Assembly (NCBI RefSeq): GCF_026011735.1
Contig: NZ_BRVN01000001.1
Span: forward strand, 186,001 to 250,000
Source: Dietzia sp. NCCP-2495
GTDB taxonomy: Bacteria > Actinomycetota > Actinomycetes > Mycobacteriales > Mycobacteriaceae
Direction: 5' to 3'
Length of the DNA: 64,000 nt
Position 1 is the stretch's first letter. The number at the start of each line of letters is the position of its first letter. The translations under genes were made by a program, and so were the position numbers. The notes beneath the pieces are model-generated. The model was given only the letters and a program-made list of their open reading frames with translations, made no database searches and was not told where the DNA came from. Shown one piece after another: positions 1 through 64,000 of the stretch.

Positions 1-532
1 CTCGGCCCTTGTCCTCGATCAGCTCGAGCTTGTACGGCTCGTCAGCCAGCTCTGCCCGGGCCTCGTCGAGCGTGGCGTACTCGCGCCGCGAGAAGCGCTG
101 ACCGGCCTTGATGATCTTCTTCATCCGCTTCTCGAGGTCCTTGAGATCCTCGGGCGTGAAGGGCTCGGCCACGTCGAAGTCGTAGTAGAAGCCGTTCTCG
201 GTCGGCGGGCCGATACCGAGCTTGGCCTCGGGGAACTTGTCCTGCACGGCCTGCGCCAGTACGTGGGCACAGGAGTGACGGATGACGGACCGACCGTCCT
301 CGGAATCCGCGCGGACCAACTCCACCTCGGTGTCGACCTCCGGAACCCAGGACAGGTCGCGGAGTCGACCCTCGGGGTCGCGGACCACGACGATCGTCTC
401 GGGGCCGCTCTTGGACTGGAGCTCACGCTCGGCGAGGATCTTACCCACCGGCTCGCCCGCGGGGATGACGGTGGTCACGGTGGCCGCACCCGTCACGTCG
501 ACATCGGTTTCCGGAATGCGGTTCTCGGACAC
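1..532 (-). CDS. thrS: Threonyl-tRNA synthetase, N-terminal part (runs off the window)
   Basis: Cytosolic class II synthetase that charges tRNA-Thr. Only the first 177 codons lie here; the rest continues beyond base 1. The visible part is an N-terminal TGS domain (about residues 20-80), then the start of the editing (N2) domain with its HxxxH signature in [12 protein letters not shown] and the conserved [15 protein letters not shown]. The start is taken as GTG at 532, giving [13 protein letters not shown], because the TGS domain follows directly. The opposite-strand oxidoreductase gene starts 142 bases away, so the gap is a divergent promoter region. Identity is secure from the two conserved blocks; the exact start is less so. 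Confidence 0.95.
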
Positions 533-674
533 GGGCTGCGATCTCCTCGGTGTGGACAGGGGGCGACGACAGGTCACCCGGGGGGTGCGTCCCGGATCGC
601 GGACGGACCGGGGCCGGTCCATGCTACCCGTGCCGTCGAGGAATCCCGGATCACCCTGCGGCGTTGCACCGGTT

Positions 675-1337
675 ATGCGAATTGATATCTGGTCCGACGT
701 CATGTGCCCCTTCTGCTGGATCGGAAAACGTCACCTCGAGAAAGCTCTCGAGACCTTCCGCGCGGAGAACCCCGAAGTTCCCGTCTCCGTGGTCTGGCGC
801 GCCTACGAGCTCGACCCGTCCGCGCCGGTGATCGCCGGCGAGACCACGGGCGAGAGCAGTGCCTCGATGCTCGCCCGCAAATACGGCATGTCCACTGCGG
901 ACGCGGAGGCGAGCCAGGAACAGATGGCAGCACGGTTCGCCGAGCTCGGACTCGAGTACGACTGGCGGTCCTCCCAGGTCTGCTCGAGCCACGACGCACA
1001 CCGGTTGGCGGCCCTCGCCGCCGAGCACGGCCGCGCGAACGAGGTCGACGAGGCGCTGCGGAAGGCGCACTTCACGGACGGACAGGCGATCTCGGACCCT
1101 GAGGTCCTCCGCCACATCGGGATCGACGCGGGCATTCCCGCCGAGGCTGTAGAAGATCTACTCGCAGGCAAGGGCTACGCCGACACGGTGGCCAAAGATA
1201 TCGAGATCGCCCGCGGGATAGGTGTCCAGGGCGTGCCGTTCTTCGTCTTCGAGGGACGTCTCGCCGTGAGCGGGGCCCAGCCGGTCGAGGTGTTCTCCCA
1301 CGCTCTCAATCAGGCTCTCACCGGCGCCGACGCTTGA
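675..1337 (+). CDS. DsbA-family (FrnE-like) thiol oxidoreductase
   Basis: 220-aa thioredoxin-fold protein of the DsbA/FrnE/2-hydroxychromene-2-carboxylate isomerase group, probably cytosolic since no signal peptide is seen. The redox motif CPFC is at residues 11-14, just after the first strand ([10 protein letters not shown]). The cis-proline loop that packs against it is in [13 protein letters not shown] near residue 185. The frame is open far upstream, but that part runs into the divergent thrS; the ATG at 675 gives the family's usual N-terminus. A strong hairpin follows 84 bases downstream, so the gene is probably monocistronic. The in vivo partner (mycothiol, protein disulfides or an isomerase substrate) cannot be told from the sequence. 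Confidence 0.85.
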
Positions 1338-1420
1338 GAGACCTGAGAAGTACCCGCCCGGGCGTCGCACTCGTACCGCCGTCGCGCTCCCGGGACCCGA
1401 CTTCCCGCCGGGCAACGACA

Positions 1421-1451
1421 GAGCCCCTCCCGGGAGACCCGGGAGGGGCTC
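1421..1451. terminator. Hairpin between the oxidoreductase and tRNA-Val(CAC)
   Basis: A perfect 14-bp GC-rich stem (gagcccctcccggg paired with its complement) closes a 3-base loop. There is no long T-run. It sits where two converging transcripts meet, so it can serve both strands. Confidence 0.7.
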
Positions 1452-1463
1452 TTCTCGAACTGC

Positions 1464-1538
1464 TGGTGGTCCTAACTGGGTTCGAACCAGTGACCTCTCC
1501 GGTGTGAACGGAGCGCTCTTCCGCTGAGCTATAGGACC
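1464..1538 (-). tRNA. tRNA-Val (anticodon CAC)
   Basis: Full cloverleaf on the reverse strand: acceptor GGTCCTA/TAGGACC, D-stem GCTC/GAGC, anticodon stem CTCCG/CGGAG with loop TTCACAC (anticodon CAC, reading GTG), T-arm ACTGG-TTCGAAC-CCAGT. The discriminator A and the 3' CCA are encoded. All stems pair fully. Confidence 0.97.
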
Positions 1539-1575
1539 TCGCCTGTGCCGTGGCTCTCCGCCTCGGCACTGGAAC

Positions 1576-1604
1576 ACTGTAGCAAGCCGGGACCCGGTCC
1601 CCAA
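1576..1604 (-). promoter_or_regulatory. Promoter for tRNA-Val(CAC)
   Basis: Reverse-strand -35 TTGGGG (1604-1599), 17-bp spacer and -10 TACAGT (1581-1576). The predicted start is about 30 bases before the tRNA 5' end. Confidence 0.55.
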
Positions 1605-1810
1605 TTCGGGCCCCGACCAGCGTCCGAGGCCGCCTCCAGAAGAGGGTGTGGGGTCCTGCGGCCGGGTCGGAATCCGAACTGGCCGGCTCCCCTGCCGGTT
1701 GCCTGACGGCAACGATCACCGCCGACGGGAATCCACATTGATGACGACCACGGCCCACCTGCCCCTTGGTCGACGTTCACACAGATGAAACGGTATTTTC
1801 GACCCCCGAT

Positions 1811-1840
1811 TTGTGTTCTTAGTTCGGCGTCGGCTAATGT
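1811..1840 (+). promoter_or_regulatory. Promoter for the tRNA Gly-Cys-Val cluster
   Basis: -35 TTGTGT (1811-1816), 18-bp spacer and -10 TAATGT (1835-1840), in an AT-rich patch 45 bases before the first tRNA of the cluster. Confidence 0.6.
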
Positions 1841-1884
1841 TCTTTCTCGCAGCCCGGAGAGCCCAGAGCGAACCGGAACGCGGT

Positions 1885-1957
1885 GCGGATGTGGCGCAGC
1901 TGGTAGCGCATCACCTTGCCAAGGTGAGGGTCGCGGGTTCGAATCCCGTCATCCGCT
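1885..1957 (+). tRNA. tRNA-Gly (anticodon GCC)
   Basis: Cloverleaf with acceptor GCGGATG/CATCCGC, D-stem GCGC/GCGC, anticodon stem TCACC/GGTGA with loop TTGCCAA (anticodon GCC), T-arm GCGGG-TTCGAAT-CCCGT. Discriminator T; no CCA is encoded (TCGG follows). First gene of a Gly-Cys-Val array. Confidence 0.97.
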
Positions 1958-2007
1958 CGGAGGGATCGAGGAGTCAGGTTGTCCTCACCAGGCTCGATAC
2001 CTTTAGC

Positions 2008-2081
2008 GGTGGAGTGGCCGAGTGGTGAGGCAGCGGCCTGCAAAGCCGTCAACACGGGTTCGATTCCCGTCTCCACCTCCA
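2008..2081 (+). tRNA. tRNA-Cys (anticodon GCA)
   Basis: Cloverleaf with acceptor GGTGGAG/CTCCACC, anticodon stem GCGGC/GCCGT (one wobble) with loop CTGCAAA (anticodon GCA), T-arm ACGGG-TTCGATT-CCCGT. Discriminator T, with 3' CCA encoded. Confidence 0.97.
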
Positions 2082-2109
2082 CGGCCGACGAGAGTCGGTC
2101 GGAGAGCTT

Positions 2110-2184
2110 GCGCGTTTAGCTCAGCGGGAGAGCGCTTCCCTGACACGGAAGAGGTCACTGGTTCAATCCCAGTATCGCGCACCA
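2110..2184 (+). tRNA. tRNA-Val (anticodon GAC)
   Basis: Cloverleaf with D-stem GCTC/GAGC, anticodon stem CTTCC/GGAAG with loop CTGACAC (anticodon GAC, reading GTC/GTT), T-arm ACTGG-TTCAATC-CCAGT and encoded CCA. The acceptor GCGCGTT/ATCGCGC pairs except for a U6-U67 mismatch. Last gene of the array, directly followed by a terminator. Confidence 0.96.
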
Positions 2185-2190
2185 CAGATA

Positions 2191-2220
2191 CCGCCCCCCG
2201 GCTTCAGGCCCGGGGGGCGG
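2191..2220. terminator. Terminator after the tRNA array
   Basis: An 11-bp stem (ccgccccccgg with its complement) around an 8-base loop, starting 6 bases after the tRNA-Val CCA. It lies between the forward tRNA array and the 3' end of the reverse-strand glycosyltransferase operon, so it may act both ways. Confidence 0.75.
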
Positions 2221-2313
2221 CTGTCGTTTCGCCATCACTTGCCGCGGGAGCCCGCGCTTTCAGCTCTCGCCAACCGCCACCACTGCTCGGCAGCTCCGCC
2301 CTGCCGATCCAGG

Positions 2314-3405
2314 TCATGCCTCGGTGAGTGCCTTCACCATCGCCGGGAGCGTGTGGCTGATGTCGTGCTCTGTTCGCGCCCGCGCCCGTGCCGTCTCAGC
2401 AATCAGGTCCCGGCGCTCCGGGTCCGCCAGAAGCGCAGAGATCACTTCGGCGAGCGAGTGGGGGTCGCCCGGGGGCACAAGAACTCCAGCGCCGCCTGAC
2501 AGGTACTCCGCCGCTCCCCCGTGGTCCGTTGCAACTATCGGCAGCCCGGCGGCCATGCATTCAAGCACACCCAACGGTCCGGCCTCCGGAAGCACGGACG
2601 CCGAGACGGCGATCGCCCAGCGACCGAGTACCTCAGACCTGTCGACGTGGCCCAGGAAGCGGACCCGACCCCGCAGGTCGTCCCGGTCCGCCCGCTCGTG
2701 CAGGTCCCGGGAGTACGCCTCCTCCCCCGGCAGCGCGCCCCCGGCTATCTCTACCGTCGCCCCGGGGCACCGCGCGATCGCCTCGAGAAGGATGTCCTGC
2801 CCCTTCCACGGTGTGAGCGCGGCGAGGATCCCCACCGTGGGAGCACGGTCGGCGGTGCCGGTCACGTCGTGAGGGATGGACACCCCGTTGGGGCGGACCA
2901 CCACGTCAGCGACCTGGGACCGAATGGCCGAGGCGGTCACCTCGGACACCGCGACGGCTCGCCGTAGCCTCGCCGCCCCGGCGGCAACGGCGACGCGCTG
3001 CTTACGGCTGACGACCGTGTCGTGGGCCAGCCAGGTAGTCACGCCGGATCGACGCGCCCGGGGGAACGCTGCGGGTAGCGCAGGCAGGGCGAAAAGAGAA
3101 TTGACGACGACGACGTCGTCCTCACCGGTCACCGAGCTCAGGATGCGCCCGGCACGAATCCAGCGGGTGAGTACGCGGGCGATCCCAACCAGTCGACCGA
3201 CACCACCCCGGCCCTCGAGCCCGAGAGTGGGTATGGAGACATGACGGGTGCGGGCAGGAAAGGCGTCCACGAGCGGGCCCGGTGGACTGACCAGGATGAT
3301 GTCGCGTCCGGCGGTGTCGAGGCTGTGGGCCACATCGACGAGCACGTTCTCGGCGCCCGACCGGATTCCCGTCGCGTTGACCAAGACGATCGATCCGGTG
3401 CTCAT
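2314..3405 (-). CDS. GT4-family glycosyltransferase A (polysaccharide locus)
   Basis: 363-aa GT-B-fold retaining glycosyltransferase, predicted to add a sugar from a nucleotide-sugar donor to a lipid-linked polysaccharide unit on the cytosolic face of the membrane. The N-terminal domain opens with an acceptor loop (IRSGAENVLVDVAHSL). The donor-site EX7E motif EAGPLGVLE is at residues 274-282, followed by GLPIVATDHGG. The frame stays open about 135 codons further upstream, but only over the next gene. The ATG at 3405 is chosen because GGGAGGA lies 10 bases before it and it falls 7 bases after the upstream stop. Last gene of the reverse operon ACP - phosphoglycosyltransferase - GT - GT. Sugar specificity is unknown. 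Confidence 0.88.
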   Translation of the reverse strand: MSTGSIVLVNATGIRSGAENVLVDVAHSLDTAGRDIILVSPPGPLVDAFPARTRHVSIPTLGLEGRGGVGRLVGIARVLTRWIRAGRILSSVTGEDDVVVVNSLFALPALPAAFPRARRSGVTTWLAHDTVVSRKQRVAVAAGAARLRRAVAVSEVTASAIRSQVADVVVRPNGVSIPHDVTGTADRAPTVGILAALTPWKGQDILLEAIARCPGATVEIAGGALPGEEAYSRDLHERADRDDLRGRVRFLGHVDRSEVLGRWAIAVSASVLPEAGPLGVLECMAAGLPIVATDHGGAAEYLSGGAGVLVPPGDPHSLAEVISALLADPERRDLIAETARARARTEHDISHTLPAMVKALTEA

Positions 3406-3412
3406 GGCGTAC

Positions 3413-4468
3413 TCATCCTCCCGACGAGAGTGACTCGTATACAGACAGGGTCTCCCCTGCGACATGCGCCCACGTCCGCATGCCGACGACATCCTCAGAG
3501 GCGCGGCGAAGCTCGGATCGCCGGCCTGAGTCCTCGACCAGTTCCCGGAGCACCGATGTCCAGTTCTCCACTGTGTCACGGGGCACCACGACCGCGCCGT
3601 TGCCGACAGACTCAGGGATTCCTCCGACTGCGCTGGCGGCCACCACAGCACCACACGCCATAGCCTCGAGTGGCGGTAGTCCAAAACCCTCGTAGCGTGA
3701 GGCGTATGCCACGACGGTGGCCGCGCGATACAGAGCGGGGACGTCAACCCCGTCGACGTACCCGAGCCCGATCGAGCCCGACGGCCGGTCGGGTCCATCG
3801 GTTCCGGCGCCACCGAGGACCATCGGAATTCCGAGCTCCCGGGCCGCCTCGGCCACCACGTGCGGATTCTTTCTCGGTTCGAGGGTGCCGAGCTGCAGGA
3901 TGAACCTCTCGGGGAGACCGTACTTCGCCCGCACCGCGTCGACCTCGTGGTCCTCGGGGACCCGCACCCATCCCGCCGGCGCCAGAGGCGTGACCGTGGC
4001 GTGTCGGCCCGTCAACGCCAGCACTCGCTCCGCAGTGAACTGTGACACCGCGATCACCGCGTCCGCGCGCCGGATCGATCGACGAAGCAGCGCACGCTCG
4101 CCCCCGGCCCGTACCTCCCCGAATGCCCAGGGGGTGTCGAAGACCGACATGTCGTGCACTGTGCTCACCGTGGCGCCGCGCTGACCGAGCGGTAGGTCAA
4201 CATCGAGGGAATGAAAGACATCGGCGCCGGTAACAGCTCGCAGCCCGTGCAACGCACGCGCCGCCCCACTGCTGACCGGTCTCCGGATCGCGGCAACCGC
4301 ACCGGGGAGCTCATCCACCGCATCGGCCTGCACGACCGCGGCGAACCGCCGTCCGGTATGCAGAGCGGAGGTGGCGTGGATGAGCTCGCGCTGGTAGGTC
4401 TGGACTCCGCTCCCGCCCGGCCGGAGCGCCAGGGCGCCCCACACCACGGTCCGGCCGCGTCCGGTCAC
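3413..4468 (-). CDS. GT4-family glycosyltransferase B (polysaccharide locus)
   Basis: 351-aa GT-B-fold glycosyltransferase. The N-terminal glycine loop is in RPGGSGVQTYQRELI, the Rossmann donor domain begins near FILQLGTLEPRKNP, and the EX7E motif EGFGLPPLE is at residues 260-268. These are typical of mannosyl-, galactosyl- or rhamnosyl-transferases of capsule and exopolysaccharide loci. The GTG start at 4468 overlaps the stop of the preceding phosphoglycosyltransferase gene by 4 bases (GTGA), which implies translational coupling. It probably adds the second or third sugar of the repeat. The acceptor and donor cannot be read from sequence. Confidence 0.9.
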   Translation of the reverse strand: MTGRGRTVVWGALALRPGGSGVQTYQRELIHATSALHTGRRFAAVVQADAVDELPGAVAAIRRPVSSGAARALHGLRAVTGADVFHSLDVDLPLGQRGATVSTVHDMSVFDTPWAFGEVRAGGERALLRRSIRRADAVIAVSQFTAERVLALTGRHATVTPLAPAGWVRVPEDHEVDAVRAKYGLPERFILQLGTLEPRKNPHVVAEAARELGIPMVLGGAGTDGPDRPSGSIGLGYVDGVDVPALYRAATVVAYASRYEGFGLPPLEAMACGAVVAASAVGGIPESVGNGAVVVPRDTVENWTSVLRELVEDSGRRSELRRASEDVVGMRTWAHVAGETLSVYESLSSGG

Positions 4469-5997
4469 TTACCAGTGCCCTTGATCACGACCAGCAATGT
4501 CAGCAGGATCGACCGGATATCCATCCAGGGCGACCAGTTCTCGATGTAGAAATTGTCGAACATCACCCGATCGGCGATGCTCGTGTCACCGCGGAGGCCG
4601 TTGATCGCCGCCCATCCCGTGAGTCCCACCGGAACCCGGTGCCGAGCGGCGTAGCCGCGGTACTCGCCACTGAAGCGTTCGACGAAGTGCGGCCGCTCCG
4701 GGCGCGGTCCCACCAGGGCCATGTCGCCGCGGAAGACGTTATAGATCTGGGGGATCTCATCCAGGGACGACTTACGGAGGAACGCACCGAGCGGCGAGAT
4801 TCGCGGGTCACCAGCGATGTTCCAACGGGTCTGGGACTCGTTCTCGTCCGCGGGACGCATTGACCGGAACTTCAGCAGCTCGAACTCGCGTCCGCCCTCT
4901 CCGATACGGATCTGTCGGAACAGGACGGGAGCAGTCCGGTCATCGAGCTTGACTGCGAGAGCAATGGCCAGGAACAGCGGTGAGAGCAGGACAAGTGCCA
5001 GGCCACTCAGCAGTACGTCCATGGGCCGCTTGAACTTCCACCACACCGAGCGGTGAGCCGACCGCTTTACGCGGATCAGTGGGAGCGCGTTGATGCGATC
5101 CATCCGGCCCTCGACATTCAGGTAGTCGAACAGCCGCGGGACGATGAACACCTCCGCGTCCTCGTGGTCGCACTCGGTCAGCATCTTCAGCAGTTCGCGA
5201 TCGTCATAGGCACCGAAGCCGATGATGACGGTGCGTACGCGATGGCGACGGATCACCTCGACCAGACCGGCGCTCGGGTTCTCGAGCGGAATACCCATCT
5301 CGAAGGCCGTGCGCCTGGCGGAAGCAGTCCGGTCAGCGTCGACAAGTGCGACCGGAGAAAGACCGAAGTCAGGACGTTCCCGGAGCGTGCGGGCCAGGTC
5401 CAGCGAGGTGGAACCGGTTCCGACAATGATGGTGCGATGGCGGAATGCTCTGTAGCGCCGCCGACTCCACCTCAACAGTGGCGCCACGACCATGCGCGTG
5501 ATGACGAGGGTCGTCACCACCACTGCCGTGAAGTACATGAGGCTGAACAGGTTCATCCCGGCGTTCGAGACGACCGCGCCGAACACGGACAGGACCGTAC
5601 CAACCACCACGACCCGGGGCAGATCGTCGAGGACGGAGACGGTAAGGCGATGTCTGTAGAGCGTGGGCGAGAACATGATCGCGACGATCAGCGCCGACGC
5701 GGTCAACCACGGCCGCTCCGGAAGAAACAGCAAGGCGATGACGACGATGGCGATCGCGTCCGCGAGTCGGTGCCACACGTCGAAGCGGTAGCGCGGGGTG
5801 ACGAGCAGGAACCGAATCCGACGAACCCACGGTGAGCGATGCGTGACGGTCGCCCGCGCTTGGTCGGCCGTGGCATCGACACCCCATGTGGAGTCGCGTA
5901 GTGGTGCGGAGTCGGTTGCTCGATCAGGAGCGCCTACTCGCGTGTCTGCGTCCTCACGGGAGTCAGCCAGGGCACGGGTAGGGGCGGGAACGCTCAT
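4465..5997 (-). CDS. Polyprenyl-phosphate sugar phosphotransferase starting the polysaccharide
   Basis: 510-aa membrane enzyme of the WbaP/WcaJ type (polyprenyl glycosylphosphotransferase), which moves a sugar-1-phosphate from a UDP-sugar to undecaprenyl or decaprenyl phosphate and so commits the lipid carrier to the repeat unit. Several N-terminal membrane segments (about residues 75-175) come first, then a cytosolic Rossmann-like region (IIVGTGSTSLDLARTL), a further membrane segment (VLLSGLALVLLSPLFLAIAL) and the bacterial sugar transferase domain. That domain carries KFRSM, KSSLDEIPQ (409-417) and MALVGPRPERP, which include the conserved catalytic acidic pair. The ATG at 5997 overlaps the ACP stop by 4 bases. 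Length and motif order are normal for the family. Confidence 0.92.
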   Translation of the reverse strand: MSVPAPTRALADSREDADTRVGAPDRATDSAPLRDSTWGVDATADQARATVTHRSPWVRRIRFLLVTPRYRFDVWHRLADAIAIVVIALLFLPERPWLTASALIVAIMFSPTLYRHRLTVSVLDDLPRVVVVGTVLSVFGAVVSNAGMNLFSLMYFTAVVVTTLVITRMVVAPLLRWSRRRYRAFRHRTIIVGTGSTSLDLARTLRERPDFGLSPVALVDADRTASARRTAFEMGIPLENPSAGLVEVIRRHRVRTVIIGFGAYDDRELLKMLTECDHEDAEVFIVPRLFDYLNVEGRMDRINALPLIRVKRSAHRSVWWKFKRPMDVLLSGLALVLLSPLFLAIALAVKLDDRTAPVLFRQIRIGEGGREFELLKFRSMRPADENESQTRWNIAGDPRISPLGAFLRKSSLDEIPQIYNVFRGDMALVGPRPERPHFVERFSGEYRGYAARHRVPVGLTGWAAINGLRGDTSIADRVMFDNFYIENWSPWMDIRSILLTLLVVIKGTGK

Positions 5998-6245
5998 GCG
6001 AGGTCCTTCAGCGCTTCGACCATCGACCCGATACTGGAGAAGGTGGCCTTATTCAGACGATCGTCAGGGAACTCGACGTCAAATTCGTCTTCAAGTGCGA
6101 GCATCACCTGCACGGTTTGATGGGACGTCATTCCCGCATCAAAGAGGTTGTCGGACGCGCCAAGTCCGCTGAGATCAACTTTCCCGGCCAGAGCGGTATT
6201 GAGTGCCCCCCGGACTCGGTCCTCGGCTCCCTGCAGATCGTTCAT
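5994..6245 (-). CDS. Stand-alone acyl/aminoacyl carrier protein
   Basis: 83-aa acidic helical carrier protein. The phosphopantetheine site is most likely Ser41 in DAGMTSHQTVQVML, where most ACPs have the DSL motif. GMTSHQ-like sites are, from memory, what carrier proteins paired with amino acid:carrier-protein ligases tend to have. No fused catalytic domain. It is the first gene of the reverse operon (4-base overlap with the phosphoglycosyltransferase) and is divergent from the ligase-like gene 413 bases away. It is too diverged, and in the wrong setting, to be the fatty-acid-synthesis AcpM. Proposed role: to carry an activated amino acid or acyl group for a transfer step of polysaccharide assembly. 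The carried group is unknown. Confidence 0.85.
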   Translation of the reverse strand: MNDLQGAEDRVRGALNTALAGKVDLSGLGASDNLFDAGMTSHQTVQVMLALEDEFDVEFPDDRLNKATFSSIGSMVEALKDLA

Positions 6246-6658
6246 GCCCTCCCCTTTGGCCCGTCGACACTGTCTAGTAATAGTGCAAGTGGACGGTTTT
6301 GTTACCCGCCAGTAAGGGTAAGAAGACTCACACCGCGCTCATCGGGGTCTGCGCCGGGAATCACGACTGCGCCGCGAGGTGCTGCCGGGCGATCGGATTT
6401 TCGCCGACAAGCCCTTGCCGACAGCGCAATTCGGCGACACGCAGGCGCACTTGCCACAGCGAATCCCACTCGGAAACCGGCTGTCATCACCGGACCTTGT
6501 GACCAAAACCATATCGGCGAACTCGCAGGGCCGAGACGATGATCACCAGTTGGGTAGCATCCCCTGCGGGCATACGGGTGAGTCAACGACCCTCCCGGCA
6601 TCGCACGAACGGTTCGTGGGTGGCCTCAGCCCGGACACGAGAGGTGGACTGCGCCTTC
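6246..6658. promoter_or_regulatory. Divergent intergenic region between the ACP and ligase-like operons
   Basis: 413 bases without a convincing gene, less GC-rich than its surroundings near the ACP end. Forward: TAGCAT at 6555-6560 is a fair -10 element, giving a leader of about 90 bases, and GAGGTGG near 6641 is the ribosome site for the ligase-like gene. Reverse: an AT-rich patch around 6270-6305 is the likely ACP promoter area, but I cannot assign hexamers with confidence. I saw no leader peptide, T-box or other riboswitch form. Confidence 0.45.
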
Positions 6659-7600
6659 ATGACCTCGATCGACACGCTCCACGATCAGTTCAGGCGGGAA
6701 CTCGTCGAGGCCGGGCTGCTCTTCGACACCGGACTGGACGGCCTCTACGCCCGCGGTGCCGAGTTTGAGCGCATCCTCGACGCGGTGGATCACCTGATCA
6801 CTCGAGATGGACACGCTGCCAGCGACCTGACTCCTGCGGGTAGTGGATACCGACTGTATCGATTTCCCCCGGTGTTTCCTCGCGACGTGTACGACAAGAC
6901 CGACTACATCGAGTCCTTCCCGGATCTCACCGGGCTCGTCCACACGTTCACCGGGTCGAGCTCGGATCACCGGGCGCTGTTGGCCCGGCGGGCAGCCGAC
7001 GAATCCTGGGATCACCACCTGACCCCGGGCGACACCGTCATGGTCTCCTCTGCGTGTCACCCGCTCTACGGGGCGATCCCACAGCAGCTTCCCGAGGGCG
7101 GGATCGCGGCCGAGGTGAACGGATACTGCTTCCGCCACGAACCGTCGCCGGACCCGATGCGCATGCAGGCGTTCCGGATGCACGAGTTCGTGCGGATCGG
7201 CACCCCCTCGGAGGCTGCAGAGTTCCGGACAGCCTGGGTCGGGCGGGCCCAAGGACTGCTGTCCGGTCTGGGGCTCGAAGTGGAGGCCGTCGCCGCCAAC
7301 GATCCGTTCTTCGGACGTGCGGGCAAGCTCCTGGCCAACGGACAGCTCTCGAACAACCTCAAGACCGAGCTCGTCGTGCATGTCTACGGGGACGACCATC
7401 CCGCCGACGCGATCGCCTCGTGCAATCTCGCGGAGGACCACTTCGGGCGGAACTTCTCCCTGACCCTGCCGGACGGGTCAACCGCGCACAGCGCGTGTGT
7501 CGGCTTCGGTTTGGAGCGGATCACCCTTGCCCTCCTGTCGGTTCACGGCACAGACCCGGCACAGTGGCCGGCTACTGTGCGGGAGACCCTGTTCCCGTGA
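6659..7600 (+). CDS. Class-II aaRS-like amino acid:[carrier protein] ligase
   Basis: 313-aa homologue of the catalytic core of atypical archaeal-type seryl-tRNA synthetase with no tRNA-binding domain. This is the layout of the amino acid:carrier-protein ligases described in Bradyrhizobium and others, which adenylate an amino acid and thioesterify it to a carrier protein. Motif 2 is in CFRHEPSPDPMRMQAFR. Motif 3 is GFGLER (residues 282-287). Candidate zinc ligands Cys133 (SACHPL), Glu176 (MHEF) and Cys280 (SACVGFG) match the C-E-C pattern of that family. The ATG at 6659 has GAGGTGG upstream; earlier in-frame starts give no family sequence. The carrier protein is divergent; the next gene overlaps by 4 bases. 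The amino acid cannot be predicted; glycine and alanine are known for relatives. Confidence 0.87.
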   Translation: MTSIDTLHDQFRRELVEAGLLFDTGLDGLYARGAEFERILDAVDHLITRDGHAASDLTPAGSGYRLYRFPPVFPRDVYDKTDYIESFPDLTGLVHTFTGSSSDHRALLARRAADESWDHHLTPGDTVMVSSACHPLYGAIPQQLPEGGIAAEVNGYCFRHEPSPDPMRMQAFRMHEFVRIGTPSEAAEFRTAWVGRAQGLLSGLGLEVEAVAANDPFFGRAGKLLANGQLSNNLKTELVVHVYGDDHPADAIASCNLAEDHFGRNFSLTLPDGSTAHSACVGFGLERITLALLSVHGTDPAQWPATVRETLFP

Positions 7601-10467
7601 CGGGTGCGTCCACATCGCAGGCCACCTGGTTCGGCCCGGGCGATGCCTCCCTGTTCGGGGTCCTCGAGTACCCCACCGATCGTCGTATCCGAGCCGGTGT
7701 CGTGGTGGTTGCCTCCCTCGGCATCGAGCAGGTCACCACGTACCGCGGTGCACGCGCGCTCACGGGCCGGCTCGCCCGCGAGGGATTCGCCACCTTGCGG
7801 TACGACCATCCGGGGACGGGCTCGTCGACCGGGGACCAGCTGTCGGACACCGCGTGGGACGAATGGCGTGACGGCCTCGCGACAGCCGTAGAGTTCCTCC
7901 GGAACCAGGGGGCGTCGCACGTGATCGTGCTCGGCATTCGGGCGGGCGCACTCATCGCCGCATCGGCGATCGCCTCCGGCGCCGTGACGGGGACGTCCCT
8001 CGCACTGTGGGACCCGCCGCTGACGGGCCGTCGATTTCTCCGGGAGCAGACTGCCAAGTACCGTCTGATCGTGGGCGAGGACCCGACCGACCCCGGGGTG
8101 TCCGTCCCCGGCGGCCACTTCTCTGTAGCCACAGCCAAACAAATCAAGTCCGCCGCCTGGCCTACGGAAGTCGGGGTAGACCTCCTCGCCGCACGGTCCG
8201 ACGACCTGTCCACCCCGACACTCGGGCAGCTCACAGGTCCCGACACCCGGACGGTGAAGCTCGCCCAGTGTGAGCTGTTCGTCGCACCGCTGGCCTTCAT
8301 CCACCACGTGCCCGAGCCTGACATCGACCTCCTCGTCAACCACCTCTCCGCCCTCGCCGACCGCACCGACCTGCCTCATCTCCCCGCCGATTCGTATTCG
8401 GACTTCGTCCCCGACATCCGCCTGACGGCGGTCGTGGGTCATCGACCGGACGGTTCGGTGATCGAGGAGGAACTGTCGACCCTCACCCCGTCCGGGCTTC
8501 CGCTGGTGACGACCCGGGTCCGGGGCGAGCCCACACGTGGCGGCGTCGTGTTCCAGTCCACCGCCAACGAGCCCTCATGGGGTCCCACACGGGCCTGGGT
8601 GGAGGCAGCCCGCGAGAACGCCGGCAACGGATTGGCCTGCTTCCGTTTCGACAAGACCGGCGGAGGCGAGGCCGGCGCGGTCGTCCCCGGCGAGATCGCG
8701 GTGCTCTACTCGCACGCTTCCCGTGAGGAAGCCGTTAATGCGCTGCATGCCCTCGGCCTACCGAGACGAGCCCTGATGGTGGTCGGACTGTGCTCTGGTG
8801 CCTGGATGTCCGCCGAGTCGGCGATCCGGGCCGGAGCCGGGACCGCCCTGCTGTTCGGAATGATCCAGTGGTCACGGGTCCGTGAGCCCGTGACCAAGGA
8901 GTTCCTCCTCCGGCACGGATACGACCTCGAGAACCAGATCCCCCCGGCCACCGAATCTGGGACCTCGCGCCTCAAACCACTGGCCCGTCGCCTCCTGCCG
9001 TATCCGGCATGGCGAGAACTCGGGCGACGGGGCTTCACTCAGGTCCCTGGTCCCCTCCTGTCCGACTTGCACTCCGCCGGCGTCCGCACGGTCGTTGCGC
9101 TGACCCCAGAGGACGATGACCACTTCACGATCCAACGCGGCGACGCCGAGCTGCGCCGGTTACGGCGGCGCGGATTCGACGGTCGAATCGAGCGCATCCC
9201 CTCCCCTCAGGGGGATCACAACCTATACCGCCCAGACACCCGCCGGTCCGCGGTCCGCCTGATCCGGCAGGAGGCCGACACGCTGCGCGCCAGGCTGGGA
9301 CTGCGGATCGAGGACCAACCGGTTCGGCCGCTACGGGCGTTGTTCGTCAACGAGAACATCGGAGGCCACGCGACCGTTCACCATGCGCTACGCCGCGTCC
9401 TGGCCGCCCGCCCGGATATCGAGGCGGAGTTTCTTGACGCTCATGGGCCAGGCCTGCCCGGCCGACTGCTCCGGGCTCCGATACCGGGGCTTGCCCGGCT
9501 CGATCTCGATCTCCAGCCGCTCCGCGGCCAGCTCGTCCACTCGTGGTCCGTCACCAAGCGTGTCCGACGCCGTCTGCGCCGGGGCGACATCGACGCCGTT
9601 CACCTCTACACGCAGAACTGCATGCTCGGAGGTGCCCGAATCCTGAAGTCGGTCCCGACCGTCATCACGACCGACAGCACCGGACTGCGCAACGCCTACA
9701 GCATCCCCTACCGCACCCCGTCCCGCTTCACCCCACTGAGCAGCCGGGCTATCCTGCCGTTTGAACGCCCGGTTTTGCACGCGGCCCATCACATCCTGGC
9801 CAATGCGGCCCCCGTCGTGGATTCGCTCACGTCGCCCGACTACTCGGTGCCGCCGGAGTCAGTCTCTCTCCTGCGGATGGGGATCTGGTCGCCCCACCTC
9901 ATCGCCGGGCTTCCTGACCGCCCGGAAGATCGTCGTCCCACCATCGTCTTTCTCGGGACATCGATGGAACGAAAAGGGGGATCCCTCCTCCTGGACGTGT
10001 GGCGGAACTCCTTCCGCGAGCGGGCGGACCTTCTGCTGGTCACGCTCGACCCCGTCCCCGAAGAACCGGGATTGCAGGTCGTGAACGACCTGACGCCGGG
10101 CGACGACCGACTGTGGGACCTACTCGCCGGGTCGGACATCATGTGCTTTCCGTCGACGATTGATCAGGCGCCCAACGTCGTCCTCGAGGCCTCCGCCGCC
10201 GGACTGCCCGTCATCGCCCACCCCGGCGGCGCCGTTCCCGAGATGGTCCGGGACGGGATCAGCGGTCTGCTCGTCGACGGCGCCGACCGCGACGCGGTCG
10301 CGTCAGCTCTGGACACGCTGGTCTCAGCCCCGGCCCTGCGCCGCCGCATGGGCGAGGCGGGTTTCGCGCACGTGCGCGACAACTACAGCATGGTCCATTC
10401 CGCCGACCGGCTCGTCCGGGCACTGCAGGAGGCCACCGCCACGCGAATCACGGAGTCGATCTCATGA
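7597..10467 (+). CDS. Tandem alpha/beta-hydrolase fused to a GT4 glycosyltransferase
   Basis: 956-aa three-domain protein. Domain 1 (about 1-270) is an alpha/beta hydrolase of the exosortase-A-associated hydrolase type, but its nucleophile elbow reads GIRAG (113-117) with Arg115 in place of Ser, so it is probably inactive. Domain 2 (about 290-570) is a second hydrolase with elbow GLCSG (397-401), putting Cys399 at the nucleophile position. Domain 3 (about 578-950) is a GT4 transferase beginning RALFVNENIGG, whose EX7E motif has Asp first (DQAPNVVLE). The GTG at 7597 overlaps the ligase stop (GTGA), and the next gene overlaps too (ATGA). A role as thioesterase/acyltransferase acting with the ACP, joined to a sugar transferase, is inference. 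No signal peptide is visible. Confidence 0.82.
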   Translation: MTGASTSQATWFGPGDASLFGVLEYPTDRRIRAGVVVVASLGIEQVTTYRGARALTGRLAREGFATLRYDHPGTGSSTGDQLSDTAWDEWRDGLATAVEFLRNQGASHVIVLGIRAGALIAASAIASGAVTGTSLALWDPPLTGRRFLREQTAKYRLIVGEDPTDPGVSVPGGHFSVATAKQIKSAAWPTEVGVDLLAARSDDLSTPTLGQLTGPDTRTVKLAQCELFVAPLAFIHHVPEPDIDLLVNHLSALADRTDLPHLPADSYSDFVPDIRLTAVVGHRPDGSVIEEELSTLTPSGLPLVTTRVRGEPTRGGVVFQSTANEPSWGPTRAWVEAARENAGNGLACFRFDKTGGGEAGAVVPGEIAVLYSHASREEAVNALHALGLPRRALMVVGLCSGAWMSAESAIRAGAGTALLFGMIQWSRVREPVTKEFLLRHGYDLENQIPPATESGTSRLKPLARRLLPYPAWRELGRRGFTQVPGPLLSDLHSAGVRTVVALTPEDDDHFTIQRGDAELRRLRRRGFDGRIERIPSPQGDHNLYRPDTRRSAVRLIRQEADTLRARLGLRIEDQPVRPLRALFVNENIGGHATVHHALRRVLAARPDIEAEFLDAHGPGLPGRLLRAPIPGLARLDLDLQPLRGQLVHSWSVTKRVRRRLRRGDIDAVHLYTQNCMLGGARILKSVPTVITTDSTGLRNAYSIPYRTPSRFTPLSSRAILPFERPVLHAAHHILANAAPVVDSLTSPDYSVPPESVSLLRMGIWSPHLIAGLPDRPEDRRPTIVFLGTSMERKGGSLLLDVWRNSFRERADLLLVTLDPVPEEPGLQVVNDLTPGDDRLWDLLAGSDIMCFPSTIDQAPNVVLEASAAGLPVIAHPGGAVPEMVRDGISGLLVDGADRDAVASALDTLVSAPALRRRMGEAGFAHVRDNYSMVHSADRLVRALQEATATRITESIS

Positions 10468-11525
10468 CATTCGACCTCCGTACATCCGTTGATGAGCAGC
10501 TGCGGGCCGACTGGGCCGAACTCGCCGAACAGGTCGGGACCAGGTTCGCTTCCCGTCCAAGCTACGGACTGTCCTGGCACCGACATCTCGCCCGCGGTCC
10601 GCTTCGGATCGCCACCGTGCACCGTGATGGCCGTTTGGTCGCCCTCCTCCCGCTGCACGAACGCCGCCGATTCGGGGTTCCGGTCCTGCGACTCCTCGGC
10701 CATGGCCTGGGTACTGTCTCCGAGGCGTTAGCAACCGACGAACAGGCACTGACGGACCTGGTCTCCGGACTCGCCACCACCGGCGCGGTACTCGAGCTGA
10801 CCCACCTCCCGGCCTCATCGACGCTGGTCACCGCGGTCCACCGTGATCCGGGTTGGGACTCCACCTTCGATCCGGATGATCATTGTCCGGTGATCGAGCT
10901 GCCGGTCGGCACCCGCGCCGCGGACCTACGCAGCAAATCCACCCTCTCCCGCGCGGCGTCCACCCGGCGCAAGCTGGAACGTGAAGGAGCCGGTCTTCAG
11001 GTGGAGACGGTCCGAACGCCTGAAGAACTCGATGCGCGCTGGGACGACATCGTCGCTACCGCAGCGGCCGCCCAGAACGACGAGGGGGACGACCGGCTCA
11101 ATCTGTGCGCGCCCCCACATGACCAGTTCACCAGAGAGTTTCTCCGTCAGGAGGCCGCTGACGGACATCTCCTGCTGTGGGGTGGCACCTTTGGCGGCAT
11201 CTGGGGCGCCCACTTCGCCACGCTGCGCACCGGCCACACGGCCGAACTGTGGTTCACCCGGTTCGATCCCGACCGGGGCCGGTCCCGCCCCGGCCACCTG
11301 CTCATCGAAGCGGTATGTGACCAGCACGACGACGTCGATGTGACCAGAGTGGATCTCCTCATCGGCCGGAGCAGGTACAAGAGGGACTGGCAGAGCCACG
11401 AGTACGCGGTCGGCACACTGACCGCCGTTCCCGCCGGAAACCGGACCGCACGGTCACGCATGGCCGCGGCAGAGCACTCGGTGCGGATCCTCAGGGCTGT
11501 CGCGGAACGGGCCAGGCGCCCGTGA
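10464..11525 (+). CDS. FemAB/BioF2-like GNAT-fold transferase
   Basis: 353-aa protein of the CelD/BcsL-FemAB group (tandem GNAT fold), soluble with no signal sequence. Features: an N-terminal half with RIATVHRDGRLVALLPLHER and RLLGHGLGTVSEALA, a basic helix (STLSRAASTRRKLEREGAGL), and a C-terminal half with LLLWGGTFGGIWGAHFATL, AELWFTRFD and IGRSRYKRDW. FemAB relatives pass aminoacyl groups to cell-wall precursors; others are acyltransferases of exopolysaccharide loci. Next to a predicted amino acid:carrier-protein ligase, aminoacyl transfer to a sugar is a reasonable guess. The ATG at 10464 overlaps the previous stop by 4 bases and the flippase start overlaps this stop by 4, so it is inside one operon. 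Confidence 0.8.
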   Translation: MTFDLRTSVDEQLRADWAELAEQVGTRFASRPSYGLSWHRHLARGPLRIATVHRDGRLVALLPLHERRRFGVPVLRLLGHGLGTVSEALATDEQALTDLVSGLATTGAVLELTHLPASSTLVTAVHRDPGWDSTFDPDDHCPVIELPVGTRAADLRSKSTLSRAASTRRKLEREGAGLQVETVRTPEELDARWDDIVATAAAAQNDEGDDRLNLCAPPHDQFTREFLRQEAADGHLLLWGGTFGGIWGAHFATLRTGHTAELWFTRFDPDRGRSRPGHLLIEAVCDQHDDVDVTRVDLLIGRSRYKRDWQSHEYAVGTLTAVPAGNRTARSRMAAAEHSVRILRAVAERARRP

Positions 11526-13021
11526 CCGAACCGAGCCTGGAGAGGCCGGCTCAGCACTCGCAGAGCCGGTCACTGGTGACCAACTCCTCCGTCCTGGTCG
11601 CCAGCAGGATCATCACGGCGGTGTTCGGCTGGGCCGGCACTGTCGTGATCGCCCGGACCCTGTCCCCGGAGGACTGGGGACAGTACGCATTCATCTTCGG
11701 GTTGCTGGGGATCATGGCGCTGATCACCGATCTCGGGGTGGGACGCGTCGTCCTCGCCAGGCTCGCCGCGGACGACCACGATGAGGCGCGCCAGGTGGCA
11801 GGATCGTTCATCCTGCTCCGGGTACTTCTCGGCACGCTCGGGTTCGCCGTCGCCATCGCCTACGCAGCACTGACCGGACTGTCGGTCACCATGGTGGCCG
11901 TGGTCGCCTTTGCTGCCACGAGCGTCATCCTCGCCACCCCCGCCAACGCCCTGCTGGTCCTGTACCAGGCGCGACTTCGACTCGTCCCTGTGGCTCTGTG
12001 GGACATCGTGGCGCAGCTCGTGCAGTTCGCCCTCGTCCTGGTGGTCGCCTGGGCATCGCCGAGCCTGGCGTGGTTCATCATCCCTGCGATCGTCAAAGAG
12101 TTGGTGGTCCTGGTGGCCCGGTCAACCGGGGTCCTGCGCGGATCGCTCGGCTCGGTGCCCGACTTCTCCGCCGGAACCAAATACTGGGGCGAGATGCTGC
12201 GGGAAGCGATTCCGATCTCCATCGGGTTCGCGCTCATCATGCTGCTGACCAAGGTCGACATCCTCATTCTCCAGCGCTTGGACACCTACGACGCGGTCGG
12301 CATGTACGCGATCGGCTACAAATTTTCTGACCTCGTGATCATGGTGACCGTGACCATCTCGGTGCCCATCACGACAGTGCTCGTGCGGTCGTGGCCCGAC
12401 GACCCCGAGACGTTCCGTCACCGGACCCGGCAGGCGATGGTCGTGGCCGGTGGGCTCGGGGCTCTGGCATCTATCGGCTTCTGGCCGACCGCCGATTTCT
12501 TCGTGGGCCTGCTCTATGGAGAAACCTTCGTCCCCGCCTCCCATGCCGCCCGGATCCTGGTGGTCTCGAGCGCGATCAGCGGTGTGACCAACATTGGGCT
12601 CGTGGCACTGGTCGCCGCGCGCAAGCTCTCCGTCTTCCCTTGGGTAGCCGGCGCCGGCGTCCTGCTCAATGTGGGCCTGAACTATCTCGCGATCCCTCGG
12701 TGGTCCTACGACGGGGCGGCAGTGGCCACCCTGATCACCGAAGTGGTGATGTTTGTGGCCTGCTTGATCGTCGTCCAGGTCAGCCTGCGGATTCGAGGCA
12801 GCGTGCCCTGGGGTCCATTGATCCGTCAGATCCTGCTCGCCGCATCCGTGATCGCTCCCGCGGCAGTGCTCATCGGGTTCTCCGGGTGGCCGTGGCCACC
12901 GGTTATCATCGTGGCTCTTGTACTCTTCGTGGCGTTGGTCGAATACAGCGGGTCACTCGAGGACGTCACTCTGCTCGGACGAATCCCCGCGAGGATCCGC
13001 CGCGGACGGAAGGACCACTGA
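11522..13021 (+). CDS. Wzx-type polysaccharide flippase
   Basis: 499-aa integral membrane protein of the MOP/polysaccharide-transport superfamily, expected to flip the lipid-linked repeat unit across the membrane. It begins with SRIITAVFGWAGTVVIARTL and SPEDWGQYAFIFGLLGIMAL, the usual first two helices of the family (residues about 25-70). About 12-14 hydrophobic segments are spread through the chain, and it ends in a basic tail (IPARIRRGRKDH). The GTG start at 11522 overlaps the preceding stop (GTGA), and its own stop shares one base with the next ATG (TGATG). With the phosphoglycosyltransferase and the polymerase-like gene, this makes a Wzx/Wzy-type export route. Confidence 0.88.
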   Translation: MTEPSLERPAQHSQSRSLVTNSSVLVASRIITAVFGWAGTVVIARTLSPEDWGQYAFIFGLLGIMALITDLGVGRVVLARLAADDHDEARQVAGSFILLRVLLGTLGFAVAIAYAALTGLSVTMVAVVAFAATSVILATPANALLVLYQARLRLVPVALWDIVAQLVQFALVLVVAWASPSLAWFIIPAIVKELVVLVARSTGVLRGSLGSVPDFSAGTKYWGEMLREAIPISIGFALIMLLTKVDILILQRLDTYDAVGMYAIGYKFSDLVIMVTVTISVPITTVLVRSWPDDPETFRHRTRQAMVVAGGLGALASIGFWPTADFFVGLLYGETFVPASHAARILVVSSAISGVTNIGLVALVAARKLSVFPWVAGAGVLLNVGLNYLAIPRWSYDGAAVATLITEVVMFVACLIVVQVSLRIRGSVPWGPLIRQILLAASVIAPAAVLIGFSGWPWPPVIIVALVLFVALVEYSGSLEDVTLLGRIPARIRRGRKDH

Positions 13022-13818
13022 TGGCAGTCCGGCAGCCGTCCCGCACGCTCCGCGACGCCACTGCGGGTCTGCGCCCTGGTCGTTCCGGAGTGGTATTGGC
13101 CTATCACGACGTCATCTCGGACACGGCCGAGGTCTACCCCTACGCCGTCACCGAATCGACGTTCCTGCACCAACTCGACCTGGTCGAGGCAGTAGGCCTA
13201 CGACCGGTCACGCTCTCCCACTTCACCGATTGCCTCGCCGCTGGCGATGCGTCCGGGCTCGCCGCAATCGTCTTTGACGACGCCCTGGTCGGGGTACACC
13301 AGCACGCGCTACCCCGCCTGGCCGATCGGGGTCTCCCGTGGACGCTTCTGCCGGTGACCGAACGCACGGGTGTCCGTCCACAGTGGTGGCCCGAAGCGTC
13401 GCGGACCATGAACAGAACCGAGATCGACGACGCCCTGTCCGCCGGGGCGACGCTGTGCGCACACACCACTACCCACGCCTCGCTTCCCGGGATGTCCACC
13501 GCAGACGCACTCGACGACCTCCGCCGGTCCCGGGACTCACTGTCCGACTGGGCGGGCACCGACATCCGCGAGCTGTGTTACCCGTTCGGGCACCAGAACG
13601 CGCGGATCCGGGCGGTGGCGTCCGACGCGGGTTACCGGGTGGGGTTCACCTTCACCAACGGGCGCAGCGATCCCCGGACAGACATGTACGCCCAACCCCG
13701 GTTGGCGATGCACGAGAACCTTCGGTCCGCGAAATGGCTGGCCACGCTCCTGCGTCCGAGACGGAGCTGGCCCCCGGTCCGCGACCTGGGCGTCGACGAT
13801 TCCGGAGATGCGTCATGA
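13021..13818 (+). CDS. Polysaccharide deacetylase (NodB-fold, CE4-like)
   Basis: 265-aa carbohydrate esterase 4 relative, predicted to remove N- or O-acetyl groups from the glycan. Metal/catalytic motif 1 is FDDAL with Asp86/Asp87, where many members have FDDG. Motif 2 is AHTTTHASL with His148 and His152, the H-x3-H metal pair. The downstream LCYPFGHQN and the tail FTNGRSDPRTDMYAQPR are typical of the group. No signal peptide is clear, so it may act on the cytosolic lipid-linked unit or stay membrane-associated. The ATG at 13021 shares its first base with the flippase stop. Ala for Gly after the Asp pair is a mild deviation. Confidence 0.85.
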   Translation: MAVRQPSRTLRDATAGLRPGRSGVVLAYHDVISDTAEVYPYAVTESTFLHQLDLVEAVGLRPVTLSHFTDCLAAGDASGLAAIVFDDALVGVHQHALPRLADRGLPWTLLPVTERTGVRPQWWPEASRTMNRTEIDDALSAGATLCAHTTTHASLPGMSTADALDDLRRSRDSLSDWAGTDIRELCYPFGHQNARIRAVASDAGYRVGFTFTNGRSDPRTDMYAQPRLAMHENLRSAKWLATLLRPRRSWPPVRDLGVDDSGDAS

Positions 13819-15230
13819 TCGCCGGAATCACGGTGGCCCTGGCGATCTGCGTGGTGCTCTTTGGGCTCTCGGTCAGACGACCCCAGTGGGGCGTGCTCGC
13901 CATGACAGCCCTCATGCCCTTCCACGGGCTCCTTCTGATCTACCCGGTCACCGTGTCGTTCTGGAAGGAGGCGGCGGTTCTCGCCATTCTCGTGGCGTGC
14001 CTGTTCGCCCGGCGTATGCCGAGAACTCGCACGGTCGTCGCGCCGTGGCTGCTCCCGTTGATCGTGCTCGTTCCCCTGGGGGTCATCTCCGCACTGATCG
14101 TCCACGGTGCGGATGCCTTCTTCCCACTGAAGATCGCCTTCTTCTATATCCTCCTCGCGGTGGTGGCGGTGATGTTCCCGTTCACCCGACGAGACAAGGA
14201 CGTGTTTGTCTCGATACTGATCGTGACCGGGGTCCTGTCCTCGCTGTACGGGATCTGGCAGCAGTTCGCCGGGCCATTCGCCCTCGCCGACATGGGTTAC
14301 GAATGGAATGAACACATCCGGAGTGCGGGCCCACTGCTGCGCAGTTTCGGCACCTTCAACCAGCCGTTCCCCTTCGGGCTCTTCCTCATGCTCGTGATCA
14401 TCGTCGGGACGGCCACCGCTCTCGCCGAGCCGCATCGACTCCGATCGCGGCTATTCCTGCTCGCGTTCCCCGTCCTCGGGCTCGGCATGGTCCTGTCGGT
14501 CGTGCGGGCGAGTTACGTCGGCGTCGTGGTAGGCCTCATCCTCATCGGGGTCCTCCTCTACCGCCGTTTCCTCGGATGGCTGGGAGTCGCTGCCGCCGGC
14601 GGCGTCCTGGCACTCGCGGCAACCGCCGCGGTGTTCGGCTCCGCCGTGGTGTCGACGTTCTTCTCCAGCAGCAGCCTGGAGGACCGCGGTGGACACTGGA
14701 CGACCAACGTGCCCCTCATCCTCACCCAACCGTTCGGTCAGGGACTCGGAACCACCGGGTCGTCCGCGGCCAAGGTCTCCGACGGGTGGGACCCGGCGGC
14801 GCCGCTCTACCAACCCGACAGCAATATCATCAAGATCCTGCTGGAGCTGGGCCCGCTCGGTTTCGCCTTGTATGTCGCGGTCGTCCTGCTCATGGTCATC
14901 CCGTTGACGCGGATGATCCCGCTGACCACTGATCCACTGGAGCGAGGACTCCTGGGCGGGGTGGTCGCCGCGACCCTGGCCGCATGCGTCGCCGCCCTGT
15001 TCTCGACCTATCTCGAGATCTTCCCCATGGACGCCTACTTCTGGCTGTTCCCCGCCGTCGCCGGGAGCACGAGTCTCACTGTGCGGAATCAGATCTCCGG
15101 TCGACTACGGCTTCCCCGGCCGGCGATCCTGTCCACTCACAGGACACGGTCCACGACGGCCGCGATCCGTTCCCGGAACGCCGCCTCGGAGAATCCCTCG
15201 GCGAACCGCGTCAATTCCGAGACCGAGTAG
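13815..15230 (+). CDS. O-antigen ligase/Wzy-like membrane protein
   Basis: 471-aa polytopic membrane protein of the O-antigen ligase/polymerase superfamily, predicted to polymerise or ligate repeat units outside the membrane. About 10-12 membrane segments. The large extracytoplasmic loop carries FFSSSSLEDRGGHWTTN, QPFGQGLGTTGSS and YQPDSNIIKILLELGPLGF; the last matches the conserved block after the long loop of WaaL/Wzy proteins. The ATG at 13815 overlaps the deacetylase stop (ATGA). The last ~31 codons overlap, tail to tail, the 3' end of the reverse-strand GT gene (94 bases shared), and the encoded tail is polar and low-complexity, as if the stop had been lost and re-set. Last gene of the forward operon. 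Confidence 0.87.
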   Translation: MIAGITVALAICVVLFGLSVRRPQWGVLAMTALMPFHGLLLIYPVTVSFWKEAAVLAILVACLFARRMPRTRTVVAPWLLPLIVLVPLGVISALIVHGADAFFPLKIAFFYILLAVVAVMFPFTRRDKDVFVSILIVTGVLSSLYGIWQQFAGPFALADMGYEWNEHIRSAGPLLRSFGTFNQPFPFGLFLMLVIIVGTATALAEPHRLRSRLFLLAFPVLGLGMVLSVVRASYVGVVVGLILIGVLLYRRFLGWLGVAAAGGVLALAATAAVFGSAVVSTFFSSSSLEDRGGHWTTNVPLILTQPFGQGLGTTGSSAAKVSDGWDPAAPLYQPDSNIIKILLELGPLGFALYVAVVLLMVIPLTRMIPLTTDPLERGLLGGVVAATLAACVAALFSTYLEIFPMDAYFWLFPAVAGSTSLTVRNQISGRLRLPRPAILSTHRTRSTTAAIRSRNAASENPSANRVNSETE

Positions 15231-16252
15231 GCCGAATCATCCCAGTCGCGCATCGCCTCGGCGAAAGCGGCAACGATGTCGTCGTCGTCACACTCTCCAC
15301 CCACCAACTGACCAGACACGCCCGGCACCACGGTATCCACCGCACCACCCCGACCCAGGGCCAGAACCGGCGTACCCGCGGCGATGGCCTCAACCGGCAC
15401 AATCCCGAAGTCCTCCTCGCCGGGCATGACCAGTGCACGGGCGCCACGAACGAGGTCGCGCATCTCCTCCCGCGGGAGACGGCCGAGGAACTCCACGCCG
15501 GGGCCGGATCGGGCGACGCACCGCTCCATGTCCCGCCCCTCACCCACGACGAGGAGACGGACGCCGGCCTTGACGGCCGCGGCGACGGCCCTGTCGACCC
15601 GTTTGTAGGGCACCAGGCGACCGACGGAGATGAAATAGTCACCCCGTGGCACATCACCCGGAGTGAAGTAGGTGGTGTCCACGGGCGGATGCACCACCCG
15701 GGCATCCCGGCCCCACCACTGACGGATCCGTTCCCGTACCGCCGTCGAATTGGCGACGATCTCGTTCGGCGCGGGCGACCAGCGCTTCTCATTGGCTTTC
15801 GCCCGCGCGCCGAGCACGCCCAGTGCCGCTCGGCCCGCCGCCGAGTCCGTCTCCCCGTGGCGAAAGCCCGGATCCCACGCCCAGCGGGCGGGACTGTGGA
15901 CATACGCCACCGACGGCACGTCGATCGCCGCTGCGGCGATCGCGAACGCATGGTGGCTGATCACCACCGCATCCGTCTCGGCGGGAGTGATCTCCGCCCG
16001 GCGCAGCGCCCACGGCACCAGAGGCAGTAGCGGCGCGTAGGACCGCCTTCCGATCAGGTCGTAGGTCCGCTGCAGCGGGCCCGTGGCCACCCGGTGGGCC
16101 AATCCGGCCGGGATGCCCTCCGGGCGCGCGAACGGAACGTGGATCGGGGCCTCCGGCCACGTGCGGGCCATCTGCTCGACCACGTGCTCGCTGCCCGCGA
16201 TATCGGTGAGCCGCTCGTGCACGAGGGCAACCCGGGGCTGACGCGACCCCAC
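15137..16252 (-). CDS. GT4-family glycosyltransferase C (polysaccharide locus)
   Basis: 371-aa GT-B-fold glycosyltransferase. It opens with RVALVHERLTDIAGSEHVVEQ, has VAYVHSPARWAWD, the donor-domain start YFISVGRLVPYKRVD, and the EX7E motif EDFGIVPVE at residues 280-288. The VHSPARWAWD block resembles WbaZ-type mannosyltransferases. Two in-frame GTG starts are possible (16282 and 16252). I choose 16252 because AGGAGG lies 9 bases upstream and the protein then starts at the family N-terminus; the longer form would overlap the Wzz-like stop by 4 bases. It is downstream of the Wzz-like gene on the same strand and converges with the O-antigen-ligase-like gene. The exact sugar is unknown. Confidence 0.87.
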   Translation of the reverse strand: MGSRQPRVALVHERLTDIAGSEHVVEQMARTWPEAPIHVPFARPEGIPAGLAHRVATGPLQRTYDLIGRRSYAPLLPLVPWALRRAEITPAETDAVVISHHAFAIAAAAIDVPSVAYVHSPARWAWDPGFRHGETDSAAGRAALGVLGARAKANEKRWSPAPNEIVANSTAVRERIRQWWGRDARVVHPPVDTTYFTPGDVPRGDYFISVGRLVPYKRVDRAVAAAVKAGVRLLVVGEGRDMERCVARSGPGVEFLGRLPREEMRDLVRGARALVMPGEEDFGIVPVEAIAAGTPVLALGRGGAVDTVVPGVSGQLVGGECDDDDIVAAFAEAMRDWDDSAYSVSELTRFAEGFSEAAFRERIAAVVDRVL

Positions 16253-16278
16253 TGGATGCTCCCTCCTACCCGCGGCGG

Positions 16279-17457
16279 TCACTTCACTGTTTCTTGCAAC
16301 CGCACCGCCACCCGGGCGGGCACACCGACCTCGGCGAACGAGGCGAGAGCGGCCTCCGCCGCCTTACCGTCCGCGGAACGGTTGTCAACCACAACGATCC
16401 CGAGATCCACGTCGGTTGCGGGCACCTCGCGCCACCACGGATCATCGAAGGACGCGCCCACCGACCGTCCCTCCTGGGCTCCGGAGGCCCGGGGCGCCTC
16501 GACCGGGTCCACATCGCCTAGGACGACGACGGTGCCGCCGGCGGAGAGCACAGCGGTCACTGCGGCCTCGGTCAGAGGCGGGAACCCCGTGCGCGACGAC
16601 TGGTCGATGTCAACGGTGGCCGAGTGGCGATGGCCAGCGGAACGAGCCCAGATGGAATCGGTCCGCCGGCCCCTACGCAGCCGCGCCAAGCCCAGGACCA
16701 GGACGGCCAGTGCCGTCGTGGCGAGACCCGCCACGAGGCCCGTTTGGAACGGCTTCGGCCAGCTCGGTCCAGTGCCTCCGGACTGCGCGACGATGGTGGC
16801 CACAGGATAGGCAGTCCGGAGTTGTTCCGCACCCGCTCGAGCCTCGTAGATGAGGGCGAGAAGATCAGAGGTGTCCGCCTGGCGATCCAGACGACGACGG
16901 GCATCGATCTGCTCATTGAGACGGTCGACCTCTTTTTGAGCCGCCTCGGAGACGGGCTCCAGGATCTGCTCCCGCGCTTCGACAGACCGCAAGTTCATGG
17001 CCTCGACCGCCAGATCACCCATCTTCGCCGCGTTCAGCGGTCCGGACTGCGACCTGGTGTTGACCTCGAGGAGACCCGGGATCTTGGAGGTGGTGACCGT
17101 GACCGACGGCCTCAGTCCGTACAGGGTCACGGGCTCCCCCACGCCCTCCTCGATATAAAATCGCGCCCTCTCGTCCGTCACATATTCGGACATCCCGGCG
17201 GCAAGGGCTTCCATCGTGGCCGCGTCCCGCTCCTCGCGGCCGGGCGTGGCGACATTCACGGTGGTGGTGGCGGTGTACTCATCCCGGAACGTCGATGCGA
17301 TGATTCCGGCCAACACTCCCACGACCAGACCGATCACGATCGCCGCGGGCAGAGACCTCGCAAGCGAGGAGATCACCAGGCCCAGATCGAGAACCGGTGG
17401 ACGGTCCCCTCGGGTGCCCGCCTGGGTACCGCGCCCGTCAGTGCTAGCCGTCTCCAT
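16279..17457 (-). CDS. Wzz/YveK-like polysaccharide chain-length (co-polymerase) protein
   Basis: 392-aa membrane protein. N-terminal segment (LPAAIVIGLVVGVLAGIIAS, about residues 37-56), a long extracytoplasmic part with predicted coiled helix (EAAQKEVDRLNEQIDARRRL), and a second segment near residue 250 (TGLVAGLATTALAVLVLGLA). This is the two-helix Wzz architecture that sets chain length with Wzy. The C-terminal cytosolic part (residues about 290-392) has VLSAGGTVVVLGDVDPVEA, a Rossmann-like strand that recalls a BY-kinase domain but with no Walker A motif, so it is probably non-catalytic. The ATG at 17457 is chosen over an upstream TTG because GGAGGG lies 9 bases before it. Transcribed with GT C. 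Confidence 0.85.
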   Translation of the reverse strand: METASTDGRGTQAGTRGDRPPVLDLGLVISSLARSLPAAIVIGLVVGVLAGIIASTFRDEYTATTTVNVATPGREERDAATMEALAAGMSEYVTDERARFYIEEGVGEPVTLYGLRPSVTVTTSKIPGLLEVNTRSQSGPLNAAKMGDLAVEAMNLRSVEAREQILEPVSEAAQKEVDRLNEQIDARRRLDRQADTSDLLALIYEARAGAEQLRTAYPVATIVAQSGGTGPSWPKPFQTGLVAGLATTALAVLVLGLARLRRGRRTDSIWARSAGHRHSATVDIDQSSRTGFPPLTEAAVTAVLSAGGTVVVLGDVDPVEAPRASGAQEGRSVGASFDDPWWREVPATDVDLGIVVVDNRSADGKAAEAALASFAEVGVPARVAVRLQETVK

Positions 17458-17674
17458 TGATGGAGTCCCTCCAGTCGACAAAGGTGGGTGCCGGAACCCC
17501 GCCGCATTCGGGACACTCCGAGTACCGCGCGATCATATCGCCCAATACCACCAGATGAGGACACCTCCCGACTGTGAGACCGAGCACCTGCTCGGTTCTC
17601 CGAACTGCCGGTAGCATGCGCGACGAACGCCCTGGCGACCTCAGACCAGGGCCCCGACCATCGTAGGTACTCAT
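17444..17674 (-). CDS. Possible small Cys-rich protein (uncertain)
   Basis: A 76-codon reading frame from ATG 17674 to TAG 17444, overlapping the Wzz-like start by 14 bases. The C-terminal half has GRCPHLVVLG and SECPECGGVPAP, a C-x16-C-x2-C spacing that could bind zinc, then FVDWRDS. I do not recognise a family. Against it: its ATG overlaps the ATG of the divergent condensation gene by two bases, third-position GC is lower than in neighbouring genes, and I see no strong ribosome site. It may be a true small gene with a later start, or leader sequence of the Wzz-like operon. Confidence 0.3.
   Translation of the reverse strand: MSTYDGRGPGLRSPGRSSRMLPAVRRTEQVLGLTVGRCPHLVVLGDMIARYSECPECGGVPAPTFVDWRDSINGDG
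17612..17617 (+). promoter_or_regulatory. Candidate -10 for the condensation-domain operon
   Basis: TAGCAT, about 55 bases before ATG 17673. The same GGTAGCAT octamer occurs upstream of the ligase-like gene (6553-6560). No good -35 is visible. Confidence 0.35.
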
Positions 17675-19448
17675 GACCGACACTTCCTCGCCGCGTCTGC
17701 CTCTCATGCCTTCACAGACCGGGATGCGTGACGGACATCTCCAAGATCCAGAAAATTCCGCCTACTCCGTTGCCCAGATCGTCTGGTTTTCGGGAGAGGA
17801 ACTCGACGAACAGATGGTGATCGACGCGGTGGAAACCGGCGTCCGAGACACACGTTCCATCCTCATGACAGCCTCACTTGACGAGGACGGTCAGTGGTAC
17901 CAGCAGCTCGACTCGAGCGTCGATATACCTGTGCACCGCGTCGACCTCACCACGGCGCCCGATCCGCGTCAGGCCGCCCGTGATCTCGCCTTCCGGGAGG
18001 TTCGACGTGCACTTCCGATCAGCGGCCCGGACCTGCCTTTCAGGTCCTACGTCCTCACACTCGGACCTCACTCATTCGCGTGGTTCGGCATCTGTCACCA
18101 CATGTTCATCGACGGCTACGGGGCGACGCTGCTCCGAGCCCGGGTTGGTCAGGCTCTCGGGGCACTCGCCGCCGACCAGCCGGTGCCCGAGAGCCCGTTC
18201 GGCGACATCGTTGACCTGATCCCGGCCACACCGGATCCCGATCCGGCTGACCTGGAGTTCTGGAAGTCCCACGTGGCCGACGCGCCGGAGGTGATCGGGT
18301 TCACCGATCGTGTGGCACCGCCGGCACCCCTGTACGAGATGCTCGATTTCCGGACGCCCGGATTCGCCACCAGAATCGCCGAAGCCCTCGACGGCGTGAA
18401 CTGGGCACACGTCGCGGCCGCCGCGGCGATCTCCTACTCCTCGGTGATTCTCGAGAATCCGGTCGTGGTGGTGGGACTGCCCGTGACGGGGCGCTTCACG
18501 CCAGAGGAGAAGTCCACCCCCTCCCAGTCGATGGGGGCACTCCCGCTCAAGATCGAGGTCAACCACGAGGCTGATCTGCCTACGCTGGTCGCGACGTTCC
18601 GGCAGACGGTCCGCAGTACCAAGGATCACCAGAGGCAGGCACCGGATGCGCTTCGGGCTGAACTCCCCGTGGCATGGCGTACCGGTCGGATGTACGGACC
18701 GATGGTCAACATCATCCCGTTCGAGATGCCGTCGATGGCCGGAGCTCTGGAGACCGGGCTCGAGGTGATCAGCCACGGTCCGTGCGACGACATCTCCTTC
18801 ACCGTCACCCCCGGCCCCGAGGGCGGGATCCGCACCGAGATGCTCTTCAATCCCTCCCTGTACGGGCCGACCGTTCGTGCGGCCCACACTGCCCGTTTCC
18901 AGCGTTGGTTGGAGCAGATTGCCGACCGGCCGGACTCGCCCCTGGCCGACCTTGTCTGCCTCACCCCCGAAGAGCAGGCTGCGCACGCCGACCTCGCGGG
19001 TACCCCGGCGACAGGCGCCCCCCAGCCGTTGGTCTGGGGCACGTCATGCGCCGTCGCGGATCTCGCTGAGCGGGCCGAAGAATCCGAGGTAACGGGTATC
19101 GCCGTGCATTCGGACCTGGGCAGGCCCGCCGTCTTCGGCATACCCGGAAGGGTTGTCTTCTACACCCCGGCCGGCCCCCGGGAATCCGAGCTGCTCGTCG
19201 CACTGGGTTCAAGCGGGCTCGAGTACCGGGGAACGGTGGACGACCGGGTGGTCGTCAACGGGAACCAGGTCGAACTCGAAGCCGTTCGCCTTGCGGTCAC
19301 GCGCGATCCCCGGCACGCCGATGCCGAGATCTCTGCTTCCGGCAGACGGATCACCGTCCGACTCGGCACCGAGGCCGATCAATCCGAGCGGGACGAGGTC
19401 TCCCTTCGCGTGGCAGAGGTCACCGCAGCCCCTGTTGTCGTGCAATGA
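17673..19448 (+). CDS. Free-standing NRPS condensation domain with remnant adenylation domain
   Basis: 591-aa protein. Residues about 8-445 are a complete condensation (C) domain: opening LPLMPSQTGMRDGHLQD, then the active-site HHxxxDG as H142-H143-MFI-D147-G148. C domains form amide or ester bonds with carrier-bound acyl groups; PapA-type relatives acylate sugars. The last ~150 residues look like what is left of an adenylation domain: a stub resembling the GIPGR-type strand near 492, and GLEYRGTVDDRVVVNG (from 515), which matches the A8 region of the C-terminal subdomain. The whole ATP/substrate-binding core is missing, and there is no fused carrier protein. So any substrate must be activated elsewhere. 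Overlaps the next GT gene by 4 bases. Confidence 0.82.
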   Translation: MTDTSSPRLPLMPSQTGMRDGHLQDPENSAYSVAQIVWFSGEELDEQMVIDAVETGVRDTRSILMTASLDEDGQWYQQLDSSVDIPVHRVDLTTAPDPRQAARDLAFREVRRALPISGPDLPFRSYVLTLGPHSFAWFGICHHMFIDGYGATLLRARVGQALGALAADQPVPESPFGDIVDLIPATPDPDPADLEFWKSHVADAPEVIGFTDRVAPPAPLYEMLDFRTPGFATRIAEALDGVNWAHVAAAAAISYSSVILENPVVVVGLPVTGRFTPEEKSTPSQSMGALPLKIEVNHEADLPTLVATFRQTVRSTKDHQRQAPDALRAELPVAWRTGRMYGPMVNIIPFEMPSMAGALETGLEVISHGPCDDISFTVTPGPEGGIRTEMLFNPSLYGPTVRAAHTARFQRWLEQIADRPDSPLADLVCLTPEEQAAHADLAGTPATGAPQPLVWGTSCAVADLAERAEESEVTGIAVHSDLGRPAVFGIPGRVVFYTPAGPRESELLVALGSSGLEYRGTVDDRVVVNGNQVELEAVRLAVTRDPRHADAEISASGRRITVRLGTEADQSERDEVSLRVAEVTAAPVVVQ

Positions 19449-20524
19449 TCTGCTCCGACCTGAGGGTCCTCCACCTCGTCAACGAGGTCGTAGACACCGG
19501 CAACGGGATCGTCAACGTCACCGTGGATTTGGCGATCGACGCGCACGCACGTGGTCACGAGGTCGCCGTCGCCTCGTCCGGCGGCGGATTCGTGGACCTC
19601 CTGCGCTCATCCGGGGTGGCCCATCACCGCATCGACTTCCGCGGGGAGCCGTTGCGTTCCTTCTCGAAATTGCGCGCGCTTATCGCCGACTTCCAGCCCG
19701 ACATCGTGCACGCCCACACCGTCGCACCCTGCCTCCTGGCCGCCGCGGTCCGCGCAGTGCCGGGCGGACCCGATTTCGCACTGATCGCCACCATGCATAA
19801 CGTGTACCAGCGCTCGTCGTTACTCATGGCGTCGGCGGACATGACGGTGGGAGTGGCGCAGTCCGTTTCCGACGTGGTCGGTAGTCGCCGAATCCGGTCC
19901 CCCCTGCTCGCCACCGTGGTCAACGGCGTGATCAACTCCCCGCGGCGTGGGCGAACCGACCCTGTGGCCAGGGATCTGGGACCCCGCTCGATCGTGGCGG
20001 TCGGCGCTGTCTCACACCGCAAAGGAGTGGACGTACTCCTCGCTGCCTTCGAGATTCTGGCCACCACCCGCCGGGATCTGCACCTCTGGTTTATCGGCAA
20101 CAAGGACTGGGAGGAGTTCGTCCACGAGGCCGAGTCCTCCGTCCATGCCGACCGTGTCCATCTGATTGGCTTGGCCGACGACCCCACCGCGTTCCTTGGC
20201 GAAGCCACGGTGGTCGCTCTGGCTTCACGACGCGAAGGACTCGCGTTGTCCCTGCTGGAGGCCCGAGAGTCCGGCGCGGCCATCGTCGCCACGGAAACCG
20301 ACGGCGCTCGCGAAGGCCTTGACGCCGGTGAGGCCGGCCTCCTCGTCCCCGTCGACGATCCCGATGCGCTGGCAACGGCGCTCGCCCGGGTCATCGACGA
20401 TCGCGAGTGCCGGGACGACCTCCGTCGGCGCTCGGCGAACGGTCTGGACCGGTTCAGCGTGACCAGGATGGCACGTGAGTACGAAGAGGTATATCGACGA
20501 GCGATCGCTCACCGTCACACCTGA
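19445..20524 (+). CDS. GT4-family glycosyltransferase D (polysaccharide locus)
   Basis: 359-aa GT-B-fold glycosyltransferase. N-terminal block LRVLHLVNEVVDTGNGIVNV, acceptor-domain PDIVHAHTVAPCLLAAAV, donor-domain start SIVAVGAVSHRKGVDVLLAAF, and the EX7E motif EGLALSLLE at residues 264-272 followed by GAAIVATETDG. The ATG at 19445 overlaps the stop of the condensation-domain gene (ATGA), so the two are co-translated, and a shared substrate (sugar to be acylated or aminoacylated) is plausible. It ends 10 bases before the convergent glycoside hydrolase gene. Donor and acceptor are not predictable. Confidence 0.88.
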   Translation: MICSDLRVLHLVNEVVDTGNGIVNVTVDLAIDAHARGHEVAVASSGGGFVDLLRSSGVAHHRIDFRGEPLRSFSKLRALIADFQPDIVHAHTVAPCLLAAAVRAVPGGPDFALIATMHNVYQRSSLLMASADMTVGVAQSVSDVVGSRRIRSPLLATVVNGVINSPRRGRTDPVARDLGPRSIVAVGAVSHRKGVDVLLAAFEILATTRRDLHLWFIGNKDWEEFVHEAESSVHADRVHLIGLADDPTAFLGEATVVALASRREGLALSLLEARESGAAIVATETDGAREGLDAGEAGLLVPVDDPDALATALARVIDDRECRDDLRRRSANGLDRFSVTRMAREYEEVYRRAIAHRHT

Positions 20525-20534
20525 TCGGCCTCGG

Positions 20535-21740
20535 TCAGGAACCGAACCCTCCGCCGCTTCCTCCGGACGTCGGTTGCCCGATAATGGGAGCTTCGGCACC
20601 GACCGAGCCAGTACCGGTGCCCGGCACGCAATTACTGATCGCGTCCTGGAGTGCCGCGACGGCGGGCTTGGGAGTCTGATTCTCGTAGTAGAGGCCGAAG
20701 TATCGTTCCGGGTCTCCGTTGGGTGCTCCCCCGTCGATCAGCGTGTAGATGAAGATCGGCCCGATGGACCGATGTGCGGCCGCGAGTTCATAGGCTTCAG
20801 CGACCATCTGGGCCTGCAACTTGGGGCTCACCCCGCTGGAGCCCCCCGTGGGGGCGCCGTACTCAGTGAGCCAAACCTTCTTGTCCCCGTCGCCGTGAGT
20901 GGCCATGAGGTTGACGACATCCGTCAACGATCGGAACGTGTTCCATTCCGAGTCCCCCGAGGGCAGCTCCGGATAGGAATACGGATGCATTCCTATCGCG
21001 TCGGAGAAGTCACCGCCGCCAAGCTCGTAGAGCCTGTCGAGGAAGGTCAGCGGGGCGATCGTCTGTGACCCATCCGGCGCGGGCGCAAGTCCTCCTGTGA
21101 TCACGGTCGCGTGAGGATCGGCCGCGTGGATCCGTCCGTAGGCGGCCTTGAGGAGTTTCACATAGTGCTCGACATTCGGATTGGGCCAGAACTTGTGGAG
21201 ATTCGGCTCGTTCCAGATCTCGTACTCATTCACGTCGTTGCCGTATCGATCGGCAATCGCCCCGGCGAAGTCGCCGTACTTCGCGGCGAACTGTCGGTGC
21301 TCGTCAGTGATCGGTCCGGACGGGGGCGTAATCCACCCCGGAACCGTCTGGATGACCAAAAGCGGCTGCAGACCCGCATTCCGCGCGTGGTTGATCCTCA
21401 TGTCGAGCTCGGACCAATCATAATTTCCCGGCGAGGTTTCAATCTCCGCCCAGTTGGCGCCGATGCGCACCCTCCCCATCCCGATCTCTCGGGTCGTCCG
21501 GATAGCCTCGCCGTACTCCGCGTCAGAGAAATCATCCCACTGGGCGTTGCCCGCCATGCCGATGATCTCGCACGGCTCCTGATGAGCCATCGAGGTGACT
21601 TCGGAGGTCGGCCGAAGAGAGTCGAACGGGGCGTAGCCCCAGAGGATTCCTAAGACGAGAACGACGGACGACACCATCGAGATGACTACCGTGCCCCACG
21701 AGCGGAGTGGGGACACACGAGCGGCAGTTCCGGATACCAC
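20535..21740 (-). CDS. Membrane-anchored glycoside hydrolase (GH39/GH5-like, PslG-type)
   Basis: 401-aa (beta/alpha)8-barrel hydrolase of clan A. An N-terminal signal anchor (TVVISMVSSVVLVLGILWGYA) puts the catalytic domain outside the membrane. The acid/base is Glu178 in EIWNEPN and the nucleophile is Glu293 in VWLTEYGAP; GMGRVRIGANWAEIE and DAIGMHPYSYP are further clan-A blocks. The tail is Gly/Ser-rich (TSGGSGGGFGS). The GTG at 21740 is chosen because AAGGAG lies 6 bases upstream; the frame is open to 21821 but without ribosome site or family sequence. PslG-type enzymes trim the polymer made by their own locus, and its position at the edge of this locus fits that. Substrate unknown. Confidence 0.85.
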   Translation of the reverse strand: MVSGTAARVSPLRSWGTVVISMVSSVVLVLGILWGYAPFDSLRPTSEVTSMAHQEPCEIIGMAGNAQWDDFSDAEYGEAIRTTREIGMGRVRIGANWAEIETSPGNYDWSELDMRINHARNAGLQPLLVIQTVPGWITPPSGPITDEHRQFAAKYGDFAGAIADRYGNDVNEYEIWNEPNLHKFWPNPNVEHYVKLLKAAYGRIHAADPHATVITGGLAPAPDGSQTIAPLTFLDRLYELGGGDFSDAIGMHPYSYPELPSGDSEWNTFRSLTDVVNLMATHGDGDKKVWLTEYGAPTGGSSGVSPKLQAQMVAEAYELAAAHRSIGPIFIYTLIDGGAPNGDPERYFGLYYENQTPKPAVAALQDAISNCVPGTGTGSVGAEAPIIGQPTSGGSGGGFGS

Positions 21741-21956
21741 GTTTCGCTCCTTCTGGGTTGCCTTGCTTTGCGACCACCCGAACCGATTCGACTTGCGCAC
21801 CGAATCGATTCGGTCACCCAAGATGTCTGATCGACACCAGAATGATTGTCCAAGTTCTCAAACGGCCATTGCCGACGTTTCGATGATATTGATGATCCCT
21901 CCACAAAGCGTCACCTAATGTGACTTTCCACACACTACCTGGTGAATTCCCGGAAC

Positions 21957-21962
21957 TAGAAT
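21957..21962 (+). promoter_or_regulatory. -10 element (leaderless start) of the GNAT gene
   Basis: TAGAAT ends 7 bases before GTG 21970, so transcription would begin at or next to the start codon. The preceding 21741-21956 holds no gene; it is AT-rich and contains the inverted repeat gtcac-N5-gtgac at 21910-21924. Confidence 0.5.
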
Positions 21963-21969
21963 TCGGGTC

Positions 21970-22503
21970 GTGACGATGGTTGTTCGCCCCGCCCTCCCCG
22001 ACGAAGCAGCGACGCTCGCGGACCTCGCAGCCCGGACATTTCCCCTCGCATGCCCACCCGAGCTCCCTCGCGAAGCGATCGAGGAGTTCATCACCGAGCA
22101 CCTCGATGTGGATGCCTTCCGCGGCTATCTCAACACGGACGGTTACACCGTCCTGGCCTCTGCGCGAGCCGACGGTGAGGCCTGCGCGTATGCATTACTC
22201 GTCGATGGGGCCGCCATGGATCCCGCATGTGCGCACCTGCTGGCAGGTGATCCCACCATCGGCATCAGTAAGTTCTATGTCGATCAGTCACTACACGGCA
22301 GTGGAGCCGCACGCATTCTGCTCGATGCCGTGATCGACCATGGCCGGCTGGCAGACGCGAGGAGCCTGTGGCTGGCGACCAACGTCGGTAATGCCCGGGC
22401 TCGCGCCTTCTACACCCGGAGCGGATTCGTCGAACGGGGCACCCGCATCTTCACCGTCGGCGGCCTAGACAACCAGGACGTGGTGCTAGAGCTGCCGCTG
22501 TAA
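21970..22503 (+). CDS. GNAT-family N-acetyltransferase
   Basis: 177-aa single-domain GNAT acetyltransferase using acetyl-CoA, substrate unknown. The N-terminal block is MVVRPALPDEAATLADLAARTF. The acetyl-CoA loop region is SKFYVDQSLHGSGAARILLDA, a Q/RxxGxG/A-type loop with His-Gly-Ser-Gly. The C-terminal part is ATNVGNARARAFYTRSGFVERG, typical of the RimI-like N-x6-FY-x2-GF pattern. Start GTG 21970 fits a leaderless transcript; ATG 21976 is two codons later. It lies between the polysaccharide locus and the conserved zapE block, so it may belong to neither. No partner gene in the same operon. Confidence 0.85.
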   Translation: MTMVVRPALPDEAATLADLAARTFPLACPPELPREAIEEFITEHLDVDAFRGYLNTDGYTVLASARADGEACAYALLVDGAAMDPACAHLLAGDPTIGISKFYVDQSLHGSGAARILLDAVIDHGRLADARSLWLATNVGNARARAFYTRSGFVERGTRIFTVGGLDNQDVVLELPL

Positions 22504-22534
22504 GCCTCAATACTGCTGCTCTCACGGGGCAGGG

Positions 22535-23551
22535 TCAGCCGCCGACCTTGTCGAACCGGGACAGCGCGAGCAGACGGGACGTCGCCCGCAGGTACTTCTT
22601 CCGGTAACCACCCGCGACCATCTCCTCGGTGAAGATGGCGTCCAACTTGTCACCGGAATTCCGCACGGGAATGCCGGCGTCATACAGTCGGTCGGCCAGA
22701 ACGACCAGCCGGAGCGCGATCGACTGGTCCGGCAGTGGCTTGACGCCGCTGAGGCATACCCGCGTGACACCGTCGACGAGGCGGTTGTACTTGGACGGAT
22801 GCAGTGTGGACAGGTGCTGGCACAGCTCGTCGAAATCGTCCAGGGTCGCTCCCGGTACCGCCGCCGCGTCGGCAGCCAATTCCTCATCGGTCATCGGGTC
22901 CGGGGCGGGCGGCAGATTGCGGTGACGGTAGTCAGGGCCGTCCACACGGATCGAATCGAAGATCCCCGACATTTTTCGGATCTCACGCATGAAGTCCTTG
23001 GCCGCGAACCGCCCCTCACCCAACTGCTCGGGGAGGGTGTTGGACGTGGCCGCGACACTCACCCCGGCAGTGGTGAGCTCGGCGAGCAACCGTGAAACAA
23101 GCATCGTGTCACCGGGATCATCCAACTCGAACTCATCGATGCACAGCACCGAATGCTCGGACAACTCCTCCACCGCCCGGTTGAAGCCCAACGCGCCCAC
23201 GACGTGGGTCAACTCAACGAATGTGCCGAAAGCCTTGGGCTCGGGGCAGTTGTGATAGATCGAGGTCAGCAGGTGGGTCTTGCCGACGCCGAAGCCACCG
23301 TCCAGGTACACCCCTGTGCCCTGCACTACCTTGGGTCGTCGACCGAACAGGCCCTTCTTCGGTGCACGTCGTGCGCTGACCGTCTCCGCGAACTCACGAC
23401 ACGTCTTGACCGCCGCCGCCTGCGAAGGCTGTGCGGGATCCGGAATATAGGAGTCGAAGCTCACGTCGTCGAACATCGAGGGCGGCACCATCTGGGCCAC
23501 GAGTTGGTCGGCAGGGATCACCGGGGTGACGTCAGCGAGGCGAGAGACCAT
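22535..23551 (-). CDS. zapE: ZapE/AFG1-like ATPase
   Basis: 338-aa P-loop ATPase of the AFG1/ZapE family, cytosolic. ZapE binds FtsZ in E. coli, and AFG1 aids turnover of mitochondrial membrane proteins; the actinobacterial role is not settled. Walker A is GGFGVGKTH at residues 85-93, Walker B is SVLCIDEFELDD, and a sensor-like block VAATSNTLPEQLGEGRF follows, with FDSIRVDGPDYRHRN of the family. Length is normal. It is divergent from the RibD-like reductase gene with only about 50 bases between starts, the same arrangement as Rv2670c/Rv2671. The ATG at 23551 gives the conserved N-terminus. Confidence 0.9.
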   Translation of the reverse strand: MVSRLADVTPVIPADQLVAQMVPPSMFDDVSFDSYIPDPAQPSQAAAVKTCREFAETVSARRAPKKGLFGRRPKVVQGTGVYLDGGFGVGKTHLLTSIYHNCPEPKAFGTFVELTHVVGALGFNRAVEELSEHSVLCIDEFELDDPGDTMLVSRLLAELTTAGVSVAATSNTLPEQLGEGRFAAKDFMREIRKMSGIFDSIRVDGPDYRHRNLPPAPDPMTDEELAADAAAVPGATLDDFDELCQHLSTLHPSKYNRLVDGVTRVCLSGVKPLPDQSIALRLVVLADRLYDAGIPVRNSGDKLDAIFTEEMVAGGYRKKYLRATSRLLALSRFDKVGG

Positions 23552-23603
23552 GGGCGAAGCTTATCGTGGGATGAGCCCACGCCAGAAAGGGAGGACATCC
23601 GAC

Positions 23604-24422
23604 GTGCACAGTTGCCGACCCGAGGTGGTGGATGACAACCCGGCGGCGCTGGATGTCCTGTGGCGCGCTCTCGAACCAGAGCCGTTCGGGCCGGCTGTCC
23701 GGATCCGGGCGGTGATGATCTCCTCCGTCGACGGCACAACCGCAGTCGACGGACTCAGTGGGCCTCTGGGGACCCCCACTGACCGGCTCGTCTACGGCGC
23801 GATGCGGGCCCGCGCCGACGTCGTTCTGGTCGGCTCGGGTACCGCACTCGACGAGGGTTACGGTCCGGCGACCGTCGCGCCCGTGTGGACCGACCGCCGC
23901 GATCGAGCTGAACCACCGCCCGTCATCGTCCTCACTCGCAATCTCGACGATGCCCTTCTCGATCACTGCGCCAAGACAGGTTCCGGCATGCAGATCGCTG
24001 CTGCGGCGGAGACTCCACCGGCCCGGATAGCAGCCGCACGGTCTGCGGGGGTATGCGTTCACGTGATGGAAGAAGGCCCCTTCGCGCAGTCGCTTCGAGA
24101 CTTGTTGGCAGAGCTCGGCGCCGGTGAGGTGACCTTCGAAGGCGGCCCGCGCCTGCTGGCGGACTTCGTAACTCAGGGTCTCGTCGACGAACTGGTACTG
24201 ACTGTCTCGCCCGAGATCATCGTCGGCGGCAGGTCCCCGGGTTTGGTTCCGTCGCACACCCTGCACCGCGTCCCGATGCGGGTGGCGGCGGCGTTCTCGT
24301 GCCCGCGTGGCGGCCTCTACACTCGGTGGGTCGTCGACCACGGTGGCCGCAACGAGCCGGCCGGTGGCACCGTGTCAGACAGAACGTACGGGACCGACAG
24401 GGTGGACGGGGCTGACGAATGA
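23604..24422 (+). CDS. RibD C-terminal-domain pyrimidine reductase-like protein
   Basis: 272-aa homologue of the reductase half of RibD, of the Rv2671 type, likely an NADPH-dependent reductase of the DHFR fold. It has IRAVMISSVDGTTAVDGLSG, DRLVYGAMRARADVVLVGSG with the GxGT cofactor loop, EVTFEGGPRLLADF and LVDELVLTVSPEIIVGG. The deaminase half of RibD is absent. GTG 23604 is chosen because AGGGAGG lies 9 bases upstream; ATG 23571 in frame is an alternative with no clear ribosome site. Its stop overlaps the start of the lipoprotein gene (ATGA). Whether it works in riboflavin or, as suggested for Rv2671, folate metabolism is open. Confidence 0.87.
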   Translation: MHSCRPEVVDDNPAALDVLWRALEPEPFGPAVRIRAVMISSVDGTTAVDGLSGPLGTPTDRLVYGAMRARADVVLVGSGTALDEGYGPATVAPVWTDRRDRAEPPPVIVLTRNLDDALLDHCAKTGSGMQIAAAAETPPARIAAARSAGVCVHVMEEGPFAQSLRDLLAELGAGEVTFEGGPRLLADFVTQGLVDELVLTVSPEIIVGGRSPGLVPSHTLHRVPMRVAAAFSCPRGGLYTRWVVDHGGRNEPAGGTVSDRTYGTDRVDGADE

Positions 24423-25933
24423 GGATGTCGGGCGTTGCTCGAATGGCGGCAGCCAGCCTGTCCGCTATCGCCATGACGGTGACCGCGTGCGCACCACTGC
24501 CGGCCACGGGACCGCAGCTGGCCACCGACAACGGCCCCCGGGGCACCGGGAGTTCAGTGTCCGAGGGTGACGGACCTGCCGAGCGACCCGAATGGTTGGT
24601 TCCCCCGCGCGACCTCGACTGGTCACCGTGCGGAGACGGCCCGATCGACGGAGTCCCTGATGAGGTGTCCGTGGGATGTGGACTGGCCGGAGAGTCGCCC
24701 GCGATCCGGCTCTCCTCGTCAACGACGCCGAAGGATGCGGCGCCACTTGTCGTGGTCGCCGGACCGGAAACACCCGCGTCAGCCCTGGCCGGGAGACTCA
24801 TCCGGACGGGTCGTGACCTCATGGACACCCGGCCGCTCGTCGCGGTCGATCATCGGGGACGCACCGATGCCGCGGGGTCGTGCCTGTCATTCCAGGCACG
24901 AAGGACGCTGGACGGCCTCGCCGACAACGGCGTCGATCCGGGATCGCCCGAGTTGCGGGCGGACCTGGCCGACACATCCCAGTCCTGCACTGATCAACTG
25001 ATGGGTCATGAGCTCGACTATGGCGCTACCGGTGCGGCGCAAGACCTCGAGAGGCTGCGTGAACAGTGGGACGTGCCCGGGCTGGCACTACTGGGCATAG
25101 GTACCGGAGCGCGGACCGCTCTGGCCTACTCCACGACACACCCGGACCGAGTGTCGCTTCTCGCCCTCGACTCCCCCGCGCCGGACGACGGCGACCAGGA
25201 GTCCACCGCCCGCACGGCACTGGCGGGTTCTGACGCCGCTCTGAGGCTGTGGGCTTCGTCCTGCACACGGCCAGAATGCGGTCCCGGCGAGGCCGACCAG
25301 AAGGTGGAAGCGATCACGCGGGCACTTGAGCGCGCGAGAGAACCCGATGCAGACGTACCGGCAGCGTTGCTCTCGGACGTGGTTCGGTCGGCCCTCGGTG
25401 ATCTCGCTGGAGCTTCGGCGTCAGCACCCTCCCAGGGCGACATCATCCTCGGGGACCTGATCGAATCGGCACCGGGCGAGATCCCGGACAGCGCCCGCGA
25501 TCGGGCGCAGGCGCTCACGGCATCCTCGCTGCCCTATGTCGCGGGCTGCTCCGACCTGTCCCGACGGGTTCCGGTCAATCGGGTGGAGGAGCTCGAATCC
25601 GAATGGTCGGAGACACCGCCGTTCGGAACGATTCTGGCGGCCCAGCTGTCGGCCTGCTCCACCTGGCCCGTCCCCGATGCCACACCGCTGGAGATCTCAC
25701 CGGCGATCCCGGTCCTGCTGATCGCGGGCATCGCAGATCCCGTCGCGGGTGCGGCCTATCTCGAGCCGACCGCCGGCCGGCTCACCGCCGCCGGCGCCAC
25801 CGACGTCCGCACAGTCACCTGGGGCGCTCCGGGATCCGACGTCCTCGGACATTCGAGTTGTGCCCGGGAATCGCTGATCGCCTTCCTCGACGCCCCCACC
25901 GATGCCGATGAATCCACCGCCTGTCCGTCCTGA
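24419..25933 (+). CDS. Secreted lipoprotein with alpha/beta-hydrolase (TAP-like) fold
   Basis: 504-aa Rv2672-like protein, exported and probably lipid-anchored: hydrophobic N-terminus with lipobox TVTAC (Cys24), then a Pro/Gly/Ser-rich linker. The alpha/beta-hydrolase fold follows: RPLVAVDHRGRTDAAGSC with a cysteine pair, YGATGAAQDLERLREQW, then the elbow LLGIGTGARTALAYS and DPVAGAAYLEP near the acid. In active members the elbow has Ser in G-x-S-x-G; here it is GIGTG, so the nucleophile is missing and the protein may be non-hydrolytic or use another residue. Several Cys (CTRPECGP, AGCSDL, SACS, SSCAR) suggest disulfides. The ATG at 24419 overlaps the reductase stop. The final His is in LGHSSC. 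Confidence 0.8.
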   Translation: MRMSGVARMAAASLSAIAMTVTACAPLPATGPQLATDNGPRGTGSSVSEGDGPAERPEWLVPPRDLDWSPCGDGPIDGVPDEVSVGCGLAGESPAIRLSSSTTPKDAAPLVVVAGPETPASALAGRLIRTGRDLMDTRPLVAVDHRGRTDAAGSCLSFQARRTLDGLADNGVDPGSPELRADLADTSQSCTDQLMGHELDYGATGAAQDLERLREQWDVPGLALLGIGTGARTALAYSTTHPDRVSLLALDSPAPDDGDQESTARTALAGSDAALRLWASSCTRPECGPGEADQKVEAITRALERAREPDADVPAALLSDVVRSALGDLAGASASAPSQGDIILGDLIESAPGEIPDSARDRAQALTASSLPYVAGCSDLSRRVPVNRVEELESEWSETPPFGTILAAQLSACSTWPVPDATPLEISPAIPVLLIAGIADPVAGAAYLEPTAGRLTAAGATDVRTVTWGAPGSDVLGHSSCARESLIAFLDAPTDADESTACPS

Positions 25934-25973
25934 CGGACCGGAGTGCCTCACCCGGGGGCGACGAAGCGAAAGG

Positions 25974-25979
25974 TAGCCT
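25974..25979 (+). promoter_or_regulatory. -10 element (leaderless start) of aftC
   Basis: TAGCCT ends 7 bases before GTG 25987, predicting a transcript that begins about at the start codon. No ribosome site is visible. Confidence 0.5.
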
Positions 25980-25986
25980 GCTCACC

Positions 25987-27183
25987 GTGCCGCTGCCCAC
26001 CCGAAACACGATGACCGTGCCACGCATCCTCTCCAACGTCCTGTGGCCGTTGGCGATCATGACGGTGATCCACCGCGTCCTCATCAGGGCGATCAACGGA
26101 TCGATCACCAACGACTTCGGAACGGTCTACGCCGCGACGCGGCGCTTCCTGGCCGGCGAGCCCGTCTACTCGGAGAACCTGCTGACGGTTCAGCCGCACT
26201 ACCTGTACGCGCCAAGCGGCACCCTGATGCTGTCGCCGTTCGGGATCTTCGACAATTACACGATCGCGAGATGGCTGTTCATCCTGGTCAACACCGCCGC
26301 GATCATCCTCGCGTTGTGGCTACTCATGCGGCTGTTCAACCTGGACGTCAAGACCTTCGCAGCTCCGGCGATCCTCCTCGCGGCGTTCAGTACGGAAGCG
26401 GTCACCAACACCCTGGTGTTCACCAACATCAACGGCGTCATCTTCCTGTGTCAGGTGGCATTCCTCTACCTGCTCCACACCCGCCGGCTCTGGTGGGCAG
26501 GCGTTGCGATGGGCCTGTCCCTGGCCATCAAACCGATGCTGGCGCCGCTGCTCGTCCTCCCGCTGATCCGCAAGCAGTGGCAGCCGTTCGTCGGTGCGCT
26601 GGCGATCCCGGCAGCGGCGATGGCCGCCGGCTGGGCGATGACGGTGGACGCGCGGAGCTACCTCGACACCACGATGCCGTACATGGGCGAGGTGAGGGAC
26701 TACTACAACAGTTCACTGTCGGGACTCGGGGTCTACTACGGCATCCCCGAACCCTTGATCCTGGTGGCCCGGATCCTGGTGGTCGCAGCGACCCTGCTCG
26801 CGGTGTGGCTGCTGCTGGACTACCGCCACAACAACGAGGTGCTGTGGCTGGCCACCACCTCCGGAGTGGTCCTGGCCGGTGTGTTCCTCGTCTCCACGCT
26901 CGGGCAGATGTACTACTCCATGATGCTCATCCCGATCATGCTGACGGTCGTTCTGAAGGACTCCCTGGTCCGAACGTGGCCGGCCTGGCTGGCGGCGTAC
27001 GCGTTCTTCTTCCCCGACGTCTGGGAGTCCGTCCGCTGGCCGTACTACGGCCGTGTTCTCGAGTTCGCCCACCCCACGTTGGGCTGGTTGCTGCTGCTCG
27101 TCACGGTCCTGGTCGTGTTGCTGTGGCGTCGTGCATCGCCGGACCGGCACGAGCGGATCGCACCGAGCGCCGCGGCGGCGTAG
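25987..27183 (+). CDS. aftC: Alpha-(1->3)-arabinofuranosyltransferase AftC-like, GT87
   Basis: 398-aa polytopic GT-C transferase (DUF2029/GT87). In mycobacteria, AftC uses decaprenyl-phosphoryl-arabinose to add alpha-1,3 branches to arabinogalactan and lipoarabinomannan on the outer face of the membrane. About 10-11 membrane segments. The first extracellular loop holds GSITNDFGTVYAATRRFL, with the acidic residue expected for GT-C catalysis (ND near residue 42), and further on YAPSGTLMLSPFG, MGLSLAIKPMLAPLLV and YYNSSLSGLGVYYGIPEP. Its place between the Rv2672-like gene and msrB is the same as for Rv2673. The gene marks the organism as having an arabinogalactan wall. Start GTG 25987, in leaderless context. 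Confidence 0.88.
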   Translation: MPLPTRNTMTVPRILSNVLWPLAIMTVIHRVLIRAINGSITNDFGTVYAATRRFLAGEPVYSENLLTVQPHYLYAPSGTLMLSPFGIFDNYTIARWLFILVNTAAIILALWLLMRLFNLDVKTFAAPAILLAAFSTEAVTNTLVFTNINGVIFLCQVAFLYLLHTRRLWWAGVAMGLSLAIKPMLAPLLVLPLIRKQWQPFVGALAIPAAAMAAGWAMTVDARSYLDTTMPYMGEVRDYYNSSLSGLGVYYGIPEPLILVARILVVAATLLAVWLLLDYRHNNEVLWLATTSGVVLAGVFLVSTLGQMYYSMMLIPIMLTVVLKDSLVRTWPAWLAAYAFFFPDVWESVRWPYYGRVLEFAHPTLGWLLLLVTVLVVLLWRRASPDRHERIAPSAAAA

Positions 27184-27186
27184 CCT
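27181..27186 (+). promoter_or_regulatory. -10 element of msrB, overlapping the aftC stop codon
   Basis: TAGCCT, whose first three bases are the aftC stop TAG. It ends 7 bases before ATG 27193, so msrB would be leaderless. Confidence 0.45.
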
Positions 27187-27192
27187 GCGGGC

Positions 27193-27621
27193 ATGAGCGA
27201 GACCACCAACACCCCTCAGCCTGACTTCACCCTCGACGACGCGGAGTGGCGACGTCGACTCACCCCGGACGAGTACCAGGTGCTGCGGCAGGCAGGTACC
27301 GAGCGACCGTTCACGGGCGAGTACAACGACACGAAGACCGAGGGCGTCTACCGTTGCCGCGGCTGCGGTGCCGAACTCTTCCGCAGCGAGGGCAAGTTCG
27401 AGTCCAACTGTGGCTGGCCGTCCTTCTTCACGCCGCTGGCCGGTGACGCGATCATCGAGAGGGAGGACACCTCCCTCGGGATGCGCCGCGTCGAGGTACT
27501 GTGCGCGAACTGCCACGGTCACCTCGGTCACGTCTTCGAGGGCGAGGGCTACCCCACGCCCACCGACCTGCGCTACTGCATCAACTCGCTGAGCCTGACG
27601 CTGGAGCCCACGCAGGACTGA
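27193..27621 (+). CDS. msrB: Peptide methionine-(R)-S-oxide reductase MsrB
   Basis: 142-aa enzyme that reduces methionine-R-sulfoxide in proteins, cytosolic. Two zinc-binding pairs, CRGC and CANC, bracket the fold. GWPSFF and [10 protein letters not shown] are family blocks, and the catalytic cysteine is in RYCINSLSL near the C-terminus. The resolving Cys is in SNCGWPSF. Length and order are normal. Stands alone between aftC and a strong terminator, with its own -10 overlapping the aftC stop. Confidence 0.96.
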
Positions 27622-27655
27622 CCCCGCCACGCCCACCGGGCACACCGAATACGAC

Positions 27656-27690
27656 GAAAGCCCGCCGGGAATCTTCCCCGGCGGGCTTTC
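27656..27690. terminator. Bidirectional terminator between msrB and hemQ
   Basis: A perfect 14-bp stem (gaaagcccgccggg and complement) with a 7-base loop. The A/T-rich stem ends give a short T-run on each strand, suiting the two convergent genes. Confidence 0.85.
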
Positions 27691-27741
27691 ACCACGCATC
27701 GACTGAGCAGGTCAGTGCATGTCAGTGCGTGTCTGGACTTG

Positions 27742-28437
27742 TCAGGGCATGGAGGCCGCGAGCTTGTCCGGCGTCACGCGCGGCCCGGTGAAGAACGGGA
27801 TCTCCTCGCGGACGTGGCGCCGCGCCTCGGTGGCCCGCATGTCGCGCATGAGGTCCACGATCCGGTCGAGCGCGGGCGCCTCGAAGGCGAGCAGCCATTC
27901 GTAGTCACCGAGGGTGAACGCGGGCACCGTGTTGGCGCGCACGTCCGGGTACTCCCGCGCGGCCCGGCCGTGGGCGGCGAGGATCTGGCGCCGCTCCTCG
28001 TCGGGCAGCAGGTACCACTCGTAGGAGCGCACGAACGGGTACACGGAGATGTACGCGCCGGGCTCCTCCTCGGCGAGGAACGCCGGGATGTGACTCTTGT
28101 TGAACTCGGCGGGACGGTGCAGCGCCGTGTTTGACCAGAACGTGGTGCTGGCCTTCCCGAGCAGCGTGGTGCGACGGAACTCGTTGTAGAACCCCTGGAG
28201 GTCCTCGATGTGCTCGGCGTGGGTCCAGATCATGAAGTCGGCCTCGGCGCGCAGCCCCGAGACGTCGTAGATCCCACGCACCACCACGTCGGTGCTCTCA
28301 TACTTCGCGAGGAAGGTTTCCAGGTCCGCGGCCACCGCGTCCCGGTCGTCCCCCAGCTGGCCCGGGGTCACGGTGAAGACCGAGAACATCAGGTAGCGCA
28401 GGGTTGAATTGAGCTTCTTGTAGTCAAGGCGTGCCAT
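27742..28437 (-). CDS. hemQ: Coproheme decarboxylase HemQ (chlorite-dismutase family)
   Basis: 231-aa enzyme that turns iron-coproporphyrin III into heme b by two oxidative decarboxylations, the last step of the coproporphyrin-dependent route of Gram-positive bacteria. Family blocks: [47 protein letters not shown] (with the reactive Tyr region), [15 protein letters not shown] (proximal His region) and [14 protein letters not shown]. Length is usual. It follows hemY by 3 bases and hemE before that, so the three form one operon, as in Rv2678c-Rv2676c. Cytosolic. Confidence 0.94.
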
Positions 28438-28440
28438 GGC

Positions 28441-29832
28441 TCAATCCTGCCACTGTGCGGCCAACCGGCGGGCCGCGGCCCGGGCCGACCCGATGCACGC
28501 TGGCACGCCGACGCCCTCGGTGGCGCCTCCGACGAGCTCCAGCCCCGGCACCCGCTGCGCGAGCTCGCCACGGATCCCCGCGATGGTCGCGTCGTGGTCG
28601 GGTCCGATCTCCGCGAGTGAGTCCTGCCATCGCCGTACCCGCGAGTGCATCACGATCGGGTCCGAGCCGCACACGTCCGCTAGCCCGGCGACGGCCATCC
28701 TGGTCAGGGCCTCGTCGCCGGAGTCGAGCACCTCGTCGTCGTCGAGCCGTCCGAACGACACACGCACCAGGTGGCCCGGCCGGTCGTCCAGATGCGGCCA
28801 TTTGCGGCTGGTGAACGTCATGGCCTTGTACGGGACCGGCTCGTCGGTGGCCACGAGGACCCCCGACCGCTGTGGGAGGTCGAGCGCGCGGTCGACCTCG
28901 AGCGCGACGACGGCCGACGAGGCGGTGCGGATCCCCGACAGGGATCCGGCGGCGGCCTCGGCTCCCCCGATCGCGGTGAGGAGCGGGAGGGCCCGGGGAA
29001 CGGGGACGGCGACGACGACGAGGTCGGCCCCGACCGACCGGGTGCCCCCGGCCCCGGTGACGTCCACGGCGTACCCCGGCCCGTCCCGGCGGATCGCGGT
29101 GCACCTCGACCCGGTCGCGATCTCCGCGCCCGACGCCCGCCCGAGGGCCTCCACGAGCACGCGGTACCCCCCGTTCAGGGTGGCGAACACGGGCCCGGTC
29201 GCGCGCCGGGCGGTCAGTCGGCGCGTCGCCTCGGTGAGGCTGGGCGCGCCCTTGTCGAGGGCCTCGGCGAGGCCCGGCACGACCTGGCGCAGACCGAGAC
29301 CAGCGCTCCGAGCGGCGTAGACGCCGCCGAGCATGGGGTCGACCAGGCGCCGGACGACCGCCGGCCCGAAGCGCTCCGCGACGAGATCGCCCAGCGACAC
29401 GTCGGCGCCGGGGGGCCACTCGAACGGGATCTCCGGTTCGCGCGCGGCGCGGGCCACGTCCTCGGGATCGAGCACTCCCGCCAGCGTGCCGGCGTCGGAG
29501 GGCAGACCCATCAGGGTCCCCGTGGGCATCGGCTCAAGGCGGCCCCCGGTGAGGATCGCCGGGCCCAGCGTCCCGGGGTGCTCGAGGCGGTCGGTCAGGC
29601 CCAGCTCGTCGATCAACCCTGCTGCCTCGGGCCGGCGGCAGATGAACGCCTCCGCCCCCAGCTCCATGGGGCCCGACGGGAAATCGGTCGTGGCCAACGC
29701 GCCACCCGGGGCCGCACTCTCCTCCAGGACGGTGATGTGCGCGCCGGGGAGGTCGAGCGACAACTGGTACGCGGCGACCAGGCCGCTGAGTCCGCCACCC
29801 ACCACCGCGACACGGGGCCCCGGCCGGGTCAT
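28441..29832 (-). CDS. hemY: Coproporphyrinogen III oxidase / protoporphyrinogen oxidase (HemY type)
   Basis: 463-aa FAD-dependent amine-oxidase-fold enzyme. The FAD dinucleotide motif is at the very start (VAVVGGGLSGLVAAYQL), then GGALATTDFPSG and GAEAFICRRPEA, and the C-terminal FAD block is LVGGATEGVGVPACIGSARAA. In actinobacteria this enzyme (also called CgoX) oxidises coproporphyrinogen III to coproporphyrin III, upstream of ferrochelatase and HemQ. The ATG at 29832 shares one base with the hemE stop (TGATG), and the hemQ ATG follows 3 bases after its stop. Membrane-peripheral or cytosolic; no membrane helix. Confidence 0.94.
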   Translation of the reverse strand: MTRPGPRVAVVGGGLSGLVAAYQLSLDLPGAHITVLEESAAPGGALATTDFPSGPMELGAEAFICRRPEAAGLIDELGLTDRLEHPGTLGPAILTGGRLEPMPTGTLMGLPSDAGTLAGVLDPEDVARAAREPEIPFEWPPGADVSLGDLVAERFGPAVVRRLVDPMLGGVYAARSAGLGLRQVVPGLAEALDKGAPSLTEATRRLTARRATGPVFATLNGGYRVLVEALGRASGAEIATGSRCTAIRRDGPGYAVDVTGAGGTRSVGADLVVVAVPVPRALPLLTAIGGAEAAAGSLSGIRTASSAVVALEVDRALDLPQRSGVLVATDEPVPYKAMTFTSRKWPHLDDRPGHLVRVSFGRLDDDEVLDSGDEALTRMAVAGLADVCGSDPIVMHSRVRRWQDSLAEIGPDHDATIAGIRGELAQRVPGLELVGGATEGVGVPACIGSARAAARRLAAQWQD

Positions 29833-30950
29833 CAGCGGGCGGTGAGCTCGTGGACGAGCTCGGTCACATGGGTCAGCACTGCCGGATCGGTGCTCGGCAA
29901 CACGCCGTGACCGAGGTTGAACACGTGGCCCCGCGCACCGAGGTCGCGGGCGCGCCGGGCCTCGTCGAGGACGCGTCGCACGTCGGCGTCCAGGGCGGAC
30001 CGGTCGGCGAAGAGTGTCGCCGGATCCAGGTTCCCCTGCAGCACCTTGCCCGGGACGCGGGAGACAGCGTCGTCGAGCGGGAGTCGCCAGTCGACCCCCA
30101 CGACATCGGCGCCTGCTTCGCTCATCGCGCCGAGCAGTTCCCCGGTACCCACGCCGAAGTGGGTCCGGGGCACGCTGGAGACCAGCTCGTCGGCGAAGAT
30201 CCGGGACGAGTGCGGCATCACGAGCTCACGGTAGTCGCGCTGGGTGAGCGCGCCGGCCCAGGAGTCGAACAGCTGGATCGCGTCCACCCCCGCGGTGACC
30301 TGGGCGCGGAGGAACACCGTCGTGAGGTCGGCGATCTTCGACATGAGCTCGTTCCACAGTTCCGGCCGCGACCGCATGAGCGACTTGGTGTGCTCGTGGT
30401 TCTTACTGGGACCGCCCTCGATGAGATACGAGGCGAGCGTGAAGGGAGCGCCGGCGAAACCGATCAACGCCACGGCGGGGTCGAGCTCGGCGACGATGAG
30501 CCGGACGGCCTCCTCGATCGCCACGAGTCGGTCGGGGGTGAGCTCGGGGAAGGCGGCCACGCCGGCCTCGTCCCGGATCGGCTGGGCCACCACGGGGCCG
30601 ACGCCCGGCACGATGTCGATGTCGATCCCGGCCGCCGCCAACGGGATCACGATGTCCGAGAAGAATATCGCCGCATCCACACCGTGCCGGCGCACTGGCT
30701 GGAGCGTGATCTCACACGTCATGGCGGGATCGAAGCACGCCTCGAGCATCGTCGACGAGCCGCGGACGTCCTTGTACTCCGGCAACGACCGCCCAGCCTG
30801 GCGCATGAACCACACCGGCGTGTGCGCGCCGCCCCGTCCGGTCACCTCGTCGAGGTACGGCCCGGTTCCCGGCCGACGGCCGGTGCTCGCGGCGGAGGTC
30901 TCGCCGGAACGGGAGGTCAGGGACACATCGGAGTTCAACACGCCGTCCAT
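29832..30950 (-). CDS. hemE: Uroporphyrinogen decarboxylase
   Basis: 372-aa cytosolic enzyme that decarboxylates uroporphyrinogen III to coproporphyrinogen III. Signature [16 protein letters not shown] near residue 45, then [47 protein letters not shown] and [12 protein letters not shown], all diagnostic. The first ~28 residues (Ser/Gly/Thr-rich) precede the conserved barrel, so a somewhat later start cannot be excluded; ATG 30950 is the first with reasonable spacing from the divergent DUF3000 gene. First gene of the hemE-hemY-hemQ operon. Confidence 0.96.
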
Positions 30951-31048
30951 GATCCCATGATCTGCGCCCGGGGGGCCGTGAGCCCACCCTCAGCGGCGAC
31001 GGCGCGCCTCCGCTGCGCATCGCAGAGCGGTGACTAGCGTGACGAACC

Positions 31049-31636
31049 GTGAGTAACCCGGTCAATGACGGCGAGCCCGAGATCTTCAGCGCGGCGGTCG
31101 AGTCACTGTCGCGACTCGAGGTCCGTCCGGAGATCTCGGTCGGACCGATCCGTCCCCCGCAACGTCTCGCCCCGTACAGCCACGCCCTGGGTGTCGAGAT
31201 CATCCCACCCACGGGTGACGACGTCCCCGAGTTCTCGGACGGCGACGCGTTCGGTCGGCTCATCCTGCTCCACGACCCCTCCGGGGACGACGCGTGGAAC
31301 GGGACGCTACGTCTGGTCGCCTACATCCAGGCCGACATGGAGGCCTCGGTCGCCGGTGACCCACTGCTCCCCGAGGTCGCCTGGGGGTGGCTCACCGAGG
31401 CCCTCGACAGTGACGCCGGACCGTACACGGCCCTCGGGGGAACAGTCACCAGCACCGCGTCCCAGCGCTACGGCGACATCTCCGGCCCACCCCAGGCCCA
31501 TCAGCTCGAACTGCGTGCCTCGTGGACCGCCCTCGAACCCGATCTCACCGGTCACGCGGCGGCGTTCTGCTCGACGCTCGCGCACGCGGCCGGACTTCCT
31601 CCCGTGGGCGTGACGTCGCTGCACCCCCGGACGTGA
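31049..31636 (+). CDS. DUF3000 family protein (Rv2680-like)
   Basis: 195-aa conserved actinobacterial protein of unknown function, soluble. Recognisable blocks are LEVRPEISVGPIRPPQRLAP, GRLILLHDPSGDDAWNGTLR and LVAYIQADMEASVAGDPLLP, followed by EVAWGWLTEAL and TASQRYGDIS. No catalytic motif is evident. GTG 31049 follows a TAGCGT -10 at 31035-31040 by 8 bases, so the transcript is nearly leaderless. Its stop overlaps the start of the RNase D gene by 4 bases (GTGA); this pairing (Rv2680-Rv2681) is conserved, suggesting a linked role in RNA metabolism, but that is only context. Confidence 0.85.
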   Translation: MSNPVNDGEPEIFSAAVESLSRLEVRPEISVGPIRPPQRLAPYSHALGVEIIPPTGDDVPEFSDGDAFGRLILLHDPSGDDAWNGTLRLVAYIQADMEASVAGDPLLPEVAWGWLTEALDSDAGPYTALGGTVTSTASQRYGDISGPPQAHQLELRASWTALEPDLTGHAAAFCSTLAHAAGLPPVGVTSLHPRT

Positions 31637-32871
31637 GTGGTCGGCGCCGGAGCGAGACCCCGCCCGGCATCACCCCGCCTCCGGCCAAATACGAGTTCGT
31701 CGACGGCGCGGCCGGCATCGCCGAGGTCGCCACGACGCTGGCCGGGGCGACAGGACCTCTAGCCGTCGATGTCGAACGCGCCTCCGGGATCCGGTATTCC
31801 GAACGGGCCTTCCTGCTCCAGCTCCGTCCGGCCGACGGTCCCGCACTGTTGGTCGATCCGGAGACCCCGGGACAGACCGTCGGCCCCCTGGCCGGGGTGC
31901 TCTCGGACCGTCCGCTGCTCCTCCACGCGGCGAGTCAGGACATCCCGTCCCTGCGCGAGCTGGGGATCGTCCCCTCCGCCCTGGTCGACACAGAGCTCGC
32001 CGGTCGGTTCCTGGGACTCGAGCGGGTCAACCTCGGCGCGATGATCTCCGAGTTCCTGGGGATCGGACTGGCCAAGGCACACTCGGCCGCTGATTGGTCT
32101 CGCCGCCCGCTGCCGGGTTCCTGGCTCGACTACGCGGCCTACGACGTCCTGTTCCTCCACGATCTCGCGGACGCGGTCCTGCCGCGCCTGGACGCGCTGG
32201 ACCGACGTGAGTGGTTCGAGGCGGAGTGCCGTCATCTCGCCGACACCGCACCCGCACCCACGCATGCCGAACCGTGGCGCAGATTGTCACGTCTCTCTTC
32301 GCTGCGCGACGTCCGGCAGTTGGCACGGGCCCGGGAGCTGTGGATGGCCCGGGACCGGATAGCCGCCGACCGCGACGTCGCCCCGAAGCGGCTCCTGGCC
32401 GATGCGGCGATCATCGAGGCCGCGCGCATCGGTCCCACCAGTCGGTCCCGGATCCTCGCGATCGACGGGTTCGACGGGCCTCACCGTAGGCAGATGGCCG
32501 GGGACTGGCTCACCGCGATCGAGTGGGCCGACGGCTTGGGTCGAGACGACCTCCCCAGTCGACAGGGCCCCCGGGGAGAGCACCCACCGCATTCCTCCTG
32601 GAAGCGATCCGAGCCAGCGGCCGCCGCACTTCTTGAACTCGCCCGCGACAAGATGAACGTCCTCGCCGAGGAGCTCGGACTGGAGGCTTCCCTCCTGCTC
32701 AAGCCGGCGACACTCCGACTGTGGGTGTGGCGGGCGGCCACGACGACCCCGGACGACGACGCGGAGCTGCTCCACTCAGCCCTGACCGGTGACAACGCCC
32801 GCCAGTGGCAGGTCGGCCTCACCACCGCGCACCTGCTCGAGGCGGTCAGACAGTTCCGGGCGTCGCAGTAG
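31633..32871 (+). CDS. rnd: Ribonuclease D-like 3'-5' exonuclease with HRDC domain
   Basis: 412-aa DEDD-type exoribonuclease expected to trim 3' ends of tRNA and other stable RNAs. Exonuclease domain about residues 20-200: Exo I is the D-x-E in LAVDVERASG, then LLHAASQDIPSL, Exo II-like LVDTELAGRFLGL, and Exo III near WLDYAAYDVLFLHDLAD. HRDC domain about residues 215-300 (SSLRDVRQLARARELWMAR with RDVAPKRLLADAAIIEAA). The true start is the GTG at 31633 overlapping the DUF3000 stop; the frame upstream of it only shadows that gene. Conserved neighbour of dxs. Confidence 0.9.
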   Translation: MSGRRRSETPPGITPPPAKYEFVDGAAGIAEVATTLAGATGPLAVDVERASGIRYSERAFLLQLRPADGPALLVDPETPGQTVGPLAGVLSDRPLLLHAASQDIPSLRELGIVPSALVDTELAGRFLGLERVNLGAMISEFLGIGLAKAHSAADWSRRPLPGSWLDYAAYDVLFLHDLADAVLPRLDALDRREWFEAECRHLADTAPAPTHAEPWRRLSRLSSLRDVRQLARARELWMARDRIAADRDVAPKRLLADAAIIEAARIGPTSRSRILAIDGFDGPHRRQMAGDWLTAIEWADGLGRDDLPSRQGPRGEHPPHSSWKRSEPAAAALLELARDKMNVLAEELGLEASLLLKPATLRLWVWRAATTTPDDDAELLHSALTGDNARQWQVGLTTAHLLEAVRQFRASQ

Positions 32872-32896
32872 ACATACGCCGATCGCAGTATGCGCC

Positions 32897-34789
32897 CTAC
32901 GTCGTGGACGCGAGTTCGGCCAGCCGGGCGGTGATCGACCCGGCCACACCGTCGACGGTCAGTCCGACCTCGGTCAGTATCTCACCCCGCGAGGCGTGAT
33001 CCAGGAACTCCTGCGGCAGCCCCAGGGAAAGCCGGTCCGCACGGACTCCGGCAGCGTCGAGGGCCGCACACACGGCGGAACCGACCCCGCCGTGCAGCCC
33101 GTTGTCCTCGACGGTCACGACGAGTCGGCGGGAGCGCGCGTCCTCGACGATCGACCGAGGGACCGGGTACACCCACCGCGGGTCGACGACGTCAACGCCG
33201 ACACCCTGCTCCGCGAGGTTCTCAGCCGCGCCGACGGCGGTGGCGACCATCGAACCGACGGCCACGATCAGGACATCGGCCGACCCGTCACCGTGGACGC
33301 GGTCGACACCGTCAGGTGATGTGGCCAGAGCCGCGACGTCGGTTCCCACCGCGCCCTTCGGGAAGCGGACGACGGTCGGCCCGTCAGAGACCCCCGTGGC
33401 CTCGCGCAACCCGAGACGAAGCGTCGCCTCGTCGCGCGGAGCCGCGACCCGGACTCCCGGGATGATCCCGGTCAGCGACAGGTCCCACATGCCGTTGTGG
33501 CTCGCACCGTCGGGGCCCGTAACGCCCGAGCGGTCCAGAACGAGGGTGACGGGCTGCTTGAGCAGCGCGACGTCCATGAGGAGCTGGTCGAACGCCCTGT
33601 TGAGGAACGTCGAGTAGATCGCCACGACCGGGTGCATCCCACCCAGCGCGAGCCCGGAGGCCGAGGCGATGGCGTGCTGTTCCGCGATCCCGACGTCGAA
33701 CATGCGGTCCGGGAACCGATCACCGAAGGCCGTCAGACCTGTGGGACCCGCCATTGCCGCGGTGATCGCGACGATGTCATCGCGCTCGCCACCGAGTGCA
33801 CACAGCTCCTCCGAGAACACCGTGGTCCAGTCGGTCGAGGACGACGGGGACAGCGGCTTGCCGGTCTCCGGATCGATGACGCCGGTCGCGTGCATCTGGT
33901 CCGCCTCGTTGTTCTCGGCGTGCACGTAACCCATGCCCTTGTTGGTCACCACGTGGACGATCACCGGACCGCCGAAATCCTTCGCCAGGCGCAGAGCGGC
34001 CTCCGTGGCGGCCAGATTGTGCCCGTCCACCGGGCCGATGTATTTGAGCCCCAGGTCGGCGAAGAGTTCCTGCGGGGAAACCGCGTCCTTGAGACCGACC
34101 TTGACTCCGTGCAGCACCGAGTAGACCGCCCGACTGATCGGGCCCTTCCGCGAGGTCAACGCGGTCTTGGTGCGGTCCATCGCCTTCTCGTAGGCCGGCT
34201 GGAGGCGCAGTGCACCGAGCCTGTCCGCCAGGCCACCGATCGTCGGTGAGTACGAGCGGCCGTTGTCGTTCACCACGATGACCATCGGGCGGTCCTTCGC
34301 GGCGGCGATGTTGTTGAGTGCCTCCCACGCCATCCCGCCGGTCATGGCACCGTCGCCGATCACGGCGACGACCGTGCGGTCGGGCTCACCACGCAGGGCG
34401 AAGGCCTTGGCCAGCCCGTCGGCATAGGACAGGGACGCGGTGGCGTGCGAGGACTCCACGATGTCGTGCTCGCTCTCGGCCCGACTCGGGTACCCGGACA
34501 GGCCGCCGCGGGTGCGCAGGCCGTCAAACTGGTCCTTACGACCCGTGAGGATCTTGTGCACGTACGACTGGTGACCCGTGTCGAACACGATCGGATCGCG
34601 CGGTGAGTCGAAGACACGGTGGAGCGCGACGGTCAGCTCGACGACTCCGAGGTTGGGCCCGAGGTGCCCACCGGTCGCGGCGACCTTGCGGATCAGGAAA
34701 TCACGGATCTCCTGGCAGAGCTGTCCCAGTTGTGTGGGGCTGAGCCCCCGGAGATCTGAAGGGCCGTTCACCTCATCGAGCACGCTCAT
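32897..34789 (-). CDS. dxs: 1-deoxy-D-xylulose-5-phosphate synthase
   Basis: 630-aa thiamine-diphosphate enzyme that condenses pyruvate and glyceraldehyde-3-phosphate, the first step of the MEP isoprenoid route, which supplies decaprenyl phosphate for wall and polysaccharide assembly. N-terminal [18 protein letters not shown] and [17 protein letters not shown]; the TPP-binding [16 protein letters not shown]; the pyrimidine domain with [19 protein letters not shown] (catalytic Glu) and [15 protein letters not shown]; the transketolase C domain with [19 protein letters not shown]. Full length. ATG 34789. Converges with the RNase D gene, 25 bases apart. Confidence 0.97.
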
Positions 34790-34909
34790 TGCCGTCGATC
34801 GCCCCTTTCATGACCGTTACCCCACTGGGCCGAACGCCCAGTCTACGTTCTCGATGCTCCCGGGTACTCCTGTGGGCGGCGGACGGAGATCCTGATCACC
34901 CGGTTCACG

Positions 34910-36262
34910 TCACGTCCGTCCCGGCGCGTCCAGGACCGCGACCCCCTCGACGTGATGGGTCCCGGGGAATGCGGCGACTCCGCGGAGATCCCGGAGCTGC
35001 CACCCCGCCGACACCAGGACGCCGACGTCCCGGGCGAGACTGGCCGGGTCACATCCGACATGGATGATCCGCGACCGCGTGGCCGAGGCGAGTACCTGCA
35101 TGACCGGGATACCGGCACCTCCACGAGGTGGATCCAGGATCACGATGTCGGCCGCGCCGGAGACGGGCCGGGCCCCGTCTTCGGTCGACTGTGTCGTCCC
35201 CGTAGGACCGGACTCGAGAAAGGTCTCGACGCGTGACCGGACAGTGTGTATCCCCGCATCCGCCCCGAGGGTCTCTGTGGCCGCGGTCAGTGACCCCTGG
35301 GCGGATTCGACGACCGTGATGTGCGCTCCGGCGAACGCGTCCCGGGCAGCCGCACCGAAGACCCCGGCCCCGCCGTAGAGGTCCCACACGACCGGGTCCG
35401 TCGACACCCCGGGGGCGTCGGCGACCGCGGCGCCGACGAGGTCGCTGTAATGCGACGCCGCCGACCGGTGTGCCTGCCAGAACGCATCGACTGGTACGAG
35501 CCACCGACGAGAACCCACGCGGCGTTCCACCATCGGCCCGCCGAGTGCCAGCTCCCACCGCCGCCCGGCTGCGGTGCGCGCGCGGGCCCGTGTGGCCGCC
35601 GCCCGCCCGGACGCACGACCACGACCCCGGCGAACGTCGGTGTCCGCCGCCCGGTGCGCGACGTGCACGGTGCCGTCGTCGCCCAGTACTCCCAACACCT
35701 CGCGGCGCCGCCCGACCCCGGCCCCGAGGACCGCGTCGAGGACGCGCGGATCGGGCTGAGAGCAGGGCTGGGACACGATCTCGCGGGACCGTAGCCGTCG
35801 GACTCCCGGCCGGGCGTCATCGTCGGTGAACCATCGTGCGACGGTGCGCCATCCTGACCGGGTGTCGTCTCCGGCGGGCACGTCCACGGCGACGGTGCCG
35901 TGCGGGGGCTCGAAACGACCGATACGTCCGGCCTGTTCGGCCAGAACCCTCCCCGCGAGGTCACGCGCAGTGGCCGGCGCGATGTGGCTCCAGTCGCAAC
36001 AGCCACCACCCGCAGCGGCGGCAGGACACGTCGGTTCCACCCTGCCGTCAGAGGCCTCGATGACGGTCTGCACGGTGCCGCGACAGAAGCCCCTGCCCGG
36101 ATCGTCGTCGACGCGGACCTCGACTCGTTCACCGGTGAGGCCGCCCCGGCAGAAGATGACGCGGCCGTCGTGGCGTGCGACGAACTCGCCGCCGTGTGCG
36201 GGCCCCTCGATACGGACCTCGAGAACCTGTCCGGTCCAGTCGATCGTTTCGTGAGTACTCAT
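34910..36262 (-). CDS. TrmA/RumA-like 5-methyluridine RNA methyltransferase (Rv2689c-like)
   Basis: 450-aa SAM-dependent methylase of the RNA m5U family. N-terminal TRAM domain (about residues 8-70, LEVRIEGPAHGGEFVARHDG). An Fe-S-type cysteine cluster, altered from the usual CxxFGxCGGC, appears as TCPAAAAGGGCCDW. The SAM motif is VVWDLYGGAGVFGAAAR, followed by VILDPPRGG, and the catalytic cysteine is in VGCDPASLARDVGVL. The middle is Arg/Ala-rich and divergent. The ATG at 36262 overlaps the stop of the upstream permease gene by 4 bases. Whether the target is tRNA U54 or 23S rRNA is not clear. Confidence 0.88.
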   Translation of the reverse strand: MSTHETIDWTGQVLEVRIEGPAHGGEFVARHDGRVIFCRGGLTGERVEVRVDDDPGRGFCRGTVQTVIEASDGRVEPTCPAAAAGGGCCDWSHIAPATARDLAGRVLAEQAGRIGRFEPPHGTVAVDVPAGDDTRSGWRTVARWFTDDDARPGVRRLRSREIVSQPCSQPDPRVLDAVLGAGVGRRREVLGVLGDDGTVHVAHRAADTDVRRGRGRASGRAAATRARARTAAGRRWELALGGPMVERRVGSRRWLVPVDAFWQAHRSAASHYSDLVGAAVADAPGVSTDPVVWDLYGGAGVFGAAARDAFAGAHITVVESAQGSLTAATETLGADAGIHTVRSRVETFLESGPTGTTQSTEDGARPVSGAADIVILDPPRGGAGIPVMQVLASATRSRIIHVGCDPASLARDVGVLVSAGWQLRDLRGVAAFPGTHHVEGVAVLDAPGRT

Positions 36263-38259
36263 CGTGCCTCCGGTCCACCCCAGCGTCCGATGAGCGGTGC
36301 GTCGCGAGCCTGCTGCGCACGGCCCCGCGACGACGACAGTTGCCACGGGACGCTGGTCACCATGACACCTCGTTCGTAGAGCAACCGCGACTTGAGCCGC
36401 AGTGCGCTCTGGTTGTGGAGGAACTGTTCCCACCAGTGCCCGACCACGTACTCGGGGATATAGACGATCACCACGTCACGAGGTGACTGCGTCCGCAACC
36501 TCGTCACATACTCCACCACAGGGCGGTTGATCTCCCGGTACGGGGACTCCACCACCTTGAGAGGCACGGTGATCCCGCGATCCCCCCACTCCCGGACCAG
36601 GGCTTTGGTGTCGGCGGTGTCGATGTTGACCGTCAATGCCTCGATGGTGTCCGGGCGCGTCGCCCGGGCGTACGCGAGCGCCCTGAGGGTCGGCAGGTGC
36701 AGCTTCGACACCAACACGACGCAGTGCGTCCGGCTCGGCAGGACGACCTCCCAGGAGGAGTCCTCCAGTTCCCTGGCTACGGACCTGTAGTGCTGACGGA
36801 TCGACTTCATCACCGCGAAGATCACGATCATTCCCAGGACGGCGATGTACGCGCCGGACAGGAACTTGGTGAGCATGACGATCAGCAGCACGCCGGCGGT
36901 GAGCACGAGACCGGTCGCATTAACCGCTCGGGCGCGCTTGATCCGGCCTCTCTTGCCGGCGTCCTCCTCGCGTCCCAGACGGCGGTTCCAGTGCCTGATC
37001 ATCCCCCACTGTCCCAGCGTGAACGCGACGAACACACCGACGATGTAGAGCTGGATCAGCACCGTCACCCTGGCGTCGAAGATGATCACCAGCGTGGCGG
37101 CGGCGACGGCGAGGAGGATGATCCCGTTGGAGAACGCGAGACGGTCCCCGCGGGTGGCGAGCTGGCGCGGCAGGTACTGGTCCTTTGCCAGGACGGACGC
37201 GAGCATCGGGAAACCGTGGAACGCCGTATTGGCCGCCAGAACCAGGATCAGACCCGTCACGGCCATGGTCAGGTAGAAGCCCACGGGAAAGTCGCTGAAC
37301 ACGGGCTGCGCGAGCTGGGCGATCATCGTCTTCTGCCGATAGTCCTCGGGTGCGCCGCTCAACTGTGCGGAAGGATTCTCGGCGATCTGCACCCCCAGTC
37401 GCCGCGCCAGCTCGAGAAGGCCGAGCAAGAACGTCACCGCCAGGACACCGAGCATCCCCAACGTCGTCGCGGCGTTTCTCGCGCGGGGCTTCCGGAATGC
37501 CGGGACCCCGGTGTGGATGGCCTCGACGCCGGTCAGGGCCGCACAGCCCGCGGCGAACGACTTGGCGACGATGAAGACCAGTGCCAGGCCCGTGACCGAC
37601 AGTCCGTCCGGGGTGACGAGGGTGAACCCCGAGGATTCGGCGGTCAGGTCCCGTCCCAGGACCTCCACCTGGAACAGCCCCCAGACGATCAACACGGACA
37701 TCGCCGCCATGAAGGTGTAGACGGGGATGGCGAACATCGCGCCTGATTCCCGGATGCCCCGCAGGTTCACCGCCGCGAGCACGGCGATCGCGGCGACGGC
37801 GAACAACGCCTTGTTGTCGTGGATGAACGGGATCGCCGAACCGATGTTCTCGGCGGCTGCGGCGATCGAGACGGCCACCGTGAGCACGTAGTCGATGAGC
37901 AGCGCGGCTCCCACGCCGAGTCCGGCATTGGGTCCGAGGTTGACCGTCGCCACCTCGTAGTCGCCACCGCCGGAGGGGTACGCCCGGACGTTCTGCCGGT
38001 AGCACGCGATCACGACGAGCATGACGACCGCCACAGCGAGTCCCACCCAGGGAGTGAACGTCAGCGCCGACATCCCGCCCATCGACAGCACGAGGAAGAT
38101 CTCCTGCGGCGCATAGGCGACCGACGACAGTGCATCGGAGGCGAACACCGGCAGGGCGATCCGCTTGCGCAGTCTGGCGGCGCCGATGGTGTCGCTCCGG
38201 AACGGTCGACCCACCAGGAGACGCTTCATCCCAACTGAGACCTTGGAGATCCTGGACAC
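36259..38259 (-). CDS. KimA-like APC-superfamily potassium permease (Rv2690c-like)
   Basis: 666-aa membrane transporter, annotated in relatives as amino acid permease, but its N-terminus follows Bacillus KimA closely: KRLLVGRPFRSD, PVFASDALSSVAYAPQEI, YRQNVRAYPSGGGDYEVA, GAALLIDYVLTVAVSIAAA and LRGIRESGAMFAIPVY. About 12 membrane helices (residues 30-480), then a cytosolic C-terminal domain (about 500-666) with LVSKLHLPTLRALAYARATR and VVIYIPEYVVGHWWEQFLHN. It is likely a proton-coupled K+ importer. The start is GTG 38259, exactly 7 bases after a TACGAT -10 (leaderless); GTG 38265 and ATG 38229 are in-frame alternatives. Divergent from ceoB/ceoC, the K+-channel regulator pair. Confidence 0.82.
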   Translation of the reverse strand: MSRISKVSVGMKRLLVGRPFRSDTIGAARLRKRIALPVFASDALSSVAYAPQEIFLVLSMGGMSALTFTPWVGLAVAVVMLVVIACYRQNVRAYPSGGGDYEVATVNLGPNAGLGVGAALLIDYVLTVAVSIAAAAENIGSAIPFIHDNKALFAVAAIAVLAAVNLRGIRESGAMFAIPVYTFMAAMSVLIVWGLFQVEVLGRDLTAESSGFTLVTPDGLSVTGLALVFIVAKSFAAGCAALTGVEAIHTGVPAFRKPRARNAATTLGMLGVLAVTFLLGLLELARRLGVQIAENPSAQLSGAPEDYRQKTMIAQLAQPVFSDFPVGFYLTMAVTGLILVLAANTAFHGFPMLASVLAKDQYLPRQLATRGDRLAFSNGIILLAVAAATLVIIFDARVTVLIQLYIVGVFVAFTLGQWGMIRHWNRRLGREEDAGKRGRIKRARAVNATGLVLTAGVLLIVMLTKFLSGAYIAVLGMIVIFAVMKSIRQHYRSVARELEDSSWEVVLPSRTHCVVLVSKLHLPTLRALAYARATRPDTIEALTVNIDTADTKALVREWGDRGITVPLKVVESPYREINRPVVEYVTRLRTQSPRDVVIVYIPEYVVGHWWEQFLHNQSALRLKSRLLYERGVMVTSVPWQLSSSRGRAQQARDAPLIGRWGGPEAR

Positions 38260-38265
38260 CGACAC

Positions 38266-38271
38266 ATCGTA
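38266..38271 (-). promoter_or_regulatory. -10 element (leaderless start) of the KimA-like permease
   Basis: Reverse-strand TACGAT; the predicted transcript start falls on GTG 38259. The divergent ceoB start is about 100 bases away. Confidence 0.45.
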
Positions 38272-38361
38272 GGACCCGCACGTCGCCCACGACAGTCTCC
38301 GTGCGTGCAAGTAGCGTGACCCGTTGACAGCACGTGGTGTGCGGTGAGGAGTGAGACCACC

Positions 38362-39024
38362 ATGAGGGTCGTCATCATGGGGTGCGGGCGCGTAGGCGCC
38401 GCACTCGCCACCGAGTTGGACGCCTCCGGATACGAGGTGGTCATGGTCGACCGGTCGTCGGAGGCCTTCGACCGGCTACCCGAGGGGTTCACCGGACGTA
38501 CCGTCACCGGGATCGGGTTCGATCGGGCGGTGCTCGACGAGGCGGGTCTCCGGGGAGCAGGTGCCTTCGCGGCCGTGTCCTCCGGGGACAACTCGAACAT
38601 CATCGCGGCACGCGTCGCCCGCGAGTCCTTCGGCGTGGAGCGGGTGATCGCCCGGATCTACGATGCCGGACGTGCCGAGGTCTACGAGCGTTTGGGGATA
38701 CCCACGGTGGCGACCGTCCCGTGGGCGACCGGGAGGCTCGTCCGGTACATCACCGACGGGTCGAGTCCTGTGGTCTGGCGCGACCAGACCGACTCGGTCT
38801 CACTCGTCGCGCTCGACGCGCCCGAGAACTGGGTCGGCTCTCCCGTCGAGACGATGGCGGCCGCCGCGGGAGGTCGTGCCGTGACCGTCACCCGATTCGG
38901 TGAGTGCTCGCTGCCCGGAGCGGACACACTCGTCCAATCCGCCGACATCATCCATCTCGCACTACCGTCGACCTCTGTCACGGAGCTCGACGACCTCCTG
39001 AGGCAAGGACCGGTCGATGCCTGA
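38362..39024 (+). CDS. ceoB: TrkA-type K+ uptake regulator CeoB
   Basis: 220-aa RCK protein: an N-terminal nucleotide-binding Rossmann domain (MRVVIMGCGRVGAALATELD, then VVMVDRSSEAFDRL) and a C-terminal RCK_C/TrkA-C domain (about residues 135-215). It binds NAD(H) or ATP/ADP and gates a K+ transporter from the cytosolic side. ATG 38362 is preceded by GAGGAGTGAG about 10 bases upstream; an earlier GTG (38344) is possible. It overlaps ceoC by 8 bases. The usual TrkH/TrkG channel subunit is not in this window; the only K+-type transporter nearby is the divergent KimA-like permease. Confidence 0.9.
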   Translation: MRVVIMGCGRVGAALATELDASGYEVVMVDRSSEAFDRLPEGFTGRTVTGIGFDRAVLDEAGLRGAGAFAAVSSGDNSNIIAARVARESFGVERVIARIYDAGRAEVYERLGIPTVATVPWATGRLVRYITDGSSPVVWRDQTDSVSLVALDAPENWVGSPVETMAAAAGGRAVTVTRFGECSLPGADTLVQSADIIHLALPSTSVTELDDLLRQGPVDA

Positions 39025-39760
39025 GAACCCGGTACCCGATTACGCGGACGGCGCGGGACTGCTCGGTGACGCCCCGGCACGTTCCGCCCAGTCGACCAGC
39101 CTGCGGGTCGTCGTGGCTGGCGCCGGGGTCGTCGGTCGCTCGATCGCCCGCGACCTGCTGGGTGGCGGCCACGAGGTCGTACTCATCGACAAACGCCGAT
39201 CAGTGTTCGACTCGGATCCCGTCGACGGGGCCCGCCAGGAGGTCGGCGACGCGTGCGAGATGAGTGTGCTCGCACGCCTCGGTGTCGAGGACGCCGACGT
39301 GGTGGTGGCGGCCACCGGAGACGACAAGGTCAACCTGGTCGTGAGTTTGCTCGCCAAGACGGAGTTCGCAGTGTCCCGGGTAGTCGCCCGCATCAACGAA
39401 CCCCGCAATGAATGGCTGTTCGACGACCGCTGGGGCGTCGACGTGGCCGTGTCCACGCCGCGGCTCATCGTGTCCGTGGTCGAGGAGGCGGTCTCGGTCG
39501 GGGACGTCGTTCGGCTGATGACACTGCGCCGCGGCGGGGCGAACATCGTCAGTGTGACGTTGCCCGAGCAGACACCGCTCGCCGGCCGGCCCGTGGGGCG
39601 TGTCAGGCTCCCCCGCGACGTCGCCCTGGTCGCGATCCTCCGCGGCGGTCGCGTGGTCGTCCCCGAGCCCGACGTGCCGTTCGAGCCCGGCGACGAGCTC
39701 CTCTTCGTGGCACCGGAAACCGCAGAGAAGGAGCTCAGTCAGGTGATCCTGCAGGGGTGA
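39017..39760 (+). CDS. ceoC: TrkA-type K+ uptake regulator CeoC
   Basis: 247-aa second RCK protein, paralogous to CeoB. An N-terminal tail of about 30 residues (PDYADGAGLLGDAPARSAQS), then the Rossmann domain LRVVVAGAGVVGRSIARDLL with VVLIDKRRSVFDSD, and ADVVVAATGDDKVNLVVSLL. The C-terminal TrkA-C domain has VSVTLPEQTPLAGRPVGRVR and FEPGDELLFVAPETAEKEL. The ATG lies inside the end of ceoB (8-base overlap), which implies coupled translation and a CeoB/CeoC hetero-complex. Its last 26 bases overlap the convergent gene on the reverse strand. Confidence 0.9.
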   Translation: MPENPVPDYADGAGLLGDAPARSAQSTSLRVVVAGAGVVGRSIARDLLGGGHEVVLIDKRRSVFDSDPVDGARQEVGDACEMSVLARLGVEDADVVVAATGDDKVNLVVSLLAKTEFAVSRVVARINEPRNEWLFDDRWGVDVAVSTPRLIVSVVEEAVSVGDVVRLMTLRRGGANIVSVTLPEQTPLAGRPVGRVRLPRDVALVAILRGGRVVVPEPDVPFEPGDELLFVAPETAEKELSQVILQG

Positions 39761-40436
39761 CGGTCACCGAGATCTCACGGCCGTAGTCCCATCCCGGGGC
39801 GAGCGGAAGGGCATCGCCACTCCAGAACCTGCCCGGGTCGTACCAGCTCGTGTCGCCCGCAGGGAGCAGTATCCCCATCGACTCGAGGGTGGCACCCACG
39901 ACCTCCGCGCAATATGCGGCCTCCAGCCTGTTCCCGGCGCCCTTCGGGCCCGATTCCCCCGGAGCTCCGGGGTTCTGCGTGCGGGTGTCCCGCTGCGCGC
40001 CCCGTGCGGACCACCGGCCACGAGCCCACCGGGCTGTGAGACGGCCGGCGGACGGGAACGACACCCCGTTCAGTCGGGCGATCGACTGTAGGAGTGCATC
40101 CTCGTGCTCCGTGCCGACTTCCGGACTGAGCTGCCGGAACCACGCCCTCTGGCCGTAGGGGCCAGTCCATTGACGAACGGCATCGGCGAGGACGTGGAGT
40201 TGGACACCGCGCTGCTTCTTACCCGTCCACACGTCAGGCAGCGCACGCCCCATCTCCGCGTGCCACATCAGTGGCGGCATGTCCTCGAGAACCACCGCGA
40301 TGCCGACGTGGTTCACGGGAGAATTGGTGAGCGTCTGGATGAGGCGGTCCGCAACAGAGTGCCCGCGGAACACCCACAGATCCCCGGTGCGGGTGCGTTC
40401 GACGGCGGCGGCCAGTGGCACGGTGTCGACTGTCAT
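39735..40436 (-). CDS. Putative permuted papain-fold (YiiX/NlpC-P60-like) hydrolase
   Basis: 233-aa soluble protein. The N-terminal part, GDLWVFRGHSVADRLIQTLT then NSPVNHVGIAVVLED, matches circularly permuted NlpC/P60 or YiiX-like enzymes, where the His of NHVGIAV comes first. The candidate catalytic Cys follows in EAAYCAEVVGATLESMGI, about 130 residues later. It may be an amidase, peptidase or lipid-linked acyl hydrolase. The middle (ARGRWSARGAQRDTRTQNPG) is disordered and poorly conserved. No signal peptide, which is odd for a cell-wall hydrolase. ATG 40436. The 3' end overlaps ceoC by 26 bases. Family assignment rests on the His and Cys blocks only. Confidence 0.65.
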   Translation of the reverse strand: MTVDTVPLAAAVERTRTGDLWVFRGHSVADRLIQTLTNSPVNHVGIAVVLEDMPPLMWHAEMGRALPDVWTGKKQRGVQLHVLADAVRQWTGPYGQRAWFRQLSPEVGTEHEDALLQSIARLNGVSFPSAGRLTARWARGRWSARGAQRDTRTQNPGAPGESGPKGAGNRLEAAYCAEVVGATLESMGILLPAGDTSWYDPGRFWSGDALPLAPGWDYGREISVTVTPAGSPD

Positions 40437-40472
40437 GGACCGATCCTGCCAGTCACCCGTCCGAACCGGCTA

Positions 40473-40478
40473 TAGGCT
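40473..40478 (+). promoter_or_regulatory. -10 element (leaderless start) of the 62-aa gene
   Basis: TAGGCT (within TATAGGCT); the predicted start at 40485 is exactly the A of the ATG. Confidence 0.5.
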
Positions 40479-40484
40479 CGTCTC

Positions 40485-40673
40485 ATGGCACCCCGAGGAC
40501 GACAGTGGCTCAAACTGCTCGGCGCGGCGGGTGTGGCGGGCGTCGCCGCCTCCGGAATCCTCGCCGCACGATCCGAGCGCCAGCGTCGCGCATACGAGCC
40601 GGACGAGATACGCGAGCGACTCCACAGCCGGTACGCGCAGATCCAGTCCCGCCGGGAGAGCGGCGACGACTGA
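40485..40673 (+). CDS. Small single-pass membrane protein, unknown function
   Basis: 62-aa basic protein with one hydrophobic segment (LLGAAGVAGVAASGILAARS, residues 11-30) after a positively charged start (MAPRGRQWLK), then a charged amphipathic tail (YEPDEIRERLHSRYAQIQS). Either a membrane anchor or a short peripheral protein; no domain recognised. Support for being real: an exact leaderless -10, codon use like the neighbours, and position in a 270-base gap between two solid genes. Thirty-three bases before hrpA on the same strand, but hrpA appears to have its own -10. Confidence 0.62.
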   Translation: MAPRGRQWLKLLGAAGVAGVAASGILAARSERQRRAYEPDEIRERLHSRYAQIQSRRESGDD

Positions 40674-40706
40674 GCTCTGCATTGGAATCGTTATCCTTGC
40701 GACACC

Positions 40707-43700
40707 ATGTCGTCGTCCTCTGCGCCCTCCCCTGAACTCCGCCGGGCCCGCCACGAGCTGCTCGTCCGGCTCGACGAGGTCGGCACCCTCGACGCCCACC
40801 GTCTCCGGTCCCGGATCCGTCGGGCCCGTCCCGATCAGCTGACCGAACTCGGTGACCGGATCGACCGTGCGGCCGAGCGTCTCGCGCGACGTGCCGGGGC
40901 CATACCGGTGCCCGAGTACCCACCACAGCTTCCCGTCAGCGCCCGTAAGGACGAGATCGCCGCCGCGATCAGGGACAACCAGGTCGTGGTGATCGCCGGT
41001 GAGACCGGGTCCGGGAAGACGACCCAGATCCCCAAGATCTGCCTCGAGCTGGGGCGGGGCGTGCGTGGGATGATCGGGCACACGCAGCCGCGGCGCCTGG
41101 CGGCCCGGTCCGTGGCGGAACGTATCGCGGAGGAACTCGGTGCGGAGTTCGGCGGCCTGGTCGGTTCCGCCGTGCGGTTCGGCGACCACACCTCGGCGGA
41201 CACCTCGGTCAAACTGATGACCGACGGCATCCTGCTGGCCGAGATCCGCCGGGACCGACTCCTGCGCGCCTACGACACGATCATCATCGACGAGGCCCAC
41301 GAGCGCAGTCTCAACATCGACTTCCTCCTCGGCTACCTCAAGCAGATCCTGCCCAAGCGTCCCGACCTCAAGCTGATCATCACGTCGGCGACGATCGACC
41401 CCCAGCGTTTCGCAGACCATTTCGCCGACGCCTCCGGCAGATCTGCACCGGTCATCGAGGTCTCGGGCCGCACGTACCCGGTTGAGATCCGGTACCGACC
41501 GCTGCAGGTGGAGCACGCCGACCAGGTGATCGACCTGGACCCGCTCGACGCACTCGCGGACGCGGTGGCGGAGTTGTTGCGTGAGGGCGACGGCGACGTG
41601 CTGGTCTTCCTGTCGGGAGAGCGGGAGATCCGCGACGCCGAGGAGGTCCTGCGCGGCCGGAAGTTCCGGAACACCGAGATCTTCCCGCTGTTCGCCCGAC
41701 TCACGGCGGCCGAACAGAACAAGGCCTTCCGTGCCCACTCGACCCGCCGCGTGGTGCTCTCGACGAACATCGCGGAGACGTCGGTGACGGTCCCGGGCAT
41801 CCGCTATGTCGTGGACACGGGTCTCGCCAGGATCTCGCGGTACTCCACACGGACGAAGGTCCAACGGCTCCCGATCGAACCGGTGTCGCAGGCTTCCGCC
41901 GCCCAACGTGCCGGCCGCTGCGGCCGCGTCGCCGACGGCATCTGTATCCGCCTGTACTCCGAGGACGACTTCGAGACGCGACCGGAGTTCACCGACCCCG
42001 AGATCCTGCGGACGAACCTCGCGTCCGTGATCTTGTCGATGGCCGACCTCGACCTGGGTCCGGTGGATGACTTCCCGTTCGTGGAGCCTCCGGACCGCAA
42101 GGCGGTCCGGGACGGGATGACCTTGTTGACCGAACTCGGGGCCCTGGAGGTCGACGACGACGAGCGGCCACGCCTGACGGAGGTGGGCCACGACATGGCG
42201 GTCCTCCCACTCGATCCCCGGCTGGCGCGCATGGTCGTAGAGGGACACCGGAACGGCTCGCTCGGCGACGTCCTGGTCGTGGTGGCCGCGTTGACTGTGC
42301 AGGACGTCAGGGAGCGTCCCGCCGAGGAGCGGGACAAGGCCGATCTGCTGCATCGCCGGTTCGTCGACAAGACGTCGGATTTCCTCGGTTACCTCAACCT
42401 CTGGCGTTACCTCACCGAGCAGCGTCGGGAACTCTCCGGAAGCGCGTTCCGCCGGATGTGCAGGGACGAGTACCTGCACTGGCTCCGTATCAGGGAGTGG
42501 CAGGACCTCACTACGCAGCTCCGGAGCATGTGTCGGGAACGAGGCTGGCATCCGCCGTCAGGCCAGGCCTCGGAGGACGATCTCCACAAGGCGATCCTCT
42601 CGGGGTTACTCACCAACGTCGGCATGCGGGACGAGGAGACCCGTGAGTTCCATGGGACACGCGGTATCCGTTTCCAGGTGTTCCCCGGATCCAACCTGTC
42701 CAAGAAGCCACCCCGGTGGGTGATGGCATCGGAGCTCGTCGAGACCTCCCGGTTGTGGGCTCGCGATGTCGCGCGCATCGATCCCGCGTGGATCGAGCAG
42801 ATCGGCGCGCACCTGGTCCGCAGTCAGTACTCCGAGCCCCACTGGTCGGATAAGCAGGGCGCGGCCATGGCCTACGAGAAGGTGCTCCTGCTCGGTCTCA
42901 CCGTGGTCGACGCCCGCCGCATCCTGCTCTCCCGGGTGGATGCGCCACTCGCCCGCGAGATGTTCGTCCGTCACGGCGTCGTCGAGGGCGGCTACGCCAC
43001 CCGCGTCCCGGTGATCCGGGAGAACGCCGAGGCCGTCCGCGACGCCCGTGAACTCGAGACTCGGAGCCGACGCCGGGATCTGGTGATCGACGACGAGGGA
43101 CTCGTCGCGTTCTACCTCGAGCGACTACCCACCGACATCACCTCGGGCCGGCATCTCGAATCGTGGTGGAAGAAGAAAGGGCACAAGCAACCTGAAGCAC
43201 TCCGCCTGGCGCCGTCGGATATCCACACCTCCGTGTCCGGGCCTGATGCCGGAGATTTCCCACCGTTCTGGCAACAGGGCGAGCGTCGATTCGCCCTCAG
43301 CTACGAGTTCGAGCCCGGGGGCGCGGCGGACGGGATCACCGTCAGGATCCCCCTCCCGCAGCTGTCCTCGGTCACCACCGCAGGGTTCGAGTGGCTCGTC
43401 CCGGGCTTACGCGAAGAGCTCTACACCGAGATGCTGCGTACGCTGCCCAAATACCTGCGACGGATGTGCTCTCCCCCGGCCGAGTACGCGGCACTGCTGG
43501 CCGAGGACGTGGTTCCGCGCTCGGCACCACTGTCCGTCGCCCTGGCCCGGGCACTCGGTGAGCGGATCGGCACGAGCATCGATCCGCGGGAGTTCCGTTC
43601 CGATCAGCTCCCCGACCATCTCGTGATGCGATTCGAGGTGATCGACGGTGACGCCGTCATCGACTCAGATACTGATCTGCGAGCACTTCGTACCCGCCTC

Positions 43701-44621
43701 ACCGACACGGTGCGCCAGACTCTCAACGAGAAACTGATACCGGACGACGGACCGTACCGCGAATGGACGGCGGACACGATCGGTGACCTTCCCGATTCGG
43801 TCACCGGTGTGGTCGACGGCGTCGAGGTGACGGTCTTTCCGGCCCTCAGTGTCCGCGACGACGGAATCCACCGCCTCGCCTGCGCCACCGCAGAGGAGCG
43901 GAGGACCGCCCAGGCGAAAGCGGTCCTGACCTTGCTCACGGCCGATCTCGTCCCACCTGCATCGATCCTGCGAGGACGCCCTGTCGAGCAGCGCTTGGCG
44001 CTGACCCAGTACCCGCACGGCGGGATCGACGCGCTGGTGGAGGACGCGGCTCTCAGTGCGTGTGCTCGACTCGTCGCCACGCGTCACGGTGCGCCTGTCC
44101 TGCACGTAGCGGACTTCCAGAAGCTCCGTGCGGCGGCGCGGTCGGAGGTTCCCGGGACGGTGGCGACAGCGATCTCCACTGTGGTCATGGCGATGGTGGC
44201 AGCGCAGGCGGTGTCGTTGAGACTGGACTCGGCCCCGCGACCGCTCCGGGAGGCGATCCTGCCTTCGCTCGACTACCTGGTGGGCAAGGGATTCCTGGCC
44301 CGACATCCGGCCACTGTGCTCACTCATCTCGAGCGCCATGTCCGCGCGGTCGGGATGCGCCTGGACCTCGCCGAGAAGTCGCCGGAAAGGCACGAGGAGC
44401 TGACTGCTCACCTCGCCTTGTCGGAATCGCTGGTGGAGGATGCGAGCGCCGCTCTACGTGGGCGTCCGGGCGGAGCCAGAGCGATCCGCGAGCTGCGGTG
44501 GATGGTGGCGGAGTATCGGGTCGGGTTGTTCGCGCAGTCCCTCGGTACTGCGCGTCCCGTGTCCCCTGAACGGATCCGACGCGCGGTCAAGTCCGCTCTC
44601 GCGCCGAAAGATACGACGTGA
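40707..44621 (+). CDS. hrpA: DEAH-box ATP-dependent RNA helicase HrpA
   Basis: 1304-aa SF2 DEAH helicase; in E. coli, HrpA helps rescue stalled or collided ribosomes and process mRNA. Walker A GETGSGKTTQ near residues 97-106, DEAH at 195-198, motif III TSATID, motif V LSTNIAETSVTVPGI, motif VI QRAGRCGRVADG. Then the helicase-associated (ratchet/OB) region and the long DUF3418 C-terminal part typical of HrpA rather than HrpB. Full length. ATG 40707 follows a TATCCT -10 (40692-40697) by 9 bases, so its leader is only about three bases. Cytosolic; single-gene transcript as far as can be seen. Confidence 0.96.
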   Translation: MSSSSAPSPELRRARHELLVRLDEVGTLDAHRLRSRIRRARPDQLTELGDRIDRAAERLARRAGAIPVPEYPPQLPVSARKDEIAAAIRDNQVVVIAGETGSGKTTQIPKICLELGRGVRGMIGHTQPRRLAARSVAERIAEELGAEFGGLVGSAVRFGDHTSADTSVKLMTDGILLAEIRRDRLLRAYDTIIIDEAHERSLNIDFLLGYLKQILPKRPDLKLIITSATIDPQRFADHFADASGRSAPVIEVSGRTYPVEIRYRPLQVEHADQVIDLDPLDALADAVAELLREGDGDVLVFLSGEREIRDAEEVLRGRKFRNTEIFPLFARLTAAEQNKAFRAHSTRRVVLSTNIAETSVTVPGIRYVVDTGLARISRYSTRTKVQRLPIEPVSQASAAQRAGRCGRVADGICIRLYSEDDFETRPEFTDPEILRTNLASVILSMADLDLGPVDDFPFVEPPDRKAVRDGMTLLTELGALEVDDDERPRLTEVGHDMAVLPLDPRLARMVVEGHRNGSLGDVLVVVAALTVQDVRERPAEERDKADLLHRRFVDKTSDFLGYLNLWRYLTEQRRELSGSAFRRMCRDEYLHWLRIREWQDLTTQLRSMCRERGWHPPSGQASEDDLHKAILSGLLTNVGMRDEETREFHGTRGIRFQVFPGSNLSKKPPRWVMASELVETSRLWARDVARIDPAWIEQIGAHLVRSQYSEPHWSDKQGAAMAYEKVLLLGLTVVDARRILLSRVDAPLAREMFVRHGVVEGGYATRVPVIRENAEAVRDARELETRSRRRDLVIDDEGLVAFYLERLPTDITSGRHLESWWKKKGHKQPEALRLAPSDIHTSVSGPDAGDFPPFWQQGERRFALSYEFEPGGAADGITVRIPLPQLSSVTTAGFEWLVPGLREELYTEMLRTLPKYLRRMCSPPAEYAALLAEDVVPRSAPLSVALARALGERIGTSIDPREFRSDQLPDHLVMRFEVIDGDAVIDSDTDLRALRTRLTDTVRQTLNEKLIPDDGPYREWTADTIGDLPDSVTGVVDGVEVTVFPALSVRDDGIHRLACATAEERRTAQAKAVLTLLTADLVPPASILRGRPVEQRLALTQYPHGGIDALVEDAALSACARLVATRHGAPVLHVADFQKLRAAARSEVPGTVATAISTVVMAMVAAQAVSLRLDSAPRPLREAILPSLDYLVGKGFLARHPATVLTHLERHVRAVGMRLDLAEKSPERHEELTAHLALSESLVEDASAALRGRPGGARAIRELRWMVAEYRVGLFAQSLGTARPVSPERIRRAVKSALAPKDTT

Positions 44622-44665
44622 CCAAGGCCTCGCGCTCCCTGAGGATGCAGGTCTACCCGGCCGGG

Positions 44666-45121
44666 TCAGCGGAGGGTCCGGCGTTCCTTCAATGCGACGA
44701 TCTCGCGTTCGAAGTCATCAGCTGAACTGAACTGCTTGTACACCGACGCGAAACGCAGGTACGCGACCTCATCGAGGTCCTGGAGTGGTCCGAGGATCGC
44801 CAGACCGATCTCATGTGCCGCGACTTCGGCAGCGCCTTTCGCGCGAACCCTGTCCTCGACTTCCTGGGCGAGACGACGTAGTGAGTCCTCGTCGACGGAT
44901 CGACCTTGACATGCACGCCGGACTCCACGAATCACCTTGTCGCGGCTGAACGATTCGGTCACACCATTGCGCTTGAGGACAGTCAGCAGTGGTGTCTCGA
45001 GCGTGGTGAAACGATGCCCGCACTCCGGGCATTCCCGACGCCGACGGATCGCCTGTCCCTCGTCCACCGACCGCGAGTCGATGACGCGCGAATCCTCGTT
45101 GTGACACTTCGGGCAGTACAT
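44666..45121 (-). CDS. nrdR: Transcriptional repressor NrdR
   Basis: 151-aa ATP/dATP-sensing repressor of ribonucleotide reductase genes. N-terminal zinc ribbon with CPKC (residues 3-6) and CPEC (31-34), flanked by RVIDSR and [17 protein letters not shown]. An ATP-cone domain follows from about residue 45 ([20 protein letters not shown]) to the end ([18 protein letters not shown]). Start ATG 45121 gives the canonical [10 protein letters not shown]; the longer open frame upstream has no family sequence. Length is normal. Near lexA, as in related genomes, though its target genes are not in this window. Confidence 0.97.
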
Positions 45122-45231
45122 CCCGTTACGCCCTTCGTCTCCTGACCATGAGACCCGAGGACATGACGCCCTCAGAACCCGGGACCGACCCTGTGCCGTC
45201 CCGATCACAGTCTAAAAGGCGCGACCCGCGA

Positions 45232-45693
45232 TCACACGTAGGTGGGTCCGCCGAGGAACATCACGACGACGAGCATGAGAACCGCGAGCACGACACCACA
45301 GGCGAGCAGCGCCCAGGTCGGAACGTCGTCGATGACGCGCACGGGCGCCGCGGGCTCCACCGTGCACGCTCGAACAGCGTGCGTCGGCCTGACGAAGACG
45401 CGACGGCCGGGCGCGACCGGGGCCTGGGTAGTCGAACGCCTCGGACGCACCTGCTGCTGCGCGACCGGACGCGTTCGATCGACGTTGCCGAGGCCACCAC
45501 GCTGACGTACAACCGTCTCTCCCGCCGGACGTGAACGACGCCCGACCGCCGGCATGCCCGTTCGCGATTCCTGGATAGCCACTCCCCTGTGACCAGCAGA
45601 TTCCCGCGACACGGAGAGTCCGTGCTCCACCGGGCAGGCTTCGGTCCAACTGCGGGCAACACCGGAGATCGGCTGCAACTCCTGAACTGACAT
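45232..45693 (-). CDS. SOS-linked small membrane protein (DivS/Rv2719c-like position, no LysM)
   Basis: 153-aa protein divergent from lexA. Residues 1-125 are Arg/Pro/Val-rich and look disordered. One membrane helix near the C-terminus (PTWALLACGVVLAVLMLVVVMF) is followed by only six residues (GGPTYV). In Corynebacterium (DivS) and Mycobacterium (Rv2719c) the gene at this place is an SOS-induced cell-division suppressor; Rv2719c has an extracytoplasmic LysM domain, which is missing here. ATG 45693 is preceded by AGGGAG at a 5-base spacing. Several LexA-box-like sites lie between it and lexA. Function as division inhibitor is inferred from context. Confidence 0.7.
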   Translation of the reverse strand: MSVQELQPISGVARSWTEACPVEHGLSVSRESAGHRGVAIQESRTGMPAVGRRSRPAGETVVRQRGGLGNVDRTRPVAQQQVRPRRSTTQAPVAPGRRVFVRPTHAVRACTVEPAAPVRVIDDVPTWALLACGVVLAVLMLVVVMFLGGPTYV

Positions 45694-45716
45694 GTCCACT
45701 CCCTCTCGACGCGTTG

Positions 45717-45733
45717 TGCGACATTTGTTCGCA
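45717..45733. promoter_or_regulatory. SOS-box-like site 1 (lexA/DivS-like divergon)
   Basis: tgcgacatttgttcgca; on the reverse strand, GCGAACAAATGTCGC carries the GAAC half of the consensus TCGAAC-N4-GTTCGA with a changed second half. It lies 24 bases before the DivS-like ATG. Confidence 0.4.
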
Positions 45734-45750
45734 CAAGCTTTGGCAACGTG

Positions 45751-45766
45751 CGAAACATCTGTTCGA
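45751..45766. promoter_or_regulatory. SOS-box-like site 2
   Basis: CGAAAC-ATCT-GTTCGA: the right half matches the mycobacterial/corynebacterial LexA box perfectly, the left half matches at three of six. Two more direct TCGAAC half-sites follow at 45763-45768 and 45769-45774. Confidence 0.5.
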
Positions 45767-45831
45767 ACTCGAACACTGATCAAGTTGTATCACGGGGGTA
45801 CGACAGAGTCACCATTCCGACCAGAAAAATT

Positions 45832-45847
45832 TCGAACAGGTGTGTGG
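45832..45847. promoter_or_regulatory. SOS-box-like site 3
   Basis: TCGAAC-AGGT-GTGTGG: perfect left half, weak right half. It lies at the -35 side of the lexA -10. Confidence 0.4.
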
Positions 45848-45867
45848 CGCAGCGGCGATCCGCCGTC

Positions 45868-45873
45868 TAGTGT
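45868..45873 (+). promoter_or_regulatory. -10 element of lexA
   Basis: TAGTGT; the transcript would start near 45880 with a leader of about 40 bases that contains SOS-box-like site 4. Confidence 0.45.
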
Positions 45874-45890
45874 GTAGAAAGAGACAGAGG

Positions 45891-45906
45891 TCGAACATCC
45901 ATTCGT
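45891..45906. promoter_or_regulatory. SOS-box-like site 4, in the lexA leader
   Basis: TCGAAC-ATCC-ATTCGT: perfect left half, right half ATTCGT against GTTCGA. It shares the GAACATCC core with the recA box. Confidence 0.5.
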
Positions 45907-45921
45907 CGAAGGGACTCCGGG

Positions 45922-46587
45922 ATGTCCAAGCCGGACTTCGAGGCGCTCACGCCTCGCCAGAAGAGCGTTCTGTTGCATATCCACGACACGGTCAAGGACC
46001 GCGGCTATCCGCCGAGCATCCGCGAGATCGGGGACGCGGTGGGACTGCAGTCGACATCGTCGGTGGCCCACCAGCTGCGGACCCTGGAGAAGAAGGGGTT
46101 CCTGACCCGGGATCCGCACAAGCCCCGCGCGGTCGACGTCCACGGAGTGCCGGGGCAGAAAGGCCGAAGTCGTCGATCAGTGGCGGTGCAGGACCGTCCC
46201 TCCGGTGCGGCCGAGCCCGTCTATGTGCCGGTTCTCGGACGTATAGCAGCAGGGGGTCCGATTCTCGCGGAGCAGGCTGTGGACGAGGTGTTCCCGCTCC
46301 CCGCCGACCTGGTGGGTTCCGGCGAGCTCTTCATGCTCAAGGTCGTCGGCGAGTCGATGATCGACGCCGCTATCTGCGACGGGGACTACGTGGTGGTGCG
46401 CCGACAGAACGTCGCCGACAACGGTGAGATCGTCGCCGCGATGATCGACGGTGAGGCGACGGTCAAGACCTTCAGGAAAGACGACACCGGGGTTTGGCTC
46501 CTCCCCCACAATCCGGCGTTCAGCCCGATCCCCGGTGAGCACGCAACGGTCCTCGGCAAGGTCGTGACCGTCTTCCGCAAACTCTGA
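45922..46587 (+). CDS. lexA: SOS repressor LexA
   Basis: 221-aa SOS master repressor. N-terminal winged helix (residues 1-70: [36 protein letters not shown]). The hinge is followed by the S24 self-cleavage domain: scissile Ala110-Gly111 in GRIAAGGPI, nucleophile Ser145 in [10 protein letters not shown], and general-base Lys182 in ATVKTF. All key residues are present, so RecA-stimulated autocleavage should work. GTG/ATG choice is clear: ATG 45922 gives the standard start. Divergent from the DivS-like gene, with several half-matching LexA boxes in the shared region, consistent with autorepression. Confidence 0.97.
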
Positions 46588-46631
46588 ACTGTCGCGACGC
46601 GCCCGCGCCGTCTGGGTCCCGTGACCGGGAC

Positions 46632-48080
46632 TCAGGCGGCGCCGTCGTGTGAACCGTCCACGGCGAACACCGAGAGTTCGCCGGCGATCGACTCCGGAAG
46701 TCGGACCACGATCCTGGTCCCGTCCTGACGGTGTTCCTCCTCCAGTACCGCACCCTCGGCATGCACGCGGGACACCACGTCCCCACGTGAGTAGGGGATC
46801 TGAAGAGTCACCTCCACATCGCCCGAGGCGATGATCTGCATGATCGTCGACATCAGGTCGTCAATGCCCTCACCGGTGACGGCAGAGACGAACACCGCAT
46901 CCGGTACCGAATGGTGGAGCGAGGTGAGCACGAGAGGATCGGCGACATCGATCTTGTTGATCACGAGGAGCTCGCGCGGGCGCTGCGCGTTCTGTTCCTC
47001 GACCACCTCGTTGATCACCGCGCGCACCGCTTCGATCTGGCGCAGGGGGAACGGATCGGAGCCGTCGACCACGTGCAGCAACAGCTCGGAGTCCACCACT
47101 TCTTCGAGTGTTGACCGGAACGCCTCGACCAACTGGGTCGGGAGATGCCTCACGAATCCGACCGTGTCGGTAAAGACCACAGGCCGACCGTCCGGCAACT
47201 CCGCCTTACGAGTGGTCGGATCCAGGGTGGCGAACAATGCGTTCTGGACCAACACGCCCGCATTCGTGATCCGGTTCAACAAGCTGGATTTTCCGGCGTT
47301 GGTGTACCCGGCGATCGCGATGGACGGAACCGGTGTCGCCCGACGTCGGTGCCGTTTGGTGTCGCGAGCTTGCTTCATGCCCTTGATCTCACGACGCAGA
47401 CGAGCCATCCGCTCACGGATGCGACGCCTGTCGGTCTCGATCTTGGTCTCACCGGGGCCACGGAGTCCGACACCACCGTTGCTACCCGCACGTCCACCGG
47501 CCTGGCGCGACAGGGACTCACCCCAGCCCCGCAGCCGGGGCATCATGTATTCCATCTGCGCGAGGGAGACCTGCGCCTTGCCCTCCCGACTCGTCGCGTG
47601 CTGCGCGAAGATGTCGAGGATCAACGCGGTGCGATCGATAACCTTGACGTTGACCGCCTTCTCCAGGGCGAGTAGCTGGCCACCCGTCAGCTCACCGTCG
47701 CAAATCACGGTGTCCGCCCCGGTCGCCGCGATGACGTCCCTGAGGGTGTCGACCTTCCCGGAACCGATGTAGGTCGCCGGATCCGGCTTGTCACGACGTT
47801 GAATCAACGCATCGCAGACCTCTGAGCCGGCGGTCTCGGCGAGTTGGGCGAGCTCGTCCATCGCGGCCTCAGCCTGCGCTGCCGAGCCTTCGGTCCAGAC
47901 GCCCACCAGGACGACTCTCTCCAGACGCAGCTTTCGGTACTCCGCGTCGTTGACGTCCTGGAGTTCGGTGGACAAACCTGCAACGCGCCGCAGCGAGGAG
48001 CGCTCCTCGAGCTGCAGCTCGCCGATCGAGGGGTCGAGGTCGTTGTGGGGGCGGCCCGAGGCCGTGATGTCGTCAGTCAT
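46632..48080 (-). CDS. hflX: GTPase HflX
   Basis: 482-aa ribosome-associated GTPase that splits stalled ribosomes under stress. N-terminal HflX domain (to about residue 230) with VLVGVWTEGSAAQAEAAMDE, IGSGKVDTLRDVIAATGAD and GVGLRGPGETKIETDRR, then a coiled region rich in Arg/Lys. GTPase domain: G1 IAGYTNAGKSSLLN, G2/G3 region NALFATLDPTTRK and FTDTVGFVRHLPTQLVEAF, G4 VINKID, G5 VSAVTGEG. Full length. ATG 48080. Lies between lexA and dapF as in related genomes (Rv2725c/Rv2726c). Confidence 0.97.
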   Translation of the reverse strand: MTDDITASGRPHNDLDPSIGELQLEERSSLRRVAGLSTELQDVNDAEYRKLRLERVVLVGVWTEGSAAQAEAAMDELAQLAETAGSEVCDALIQRRDKPDPATYIGSGKVDTLRDVIAATGADTVICDGELTGGQLLALEKAVNVKVIDRTALILDIFAQHATSREGKAQVSLAQMEYMMPRLRGWGESLSRQAGGRAGSNGGVGLRGPGETKIETDRRRIRERMARLRREIKGMKQARDTKRHRRRATPVPSIAIAGYTNAGKSSLLNRITNAGVLVQNALFATLDPTTRKAELPDGRPVVFTDTVGFVRHLPTQLVEAFRSTLEEVVDSELLLHVVDGSDPFPLRQIEAVRAVINEVVEEQNAQRPRELLVINKIDVADPLVLTSLHHSVPDAVFVSAVTGEGIDDLMSTIMQIIASGDVEVTLQIPYSRGDVVSRVHAEGAVLEEEHRQDGTRIVVRLPESIAGELSVFAVDGSHDGAA

Positions 48081-48163
48081 TCACGTCCATGATCGCACAA
48101 CCGGCCGTGAACTGCCCGCGCAGATAAATCCAGGAACGGAGGCCCCGGATAATCCGCACCGGA

Positions 48164-49057
48164 CTACACGCCCCGATACGTGCCCTGAGCAACGAGCACC
48201 GACGGACCGGTGAGGGTCGATCCCTCTCCGGTGAGGGTCACCGTGAGGTCACCACCGGGGACGGTGACCACGACGTCTCCCTCAGTCGAGCCGTTGTCTG
48301 CAAGCGCGGCGACCGCCGTGGCGACGACGCCGGTGCCGCACGACATGGTCTCCCCCGCACCTCGTTCGTGAACCCTCATCCGGACGCGCCCGTCTAACAT
48401 CGGAGTGGCGATCTCCACGTTGACCCCCGCCGGGAAGAACTCCGAATCGAACTGCGGCTGCGCCTGCACTGCAAGAGCAGCCAGACCTTCGGCGTCGAGG
48501 TCCGGGACGACACAGGCCAGGTGGGGATTGCCCATGTCGATCGCCATCCCGGCGAACGTACGGTCACCGATCTGCACTGAGGACAGCCCCAGGAATTCCG
48601 GTTGTCCCATATCGACCCGGATGACCGCGCTGTCACCACCATGGTCGATGATCTCAGCCGGCCGAAGCCCTGATCGCGTGCCGACCCGCACCGAACCCAC
48701 CTCGGCGCGTCCGGTCGAGACCAGGGCATGGGCGAACACCCGGACCCCGTTACCGCACATCTCGGCGATCGACCCGTCGGCGTTGCGGTAGTCCATGAAC
48801 CAATCAGACGCCTCGACTCCTGCCGGCAGGGTGGACAGGACGCTGGCGGACAGCAGCGCTCCGGCCGTCGCGACCCGGAGTACTCCGTCCGCGCCGATGC
48901 CCCCGCGCCGATCACACAACCGTCGGGTCAGCGCGGCATCGAGGGAGAGCTCTGCGCGGTCGTCCGTGATGATGATGAAGTCGTTGAGGGTTCCGTGCCC
49001 CTTGATGAAATCGATTCCCGTGTCAGTCGCGCGGTAGGTCTGAGCCATGTGGGCCAT
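48164..49057 (-). CDS. dapF: Diaminopimelate epimerase
   Basis: 297-aa cofactor-free epimerase converting LL- to meso-diaminopimelate for lysine and peptidoglycan. Two mirror-related domains carry the acid/base cysteines in AEMCGNGVR and MSCGTGVVAT. FIKGHGTLNDFII near the start and DMGNPHLACVV in the middle are also diagnostic. Start: ATG 49057 (MAHMAQTY) is used, with ATG 49048 three codons in as an alternative; neither has a strong ribosome site. The open frame upstream of 49057 has no family sequence. Usual length about 280-300. Confidence 0.96.
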   Translation of the reverse strand: MAHMAQTYRATDTGIDFIKGHGTLNDFIIITDDRAELSLDAALTRRLCDRRGGIGADGVLRVATAGALLSASVLSTLPAGVEASDWFMDYRNADGSIAEMCGNGVRVFAHALVSTGRAEVGSVRVGTRSGLRPAEIIDHGGDSAVIRVDMGQPEFLGLSSVQIGDRTFAGMAIDMGNPHLACVVPDLDAEGLAALAVQAQPQFDSEFFPAGVNVEIATPMLDGRVRMRVHERGAGETMSCGTGVVATAVAALADNGSTEGDVVVTVPGGDLTVTLTGEGSTLTGPSVLVAQGTYRGV

Positions 49058-49122
49058 GTTACTCGGCAGACAGTTCATTCCACACTGCGGAATCGGCAGA
49101 TGAACCCGTGGTCGGCGCCCAC

Positions 49123-49128
49123 TAGAGT
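49123..49128 (+). promoter_or_regulatory. -10 element of glcB
   Basis: TAGAGT, predicting a leader of about 33 bases that contains the ribosome site AGAGGAGAG before ATG 49168. The -35 is not clear. Confidence 0.4.
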
Positions 49129-49167
49129 CGGCGTCAAGAACGATCCCCTGATCAGAGGAGAGCATCG

Positions 49168-51357
49168 ATGTCCGAGCGCATCACCGTCGGCGGAATACAG
49201 GTCGACAAGGTTCTGTATGACTTCGTCAATTCGGCGGCCCTTCCCGGGACCGGCGTCGATCAGGACGCCTTCTGGGCCGGTGCCGCGGAGATCTTCACCG
49301 ATCTCGCGCCCCGGAACCGCGAGCTCCTGGCGAAGCGGGACGAGCTCCAGTCACAGATCGATGAGTGGCATCGCGCTAACCCGGCTCCGATCGACCAGGC
49401 TGCGTACAAGTCGTTCCTCACCGAGATCGGCTACCTGGTCCCCGAGCCGCAGGGCGTCACCGCGTCTACCGAGAACGTGGACGAGGAGATCACGTCCATC
49501 GCCGGCCCCCAGCTGGTGGTGCCGATCCTCAACGCGCGCTTCGCGCTCAACGCCGCGAATGCCCGCTGGGGATCGCTGTATGACGCGCTGTACGGCACGG
49601 ACGCGATCAGCGAGGCGGACGGAGCGGAGAAGGGGTCGTCCTACAACAAGGTCCGCGGCGACAAGGTCATCGCCTGGGCCCGCGAGTTCCTCGACGAGGC
49701 CGCGCCTCTGGAGTCGGGAAGCCACGTGGGTTCGACCGGATACTCCGTCGTCGACGGTGCCCTCCGGGTGACCGTCGCAGACGGTTCCACCACCGGGCTC
49801 GCCGATCCTGCCCAGCTGGTCGGCCTGCTCGGTGACGCCGCCGCTCCGACGAACGTCCTGCTGCGTAACAACGGCCTCCACATCGACATCCAGATCGACG
49901 CGGCCTCGCCGATCGGTTCCACCGACTCCGCGGGCGTCAAGGACGTCGCGCTGGAGTCCGCCGTCACCACCATCATGGACTTCGAGGACTCCGTCGCGGC
50001 CGTCGACGCCGAGGACAAGGTCCTGGGATACACCAACTGGCTCGGTCTCAACCGCGGCGATCTGTCCGAGGACCTGGTCAAGGGCGGCAAGACCATCACA
50101 CGCACGCTGAACGAGGACCGGGTCTTCACGGCCGCCGACTCCTCCGGAGAGGTCCGTCTCCACGGCCGGTCGCTGCTGTTCGTCCGCAACGTCGGCCACC
50201 TCATGACCACCCCGGCCGTACTGGACGCCGACGGCGCCGAGCTGCCCGAGGGCATCCTCGACGGCATCGTCACCTCGCTGTGCGCGATCCATGGCATGGC
50301 CGAGGGCAACGACCTCCGCAACAGCCGGACCGGGTCGATCTACATCGTCAAGCCGAAGCAGCACGGCCCCGAGGAGGTGGCCTTCACCACCGAACTGTTC
50401 GGCCGTGTCGAGAAGCTCCTCGGCCTTCCCACCAACACGCTCAAGGTGGGCATCATGGACGAGGAGCGCCGCACGACGGTGAACCTGGCCGCGTGCATCG
50501 CCGAGGCCCGCGAGCGAGTCGTGTTCATCAACACCGGGTTCCTGGACCGCACGGGCGACGAGATCCACACCTCCATGGAGGCCGGGCCGATGGTCCGCAA
50601 GGCCGACATGCGGTCGGCCGCGTGGATGCCCGCGTACGAGGACTGGAACGTGGACACCGGCCTCGCCCTCGGCCTCCGTGGCCGCGCGCAGATCGGTAAG
50701 GGCATGTGGGCCAAGACCGAACTCATGGCAGCCATGCTCGAGGAGAAGATCGGACAGCCCCGTGCCGGCGCCAACACCGCCTGGGTGCCGTCTCCCACCG
50801 GCGCCACCCTGCACGCGACCCACTACCACCGGGTCGATGTGGCCGCCAAGCAGGAGGAGCTCCTCGCCGGTGGCCGTCGGGCCAGCGTCGACCAGATCCT
50901 GACGATCCCGCTCGCCACCGCGGACACCGTCGCGGGCTGGACCGACGCGGAGAAGAAGGAGGAGGTCGACAACTCCTGCCAGACCATCCTCGGCTACGTC
51001 GTCCGCTGGGTCGAGCAGGGTGTCGGCTGTTCCAAGGTGCCCGACATCCACAACGTGGACCTCATGGAGGACCGCGCGACCCTTCGCATCTCCTCGCAGA
51101 TGCTGGCCAACTGGATCCGCCACGGCGTCGTGACGGAGGAGTTCGTCGTGGACTCCCTGACGCGCATGGCCGCGGTGGTCGATGAGCAGAACGCCGGCGA
51201 CGCCGAGTACCGGAACATGGCCCCGAACGTCGAGGAGTCGACGGCCTGGCAGGCCGCCCGCGAGCTGATCGTGGAGGGCACCACGCAGCCGTCCGGCTAC
51301 ACCGAGCCGATCCTCCACCGTCGCCGGCGCGAGTTCAAGGCCGCGAACGGCCTCTGA
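49168..51357 (+). CDS. glcB: Malate synthase G
   Basis: 729-aa monomeric (G-type) malate synthase that condenses glyoxylate with acetyl-CoA in the glyoxylate shunt, used for growth on acetate and fatty acids. Diagnostic blocks: [86 protein letters not shown] and [17 protein letters not shown]. All expected regions of the TIM barrel and C-terminal plug are present at normal length. Strong ribosome site (GAGGAG, 6 bases before ATG). Followed by a good terminator. An IclR-type regulator gene faces it from downstream. Confidence 0.98.
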
Positions 51358-51398
51358 TCGCCTCACGGTATCGGGGATCTCCCCGGTGAGGTGAGACC

Positions 51399-51436
51399 AG
51401 AGCCGCTACCAGCCCGACAGGGCGGGTAGCGGCTCT
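51399..51436. terminator. Terminator between glcB and the IclR gene
   Basis: A 12-bp stem (agagccgctacc and complement) with a 14-base loop that itself can form a small inner pair. It stands between convergent genes. The right arm is the first unit of a short 16-bp tandem repeat. Confidence 0.7.
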
Positions 51437-51477
51437 GCTGTCGTTCGGCTCTGCTCTCGTTCGGCTCTGCAGGCGAT
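51430..51477. repeat. 16-bp tandem repeat, three imperfect copies
   Basis: Units begin with cggctctgc at 51430, 51446 and 51462; copies 1 and 2 differ at one base, and copy 3 decays toward its end. Non-coding, next to the terminator. Confidence 0.7.
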
Positions 51478-51492
51478 CAGCTGGTCAGACGA

Positions 51493-52239
51493 TCAGCTCT
51501 GCAGACCCGCGACCGCATCGCGGAGAATCGCCACAGCGGCGTCCCGGCGGTCCTCGGTGAACCTGGCCTCGGGACCGGACGCAGAGATCGCGAACGCGGC
51601 CTCGCCGACACCCACAGCGATCGCCACGCAGCGGACGCCCTCTTCCTGCTCGGACTCGTCGGTGGCGAAGCCCAGTCGGCGAACCTGCCGGATCTCCTCC
51701 AGGAGGACGTCCGGGTCGGTGACCGTGGATTCTGTATAGCGGCGCATCCCGGCCCGGTCCAGCATGGCGCGGACCTCATCGTCGTCGTCCCCCGCCACCA
51801 ACGCCTTGCCCACGGCGGTGCAGTGGACCTCCACACGGCGACCCACCTCGGTGAACATCCGCATCGAGTGCGGCGAGGGCACCTGGGCGAGGTACACCAC
51901 CCCGTCCCCCTCCCGGACGGCCATGTTCGCGGTCTCACCGGTCCCCGCCACCACCGCGGCCAGGACGGGCTCGGCCCACGAGGCGGTGGCGACCCGCGCG
52001 GCCTCCCCGATCCGCTGCAGCCGGGGACCGAGGAGATAGTCGCGACTGACGTCACGGCGCAGGTGCCCGGACTCCGCGAGGGTCGCGCACAACCGGTGCA
52101 CGGTGGCCGCGGCCAGTCCGGTGTCGGCCGCCAACTCACCCAGCGTCGCCCGGCCGCCGCGACGGCTCAGGGCGTCGAGGAGCGCGAACGCGCGATCCAC
52201 CGACTGCACCCGCCCGCGACCGGATCCGTGCGTACTCAT
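51493..52239 (-). CDS. IclR-family transcriptional regulator
   Basis: 248-aa DNA-binding regulator. N-terminal winged helix (residues about 10-70) with [20 protein letters not shown] and [23 protein letters not shown]-terminal effector (IclR/GAF-like) domain with [35 protein letters not shown] and the C-terminal [10 protein letters not shown]. Many IclR proteins control glyoxylate-shunt or aromatic-acid genes; facing glcB, this one is a candidate regulator of malate synthase, although no binding site was identified. ATG 52239 overlaps the miaA stop (ATGA), so it is also transcribed from the miaA operon. Open frame before the ATG is miaA shadow. Confidence 0.9.
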
Positions 52240-53234
52240 CTGCTGGCCTCCTCCAGATGTGCCCACGCCACCTCGACCGGCGTGGGCCCGTCCCCCGGCC
52301 GATCGACCGTGTCCGTGTCGATCCAGTGGATGCGGTGGTCGCGGCCGAACCAGGAACGCTGACGACGAACGTAGCGCCGCGTCCCGATAAAGGTCTGTTC
52401 CTCGGCGCGCGCCAGCCCGGCGTCGTCGATCGCGAGGTCGGGATCCATCTCGTCGAGCACCTGCGCGTAGCCGATCGCCTTGCGGGCCGTGACCCCCTCC
52501 AGCAGTCCGTCGTCGACGAGCGAACGCACCTCGTCGACCAGCCCGTCGGCGAACATGCCCGCGGTACGGGCGGTGAGCCGCTCGTCGAGTTCGGGCAGCG
52601 CGCAACGCACCCCCAGCATCCGGGTGCCCCAGCGGGGCTCACCGATGGTCGGACGGGACGCCGAGAAGGGTCTCCCCGTCAGCTCGATCACCTCGAGCGC
52701 CCGCACCGTGCGTCGCGGGTCGGTGGGCAGGATCTTCTGCGCAGCCTCCGGGTCCACCCGTGCGAGTTCGGCGTGCAGCGCCTCGACCCCGATCTCGGCG
52801 AGCCGGCGTTCGTAGACGGCCCGCACCTCGGGATCGGTGTCGGGGATCGACCAGCCGTCGATGAGTGCCTGCAGGTACATCATCGATCCACCACACAGGA
52901 TGGGGACGTTCCCCCGCCCGCGGATCTCGGCGAGCTCACGCTCGGCCTCGTCGCGGAAGTCGGTGACACTCGCGGTCTCGGTCACATCGAGGACGTCGAA
53001 GCGGTGGTGCGGGATACCCCGGCGCTCGGCGACGGTGAGCTTCGCGGTGCCGATGTCCATCCCGCGGTACTGCTGCATCGCGTCACAGTTGATCACCTCG
53101 CCGCCGAGTCGCTCGGCCAGGTCCAACGCGAGGGCGGACTTCCCGGTGCCAGTGGCGCCCACGACCGCGATCGGTCTCGTGTCTCTCGAATCCGGCCCGC
53201 TCGTGGCCGTACCGCTCACACCCGTGCCCGTCAT
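52236..53234 (-). CDS. miaA: tRNA dimethylallyltransferase MiaA
   Basis: 332-aa enzyme that adds dimethylallyl to A37 of tRNAs reading UNN codons. P-loop [16 protein letters not shown], then [32 protein letters not shown], the [15 protein letters not shown] block, [20 protein letters not shown] and [17 protein letters not shown] 53234 overlaps the upstream gene by 4 bases, and it is 4-base coupled to the IclR gene downstream. MiaB, which acts next on the same base (2-methylthio), lies 3 kb away on the same strand. Confidence 0.96.
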
Positions 53235-53935
53235 GCCCGCGTGCCCGGGGTCAGCTCGTGACGATCCCACCGGGCCGCGTGGTACCCGACGCCGAACGGA
53301 GCCCACGAGATCGCCTCCCGGGCCGCGGCACCGCCCACCAGGTCGTCCAGGAGCCGCCATGCCGGCCTGCTCCACCAGCCGATCTCCTCGGCCGTGTCCG
53401 CGCCGGGGTCGGGCAGTGCTCCCCCGTCGCGCAACCAGGCCGCCAGGCCTGAATCGAGCGCCACGCCGCGCGGGTCCTCCGGGACCGGCGCGCGAAGGTT
53501 GAGTGAGGCGGGGCCGTCGGCGGCGACGACGACGAGGTCGCCCTCCCCCAGCATCGACGCCCAGCCGGGTGTGCCCGCCTCGCCTGGGCCACCGGCGACG
53601 CCGATGAAGGTCCGCGGAACCTCCGACCCCGCCCTGTCCAGCAGCCACCAGGCGATCACGCACGTGTCCGGCACCTCGGCGTCCGTGGCCGCGGGATCTC
53701 CGGCCCGACCCACGCGGACATCGGCGCCCCAGCGTCCGAGTGTCGAGCTCCTGCCGGTCAGTCGCCGCCCGGCAGGGTCGGTCCCCACCACCACGACGCG
53801 GGTGACGTCGCGGTGCGCGTCCCGGATCAGCCCGTGCACCACCTCGAGCGGACCGGCACTGACGGCGGCGGCGGTGCCGGAGAGCTCCGGCACCATCACC
53901 GGGGCCCCGGGAACGAGAACGACTGGACTGTGCAC
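53231..53935 (-). CDS. Rv2728c-like protein (class III extradiol dioxygenase-like fold), function unknown
   Basis: 234-aa Ala/Gly-rich soluble protein in the position of Rv2728c, upstream of miaA and coupled to it (4-base overlap). The order of strands, [49 protein letters not shown] and [18 protein letters not shown], suggests the LigB/MEMO-like fold, but I see no full metal-binding His set, so enzymatic activity is doubtful. Start GTG 53935 ([10 protein letters not shown]) fits a near-leaderless transcript from TAAAGT at 53949-53944; the frame upstream has no conserved sequence. Confidence 0.65.
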
Positions 53936-54173
53936 GTCATGGAACTTTACTGGCCAACTGCGCCGGACCTGCCCCGGACTCGCCTTCCCGCGCCCGGTCG
54001 GCGGAGGTCGGCAGGTGCCCGTTCTGACGCCACGTGCCAATACAACCGACGAACTGCACAACCTTGGTACACACTAGGGGGATGCTGCCCCTCGACGGGT
54101 CGGCGTGGCGATGACCGGGCCCGCAGCCCGGCGACGGTGCCGTGGATACGCGGCAGAAGGAAACGAGGACCAG

Positions 54174-55568
54174 ATGAGCGACCAGTCACCCACCGCCACA
54201 GGCGGCCAGGCCTCCGGCGGAGCGTCGCCGACCCCCGGGCCACGGCCGGGCCCGTCGCCCGCCGAGCTCGCGCGCAAGGCTGCTCCCCGCCCCTCGGGCA
54301 CCGTGGCCCCACGGCCCGCCGCCGCACCGGACGCCCGTCCGTCGCGCGCCTCGGATCCGTCCGAGTGGGGCCGCGTCGACGAGTCCGGGGCCGTGTTCGT
54401 CCGTACCGCGGACGGCGAACGCCAGGTCGGTTCGTGGCAGGCCGGCGAGCCGGCCGAGGGTCTCGCGCATTTCGGACTGCGCTACGACGACCTCGTCGCG
54501 GAGGTGGCCCTCCTGGAGACACGCCTGGACACGCACCCCCTGGACGCCCGCAAGACACGCGCCTCCGCCCAGACCCTGGCCGAGCAGATCCCGACCGCCG
54601 CGGCGGTCGGTGACCTAGATTCCCTCGCCTCACGAGTCACCGCCGTGATCGAGCGCTCCGGAGAGGTGGAGACTGCCGCCCGCCAGCGCAAGGACGAGCA
54701 GCGCGAGGCCTCGATCGCCCGCAAGGAGGCACTTGCCGCCGAGGCCGAGGAGATCGGCGCGTCATCGACGCAGTGGAAGGCGGCCGGGGATCGACTGCGG
54801 GACATCCTCGAGGAGTGGAAGACCATCCGCGGAATCGACCGTAAGACCGATGACGCCCTGTGGAAGCGGTTCTCCAAGGCGCGGGAGGCGTTCAACCGTC
54901 GTCGTGGATCCCATTTCGCCGAGCTCGACCGCAACAAGGCCTCGGTGAAGAAGGTCAAGGAGCAGCTCGTCGAACGGGCGGAGGCGATGTCCGACTCCAC
55001 CGACTGGAACGAGACGGCTACCGCGTACCGCAAACTGATGGACGAGTGGAAGGCGGCCGGAAGGGCACCGCGTGAGGCCGACGACGCACTGTGGAAGCGG
55101 TTCAAGGCTGCGCAGGACACGTTTTTCGACAACCGTCATGCGGCGGCCGCCGAGCGCGACGCGGAGTTCGAGGAGAACGCCACCGCCAAGGAAGCGCTTC
55201 TTGACCAGTACTCCGGTCGCATCGATCCGACATCTGACCTCGCGGCGGCCAGAAGCGCACTTCGGGAGCTCCAGTCCCGGTGGGAGGAGATCGGCAAGGT
55301 TCCGCGGAACAAGATGGGCCAGCTCGAGGGTCGGATCCGCGAGCTCGAGAAGTCCGTCGCCGACGCCGCCGACACGGAGTGGCGCCGGACCGATCCCGAG
55401 GCCAAGGCCCGCGCCGGACAGTTCTGGGACCGCGTGACGGATTTCGAGGAGCAGGCCGCCAAGGCCGATGCCGCCGGCAAGCCGAAGGACGCGGAGAAGG
55501 CGCGTACCCAGGCAGCGCAGTGGCGCGAATGGGCTGAGGCCGCGGAGAACGCGGTGGACACCCGCTAG
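54174..55568 (+). CDS. DUF349 coiled-coil protein
   Basis: 464-aa cytosolic protein of the DUF349 family. A Pro/Ala-rich disordered head (residues 1-60), a small beta domain (WGRVDESGAVFVRTADGERQ, about 65-100), then three helical DUF349 repeats with the motif W-(x)-A-G/I-x-W-K-x-I, for example STQWKAAGDRLRDILEEWK, WNETATAYRKLMDEWKAAG and ALRELQSRWEEIGKVP. The C-terminal helix is charged. Function in actinobacteria is unknown; the same gene lies near miaB in relatives. ATG 54174 has AACGAGGA upstream. Followed by a very strong terminator. Confidence 0.9.
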   Translation: MSDQSPTATGGQASGGASPTPGPRPGPSPAELARKAAPRPSGTVAPRPAAAPDARPSRASDPSEWGRVDESGAVFVRTADGERQVGSWQAGEPAEGLAHFGLRYDDLVAEVALLETRLDTHPLDARKTRASAQTLAEQIPTAAAVGDLDSLASRVTAVIERSGEVETAARQRKDEQREASIARKEALAAEAEEIGASSTQWKAAGDRLRDILEEWKTIRGIDRKTDDALWKRFSKAREAFNRRRGSHFAELDRNKASVKKVKEQLVERAEAMSDSTDWNETATAYRKLMDEWKAAGRAPREADDALWKRFKAAQDTFFDNRHAAAAERDAEFEENATAKEALLDQYSGRIDPTSDLAAARSALRELQSRWEEIGKVPRNKMGQLEGRIRELEKSVADAADTEWRRTDPEAKARAGQFWDRVTDFEEQAAKADAAGKPKDAEKARTQAAQWREWAEAAENAVDTR

Positions 55569-55613
55569 GGCTCAGACCACGGGTCGCACACGGATCCGGG
55601 CGAGGGGTCGATG

Positions 55614-55657
55614 CGCCACAGGGGGCGGGACGCCCGTGCGTCCCGCCCCCTGTGGCG
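55614..55657. terminator. Strong bidirectional terminator after the DUF349 gene
   Basis: An 18-bp perfect stem (arms 55614-55631 and 55640-55657; core cgccacagggggcgggac) with an 8-base loop, between convergent genes. Confidence 0.85.
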
Positions 55658-55684
55658 TGTGGATGGCCCTCTCGGCGAGTGCCC

Positions 55685-56257
55685 TCAGTGACCGTCGCCG
55701 TGCCGCGCGGACTCCTCCAGTTGGCGCTGTTCCGGGGTGCGCGACCACAGCACCGCGGCGAGGGTTCCCGCCAGGAGGACGAGCAGGATCTCGCTGAGGT
55801 ACATGCCGATTCCCGGTGCACCGAAGCCCACAAAGTTCGGATCCACACCGCGGCCGGACTGGCGTAGCCAGATCGCGAGGACACCGTAGACGGCGGACAC
55901 GCACGTCGCACACCACGCGATCCCCGCAGCCCACCACTTCTGGGTGAGGATCATGACCGCCCCGAAGCCGATAGTGCCGACCGCGTAGAGCAGGACGAAC
56001 ACGTGCGACGGCAGCGACGTCTCCTGCGATCGGGCGGCCTCGGTGAAAAACAGGACGTCGAGTCCCATGACTCCGGCGCTGTGCGGGAGCAACAGTGCCA
56101 CGGTGAGTAGGGCGATCAGCACCAGCGACGCGACGTAGCCCTTGCCGATCACGAGGGTACGACCGAGCATGCGGTCTTCCCGGCGGAGATCGGACTCCGC
56201 CTGGCGGGTGACCTCCATGATCCCGGCGATGGGATCCGGACGATCCGAGGAACTCAT
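55685..56257 (-). CDS. Four-helix membrane protein (Rv2732c-like)
   Basis: 190-aa membrane protein of unknown function. A cytosolic head ([20 protein letters not shown]), then four hydrophobic segments: [60 protein letters not shown] and [21 protein letters not shown] charged tail ([16 protein letters not shown]) follows. The ATG at 56257 is chosen over 56266 because AAGGGA lies 8 bases before it; it overlaps the miaB stop by 4 bases. The miaB-downstream position is conserved (Rv2733c-Rv2732c). Confidence 0.82.
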
Positions 56258-57834
56258 GTGGGACATCCCTTCTCGATAACTGTCGACCCGAGGTCGGCCG
56301 GGCGCAGCGTGGGTAGTCCGAGTCCCACTCCGATCGGCGGGGTCGCGGGCTTCTCACCCGCTTCGTGCCGGTCGCCGGCTCTGGTCGCGCGGTAGGTCAG
56401 AATTCCGTCATCTGCGAGCAGATGATGCGGCGCTGCCGCGGTGATGCGGGTGGTGATGACGTCGCCGGGACGGACCCTGTCCGCGTTCTCGCCGATCGGC
56501 GTGAAGTGCACCAGTCGACCGTCACGGCCGCGACCGGTCATCCGGGCGGTCGCCGAGTCCTTACGGCCCTCGTGGGCGGTCACCAGCACCTCGACCTCGC
56601 GACCGATACGCGCCTGGTTCTCCTCCAGGGTGATCCGCTCCTGCAGCTCGATCAGCCTCTCGTAGCGCTCCTGAACGACGGCTTTGGGGATCTGGTCCTC
56701 CATAGTCGCGGCAGGGGTACCCGGTCGCGGGGAGTACTGGAAGGTGAAGGCGCTGGAGAACCGCGCCTTCTCGACCACGTCTAGGGTCGCCTGGAAGTCC
56801 TCTTCGGTCTCTCCCGGGAACCCGACGATGATGTCGGTGCTGATGGCGGCGTCCGGCATGGCGGCACGGACGCGATCGATGATGCCGAGGAATTTCGCCG
56901 AGCGGTAGGATCGGCGCATGGCACGGAGGATCCGGTCCGACCCGGACTGCAGTGGCATGTGCAGCTGGGGGCAGACGGTCGGGGTCTCGGCCATCGCCTC
57001 GATCACGTCGTCGGTGAACTCGGCCGGGTGGGGTGAGGTGAACCGGATCCGCTCGATCCCCTCGATCTGTCCGGCCGCACGGAGCAGTTTGGCGAAGGCA
57101 TTCTTGTCCGAGGGCTCGTCCGGATCGTGGAACGAGCGACCGTAGGCGTTGACGTTCTGCCCCAGCAGCGTCACCTCGATCACGCCCTCGTCCGCGAGAG
57201 CCTGCACCTCGGCGAGCACTTCTCCGGGCCGTCGGTCAACCTCCTTGCCCCGCAGTGACGGGACGATGCAGAAGGTGCACGTGTTGTTGCAGCCGACCGA
57301 GACGGACACCCAGCCCGCATAGGCGGAGTCGCGGGTCGCCGGCAGGGTCGACGGGAAGTGCTGGAGGGAATCGGCGATCTCGACCTCGGCACGCTGGTTG
57401 TGTCGCGACCGCTCGAGCAGCGTCGCGAGGTGCCCCAGGTTGTGGGTGCCGAAGACCACGTCCACCCAGGGAGCACGGGACAGGACCGCGTCCTTGTCCT
57501 TCTGCGCCAGACATCCGCCCACGGCGATCTGCAGCCGGGGGTTGGCGTCCTTCCACGGCCGGAGGTGCCCGAGAGTCCCGTACAGGCGGTTGTCGGCGTT
57601 CTCCCGCACCGCGCACGTGTTGAAGACCACCAGGTCGGGAAGTGCGCCGGTCGCGGGGTCGGGCTCGCCCTCGAAGGGCACGTAGCCCGCCTTGTCGAGG
57701 ACACCGGACATCCGCTCGGAATCATGGACGTTCATCTGGCATCCGAAGGTGCGCACCTGATACGTCCGGACATCGGCGCCGTCGACCGGGGCGTCCGCGA
57801 GTTCCGGCTGCTGTTCGGTCACGAGAGAATCCAC
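56254..57834 (-). CDS. miaB: tRNA-2-methylthio-N6-isopentenyladenosine synthase MiaB
   Basis: 526-aa radical-SAM methylthiotransferase that completes the A37 modification begun by MiaA. N-terminal UPF0004 domain with its three cluster cysteines ([23 protein letters not shown]), the radical-SAM CxxxCxxC in [14 protein letters not shown], and a C-terminal TRAM domain ([17 protein letters not shown], residues about 405-465). The final ~50 residues are a non-conserved tail ([17 protein letters not shown]). GTG 57834 is taken as start; a second GTG a few codons in is possible. Overlaps the membrane-protein gene by 4 bases. Confidence 0.96.
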
Positions 57835-57848
57835 GCAGGCCAGGGTAC

Positions 57849-58460
57849 TCAGGACGAGGCGTGGGCCGCCAATTCCGAACGCACCACGGACATCGCCAGC
57901 CCCGTGGGATAACCCCGGCGGGCCAGGAACGCCACCAGACGACGCCGCTCCCCCGTCACCGCGTCCCCACGGAGGGCGGCATCAGGTCGGCGCGCGAGCC
58001 GGGCCCGGACCAGGCTCCTCGCCTGCTCCCAGTCGTCCGTGGTGTCGATTCCCGACACCGCGTCAGCGATATGCCCCTCGGCGATCCCCTTGCCCCGGAG
58101 CTCACGCTCGAGCGCTCCCCGCGACTTGCCGCGACGATTCCGCCGCCCGCGAACCCATTCCGCGGCGAACTCCGCATCGTCGATCAGGCCCCACACACGG
58201 AGTCGGTCGACCGCCTCGTTGACAGCCTCCCCGGCGAACTCCTTCTCTGACAGGCGCTGCCGCAGTTCGTGTTCGCTGCGGGGGCGATATCGCAGCAACC
58301 GGAGCGCCGCGGAAGCCGCCTCGTGGGCCTCTGGCGCGAGCGGCGGGAGATCCTCGGAGCCGGACGGTCGCGCCTGGACGGCCGCGATGGCCGCGCGCAA
58401 CTCGTCCGGATCCATCCGCGTCCCGTCAGAACCGTGCGCCGCCGACCGCTGTTCCTCCAT
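57849..58460 (-). CDS. recX: Regulatory protein RecX
   Basis: 203-aa RecA modulator that limits RecA filament extension. Three tandem three-helix repeats: about residues 48-95 ([20 protein letters not shown]), 95-140 ([37 protein letters not shown]) and 150-200 ([20 protein letters not shown]). The first 40 residues are a variable linker. ATG 58460 shares one base with the recA stop, so recX is translated from the recA transcript, the usual arrangement in actinobacteria. Confidence 0.94.
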
Positions 58461-59563
58461 CAGAACTCGACGGGCACCACGTCGATCGGGGCGTCCTCAT
58501 CCGACTCCGCCTCGATCTCCGCGATCTCCGCGCCGGCACCGATGTTGAGCTTGTCGAGGATCTTGCGCTCGATCTCGTCCCGCACCCCGGGGTTGTCCTT
58601 GAGGTACCGCCGGGCGTTCTCTTTACCCTGGCCCAGCTGGTCCTTGCCGTAGGTGAACCACGAGCCGGACTTCTTGATGAAGCCGTGGTCGACCCCCATG
58701 TCGATCAGCGAGCCCTCGCGGCTGATGCCCTCGCCGTAGATGATGTCGAACTCCGCGATCTTGAAGGGCGGCGCGACCTTGTTCTTGACGACCTTGACCT
58801 TCGTACGGTTACCCACGGCGTCCGCACCGTCCTTGAGCGTCTCGATACGACGGACGTCGAGCCGGACCGACGCGTAGAACTTCAGCGCCTTACCGCCGGT
58901 GGTGGTCTCGGGGGACCCGAACATGACACCGATCTTCTCGCGGAGCTGGTTGATGAACACCGCGGTGGTGCCTGTGCTGTGCAGGGCACCAGTCATTTTG
59001 CGCAACGCCTGGCTCATCAGGCGGGCCTGGAGACCGACGTGACTGTCCCCCATCTCCCCCTCGATCTCCGCGCGCGGCACGAGAGCGGCCACCGAGTCGA
59101 TCACCAGGATGTCGATCGCGCCCGATTTGACGAGCATGTCGGCGATCTCCAGCGCCTGCTCACCGGTGTCCGGCTGCGAGACGATGAGATTGTCCGTGTC
59201 CACGCCGAGCTTGCGCGCGTACTCAGGGTCCAGTGCGTGCTCCGCGTCGATGAACGCAGCGATGCCACCGGCCGCCTGGGCGTTGGCCACGGCGTGGAGC
59301 GCCACGGTGGTCTTACCCGAGGACTCCGGGCCGTAGATCTCCACGACGCGACCCCGGGGGAACCCACCGACGCCGAGTGCCACGTCGAGCGAGAGAGCGC
59401 CGGAGGGGATGACCTGGACCGCCGGCCTGGTGTCATCCCCCAGCCGCATCACGGAACCCTTGCCGTAGGCCTTGTCGATCTGCGCGAGGGCCAGCTCGAG
59501 CGCCTGCTCACGGTTCTGCGCGTTGCCGGACTTACCGGACCCGGCCTTGGGCTTGGCTGCCAT
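58460..59563 (-). CDS. recA: Recombinase RecA (no intein)
   Basis: 367-aa DNA recombinase and co-protease for LexA cleavage. Walker [19 protein letters not shown]-cap/Walker B region [21 protein letters not shown]1 [13 protein letters not shown]2 [19 protein letters not shown], and the C-terminal domain ending in an acidic tail ([15 protein letters not shown]). The reading frame is continuous through the ATP site, so there is no intein, unlike in M. tuberculosis. ATG 59563 gives [11 protein letters not shown]; the frame upstream is non-conserved. A near-consensus SOS box lies about 185 bases upstream. Co-transcribed with recX. Confidence 0.98.
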
Positions 59564-59745
59564 GTGTCTGCTCCGTTCGTGATCGACCCCCGGCACCTGC
59601 CGATCGGTCTGCTGTGTTCTCCGCTTGCGGACGTTACGGGCCGGGTACGACACGATCCGTCCGATCAGGCCCGGCGACCGCTCCCTGTGGAGGAACGACG
59701 CCCTGTGGACAGCGGGACGCGCTTGTTCACGCCGACGAGTATGCC

Positions 59746-59761
59746 ACGAACGGATGTTCGA
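59746..59761. promoter_or_regulatory. SOS (LexA) box upstream of recA
   Basis: ACGAAC-GGAT-GTTCGA: 11 of 12 consensus bases of TCGAAC-N4-GTTCGA match. The rest of 59564-59745 shows no gene and carries the recA leader. Confidence 0.75.
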
Positions 59762-59789
59762 GGGGTAGCGACACGCCGCCCACGACGGG

Positions 59790-59984
59790 CTAGCGCAGTT
59801 GTTCGGAGACGTCGAACTCGTCACACAGCGCCCACCACACCTGCTTAACCGACTGCCCCTCGTCGATCGCCTCGTGTGCTGTCCGCCCCCCGCACGCTGC
59901 CAGGTGATGGTTGCGGACGAGATGGTCGGCCCTGAGTTCGCCGAACGCCTCGATCGTCCTCGCCTGGAACTCGGTCAGGGTCAT
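59790..59984 (-). CDS. DUF3046 family protein (Rv2738c-like)
   Basis: 64-aa conserved actinobacterial protein of unknown function. The family pattern is clear: [20 protein letters not shown], then [20 protein letters not shown] and [12 protein letters not shown]. Found just upstream of recA in many Mycobacteriales, on the same strand, and may share its transcript. No catalytic or metal motif beyond two Cys. ATG 59984. Confidence 0.88.
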
Positions 59985-60057
59985 CGCGGGTCCTCTTCAC
60001 TTTCAGACACGGCGACGGGCCGCTGGCAACACTGCCGACGGCCCGTCGCCGCAGAGA

Positions 60058-60891
60058 TCACTGCTGGTCGGTCTGCGCCTGCTGCTGCTGCGGCGACGCG
60101 GCCGGCTGCGACTGTCCCTGACCGAGCTGCCCGGCGGAACCGGTGCCCTGGCCGAGCTGCTGGCCGCTCTCCGCCTGCATCGACGCGCGGATCTGCTCGA
60201 GTCGGCTGTGGCCGGCCATCTGGGTGGAGGCCTGTTCGATCTCCATCATCCGGCCCTGCACCGAGTTCTGCGCCAGCTCGGCGGAGCCGAGGGCGTTGGC
60301 GTACCGCTGCTCGATCTTGTCGCGGACCTGGTCCAGGTTCGGGGTGTTGCCCCCGGACGACAGCTCGGACATCGACTGCAGGGACGCGCTGACCTGCTCC
60401 TGCATCTTGGCCTGCTCGAGCTGGCTGAGCAGCTTGGTGCGCTCGGCCACCTTCTGCTGCAGGACCATCGCGTTCTGCTCGACAGCTTTCTTGGCCTGGC
60501 CTGCGGCCTGGAGCGACTGGTCGTGGAGGCCCTTGAGGTCCTCGACGTTCTGCTCGGCGGTGACGAGCTGCGCGGCGAACGCCTCCGCGGCGTTCTCGTA
60601 CTCGGTCGCCTTCTGCTGGTCGCCGTTCTGCCGGGCCTGGTCCGACATCTGCAGGGCCTGGCGGGTGGAGCCCTGGAGCTTCTCGATGTCCGCCAGCTGC
60701 CGGTTGAGCTTCATCTCCAGCTGCCGCTGGTTACCGATGACGGCTGCGGCCTGCTGCGAGAGCTGCTGGTGCTGCCGCTGCGCGTCGGCGATCGCCTGCT
60801 GGATCTGCACCTTCGGATCGGCGTGCTCGTCGATCTTCGAATCGAACAACGCCATGAGGTAGCGCCATGCCTTGGAAAACGGATTGGCCAT
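60058..60891 (-). CDS. pspA: PspA/IM30-family membrane-stress protein
   Basis: 277-aa coiled-coil protein, homologue of the mycobacterial 35-kDa antigen/PspA (Rv2744c), peripheral to the inner face of the membrane, where it stabilises it under envelope stress. N-terminal amphipathic helix ([20 protein letters not shown]), then an almost unbroken heptad-type helical body (residues 25-215; [40 protein letters not shown]), and a Gly/Gln-rich tail ([19 protein letters not shown]). In mycobacteria the preceding regulator ClgR controls it, and that gene is just upstream here, in the same orientation, 110 bases away. Confidence 0.94.
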
Positions 60892-61001
60892 CGCTGCGTA
60901 GTGTCCTTCTGCCGATTCGGACGACGGGTCGGTTCCACGTTACCCAACACCGCCGAGATGGGACCACCGGGATGTCTCCCCGGTTCAGATCAGTCGACCG
61001 C

Positions 61002-61391
61002 TCAGGCTGCCAGCACGGGCTCGGTGAAGGTCCCCGGAGGAGACACCTCCAGGGCCGCTCTGATCAGGATCTCGCCGAGTGACACGTCCAGTGCACTGGA
61101 GATGGAGGCCAGCAGCTCGCTCGAGGCCTCTTTCCGACCACGCTCGATCTCGGAGAGATATCCGGGGCTCACCCGTGCCGAGTCCGCCACGTCGCGCAGG
61201 GTGCGGCCGGTCTCCCCGCGCAGGCCCCGCAGGACCGTCCCGAGTGTCTCCCGTAGCAGCGGCGGCGTCGCGGGCTGGTCGGGTCGGGGCAACGTGGTCA
61301 TCTGGATATTCGGCATCACGGGGTACAACGCATCACCGTCCGAAATCGTTCCCGTCGTCGTCGTCCCGGTCGCCACACCGTCGCCCGTCAT
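61002..61391 (-). CDS. clgR: XRE-family regulator ClgR
   Basis: 129-aa helix-turn-helix activator of Clp protease genes and the psp system. HTH at about residues 50-105, with [20 protein letters not shown] and [20 protein letters not shown], the typical ClgR recognition region. The first 40 residues (Thr/Gly-rich) are variable. The C-terminal end TFTEPVLAA finishes in hydrophobic Ala-Ala, like the ClpP degron of other ClgR proteins. ATG 61391 overlaps the cinA stop (ATGA), so it is made from the pgsA-cinA transcript. Confidence 0.92.
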
Positions 61392-61897
61392 CGCTGCCAC
61401 TCCTCTCCCGCGCCGGTTCCCGGCGCTCTCGCCGCGTCCGTCACCAGCGCCAACGCCGCACCACATGTACGCTCCCGGATCTCCCGTCGGTCACCGGAGA
61501 GCGCCAACTCCACCGACCACGGTTGACGGTCCGGTACGCAGATCCCGACGTGCACGGTGCCCACGGCCACGCCCTCCTGCCTGTCGGGACCGGCGACTCC
61601 GGTCAGCCCGATCCCCACGTCGGCCCCGCACCTCCGGGCCGCACCGACCGCCAGCGCCCGGGCCGTATCCGCTGACACGGCGCCGTGCGTCTCGAGAACC
61701 TCCACGGGCACGTCCGCGAGGCTGTGCTTGAGTTCGGTCGCGTACACCACGACGCCACCTCGCAGGACGGCGCTGGCCCCCGGGACATCTGCGAGTGTTG
61801 CGGCGACGAGCCCCGCGGTCAGCGACTCCGCCGTCGCCACGGTCCAGCCCCGCTCACGCAGGGCTGCCACCACCTCGGTGGCCCCGTCGGTACTCAC
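61388..61897 (-). CDS. cinA: CinA C-terminal-domain protein (nicotinamide-nucleotide amidase type)
   Basis: 169-aa protein consisting only of the CinA C-terminal (PncC) domain, which deamidates nicotinamide mononucleotide in NAD recycling. Blocks: [57 protein letters not shown] and [20 protein letters not shown]. The N-terminal CinA domain is absent, as usual in this lineage. GTG 61897 overlaps the pgsA stop (GTGA), and its stop overlaps clgR. Confidence 0.92.
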
Positions 61898-62475
61898 TGC
61901 TGCGCCGCCTGACGGGCCTTGACCAGATAGTCGATCCCCGAGTACGCGGTCAGCACCACCGCCACGCCCATCACGAACCACTCCACCGGCCACACCCAGT
62001 GCGGCAGCGGGAGGATCAACATGCCCACGCCGAGAGTCTGGGTCGCAGTCTTGAGCTTGCCGCCCTTGCTCGCCGCCACCACATGATCCACGCCGACGAG
62101 CCGCCACACCGTGATGCCCACCTCGCGGACGAGGATCACGACGGTGACCCACCAGAACAGTTCGTGGACGAGGGAGAGCGAGATCATCGCGGCCGCCATC
62201 AGCGCCTTGTCCGCGATCGGGTCGGCGATCTTTCCGAAGTCGGTGACCAGCTCGAGCTTGCGGGCCAGGTAGCCGTCGACGTAATCGGTGGCCATCGCGA
62301 GGGCGAACACCGCGAACGCACCCACCCGCCACCACGCGTCCTGGGCACCGTCGACGAAGAACACCACCACGAACACCGGGACCAGCAGGATCCGCAGGAC
62401 CGTGAGGATGTTCGCGATATTGAGAACGGGGACCTCGGCGGTGGGGCGGCCGTCGCCGGTCGTGGAGGAAGTCAC
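61894..62475 (-). CDS. pgsA: CDP-diacylglycerol-glycerol-3-phosphate 3-phosphatidyltransferase (PgsA type)
   Basis: 193-aa integral membrane enzyme of the CDP-alcohol phosphatidyltransferase family, making phosphatidylglycerophosphate for PG and cardiolipin. The signature DG-x2-AR-x8-G-x3-D-x3-D is complete in DYVDGYLARKLELVTDFGKI followed by ADPIADK. Five to six membrane segments, including ILTVLRILLVPVFVVVFFVD near the start. GTG 62475 start. First gene of the pgsA-cinA-clgR run, which leads to pspA. M. tuberculosis PgsA3 (Rv2746c) has the same neighbours; which CDP-alcohol acceptor is used cannot be proven here. Confidence 0.92.
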   Translation of the reverse strand: MTSSTTGDGRPTAEVPVLNIANILTVLRILLVPVFVVVFFVDGAQDAWWRVGAFAVFALAMATDYVDGYLARKLELVTDFGKIADPIADKALMAAAMISLSLVHELFWWVTVVILVREVGITVWRLVGVDHVVAASKGGKLKTATQTLGVGMLILPLPHWVWPVEWFVMGVAVVLTAYSGIDYLVKARQAAQQ

Positions 62476-62551
62476 CCCCTCACCTTAGCGAGGCCGCGCG
62501 GCATACCCTTGACGGCACGACCCGCACGCCGGACCCCGAGGGAGAACACAC

Positions 62552-62842
62552 ATGGCACTCTTCGCCGTCACCTACCGCTACGAAGCGGAGCAGACCGCCG
62601 AGCGCGAGGCGAACAAGCCCGCGCACCGTGCATGGCTTCAGGCGAGGGTGGCCGACGGGGAGATCCTCACCGTGGGACCGTTCCTCGACGGGTCCGGGGC
62701 GTTGCTCCTGGTGGAGTCCGACGACGACGAGGCCGCCCGAGCCCTGGTCGCCCGCGACCCGCACTGCGTCGAGGGCATGGTCTCGGAGGTCGTCGTGCGC
62801 CCGTGGACGCCCGTGTTCGGGCTGCTGGCCGACGGCCACTGA
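62552..62842 (+). CDS. YciI-like protein (Rv2749-like)
   Basis: 96-aa protein of the YciI/YCII-related fold, small, cytosolic, of unknown role. MALFAVTYRYEAEQTAEREA, then the family His-x-x-W block HRAWLQARVADGEILTVGPF, and GALLLVESDDDEAARALVAR. The conserved His (KPAHRAWL) and Asp (VARDPH) are present. It is divergent from pgsA and followed 12 bases later by a terminator, so it is monocistronic. Confidence 0.88.
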   Translation: MALFAVTYRYEAEQTAEREANKPAHRAWLQARVADGEILTVGPFLDGSGALLLVESDDDEAARALVARDPHCVEGMVSEVVVRPWTPVFGLLADGH

Positions 62843-62854
62843 CCGACGAGACGA

Positions 62855-62888
62855 GGGCCGGGCGACATCAGTATCGCCCGGCCCTTTT
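62855..62888 (+). terminator. Intrinsic terminator after the YciI-like gene
   Basis: An 11-bp stem (gggccgggcga and complement) with an 8-base loop followed by TTTT. It stands between this gene and the convergent ftsK. Confidence 0.85.
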
Positions 62889-62929
62889 CGGCTGGTACCT
62901 CTCAGCCGGACCTTCTCTGCTGGGCCTTC

Positions 62930-64000
62930 TCAGCCGACCGGGGTCTCCACCGGTGCGTCGAATTCAGCGCCGTCCGCGGGGCCACCCTGACCCGCATCGC
63001 CCTCGCCGAACGCGTCCCCACCGTCCTCGGGAGGAGTGCCGCCCTTGATCGTGTACAGCACGGACGCGAGCTCCTCCGGGCGCACGAGCACCTCGCGGGC
63101 CTTGGACCCCTCCGACGGCCCCACGATGTCGCGGGTCTCCATCAGGTCCATCAGTCGGCCCGCCTTGGCGAAGCCGACGCGCAGCTTGCGCTGGAGCATC
63201 GACGTGGACCCGAACTGGCTCGACACGACCAGTTCCACCGCGGCGAGCAGATCGTCCAGATCGTCGCCGATGTCCGCGTCGATGTCCTTCTTGCCGTCAT
63301 CCTTGCACTCGGTGACCGACTCGTCGTAGTCGGGCTCCGCCTGGTTCTTGGCGAAGTCCACGACCTCGTTGATCTCCTCGTCCGTGATGAACGCACCCTG
63401 CATACGGATGGGCCTGGACGCACCCATCGGGATGAACAGACCGTCGCCCATACCGATGAGCTTCTCCGCTCCAGGCTGGTCGAGGATGACCCGGGAGTCC
63501 GTGAGGGATGAGGTGGCGAACGCCAGTCGCGACGGCACGTTTGTCTTGATCAGGCCGGTCACCACGTCCACCGACGGGCGCTGCGTGGCGAGCACGAGGT
63601 GGATACCGGCGGCACGCGCCTTCTGGGTGATCCGGACGATCGCGTCCTCGATATCGCGCGGGGCGGTCATCATCAGGTCCGCGAGCTCGTCGACCACCGC
63701 GACGATGAACGGATACGGCCGGTACACCCGCTCGCTGCCGGGCGGCGTGGTGATCTGACCGGAGCGCACGCGGTCATTGAAGTCGCTGATGTGGCGCACG
63801 CGCGTGGACTTCATGTCCTGGTAGCGCTGCTCCATCTCCTCCACCAACCACGCGAGAGCGGTAGCGGCCTTCTTCGGCTGCGTGATGATCGGCGTGATGA
63901 GGTGCGGTATGCCCTCGTACGGGGTCAGCTCCACCATCTTGGGGTCGATGAGGATCAGGCGCACCTCGTCCGGCGTCGCGCGGGCCAGCAGCGACACGAG
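62930..64000 (-). CDS. ftsK: DNA translocase FtsK, C-terminal part (runs off the window)
   Basis: About 356 C-terminal residues of the FtsK/SpoIIIE motor; the N-terminal membrane and linker parts lie beyond base 64000. Visible: the end of the RecA-like motor with [20 protein letters not shown], the Walker B strand [34 protein letters not shown] and GRxx-type [20 protein letters not shown]. The C-terminal gamma domain that reads chromosomal polarity signals (winged helix, [40 protein letters not shown]) follows, then an acidic Gly-rich tail. Walker A is outside the window. Confidence 0.97.

Follow-up and report, generated by a model that had tools for sequence, protein, structure and literature searches.

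The window analysed here, a stretch of 64,000 nucleotides from Dietzia sp. NCCP-2495, carries in a surface-polysaccharide locus what may be a split NRPS-like aminoacyl-transfer device. A class II aaRS-like enzyme would have taken over the NRPS adenylation (A) step, the condensation (C) domain being kept while the A domain decayed, with about 160 and then about 70 residues left, and the resulting hybrid would build aminoacyl amides on the surface glycan. This reading is given a probability of about 0.42. A preliminary description of the same DNA had assigned an aminoacyl-decoration function to a ligase, a carrier, a hydrolase-glycosyltransferase fusion and a FemAB-like protein, in a set ending at 11525. 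All four ORFs are found at the positions it gave and its parts are confirmed, but the boundary is too narrow, as the condensation protein at 17673–19448 belongs to the set as well (Table 1). The 4-base overlaps are present at the junctions 7597, 10464 and 11522, and a further 4-base overlap at 5994–5997 joins the carrier gene to that of the initiating glycosylphosphotransferase (PGT), whose operon the carrier heads in divergent orientation to the ligase.

Table 1. Features of the locus, in window coordinates, with strand and supporting evidence.
Feature	Position	Strand	Evidence
Polyprenyl glycosylphosphotransferase (initiating PGT)	4465..5997	-	TIGR03025 370.5 bits, cut-off 295.55
Aminoacyl carrier protein	5994..6245	-	NF005480; phosphopantetheine site in GMTSHQ (by analogy)
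Class II aaRS-like amino acid:[carrier protein] ligase	6659..7600	+	NF005479; PDB 4h2w; C133/E176/C280
Fusion of H2 hydrolase-like, Cys-hydrolase H1 and GT4 domains	7597..10467	+	domain matches, AlphaFold model
H2 hydrolase-like domain	about 7597-8412	+	R115 where the nucleophile would be
Cys-hydrolase H1 domain	about 8413-9351	+	C399/D506/H541
GT4 domain of the fusion	about 9340-10467	+	glycosyltransferase
FemAB/GNAT-type transferase	10464..11525	+	PF13480 56.5 bits, cut-off 22
Wzx-type flippase	11522..13021	+	PF01943, PF13440
Polysaccharide deacetylase-family protein	13021..13818	+	PF01522 on 13018-13818; ATG at 13021
Likely Wzy polymerase	13815..15230	+	homologues share loci with Wzx in L040 and L041
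GT4 glycosyltransferase (GTc)	15137..16282	-	51% identity in L166 and L167
Stand-alone NRPS condensation protein, adenylation-like tail	17673..19448	+	PF00668; HHxxxDG; PDB matches to NRPS C domains
Apparent adenylation-domain remnant	18963..19448	+	A8 (hinge) region retained, no catalytic core

The ligase and the carrier are members of two known families, as had been proposed. The ligase gives a full-length match to NF005479 (residues 6–311; 381.6 bits, cut-off 357) that covers the class II core alone, so that this 313-residue protein is devoid of a tRNA-binding domain, and its closest solved structures are 4h2w (E 1.2e-63) and 3mey (E 1.8e-60), presumably both Bradyrhizobium ligase entries. 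The carrier exceeds the cut-off of NF005480 (78.8 against 72 bits), finds its top PDB match in the aminoacyl carrier protein of 4h2w (E 2.4e-9) and is the sole PF00550 match within the window; analogy places its probable phosphopantetheine attachment serine in the motif listed in Table 1. The predicted zinc triad is present in the ligase and its residues are conserved among relatives. Excluding 10 further tree rows that belong to neither type, Cys-133 and Cys-280 are retained in 15/15 condensation-type and 70/70 dehydrogenase-type ligases, and Glu-176 in 13/15 (Asp in the other two) and 70/70, respectively. The two types differ at alignment columns 253 and 285. Separate origins of the condensation-type ligases were considered and set aside, one clade not being rejected (AU p 0.375), a result that does not establish a single clade either. 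Genomes G640 and G663 hold a second ligase elsewhere.

The condensation protein scores 71.7 bits against PF00668 (cut-off 30.6), displays the motif CHHMFIDG and matches in the PDB NRPS C domains together with the amide synthase 1l5a, whereas the three scanned short relatives from a second genus fall below the PF00668 cut-off. In a comparison with 35 NRPS C domains, the 15 condensation proteins group as a single clade (support 100/100), and all of them retain the DG and the second His of HHxxxDG. The stretch following residue 436 spans 156–169 residues in four of these proteins and 68–70 in the other 11, the tails of about 70 residues in the short relatives being assessed by alignment alone. 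The tail of the window protein resembles the hinge of an adenylation domain: all five PDB matches at E <= 10 are named adenylation or AMP-forming enzymes (best E 0.0021, two-row profile), and hhalign of the single tail sequence against one EntF-like protein gives a weak match (probability 1.6). No AMP-binding domain is matched by the condensation protein and an intact adenylation core is absent, only the hinge region aligning. From these comparisons of sequence, the tail appears to be the remnant of an adenylation domain.

Of the 95 loci, 15 show linkage of the condensation protein with ligase and carrier, and these come from two genera (2/23 and 13/16 genomes). Within the window genus (23 genomes), full-length matches to this protein are confined to the two ligase-bearing genomes, partial and weaker ones occurring in G401 and at a second place in G417. 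An order-wide search of 249 genomes leads to the second genus, with ligase and carrier adjoining, where a stand-alone condensation gene lies <=5 kb from the ligase in 13 of 16 genomes; a strict search across the phylum with the condensation protein of L166 (396 genomes, E <= 1e-35) finds a match in the window's own genome only. A condensation-like ORF in G658 has no ligase within about 10 kb, G657 contains a second condensation match of 562 residues, and the order-wide list includes other short-frame matches.

The condensation protein and the classical partner genes of the ligase are mutually exclusive in the loci compared. Dehydrogenase, DUF1839 and glycosidase genes are found in none of the 15 condensation-type loci, in contrast to 71, 51 and 49, respectively, of the other 80; for the dehydrogenase the Fisher p value is 1.2e-11 over the 95 loci, relatedness being ignored. 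The first 24 kb of the window likewise show no dehydrogenase, DUF1839 or GH2-like gene, and DUF1839 gives no match in the window's genome in a search in which no control matched either. Six loci (L023, L025, L035, L046, L068 and L095) contain ligase, carrier and the H2-H1 pair with neither dehydrogenase nor condensation protein, and the ligase of L101 has no recognised partner; another transferase must therefore serve in such loci.

The preliminary description had ascribed the transfer to the FemAB-like protein. Its family assignment is borne out (Table 1), while its role as the transferase is weakened: only two of the 95 loci have FemAB adjoining the ligase, and it is not found in the other 93. 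By sequence the protein has no PDB relative, one match being at chance level. That it transfers the amino acid from carrier to glycan, the condensation protein being incidental, is quite unlikely: its gene is coupled by 4 bases to that of the hydrolase, and a homologue with 54% identity holds the same place in G417 (locus L104), but the condensation protein, with 15/95 linked loci in two genera, is the better candidate. FemAB was also dismissed as a general partner of the ligase, profile matches being weak in 15 non-self genomes of 296, with no ligase homologue in the stretches fetched from five of those 15 (one of them ending at a contig end).

The predicted fusion of a Cys-hydrolase (C399) with a glycosyltransferase holds, but instead of a single hydrolase it contains two alpha/beta-hydrolase domains. 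In the AlphaFold model of residues 1–585 (mean pLDDT 90.4) the H1 Cys is positioned at the nucleophile elbow, and the Cys-Asp-His set is conserved; H2, the partner of H1, is probably inactive. The fusion is the sole full match within its own genome. Its GT part was discarded as a core component, L104 aligning with the N-terminal part alone. The H1/H2 pair occurs in 13/15 condensation-type and 49/80 other loci, thus with all ligase types, is present in the six loci where no other candidate is seen, and has a homologous two-domain counterpart closing the operon in Azospirillum and Mycetohabitans. This distribution would suit H1 itself being the acyltransferase, passing a Cys-bound aminoacyl intermediate to the sugar, an explanation that is rather improbable as it does not account for the strict replacement of DUF1839/dehydrogenase by the condensation protein, and the PDB names seen are esterases and hydrolases, with no transferase.

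The surface-polysaccharide setting is borne out. The likely Wzy polymerase has no match in the NCBIfam scan and bears its name without family support. A free amine on a sugar could be provided by the deacetylase-family protein. In condensation-type loci GTc is present in 14/15 and the PGT in 12/15, relatives of GTc following the carrier gene in the second genus. These counts stand against a small diffusible aminoacyl product with the polysaccharide genes as mere neighbours, which is very unlikely even though a distant ligase relative is located in a Streptomyces NRPS cluster and the G417 island lies among genes that by eye resemble heme/iron uptake. In this island carrier, ligase, H2-H1, FemAB and condensation protein are compactly arranged, with no homologue of the window flippase or polymerase within that 20 kb and the deacetylase also absent from the island.

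In the preferred reading, a PPTase encoded elsewhere in the genome would supply the phosphopantetheine arm of the carrier, and the aaRS-like ligase, replacing an adenylation domain, would use ATP to activate a small amino acid, which it would load on the carrier. With the aminoacyl-S-carrier as donor, the condensation protein would then create an amide bond to an amine; the likeliest acceptor is an amino sugar within the lipid-linked repeat unit. In this it would substitute for DUF1839, which is predicted to act as amide ligase in the classical operon. Its ancestor would be an NRPS protein of the C-A type that has since lost the adenylation core, possibly because the ligase performs the activation. 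H1 with H2 may act as an accessory thioester enzyme, in proofreading or relay, and FemAB may provide an additional, genus-specific acyl transfer.

The donor/acceptor direction may be reversed, because the condensation protein has as its closest named relatives MxcG and EntF (172 and 100 bits, respectively), whose C domains are of the starter type, with the aminoacyl carrier as acceptor. The protein would then N-acylate the aminoacyl-S-carrier, and H1, through its elbow Cys, or FemAB would move the N-acyl-aminoacyl group to glycan or lipid. This reversal is judged unlikely: the carrier is alone of its family in the window, the Tsukamurella stretch, with 29 annotated features, shows neither an acyl-AMP ligase nor a further carrier, and FemAB is present in just 2/15 condensation-type loci.

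A publication of 2010 (PMC2922099) had already predicted that an amino acid is attached to a surface sugar. The ligase and carrier families are also known, and what differs here is the condensation protein in place of the DUF1839/dehydrogenase set. No description of a ligase-condensation protein pairing was found in the literature searched, which covers the classical papers incompletely; prior publication is possible. A lead to cispentacin from a weak carrier match was abandoned, as the loader in that system, AmcH, forms an adenylate of 2-oxoglutarate and the term 'aminoacyl-tRNA' is absent from the main text (PMC10698177). The condensation domain is a fold of known amide chemistry, and its replacement of DUF1839 makes the question approachable by a small in vitro assay; if true, the proposal would also exemplify how, in evolution, activation of the translation type can displace that of the NRPS type.

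The window ligase and carrier share families and zinc residues with the Bradyrhizobium/Agrobacterium ligases (NF005479; 3mey, 4h2w) and their carriers, whose loci carry dehydrogenase, DUF1839 and GH2, none of which is found in the window locus, where the condensation protein appears instead. The classical operon of Azospirillum and Mycetohabitans (carrier-dehydrogenase-ligase-DUF1839-GH2-alpha/beta hydrolase), which has similar counterparts in numerous loci of Rhodococcus and Williamsia, has ligase, carrier and two-domain hydrolase in common with the window and differs in the same three genes. Exosortase A-associated hydrolases 1 and 2 (TIGR03100, TIGR03101) are likewise paired and belong to polysaccharide loci with a carrier protein; membership of the window hydrolases was rejected, since their scores lie far below both cut-offs (25.7 against 168.45 and 73.3 against 202.75, respectively). 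In EntF and MxcG modules a C domain is followed by an A domain, as hinge-like sequence follows it in the window protein, which differs in having neither A core nor T domain. VibH, which we take to be PDB entry 1l5a, is a free-standing C domain with an aryl donor, and the donors of VibH and OaaC are loaded by AMP-forming enzymes. OaaC is outlined as a free-standing C domain that joins a carrier-bound fatty acyl group to a free amine (PMC13142362). Both resemble the window protein in being C folds that stand alone and conserve the second His and the Asp, and they use a carrier-bound donor and an amine acceptor, as proposed for it; in contrast, the sole loader seen in the window is aaRS-like, and the window C protein ends in an A-domain-like remnant.

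The part of this system worth keeping is the condensation-type variant of the ligase loci, where the ligase is accompanied by an NRPS condensation protein; loci that carry the dehydrogenase of the classical operon are termed dehydrogenase-type. The window condensation protein, a homologue of the 611-aa condensation-domain protein of G417 (a genome of the window's genus), is encoded outside the stretch covered by the preliminary description. It scores 71.7 bits against PF00668 (cut-off 30.6), keeps the HHxxxDG motif and, in a PDB search, hits NRPS C domains of known structure as well as the amide synthase 1l5a. No Pfam family matches its last ~160 residues. A two-row profile of this tail gave five hits at E <= 10 among 177,635 PDB sequences (best E 0.0021), all adenylation or AMP-forming enzymes by name at residues ~370–466 (two alignments inspected). 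The best match to the tail in NRPS proteins of the same genome falls on the same motif, whereas hhalign with a single EntF-like protein gave a weak result (probability 1.6). We take the tail to be an adenylation-domain remnant without the core, the scores being modest and their agreement good. The stretch beyond residue 436 spans 156–169 residues in four and 68–70 in eleven of 15 condensation proteins, which group in a single clade (100/100) when set against 35 NRPS C domains, consistent with one recruitment. At loci L166 and L204 Asp replaces the first His (DHxxxDG).

The four ORFs of the preliminary description lie where it placed them, with 4-base overlaps at 7597, 10464, 11522 and 5994–5997. 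Judged from sequence, ligase and carrier are ordinary representatives of an established family, since the ligase passes the curated cut-off of the amino acid--[acyl-carrier-protein] ligase family (NF005479, 381.6 bits against 357) and the carrier that of the partner family (NF005480, 78.8 against 72), the closest solved structures agree (4h2w and 3mey for the ligase, the aminoacyl carrier protein in 4h2w for the carrier), and the proposed triad is conserved: C133 and C280 in 15/15 condensation-type and 70/70 dehydrogenase-type relatives (the tree used a stricter score than the census, which counts 71), E176 in 13/15 and 70/70. The family is uncommon: of 396 genomes sampled from the phylum, 10 match and four of these exceed the cut-off. 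Ligases of condensation-type loci sit on long branches, and a tree test did not reject a single clade. A distant relative in Streptomyces decoyicus NZ_CP108348.1 (L228), annotated 'hypothetical protein', belongs to a dpgABC/NRPS/PGM1-like cluster, next to a phosphopantetheine-binding protein.

The protein described as a Cys-hydrolase-GT fusion does contain a Cys-hydrolase and a GT4, and its alpha/beta-hydrolase domains number two, H2 followed by H1. These resemble TIGR03101 and TIGR03100, respectively, at scores far below the family cut-offs. In 50 aligned proteins (loci with either domain below 200 bits excluded) the H2 nucleophile position is Arg (R115, 50/50); H1 displays Cys at C399 (49/49 ungapped) and His at H541 (48/48). 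In an AlphaFold model of residues 1–585 (34 sequences, mean pLDDT 90.4, pTM 0.92) R115 and C399 are both predicted between strand and helix, as at a nucleophile elbow. Among solved structures, a profile search retrieves alpha/beta hydrolases and esterases (37 at E <= 0.01). The hydrolase pair is the sole full match within the window's genome, the remaining four matches being to the GT part. The GT half looks dispensable, because its C-terminal part fails to align in the G417 relative (L104).

The ligase occurs in 2/23 genomes of the window's genus. In G417 the carrier, the divergent ligase, H2H1 with a portion of the GT, FemAB and the condensation protein make up a compact island; homologues of the flippase and polymerase of the window were not found in its 20 kb. 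Within the genus, full-length matches to the G417 condensation protein are confined to the two ligase-bearing genomes, with partial, far weaker ones in G401 and at a second site of G417.

The census comprised 95 loci: 80 matches listed for the window ligase (contig scan), L104, L166, L167, 11 from a second genus and the window, counted by its first 24 kb. The flanks extend over no more than ~10 kb, and a number of contigs are short, so that absences hold within those stretches and are not proof. Condensation-type loci (n=15) carry the carrier in 15, GTc in 14, hydrolase in 13, the initiating glycosylphosphotransferase (PGT) in 12 and a PPTase in 11; dehydrogenase, DUF1839 and GH2-like proteins were each found in 0/15 within these flanks. 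The other loci among the matches listed (n=80) carry carrier in 77, dehydrogenase in 71, DUF1839 in 51, GH2-like in 49, hydrolase in 49, PPTase in 44, PGT in 20 and GTc in 4. Dehydrogenase and condensation protein are thus set against each other (Fisher p 1.2e-11, 95 loci, kinship ignored). FemAB, formerly counted in the shared set, drops out of it (2/15 condensation-type and, within the same flanks, 0/80 other loci among the matches listed) and on this census is genus-specific. Nine loci among the matches listed have neither dehydrogenase nor condensation protein; L022 and L087 are truncated, and L101 lacks any recognised partner. The MAG that holds L022 bears the label Dehalococcoidia, probably through a binning error; the locus itself is probably condensation-type, since its ligase is 99% identical to that of the window and its contig is cut. 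Six loci (L023, L025, L035, L046, L068 [Mycobacterium/Mycolicibacterium] and L095) carry ligase, carrier and H2H1 only; dehydrogenase, DUF1839 and condensation protein were sought there and not found, and a third locus type with another transferase is possible.

An order-wide search with the condensation alignment matched 122/249 genomes, mostly within large NRPS frames. The best match after the window is a 610-aa frame spanning C domain and tail in G640, of a second genus, whose member G593 has a shorter, lower-scoring match; ligase and carrier adjoin the condensation gene in both. In this genus the ligase occurs in 15/16 genomes (14 over the cut-off) and a stand-alone condensation gene lies <=5 kb from it in 13/16; G659 has no ligase, the G660 assembly is in 890 contigs and the G658 ligase match is broken up. 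A condensation-like ORF of G658 (L205), with no ligase found within ~10 kb, was excluded from the census. The genus is inferred to be Tsukamurella, because the Tsukamurella tyrosinosolvens record NZ_LR134455.1 (L226) shares its gene order; the condensation product there is 27% identical to the window protein (E 3e-29) and scores below the Pfam cut-off.

Coordinates of features in the window and at related loci
Feature	Location	Strand	Remark
Carrier	window 5994-6245	-	
Ligase	window 6659-7600	+	
Fusion	window 7597-10467	+	
FemAB-like protein	window 10464-11525	+	
GTc (GT4)	window 15137-16282	-	
Condensation protein	window 17673-19448	+	
Condensation protein	L226 9195-10613		annotated 'hypothetical protein'
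Probable hydrolase pair	L226 19335-20930		annotated 'hypothetical protein'
Second ligase copy, second genus	G640:C1:2366071-2367009		apart from condensation gene
Second ligase copy, second genus	G663:C2:117183-118091		apart from condensation gene
Further condensation-like ORF	G657:C1:1898719-1899672		
Weak condensation match (L107)	G401:C31:4447-5571		one in-frame TGA
Several carrier-domain matches (L130)	own genome C7:46000-62000		large frames, NRPS/PKS-like by eye
Several carrier-domain matches in the own genome (L129)			large frames, NRPS/PKS-like by eye

The condensation fold is known to turn a carrier-bound acyl group into an amide. The aaRS-like ligase is the only carrier loader among the scanned genes of the window locus, and two PPTases of the genome lie away from it. 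Our reading is a split NRPS-like device, as the condensation-type loci yielded an amide-forming fold where the amide ligase predicted for the classical operon was missing from the flanks compared, the sole scanned loader is aaRS-like and OaaC-type domains offer a precedent. The ligase would load the carrier, taking the place of an adenylation domain, the condensation protein would form an amide from the carrier-bound group, filling in for the predicted amide ligase, and a proofreading or relay role is possible for H1. The direction of the condensation reaction is the main doubt, because the nearest named relatives are presumably starter C domains. The original proposal, that ligase, carrier, fusion and FemAB-like transferase place an amino acid on a surface polysaccharide, is partly supported, and its general form was already predicted in print; the role of carrier aminoacylation is described as still unknown in PMC9437257.

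The classical operon of Azospirillum and Mycetohabitans runs carrier, dehydrogenase, ligase, DUF1839, GH2/beta-mannosidase, alpha/beta hydrolase. Its hydrolase resembles the window pair in Azospirillum (26%, E 6e-15) and the L166 pair in Mycetohabitans (27%, E 2e-19). By gene order, the ORF predicted in print as the amide ligase would be DUF1839, for which PMC10318531 gives a papain-like fold and proposes a role in processing glycans at the cell wall. In contrast to this operon with its dehydrogenase, DUF1839 and GH2, none of which was found at condensation-type loci in the flanks compared, the latter carry the condensation protein instead. Free-standing condensation domains with free amine acceptors exist, such as OaaC (PMC13142362); the condensation-type loci likewise have a free-standing condensation protein, and the DHxxxDG of L166 and L204 resembles the (D/H)HxxxDS motif reported there for OaaC-type domains.
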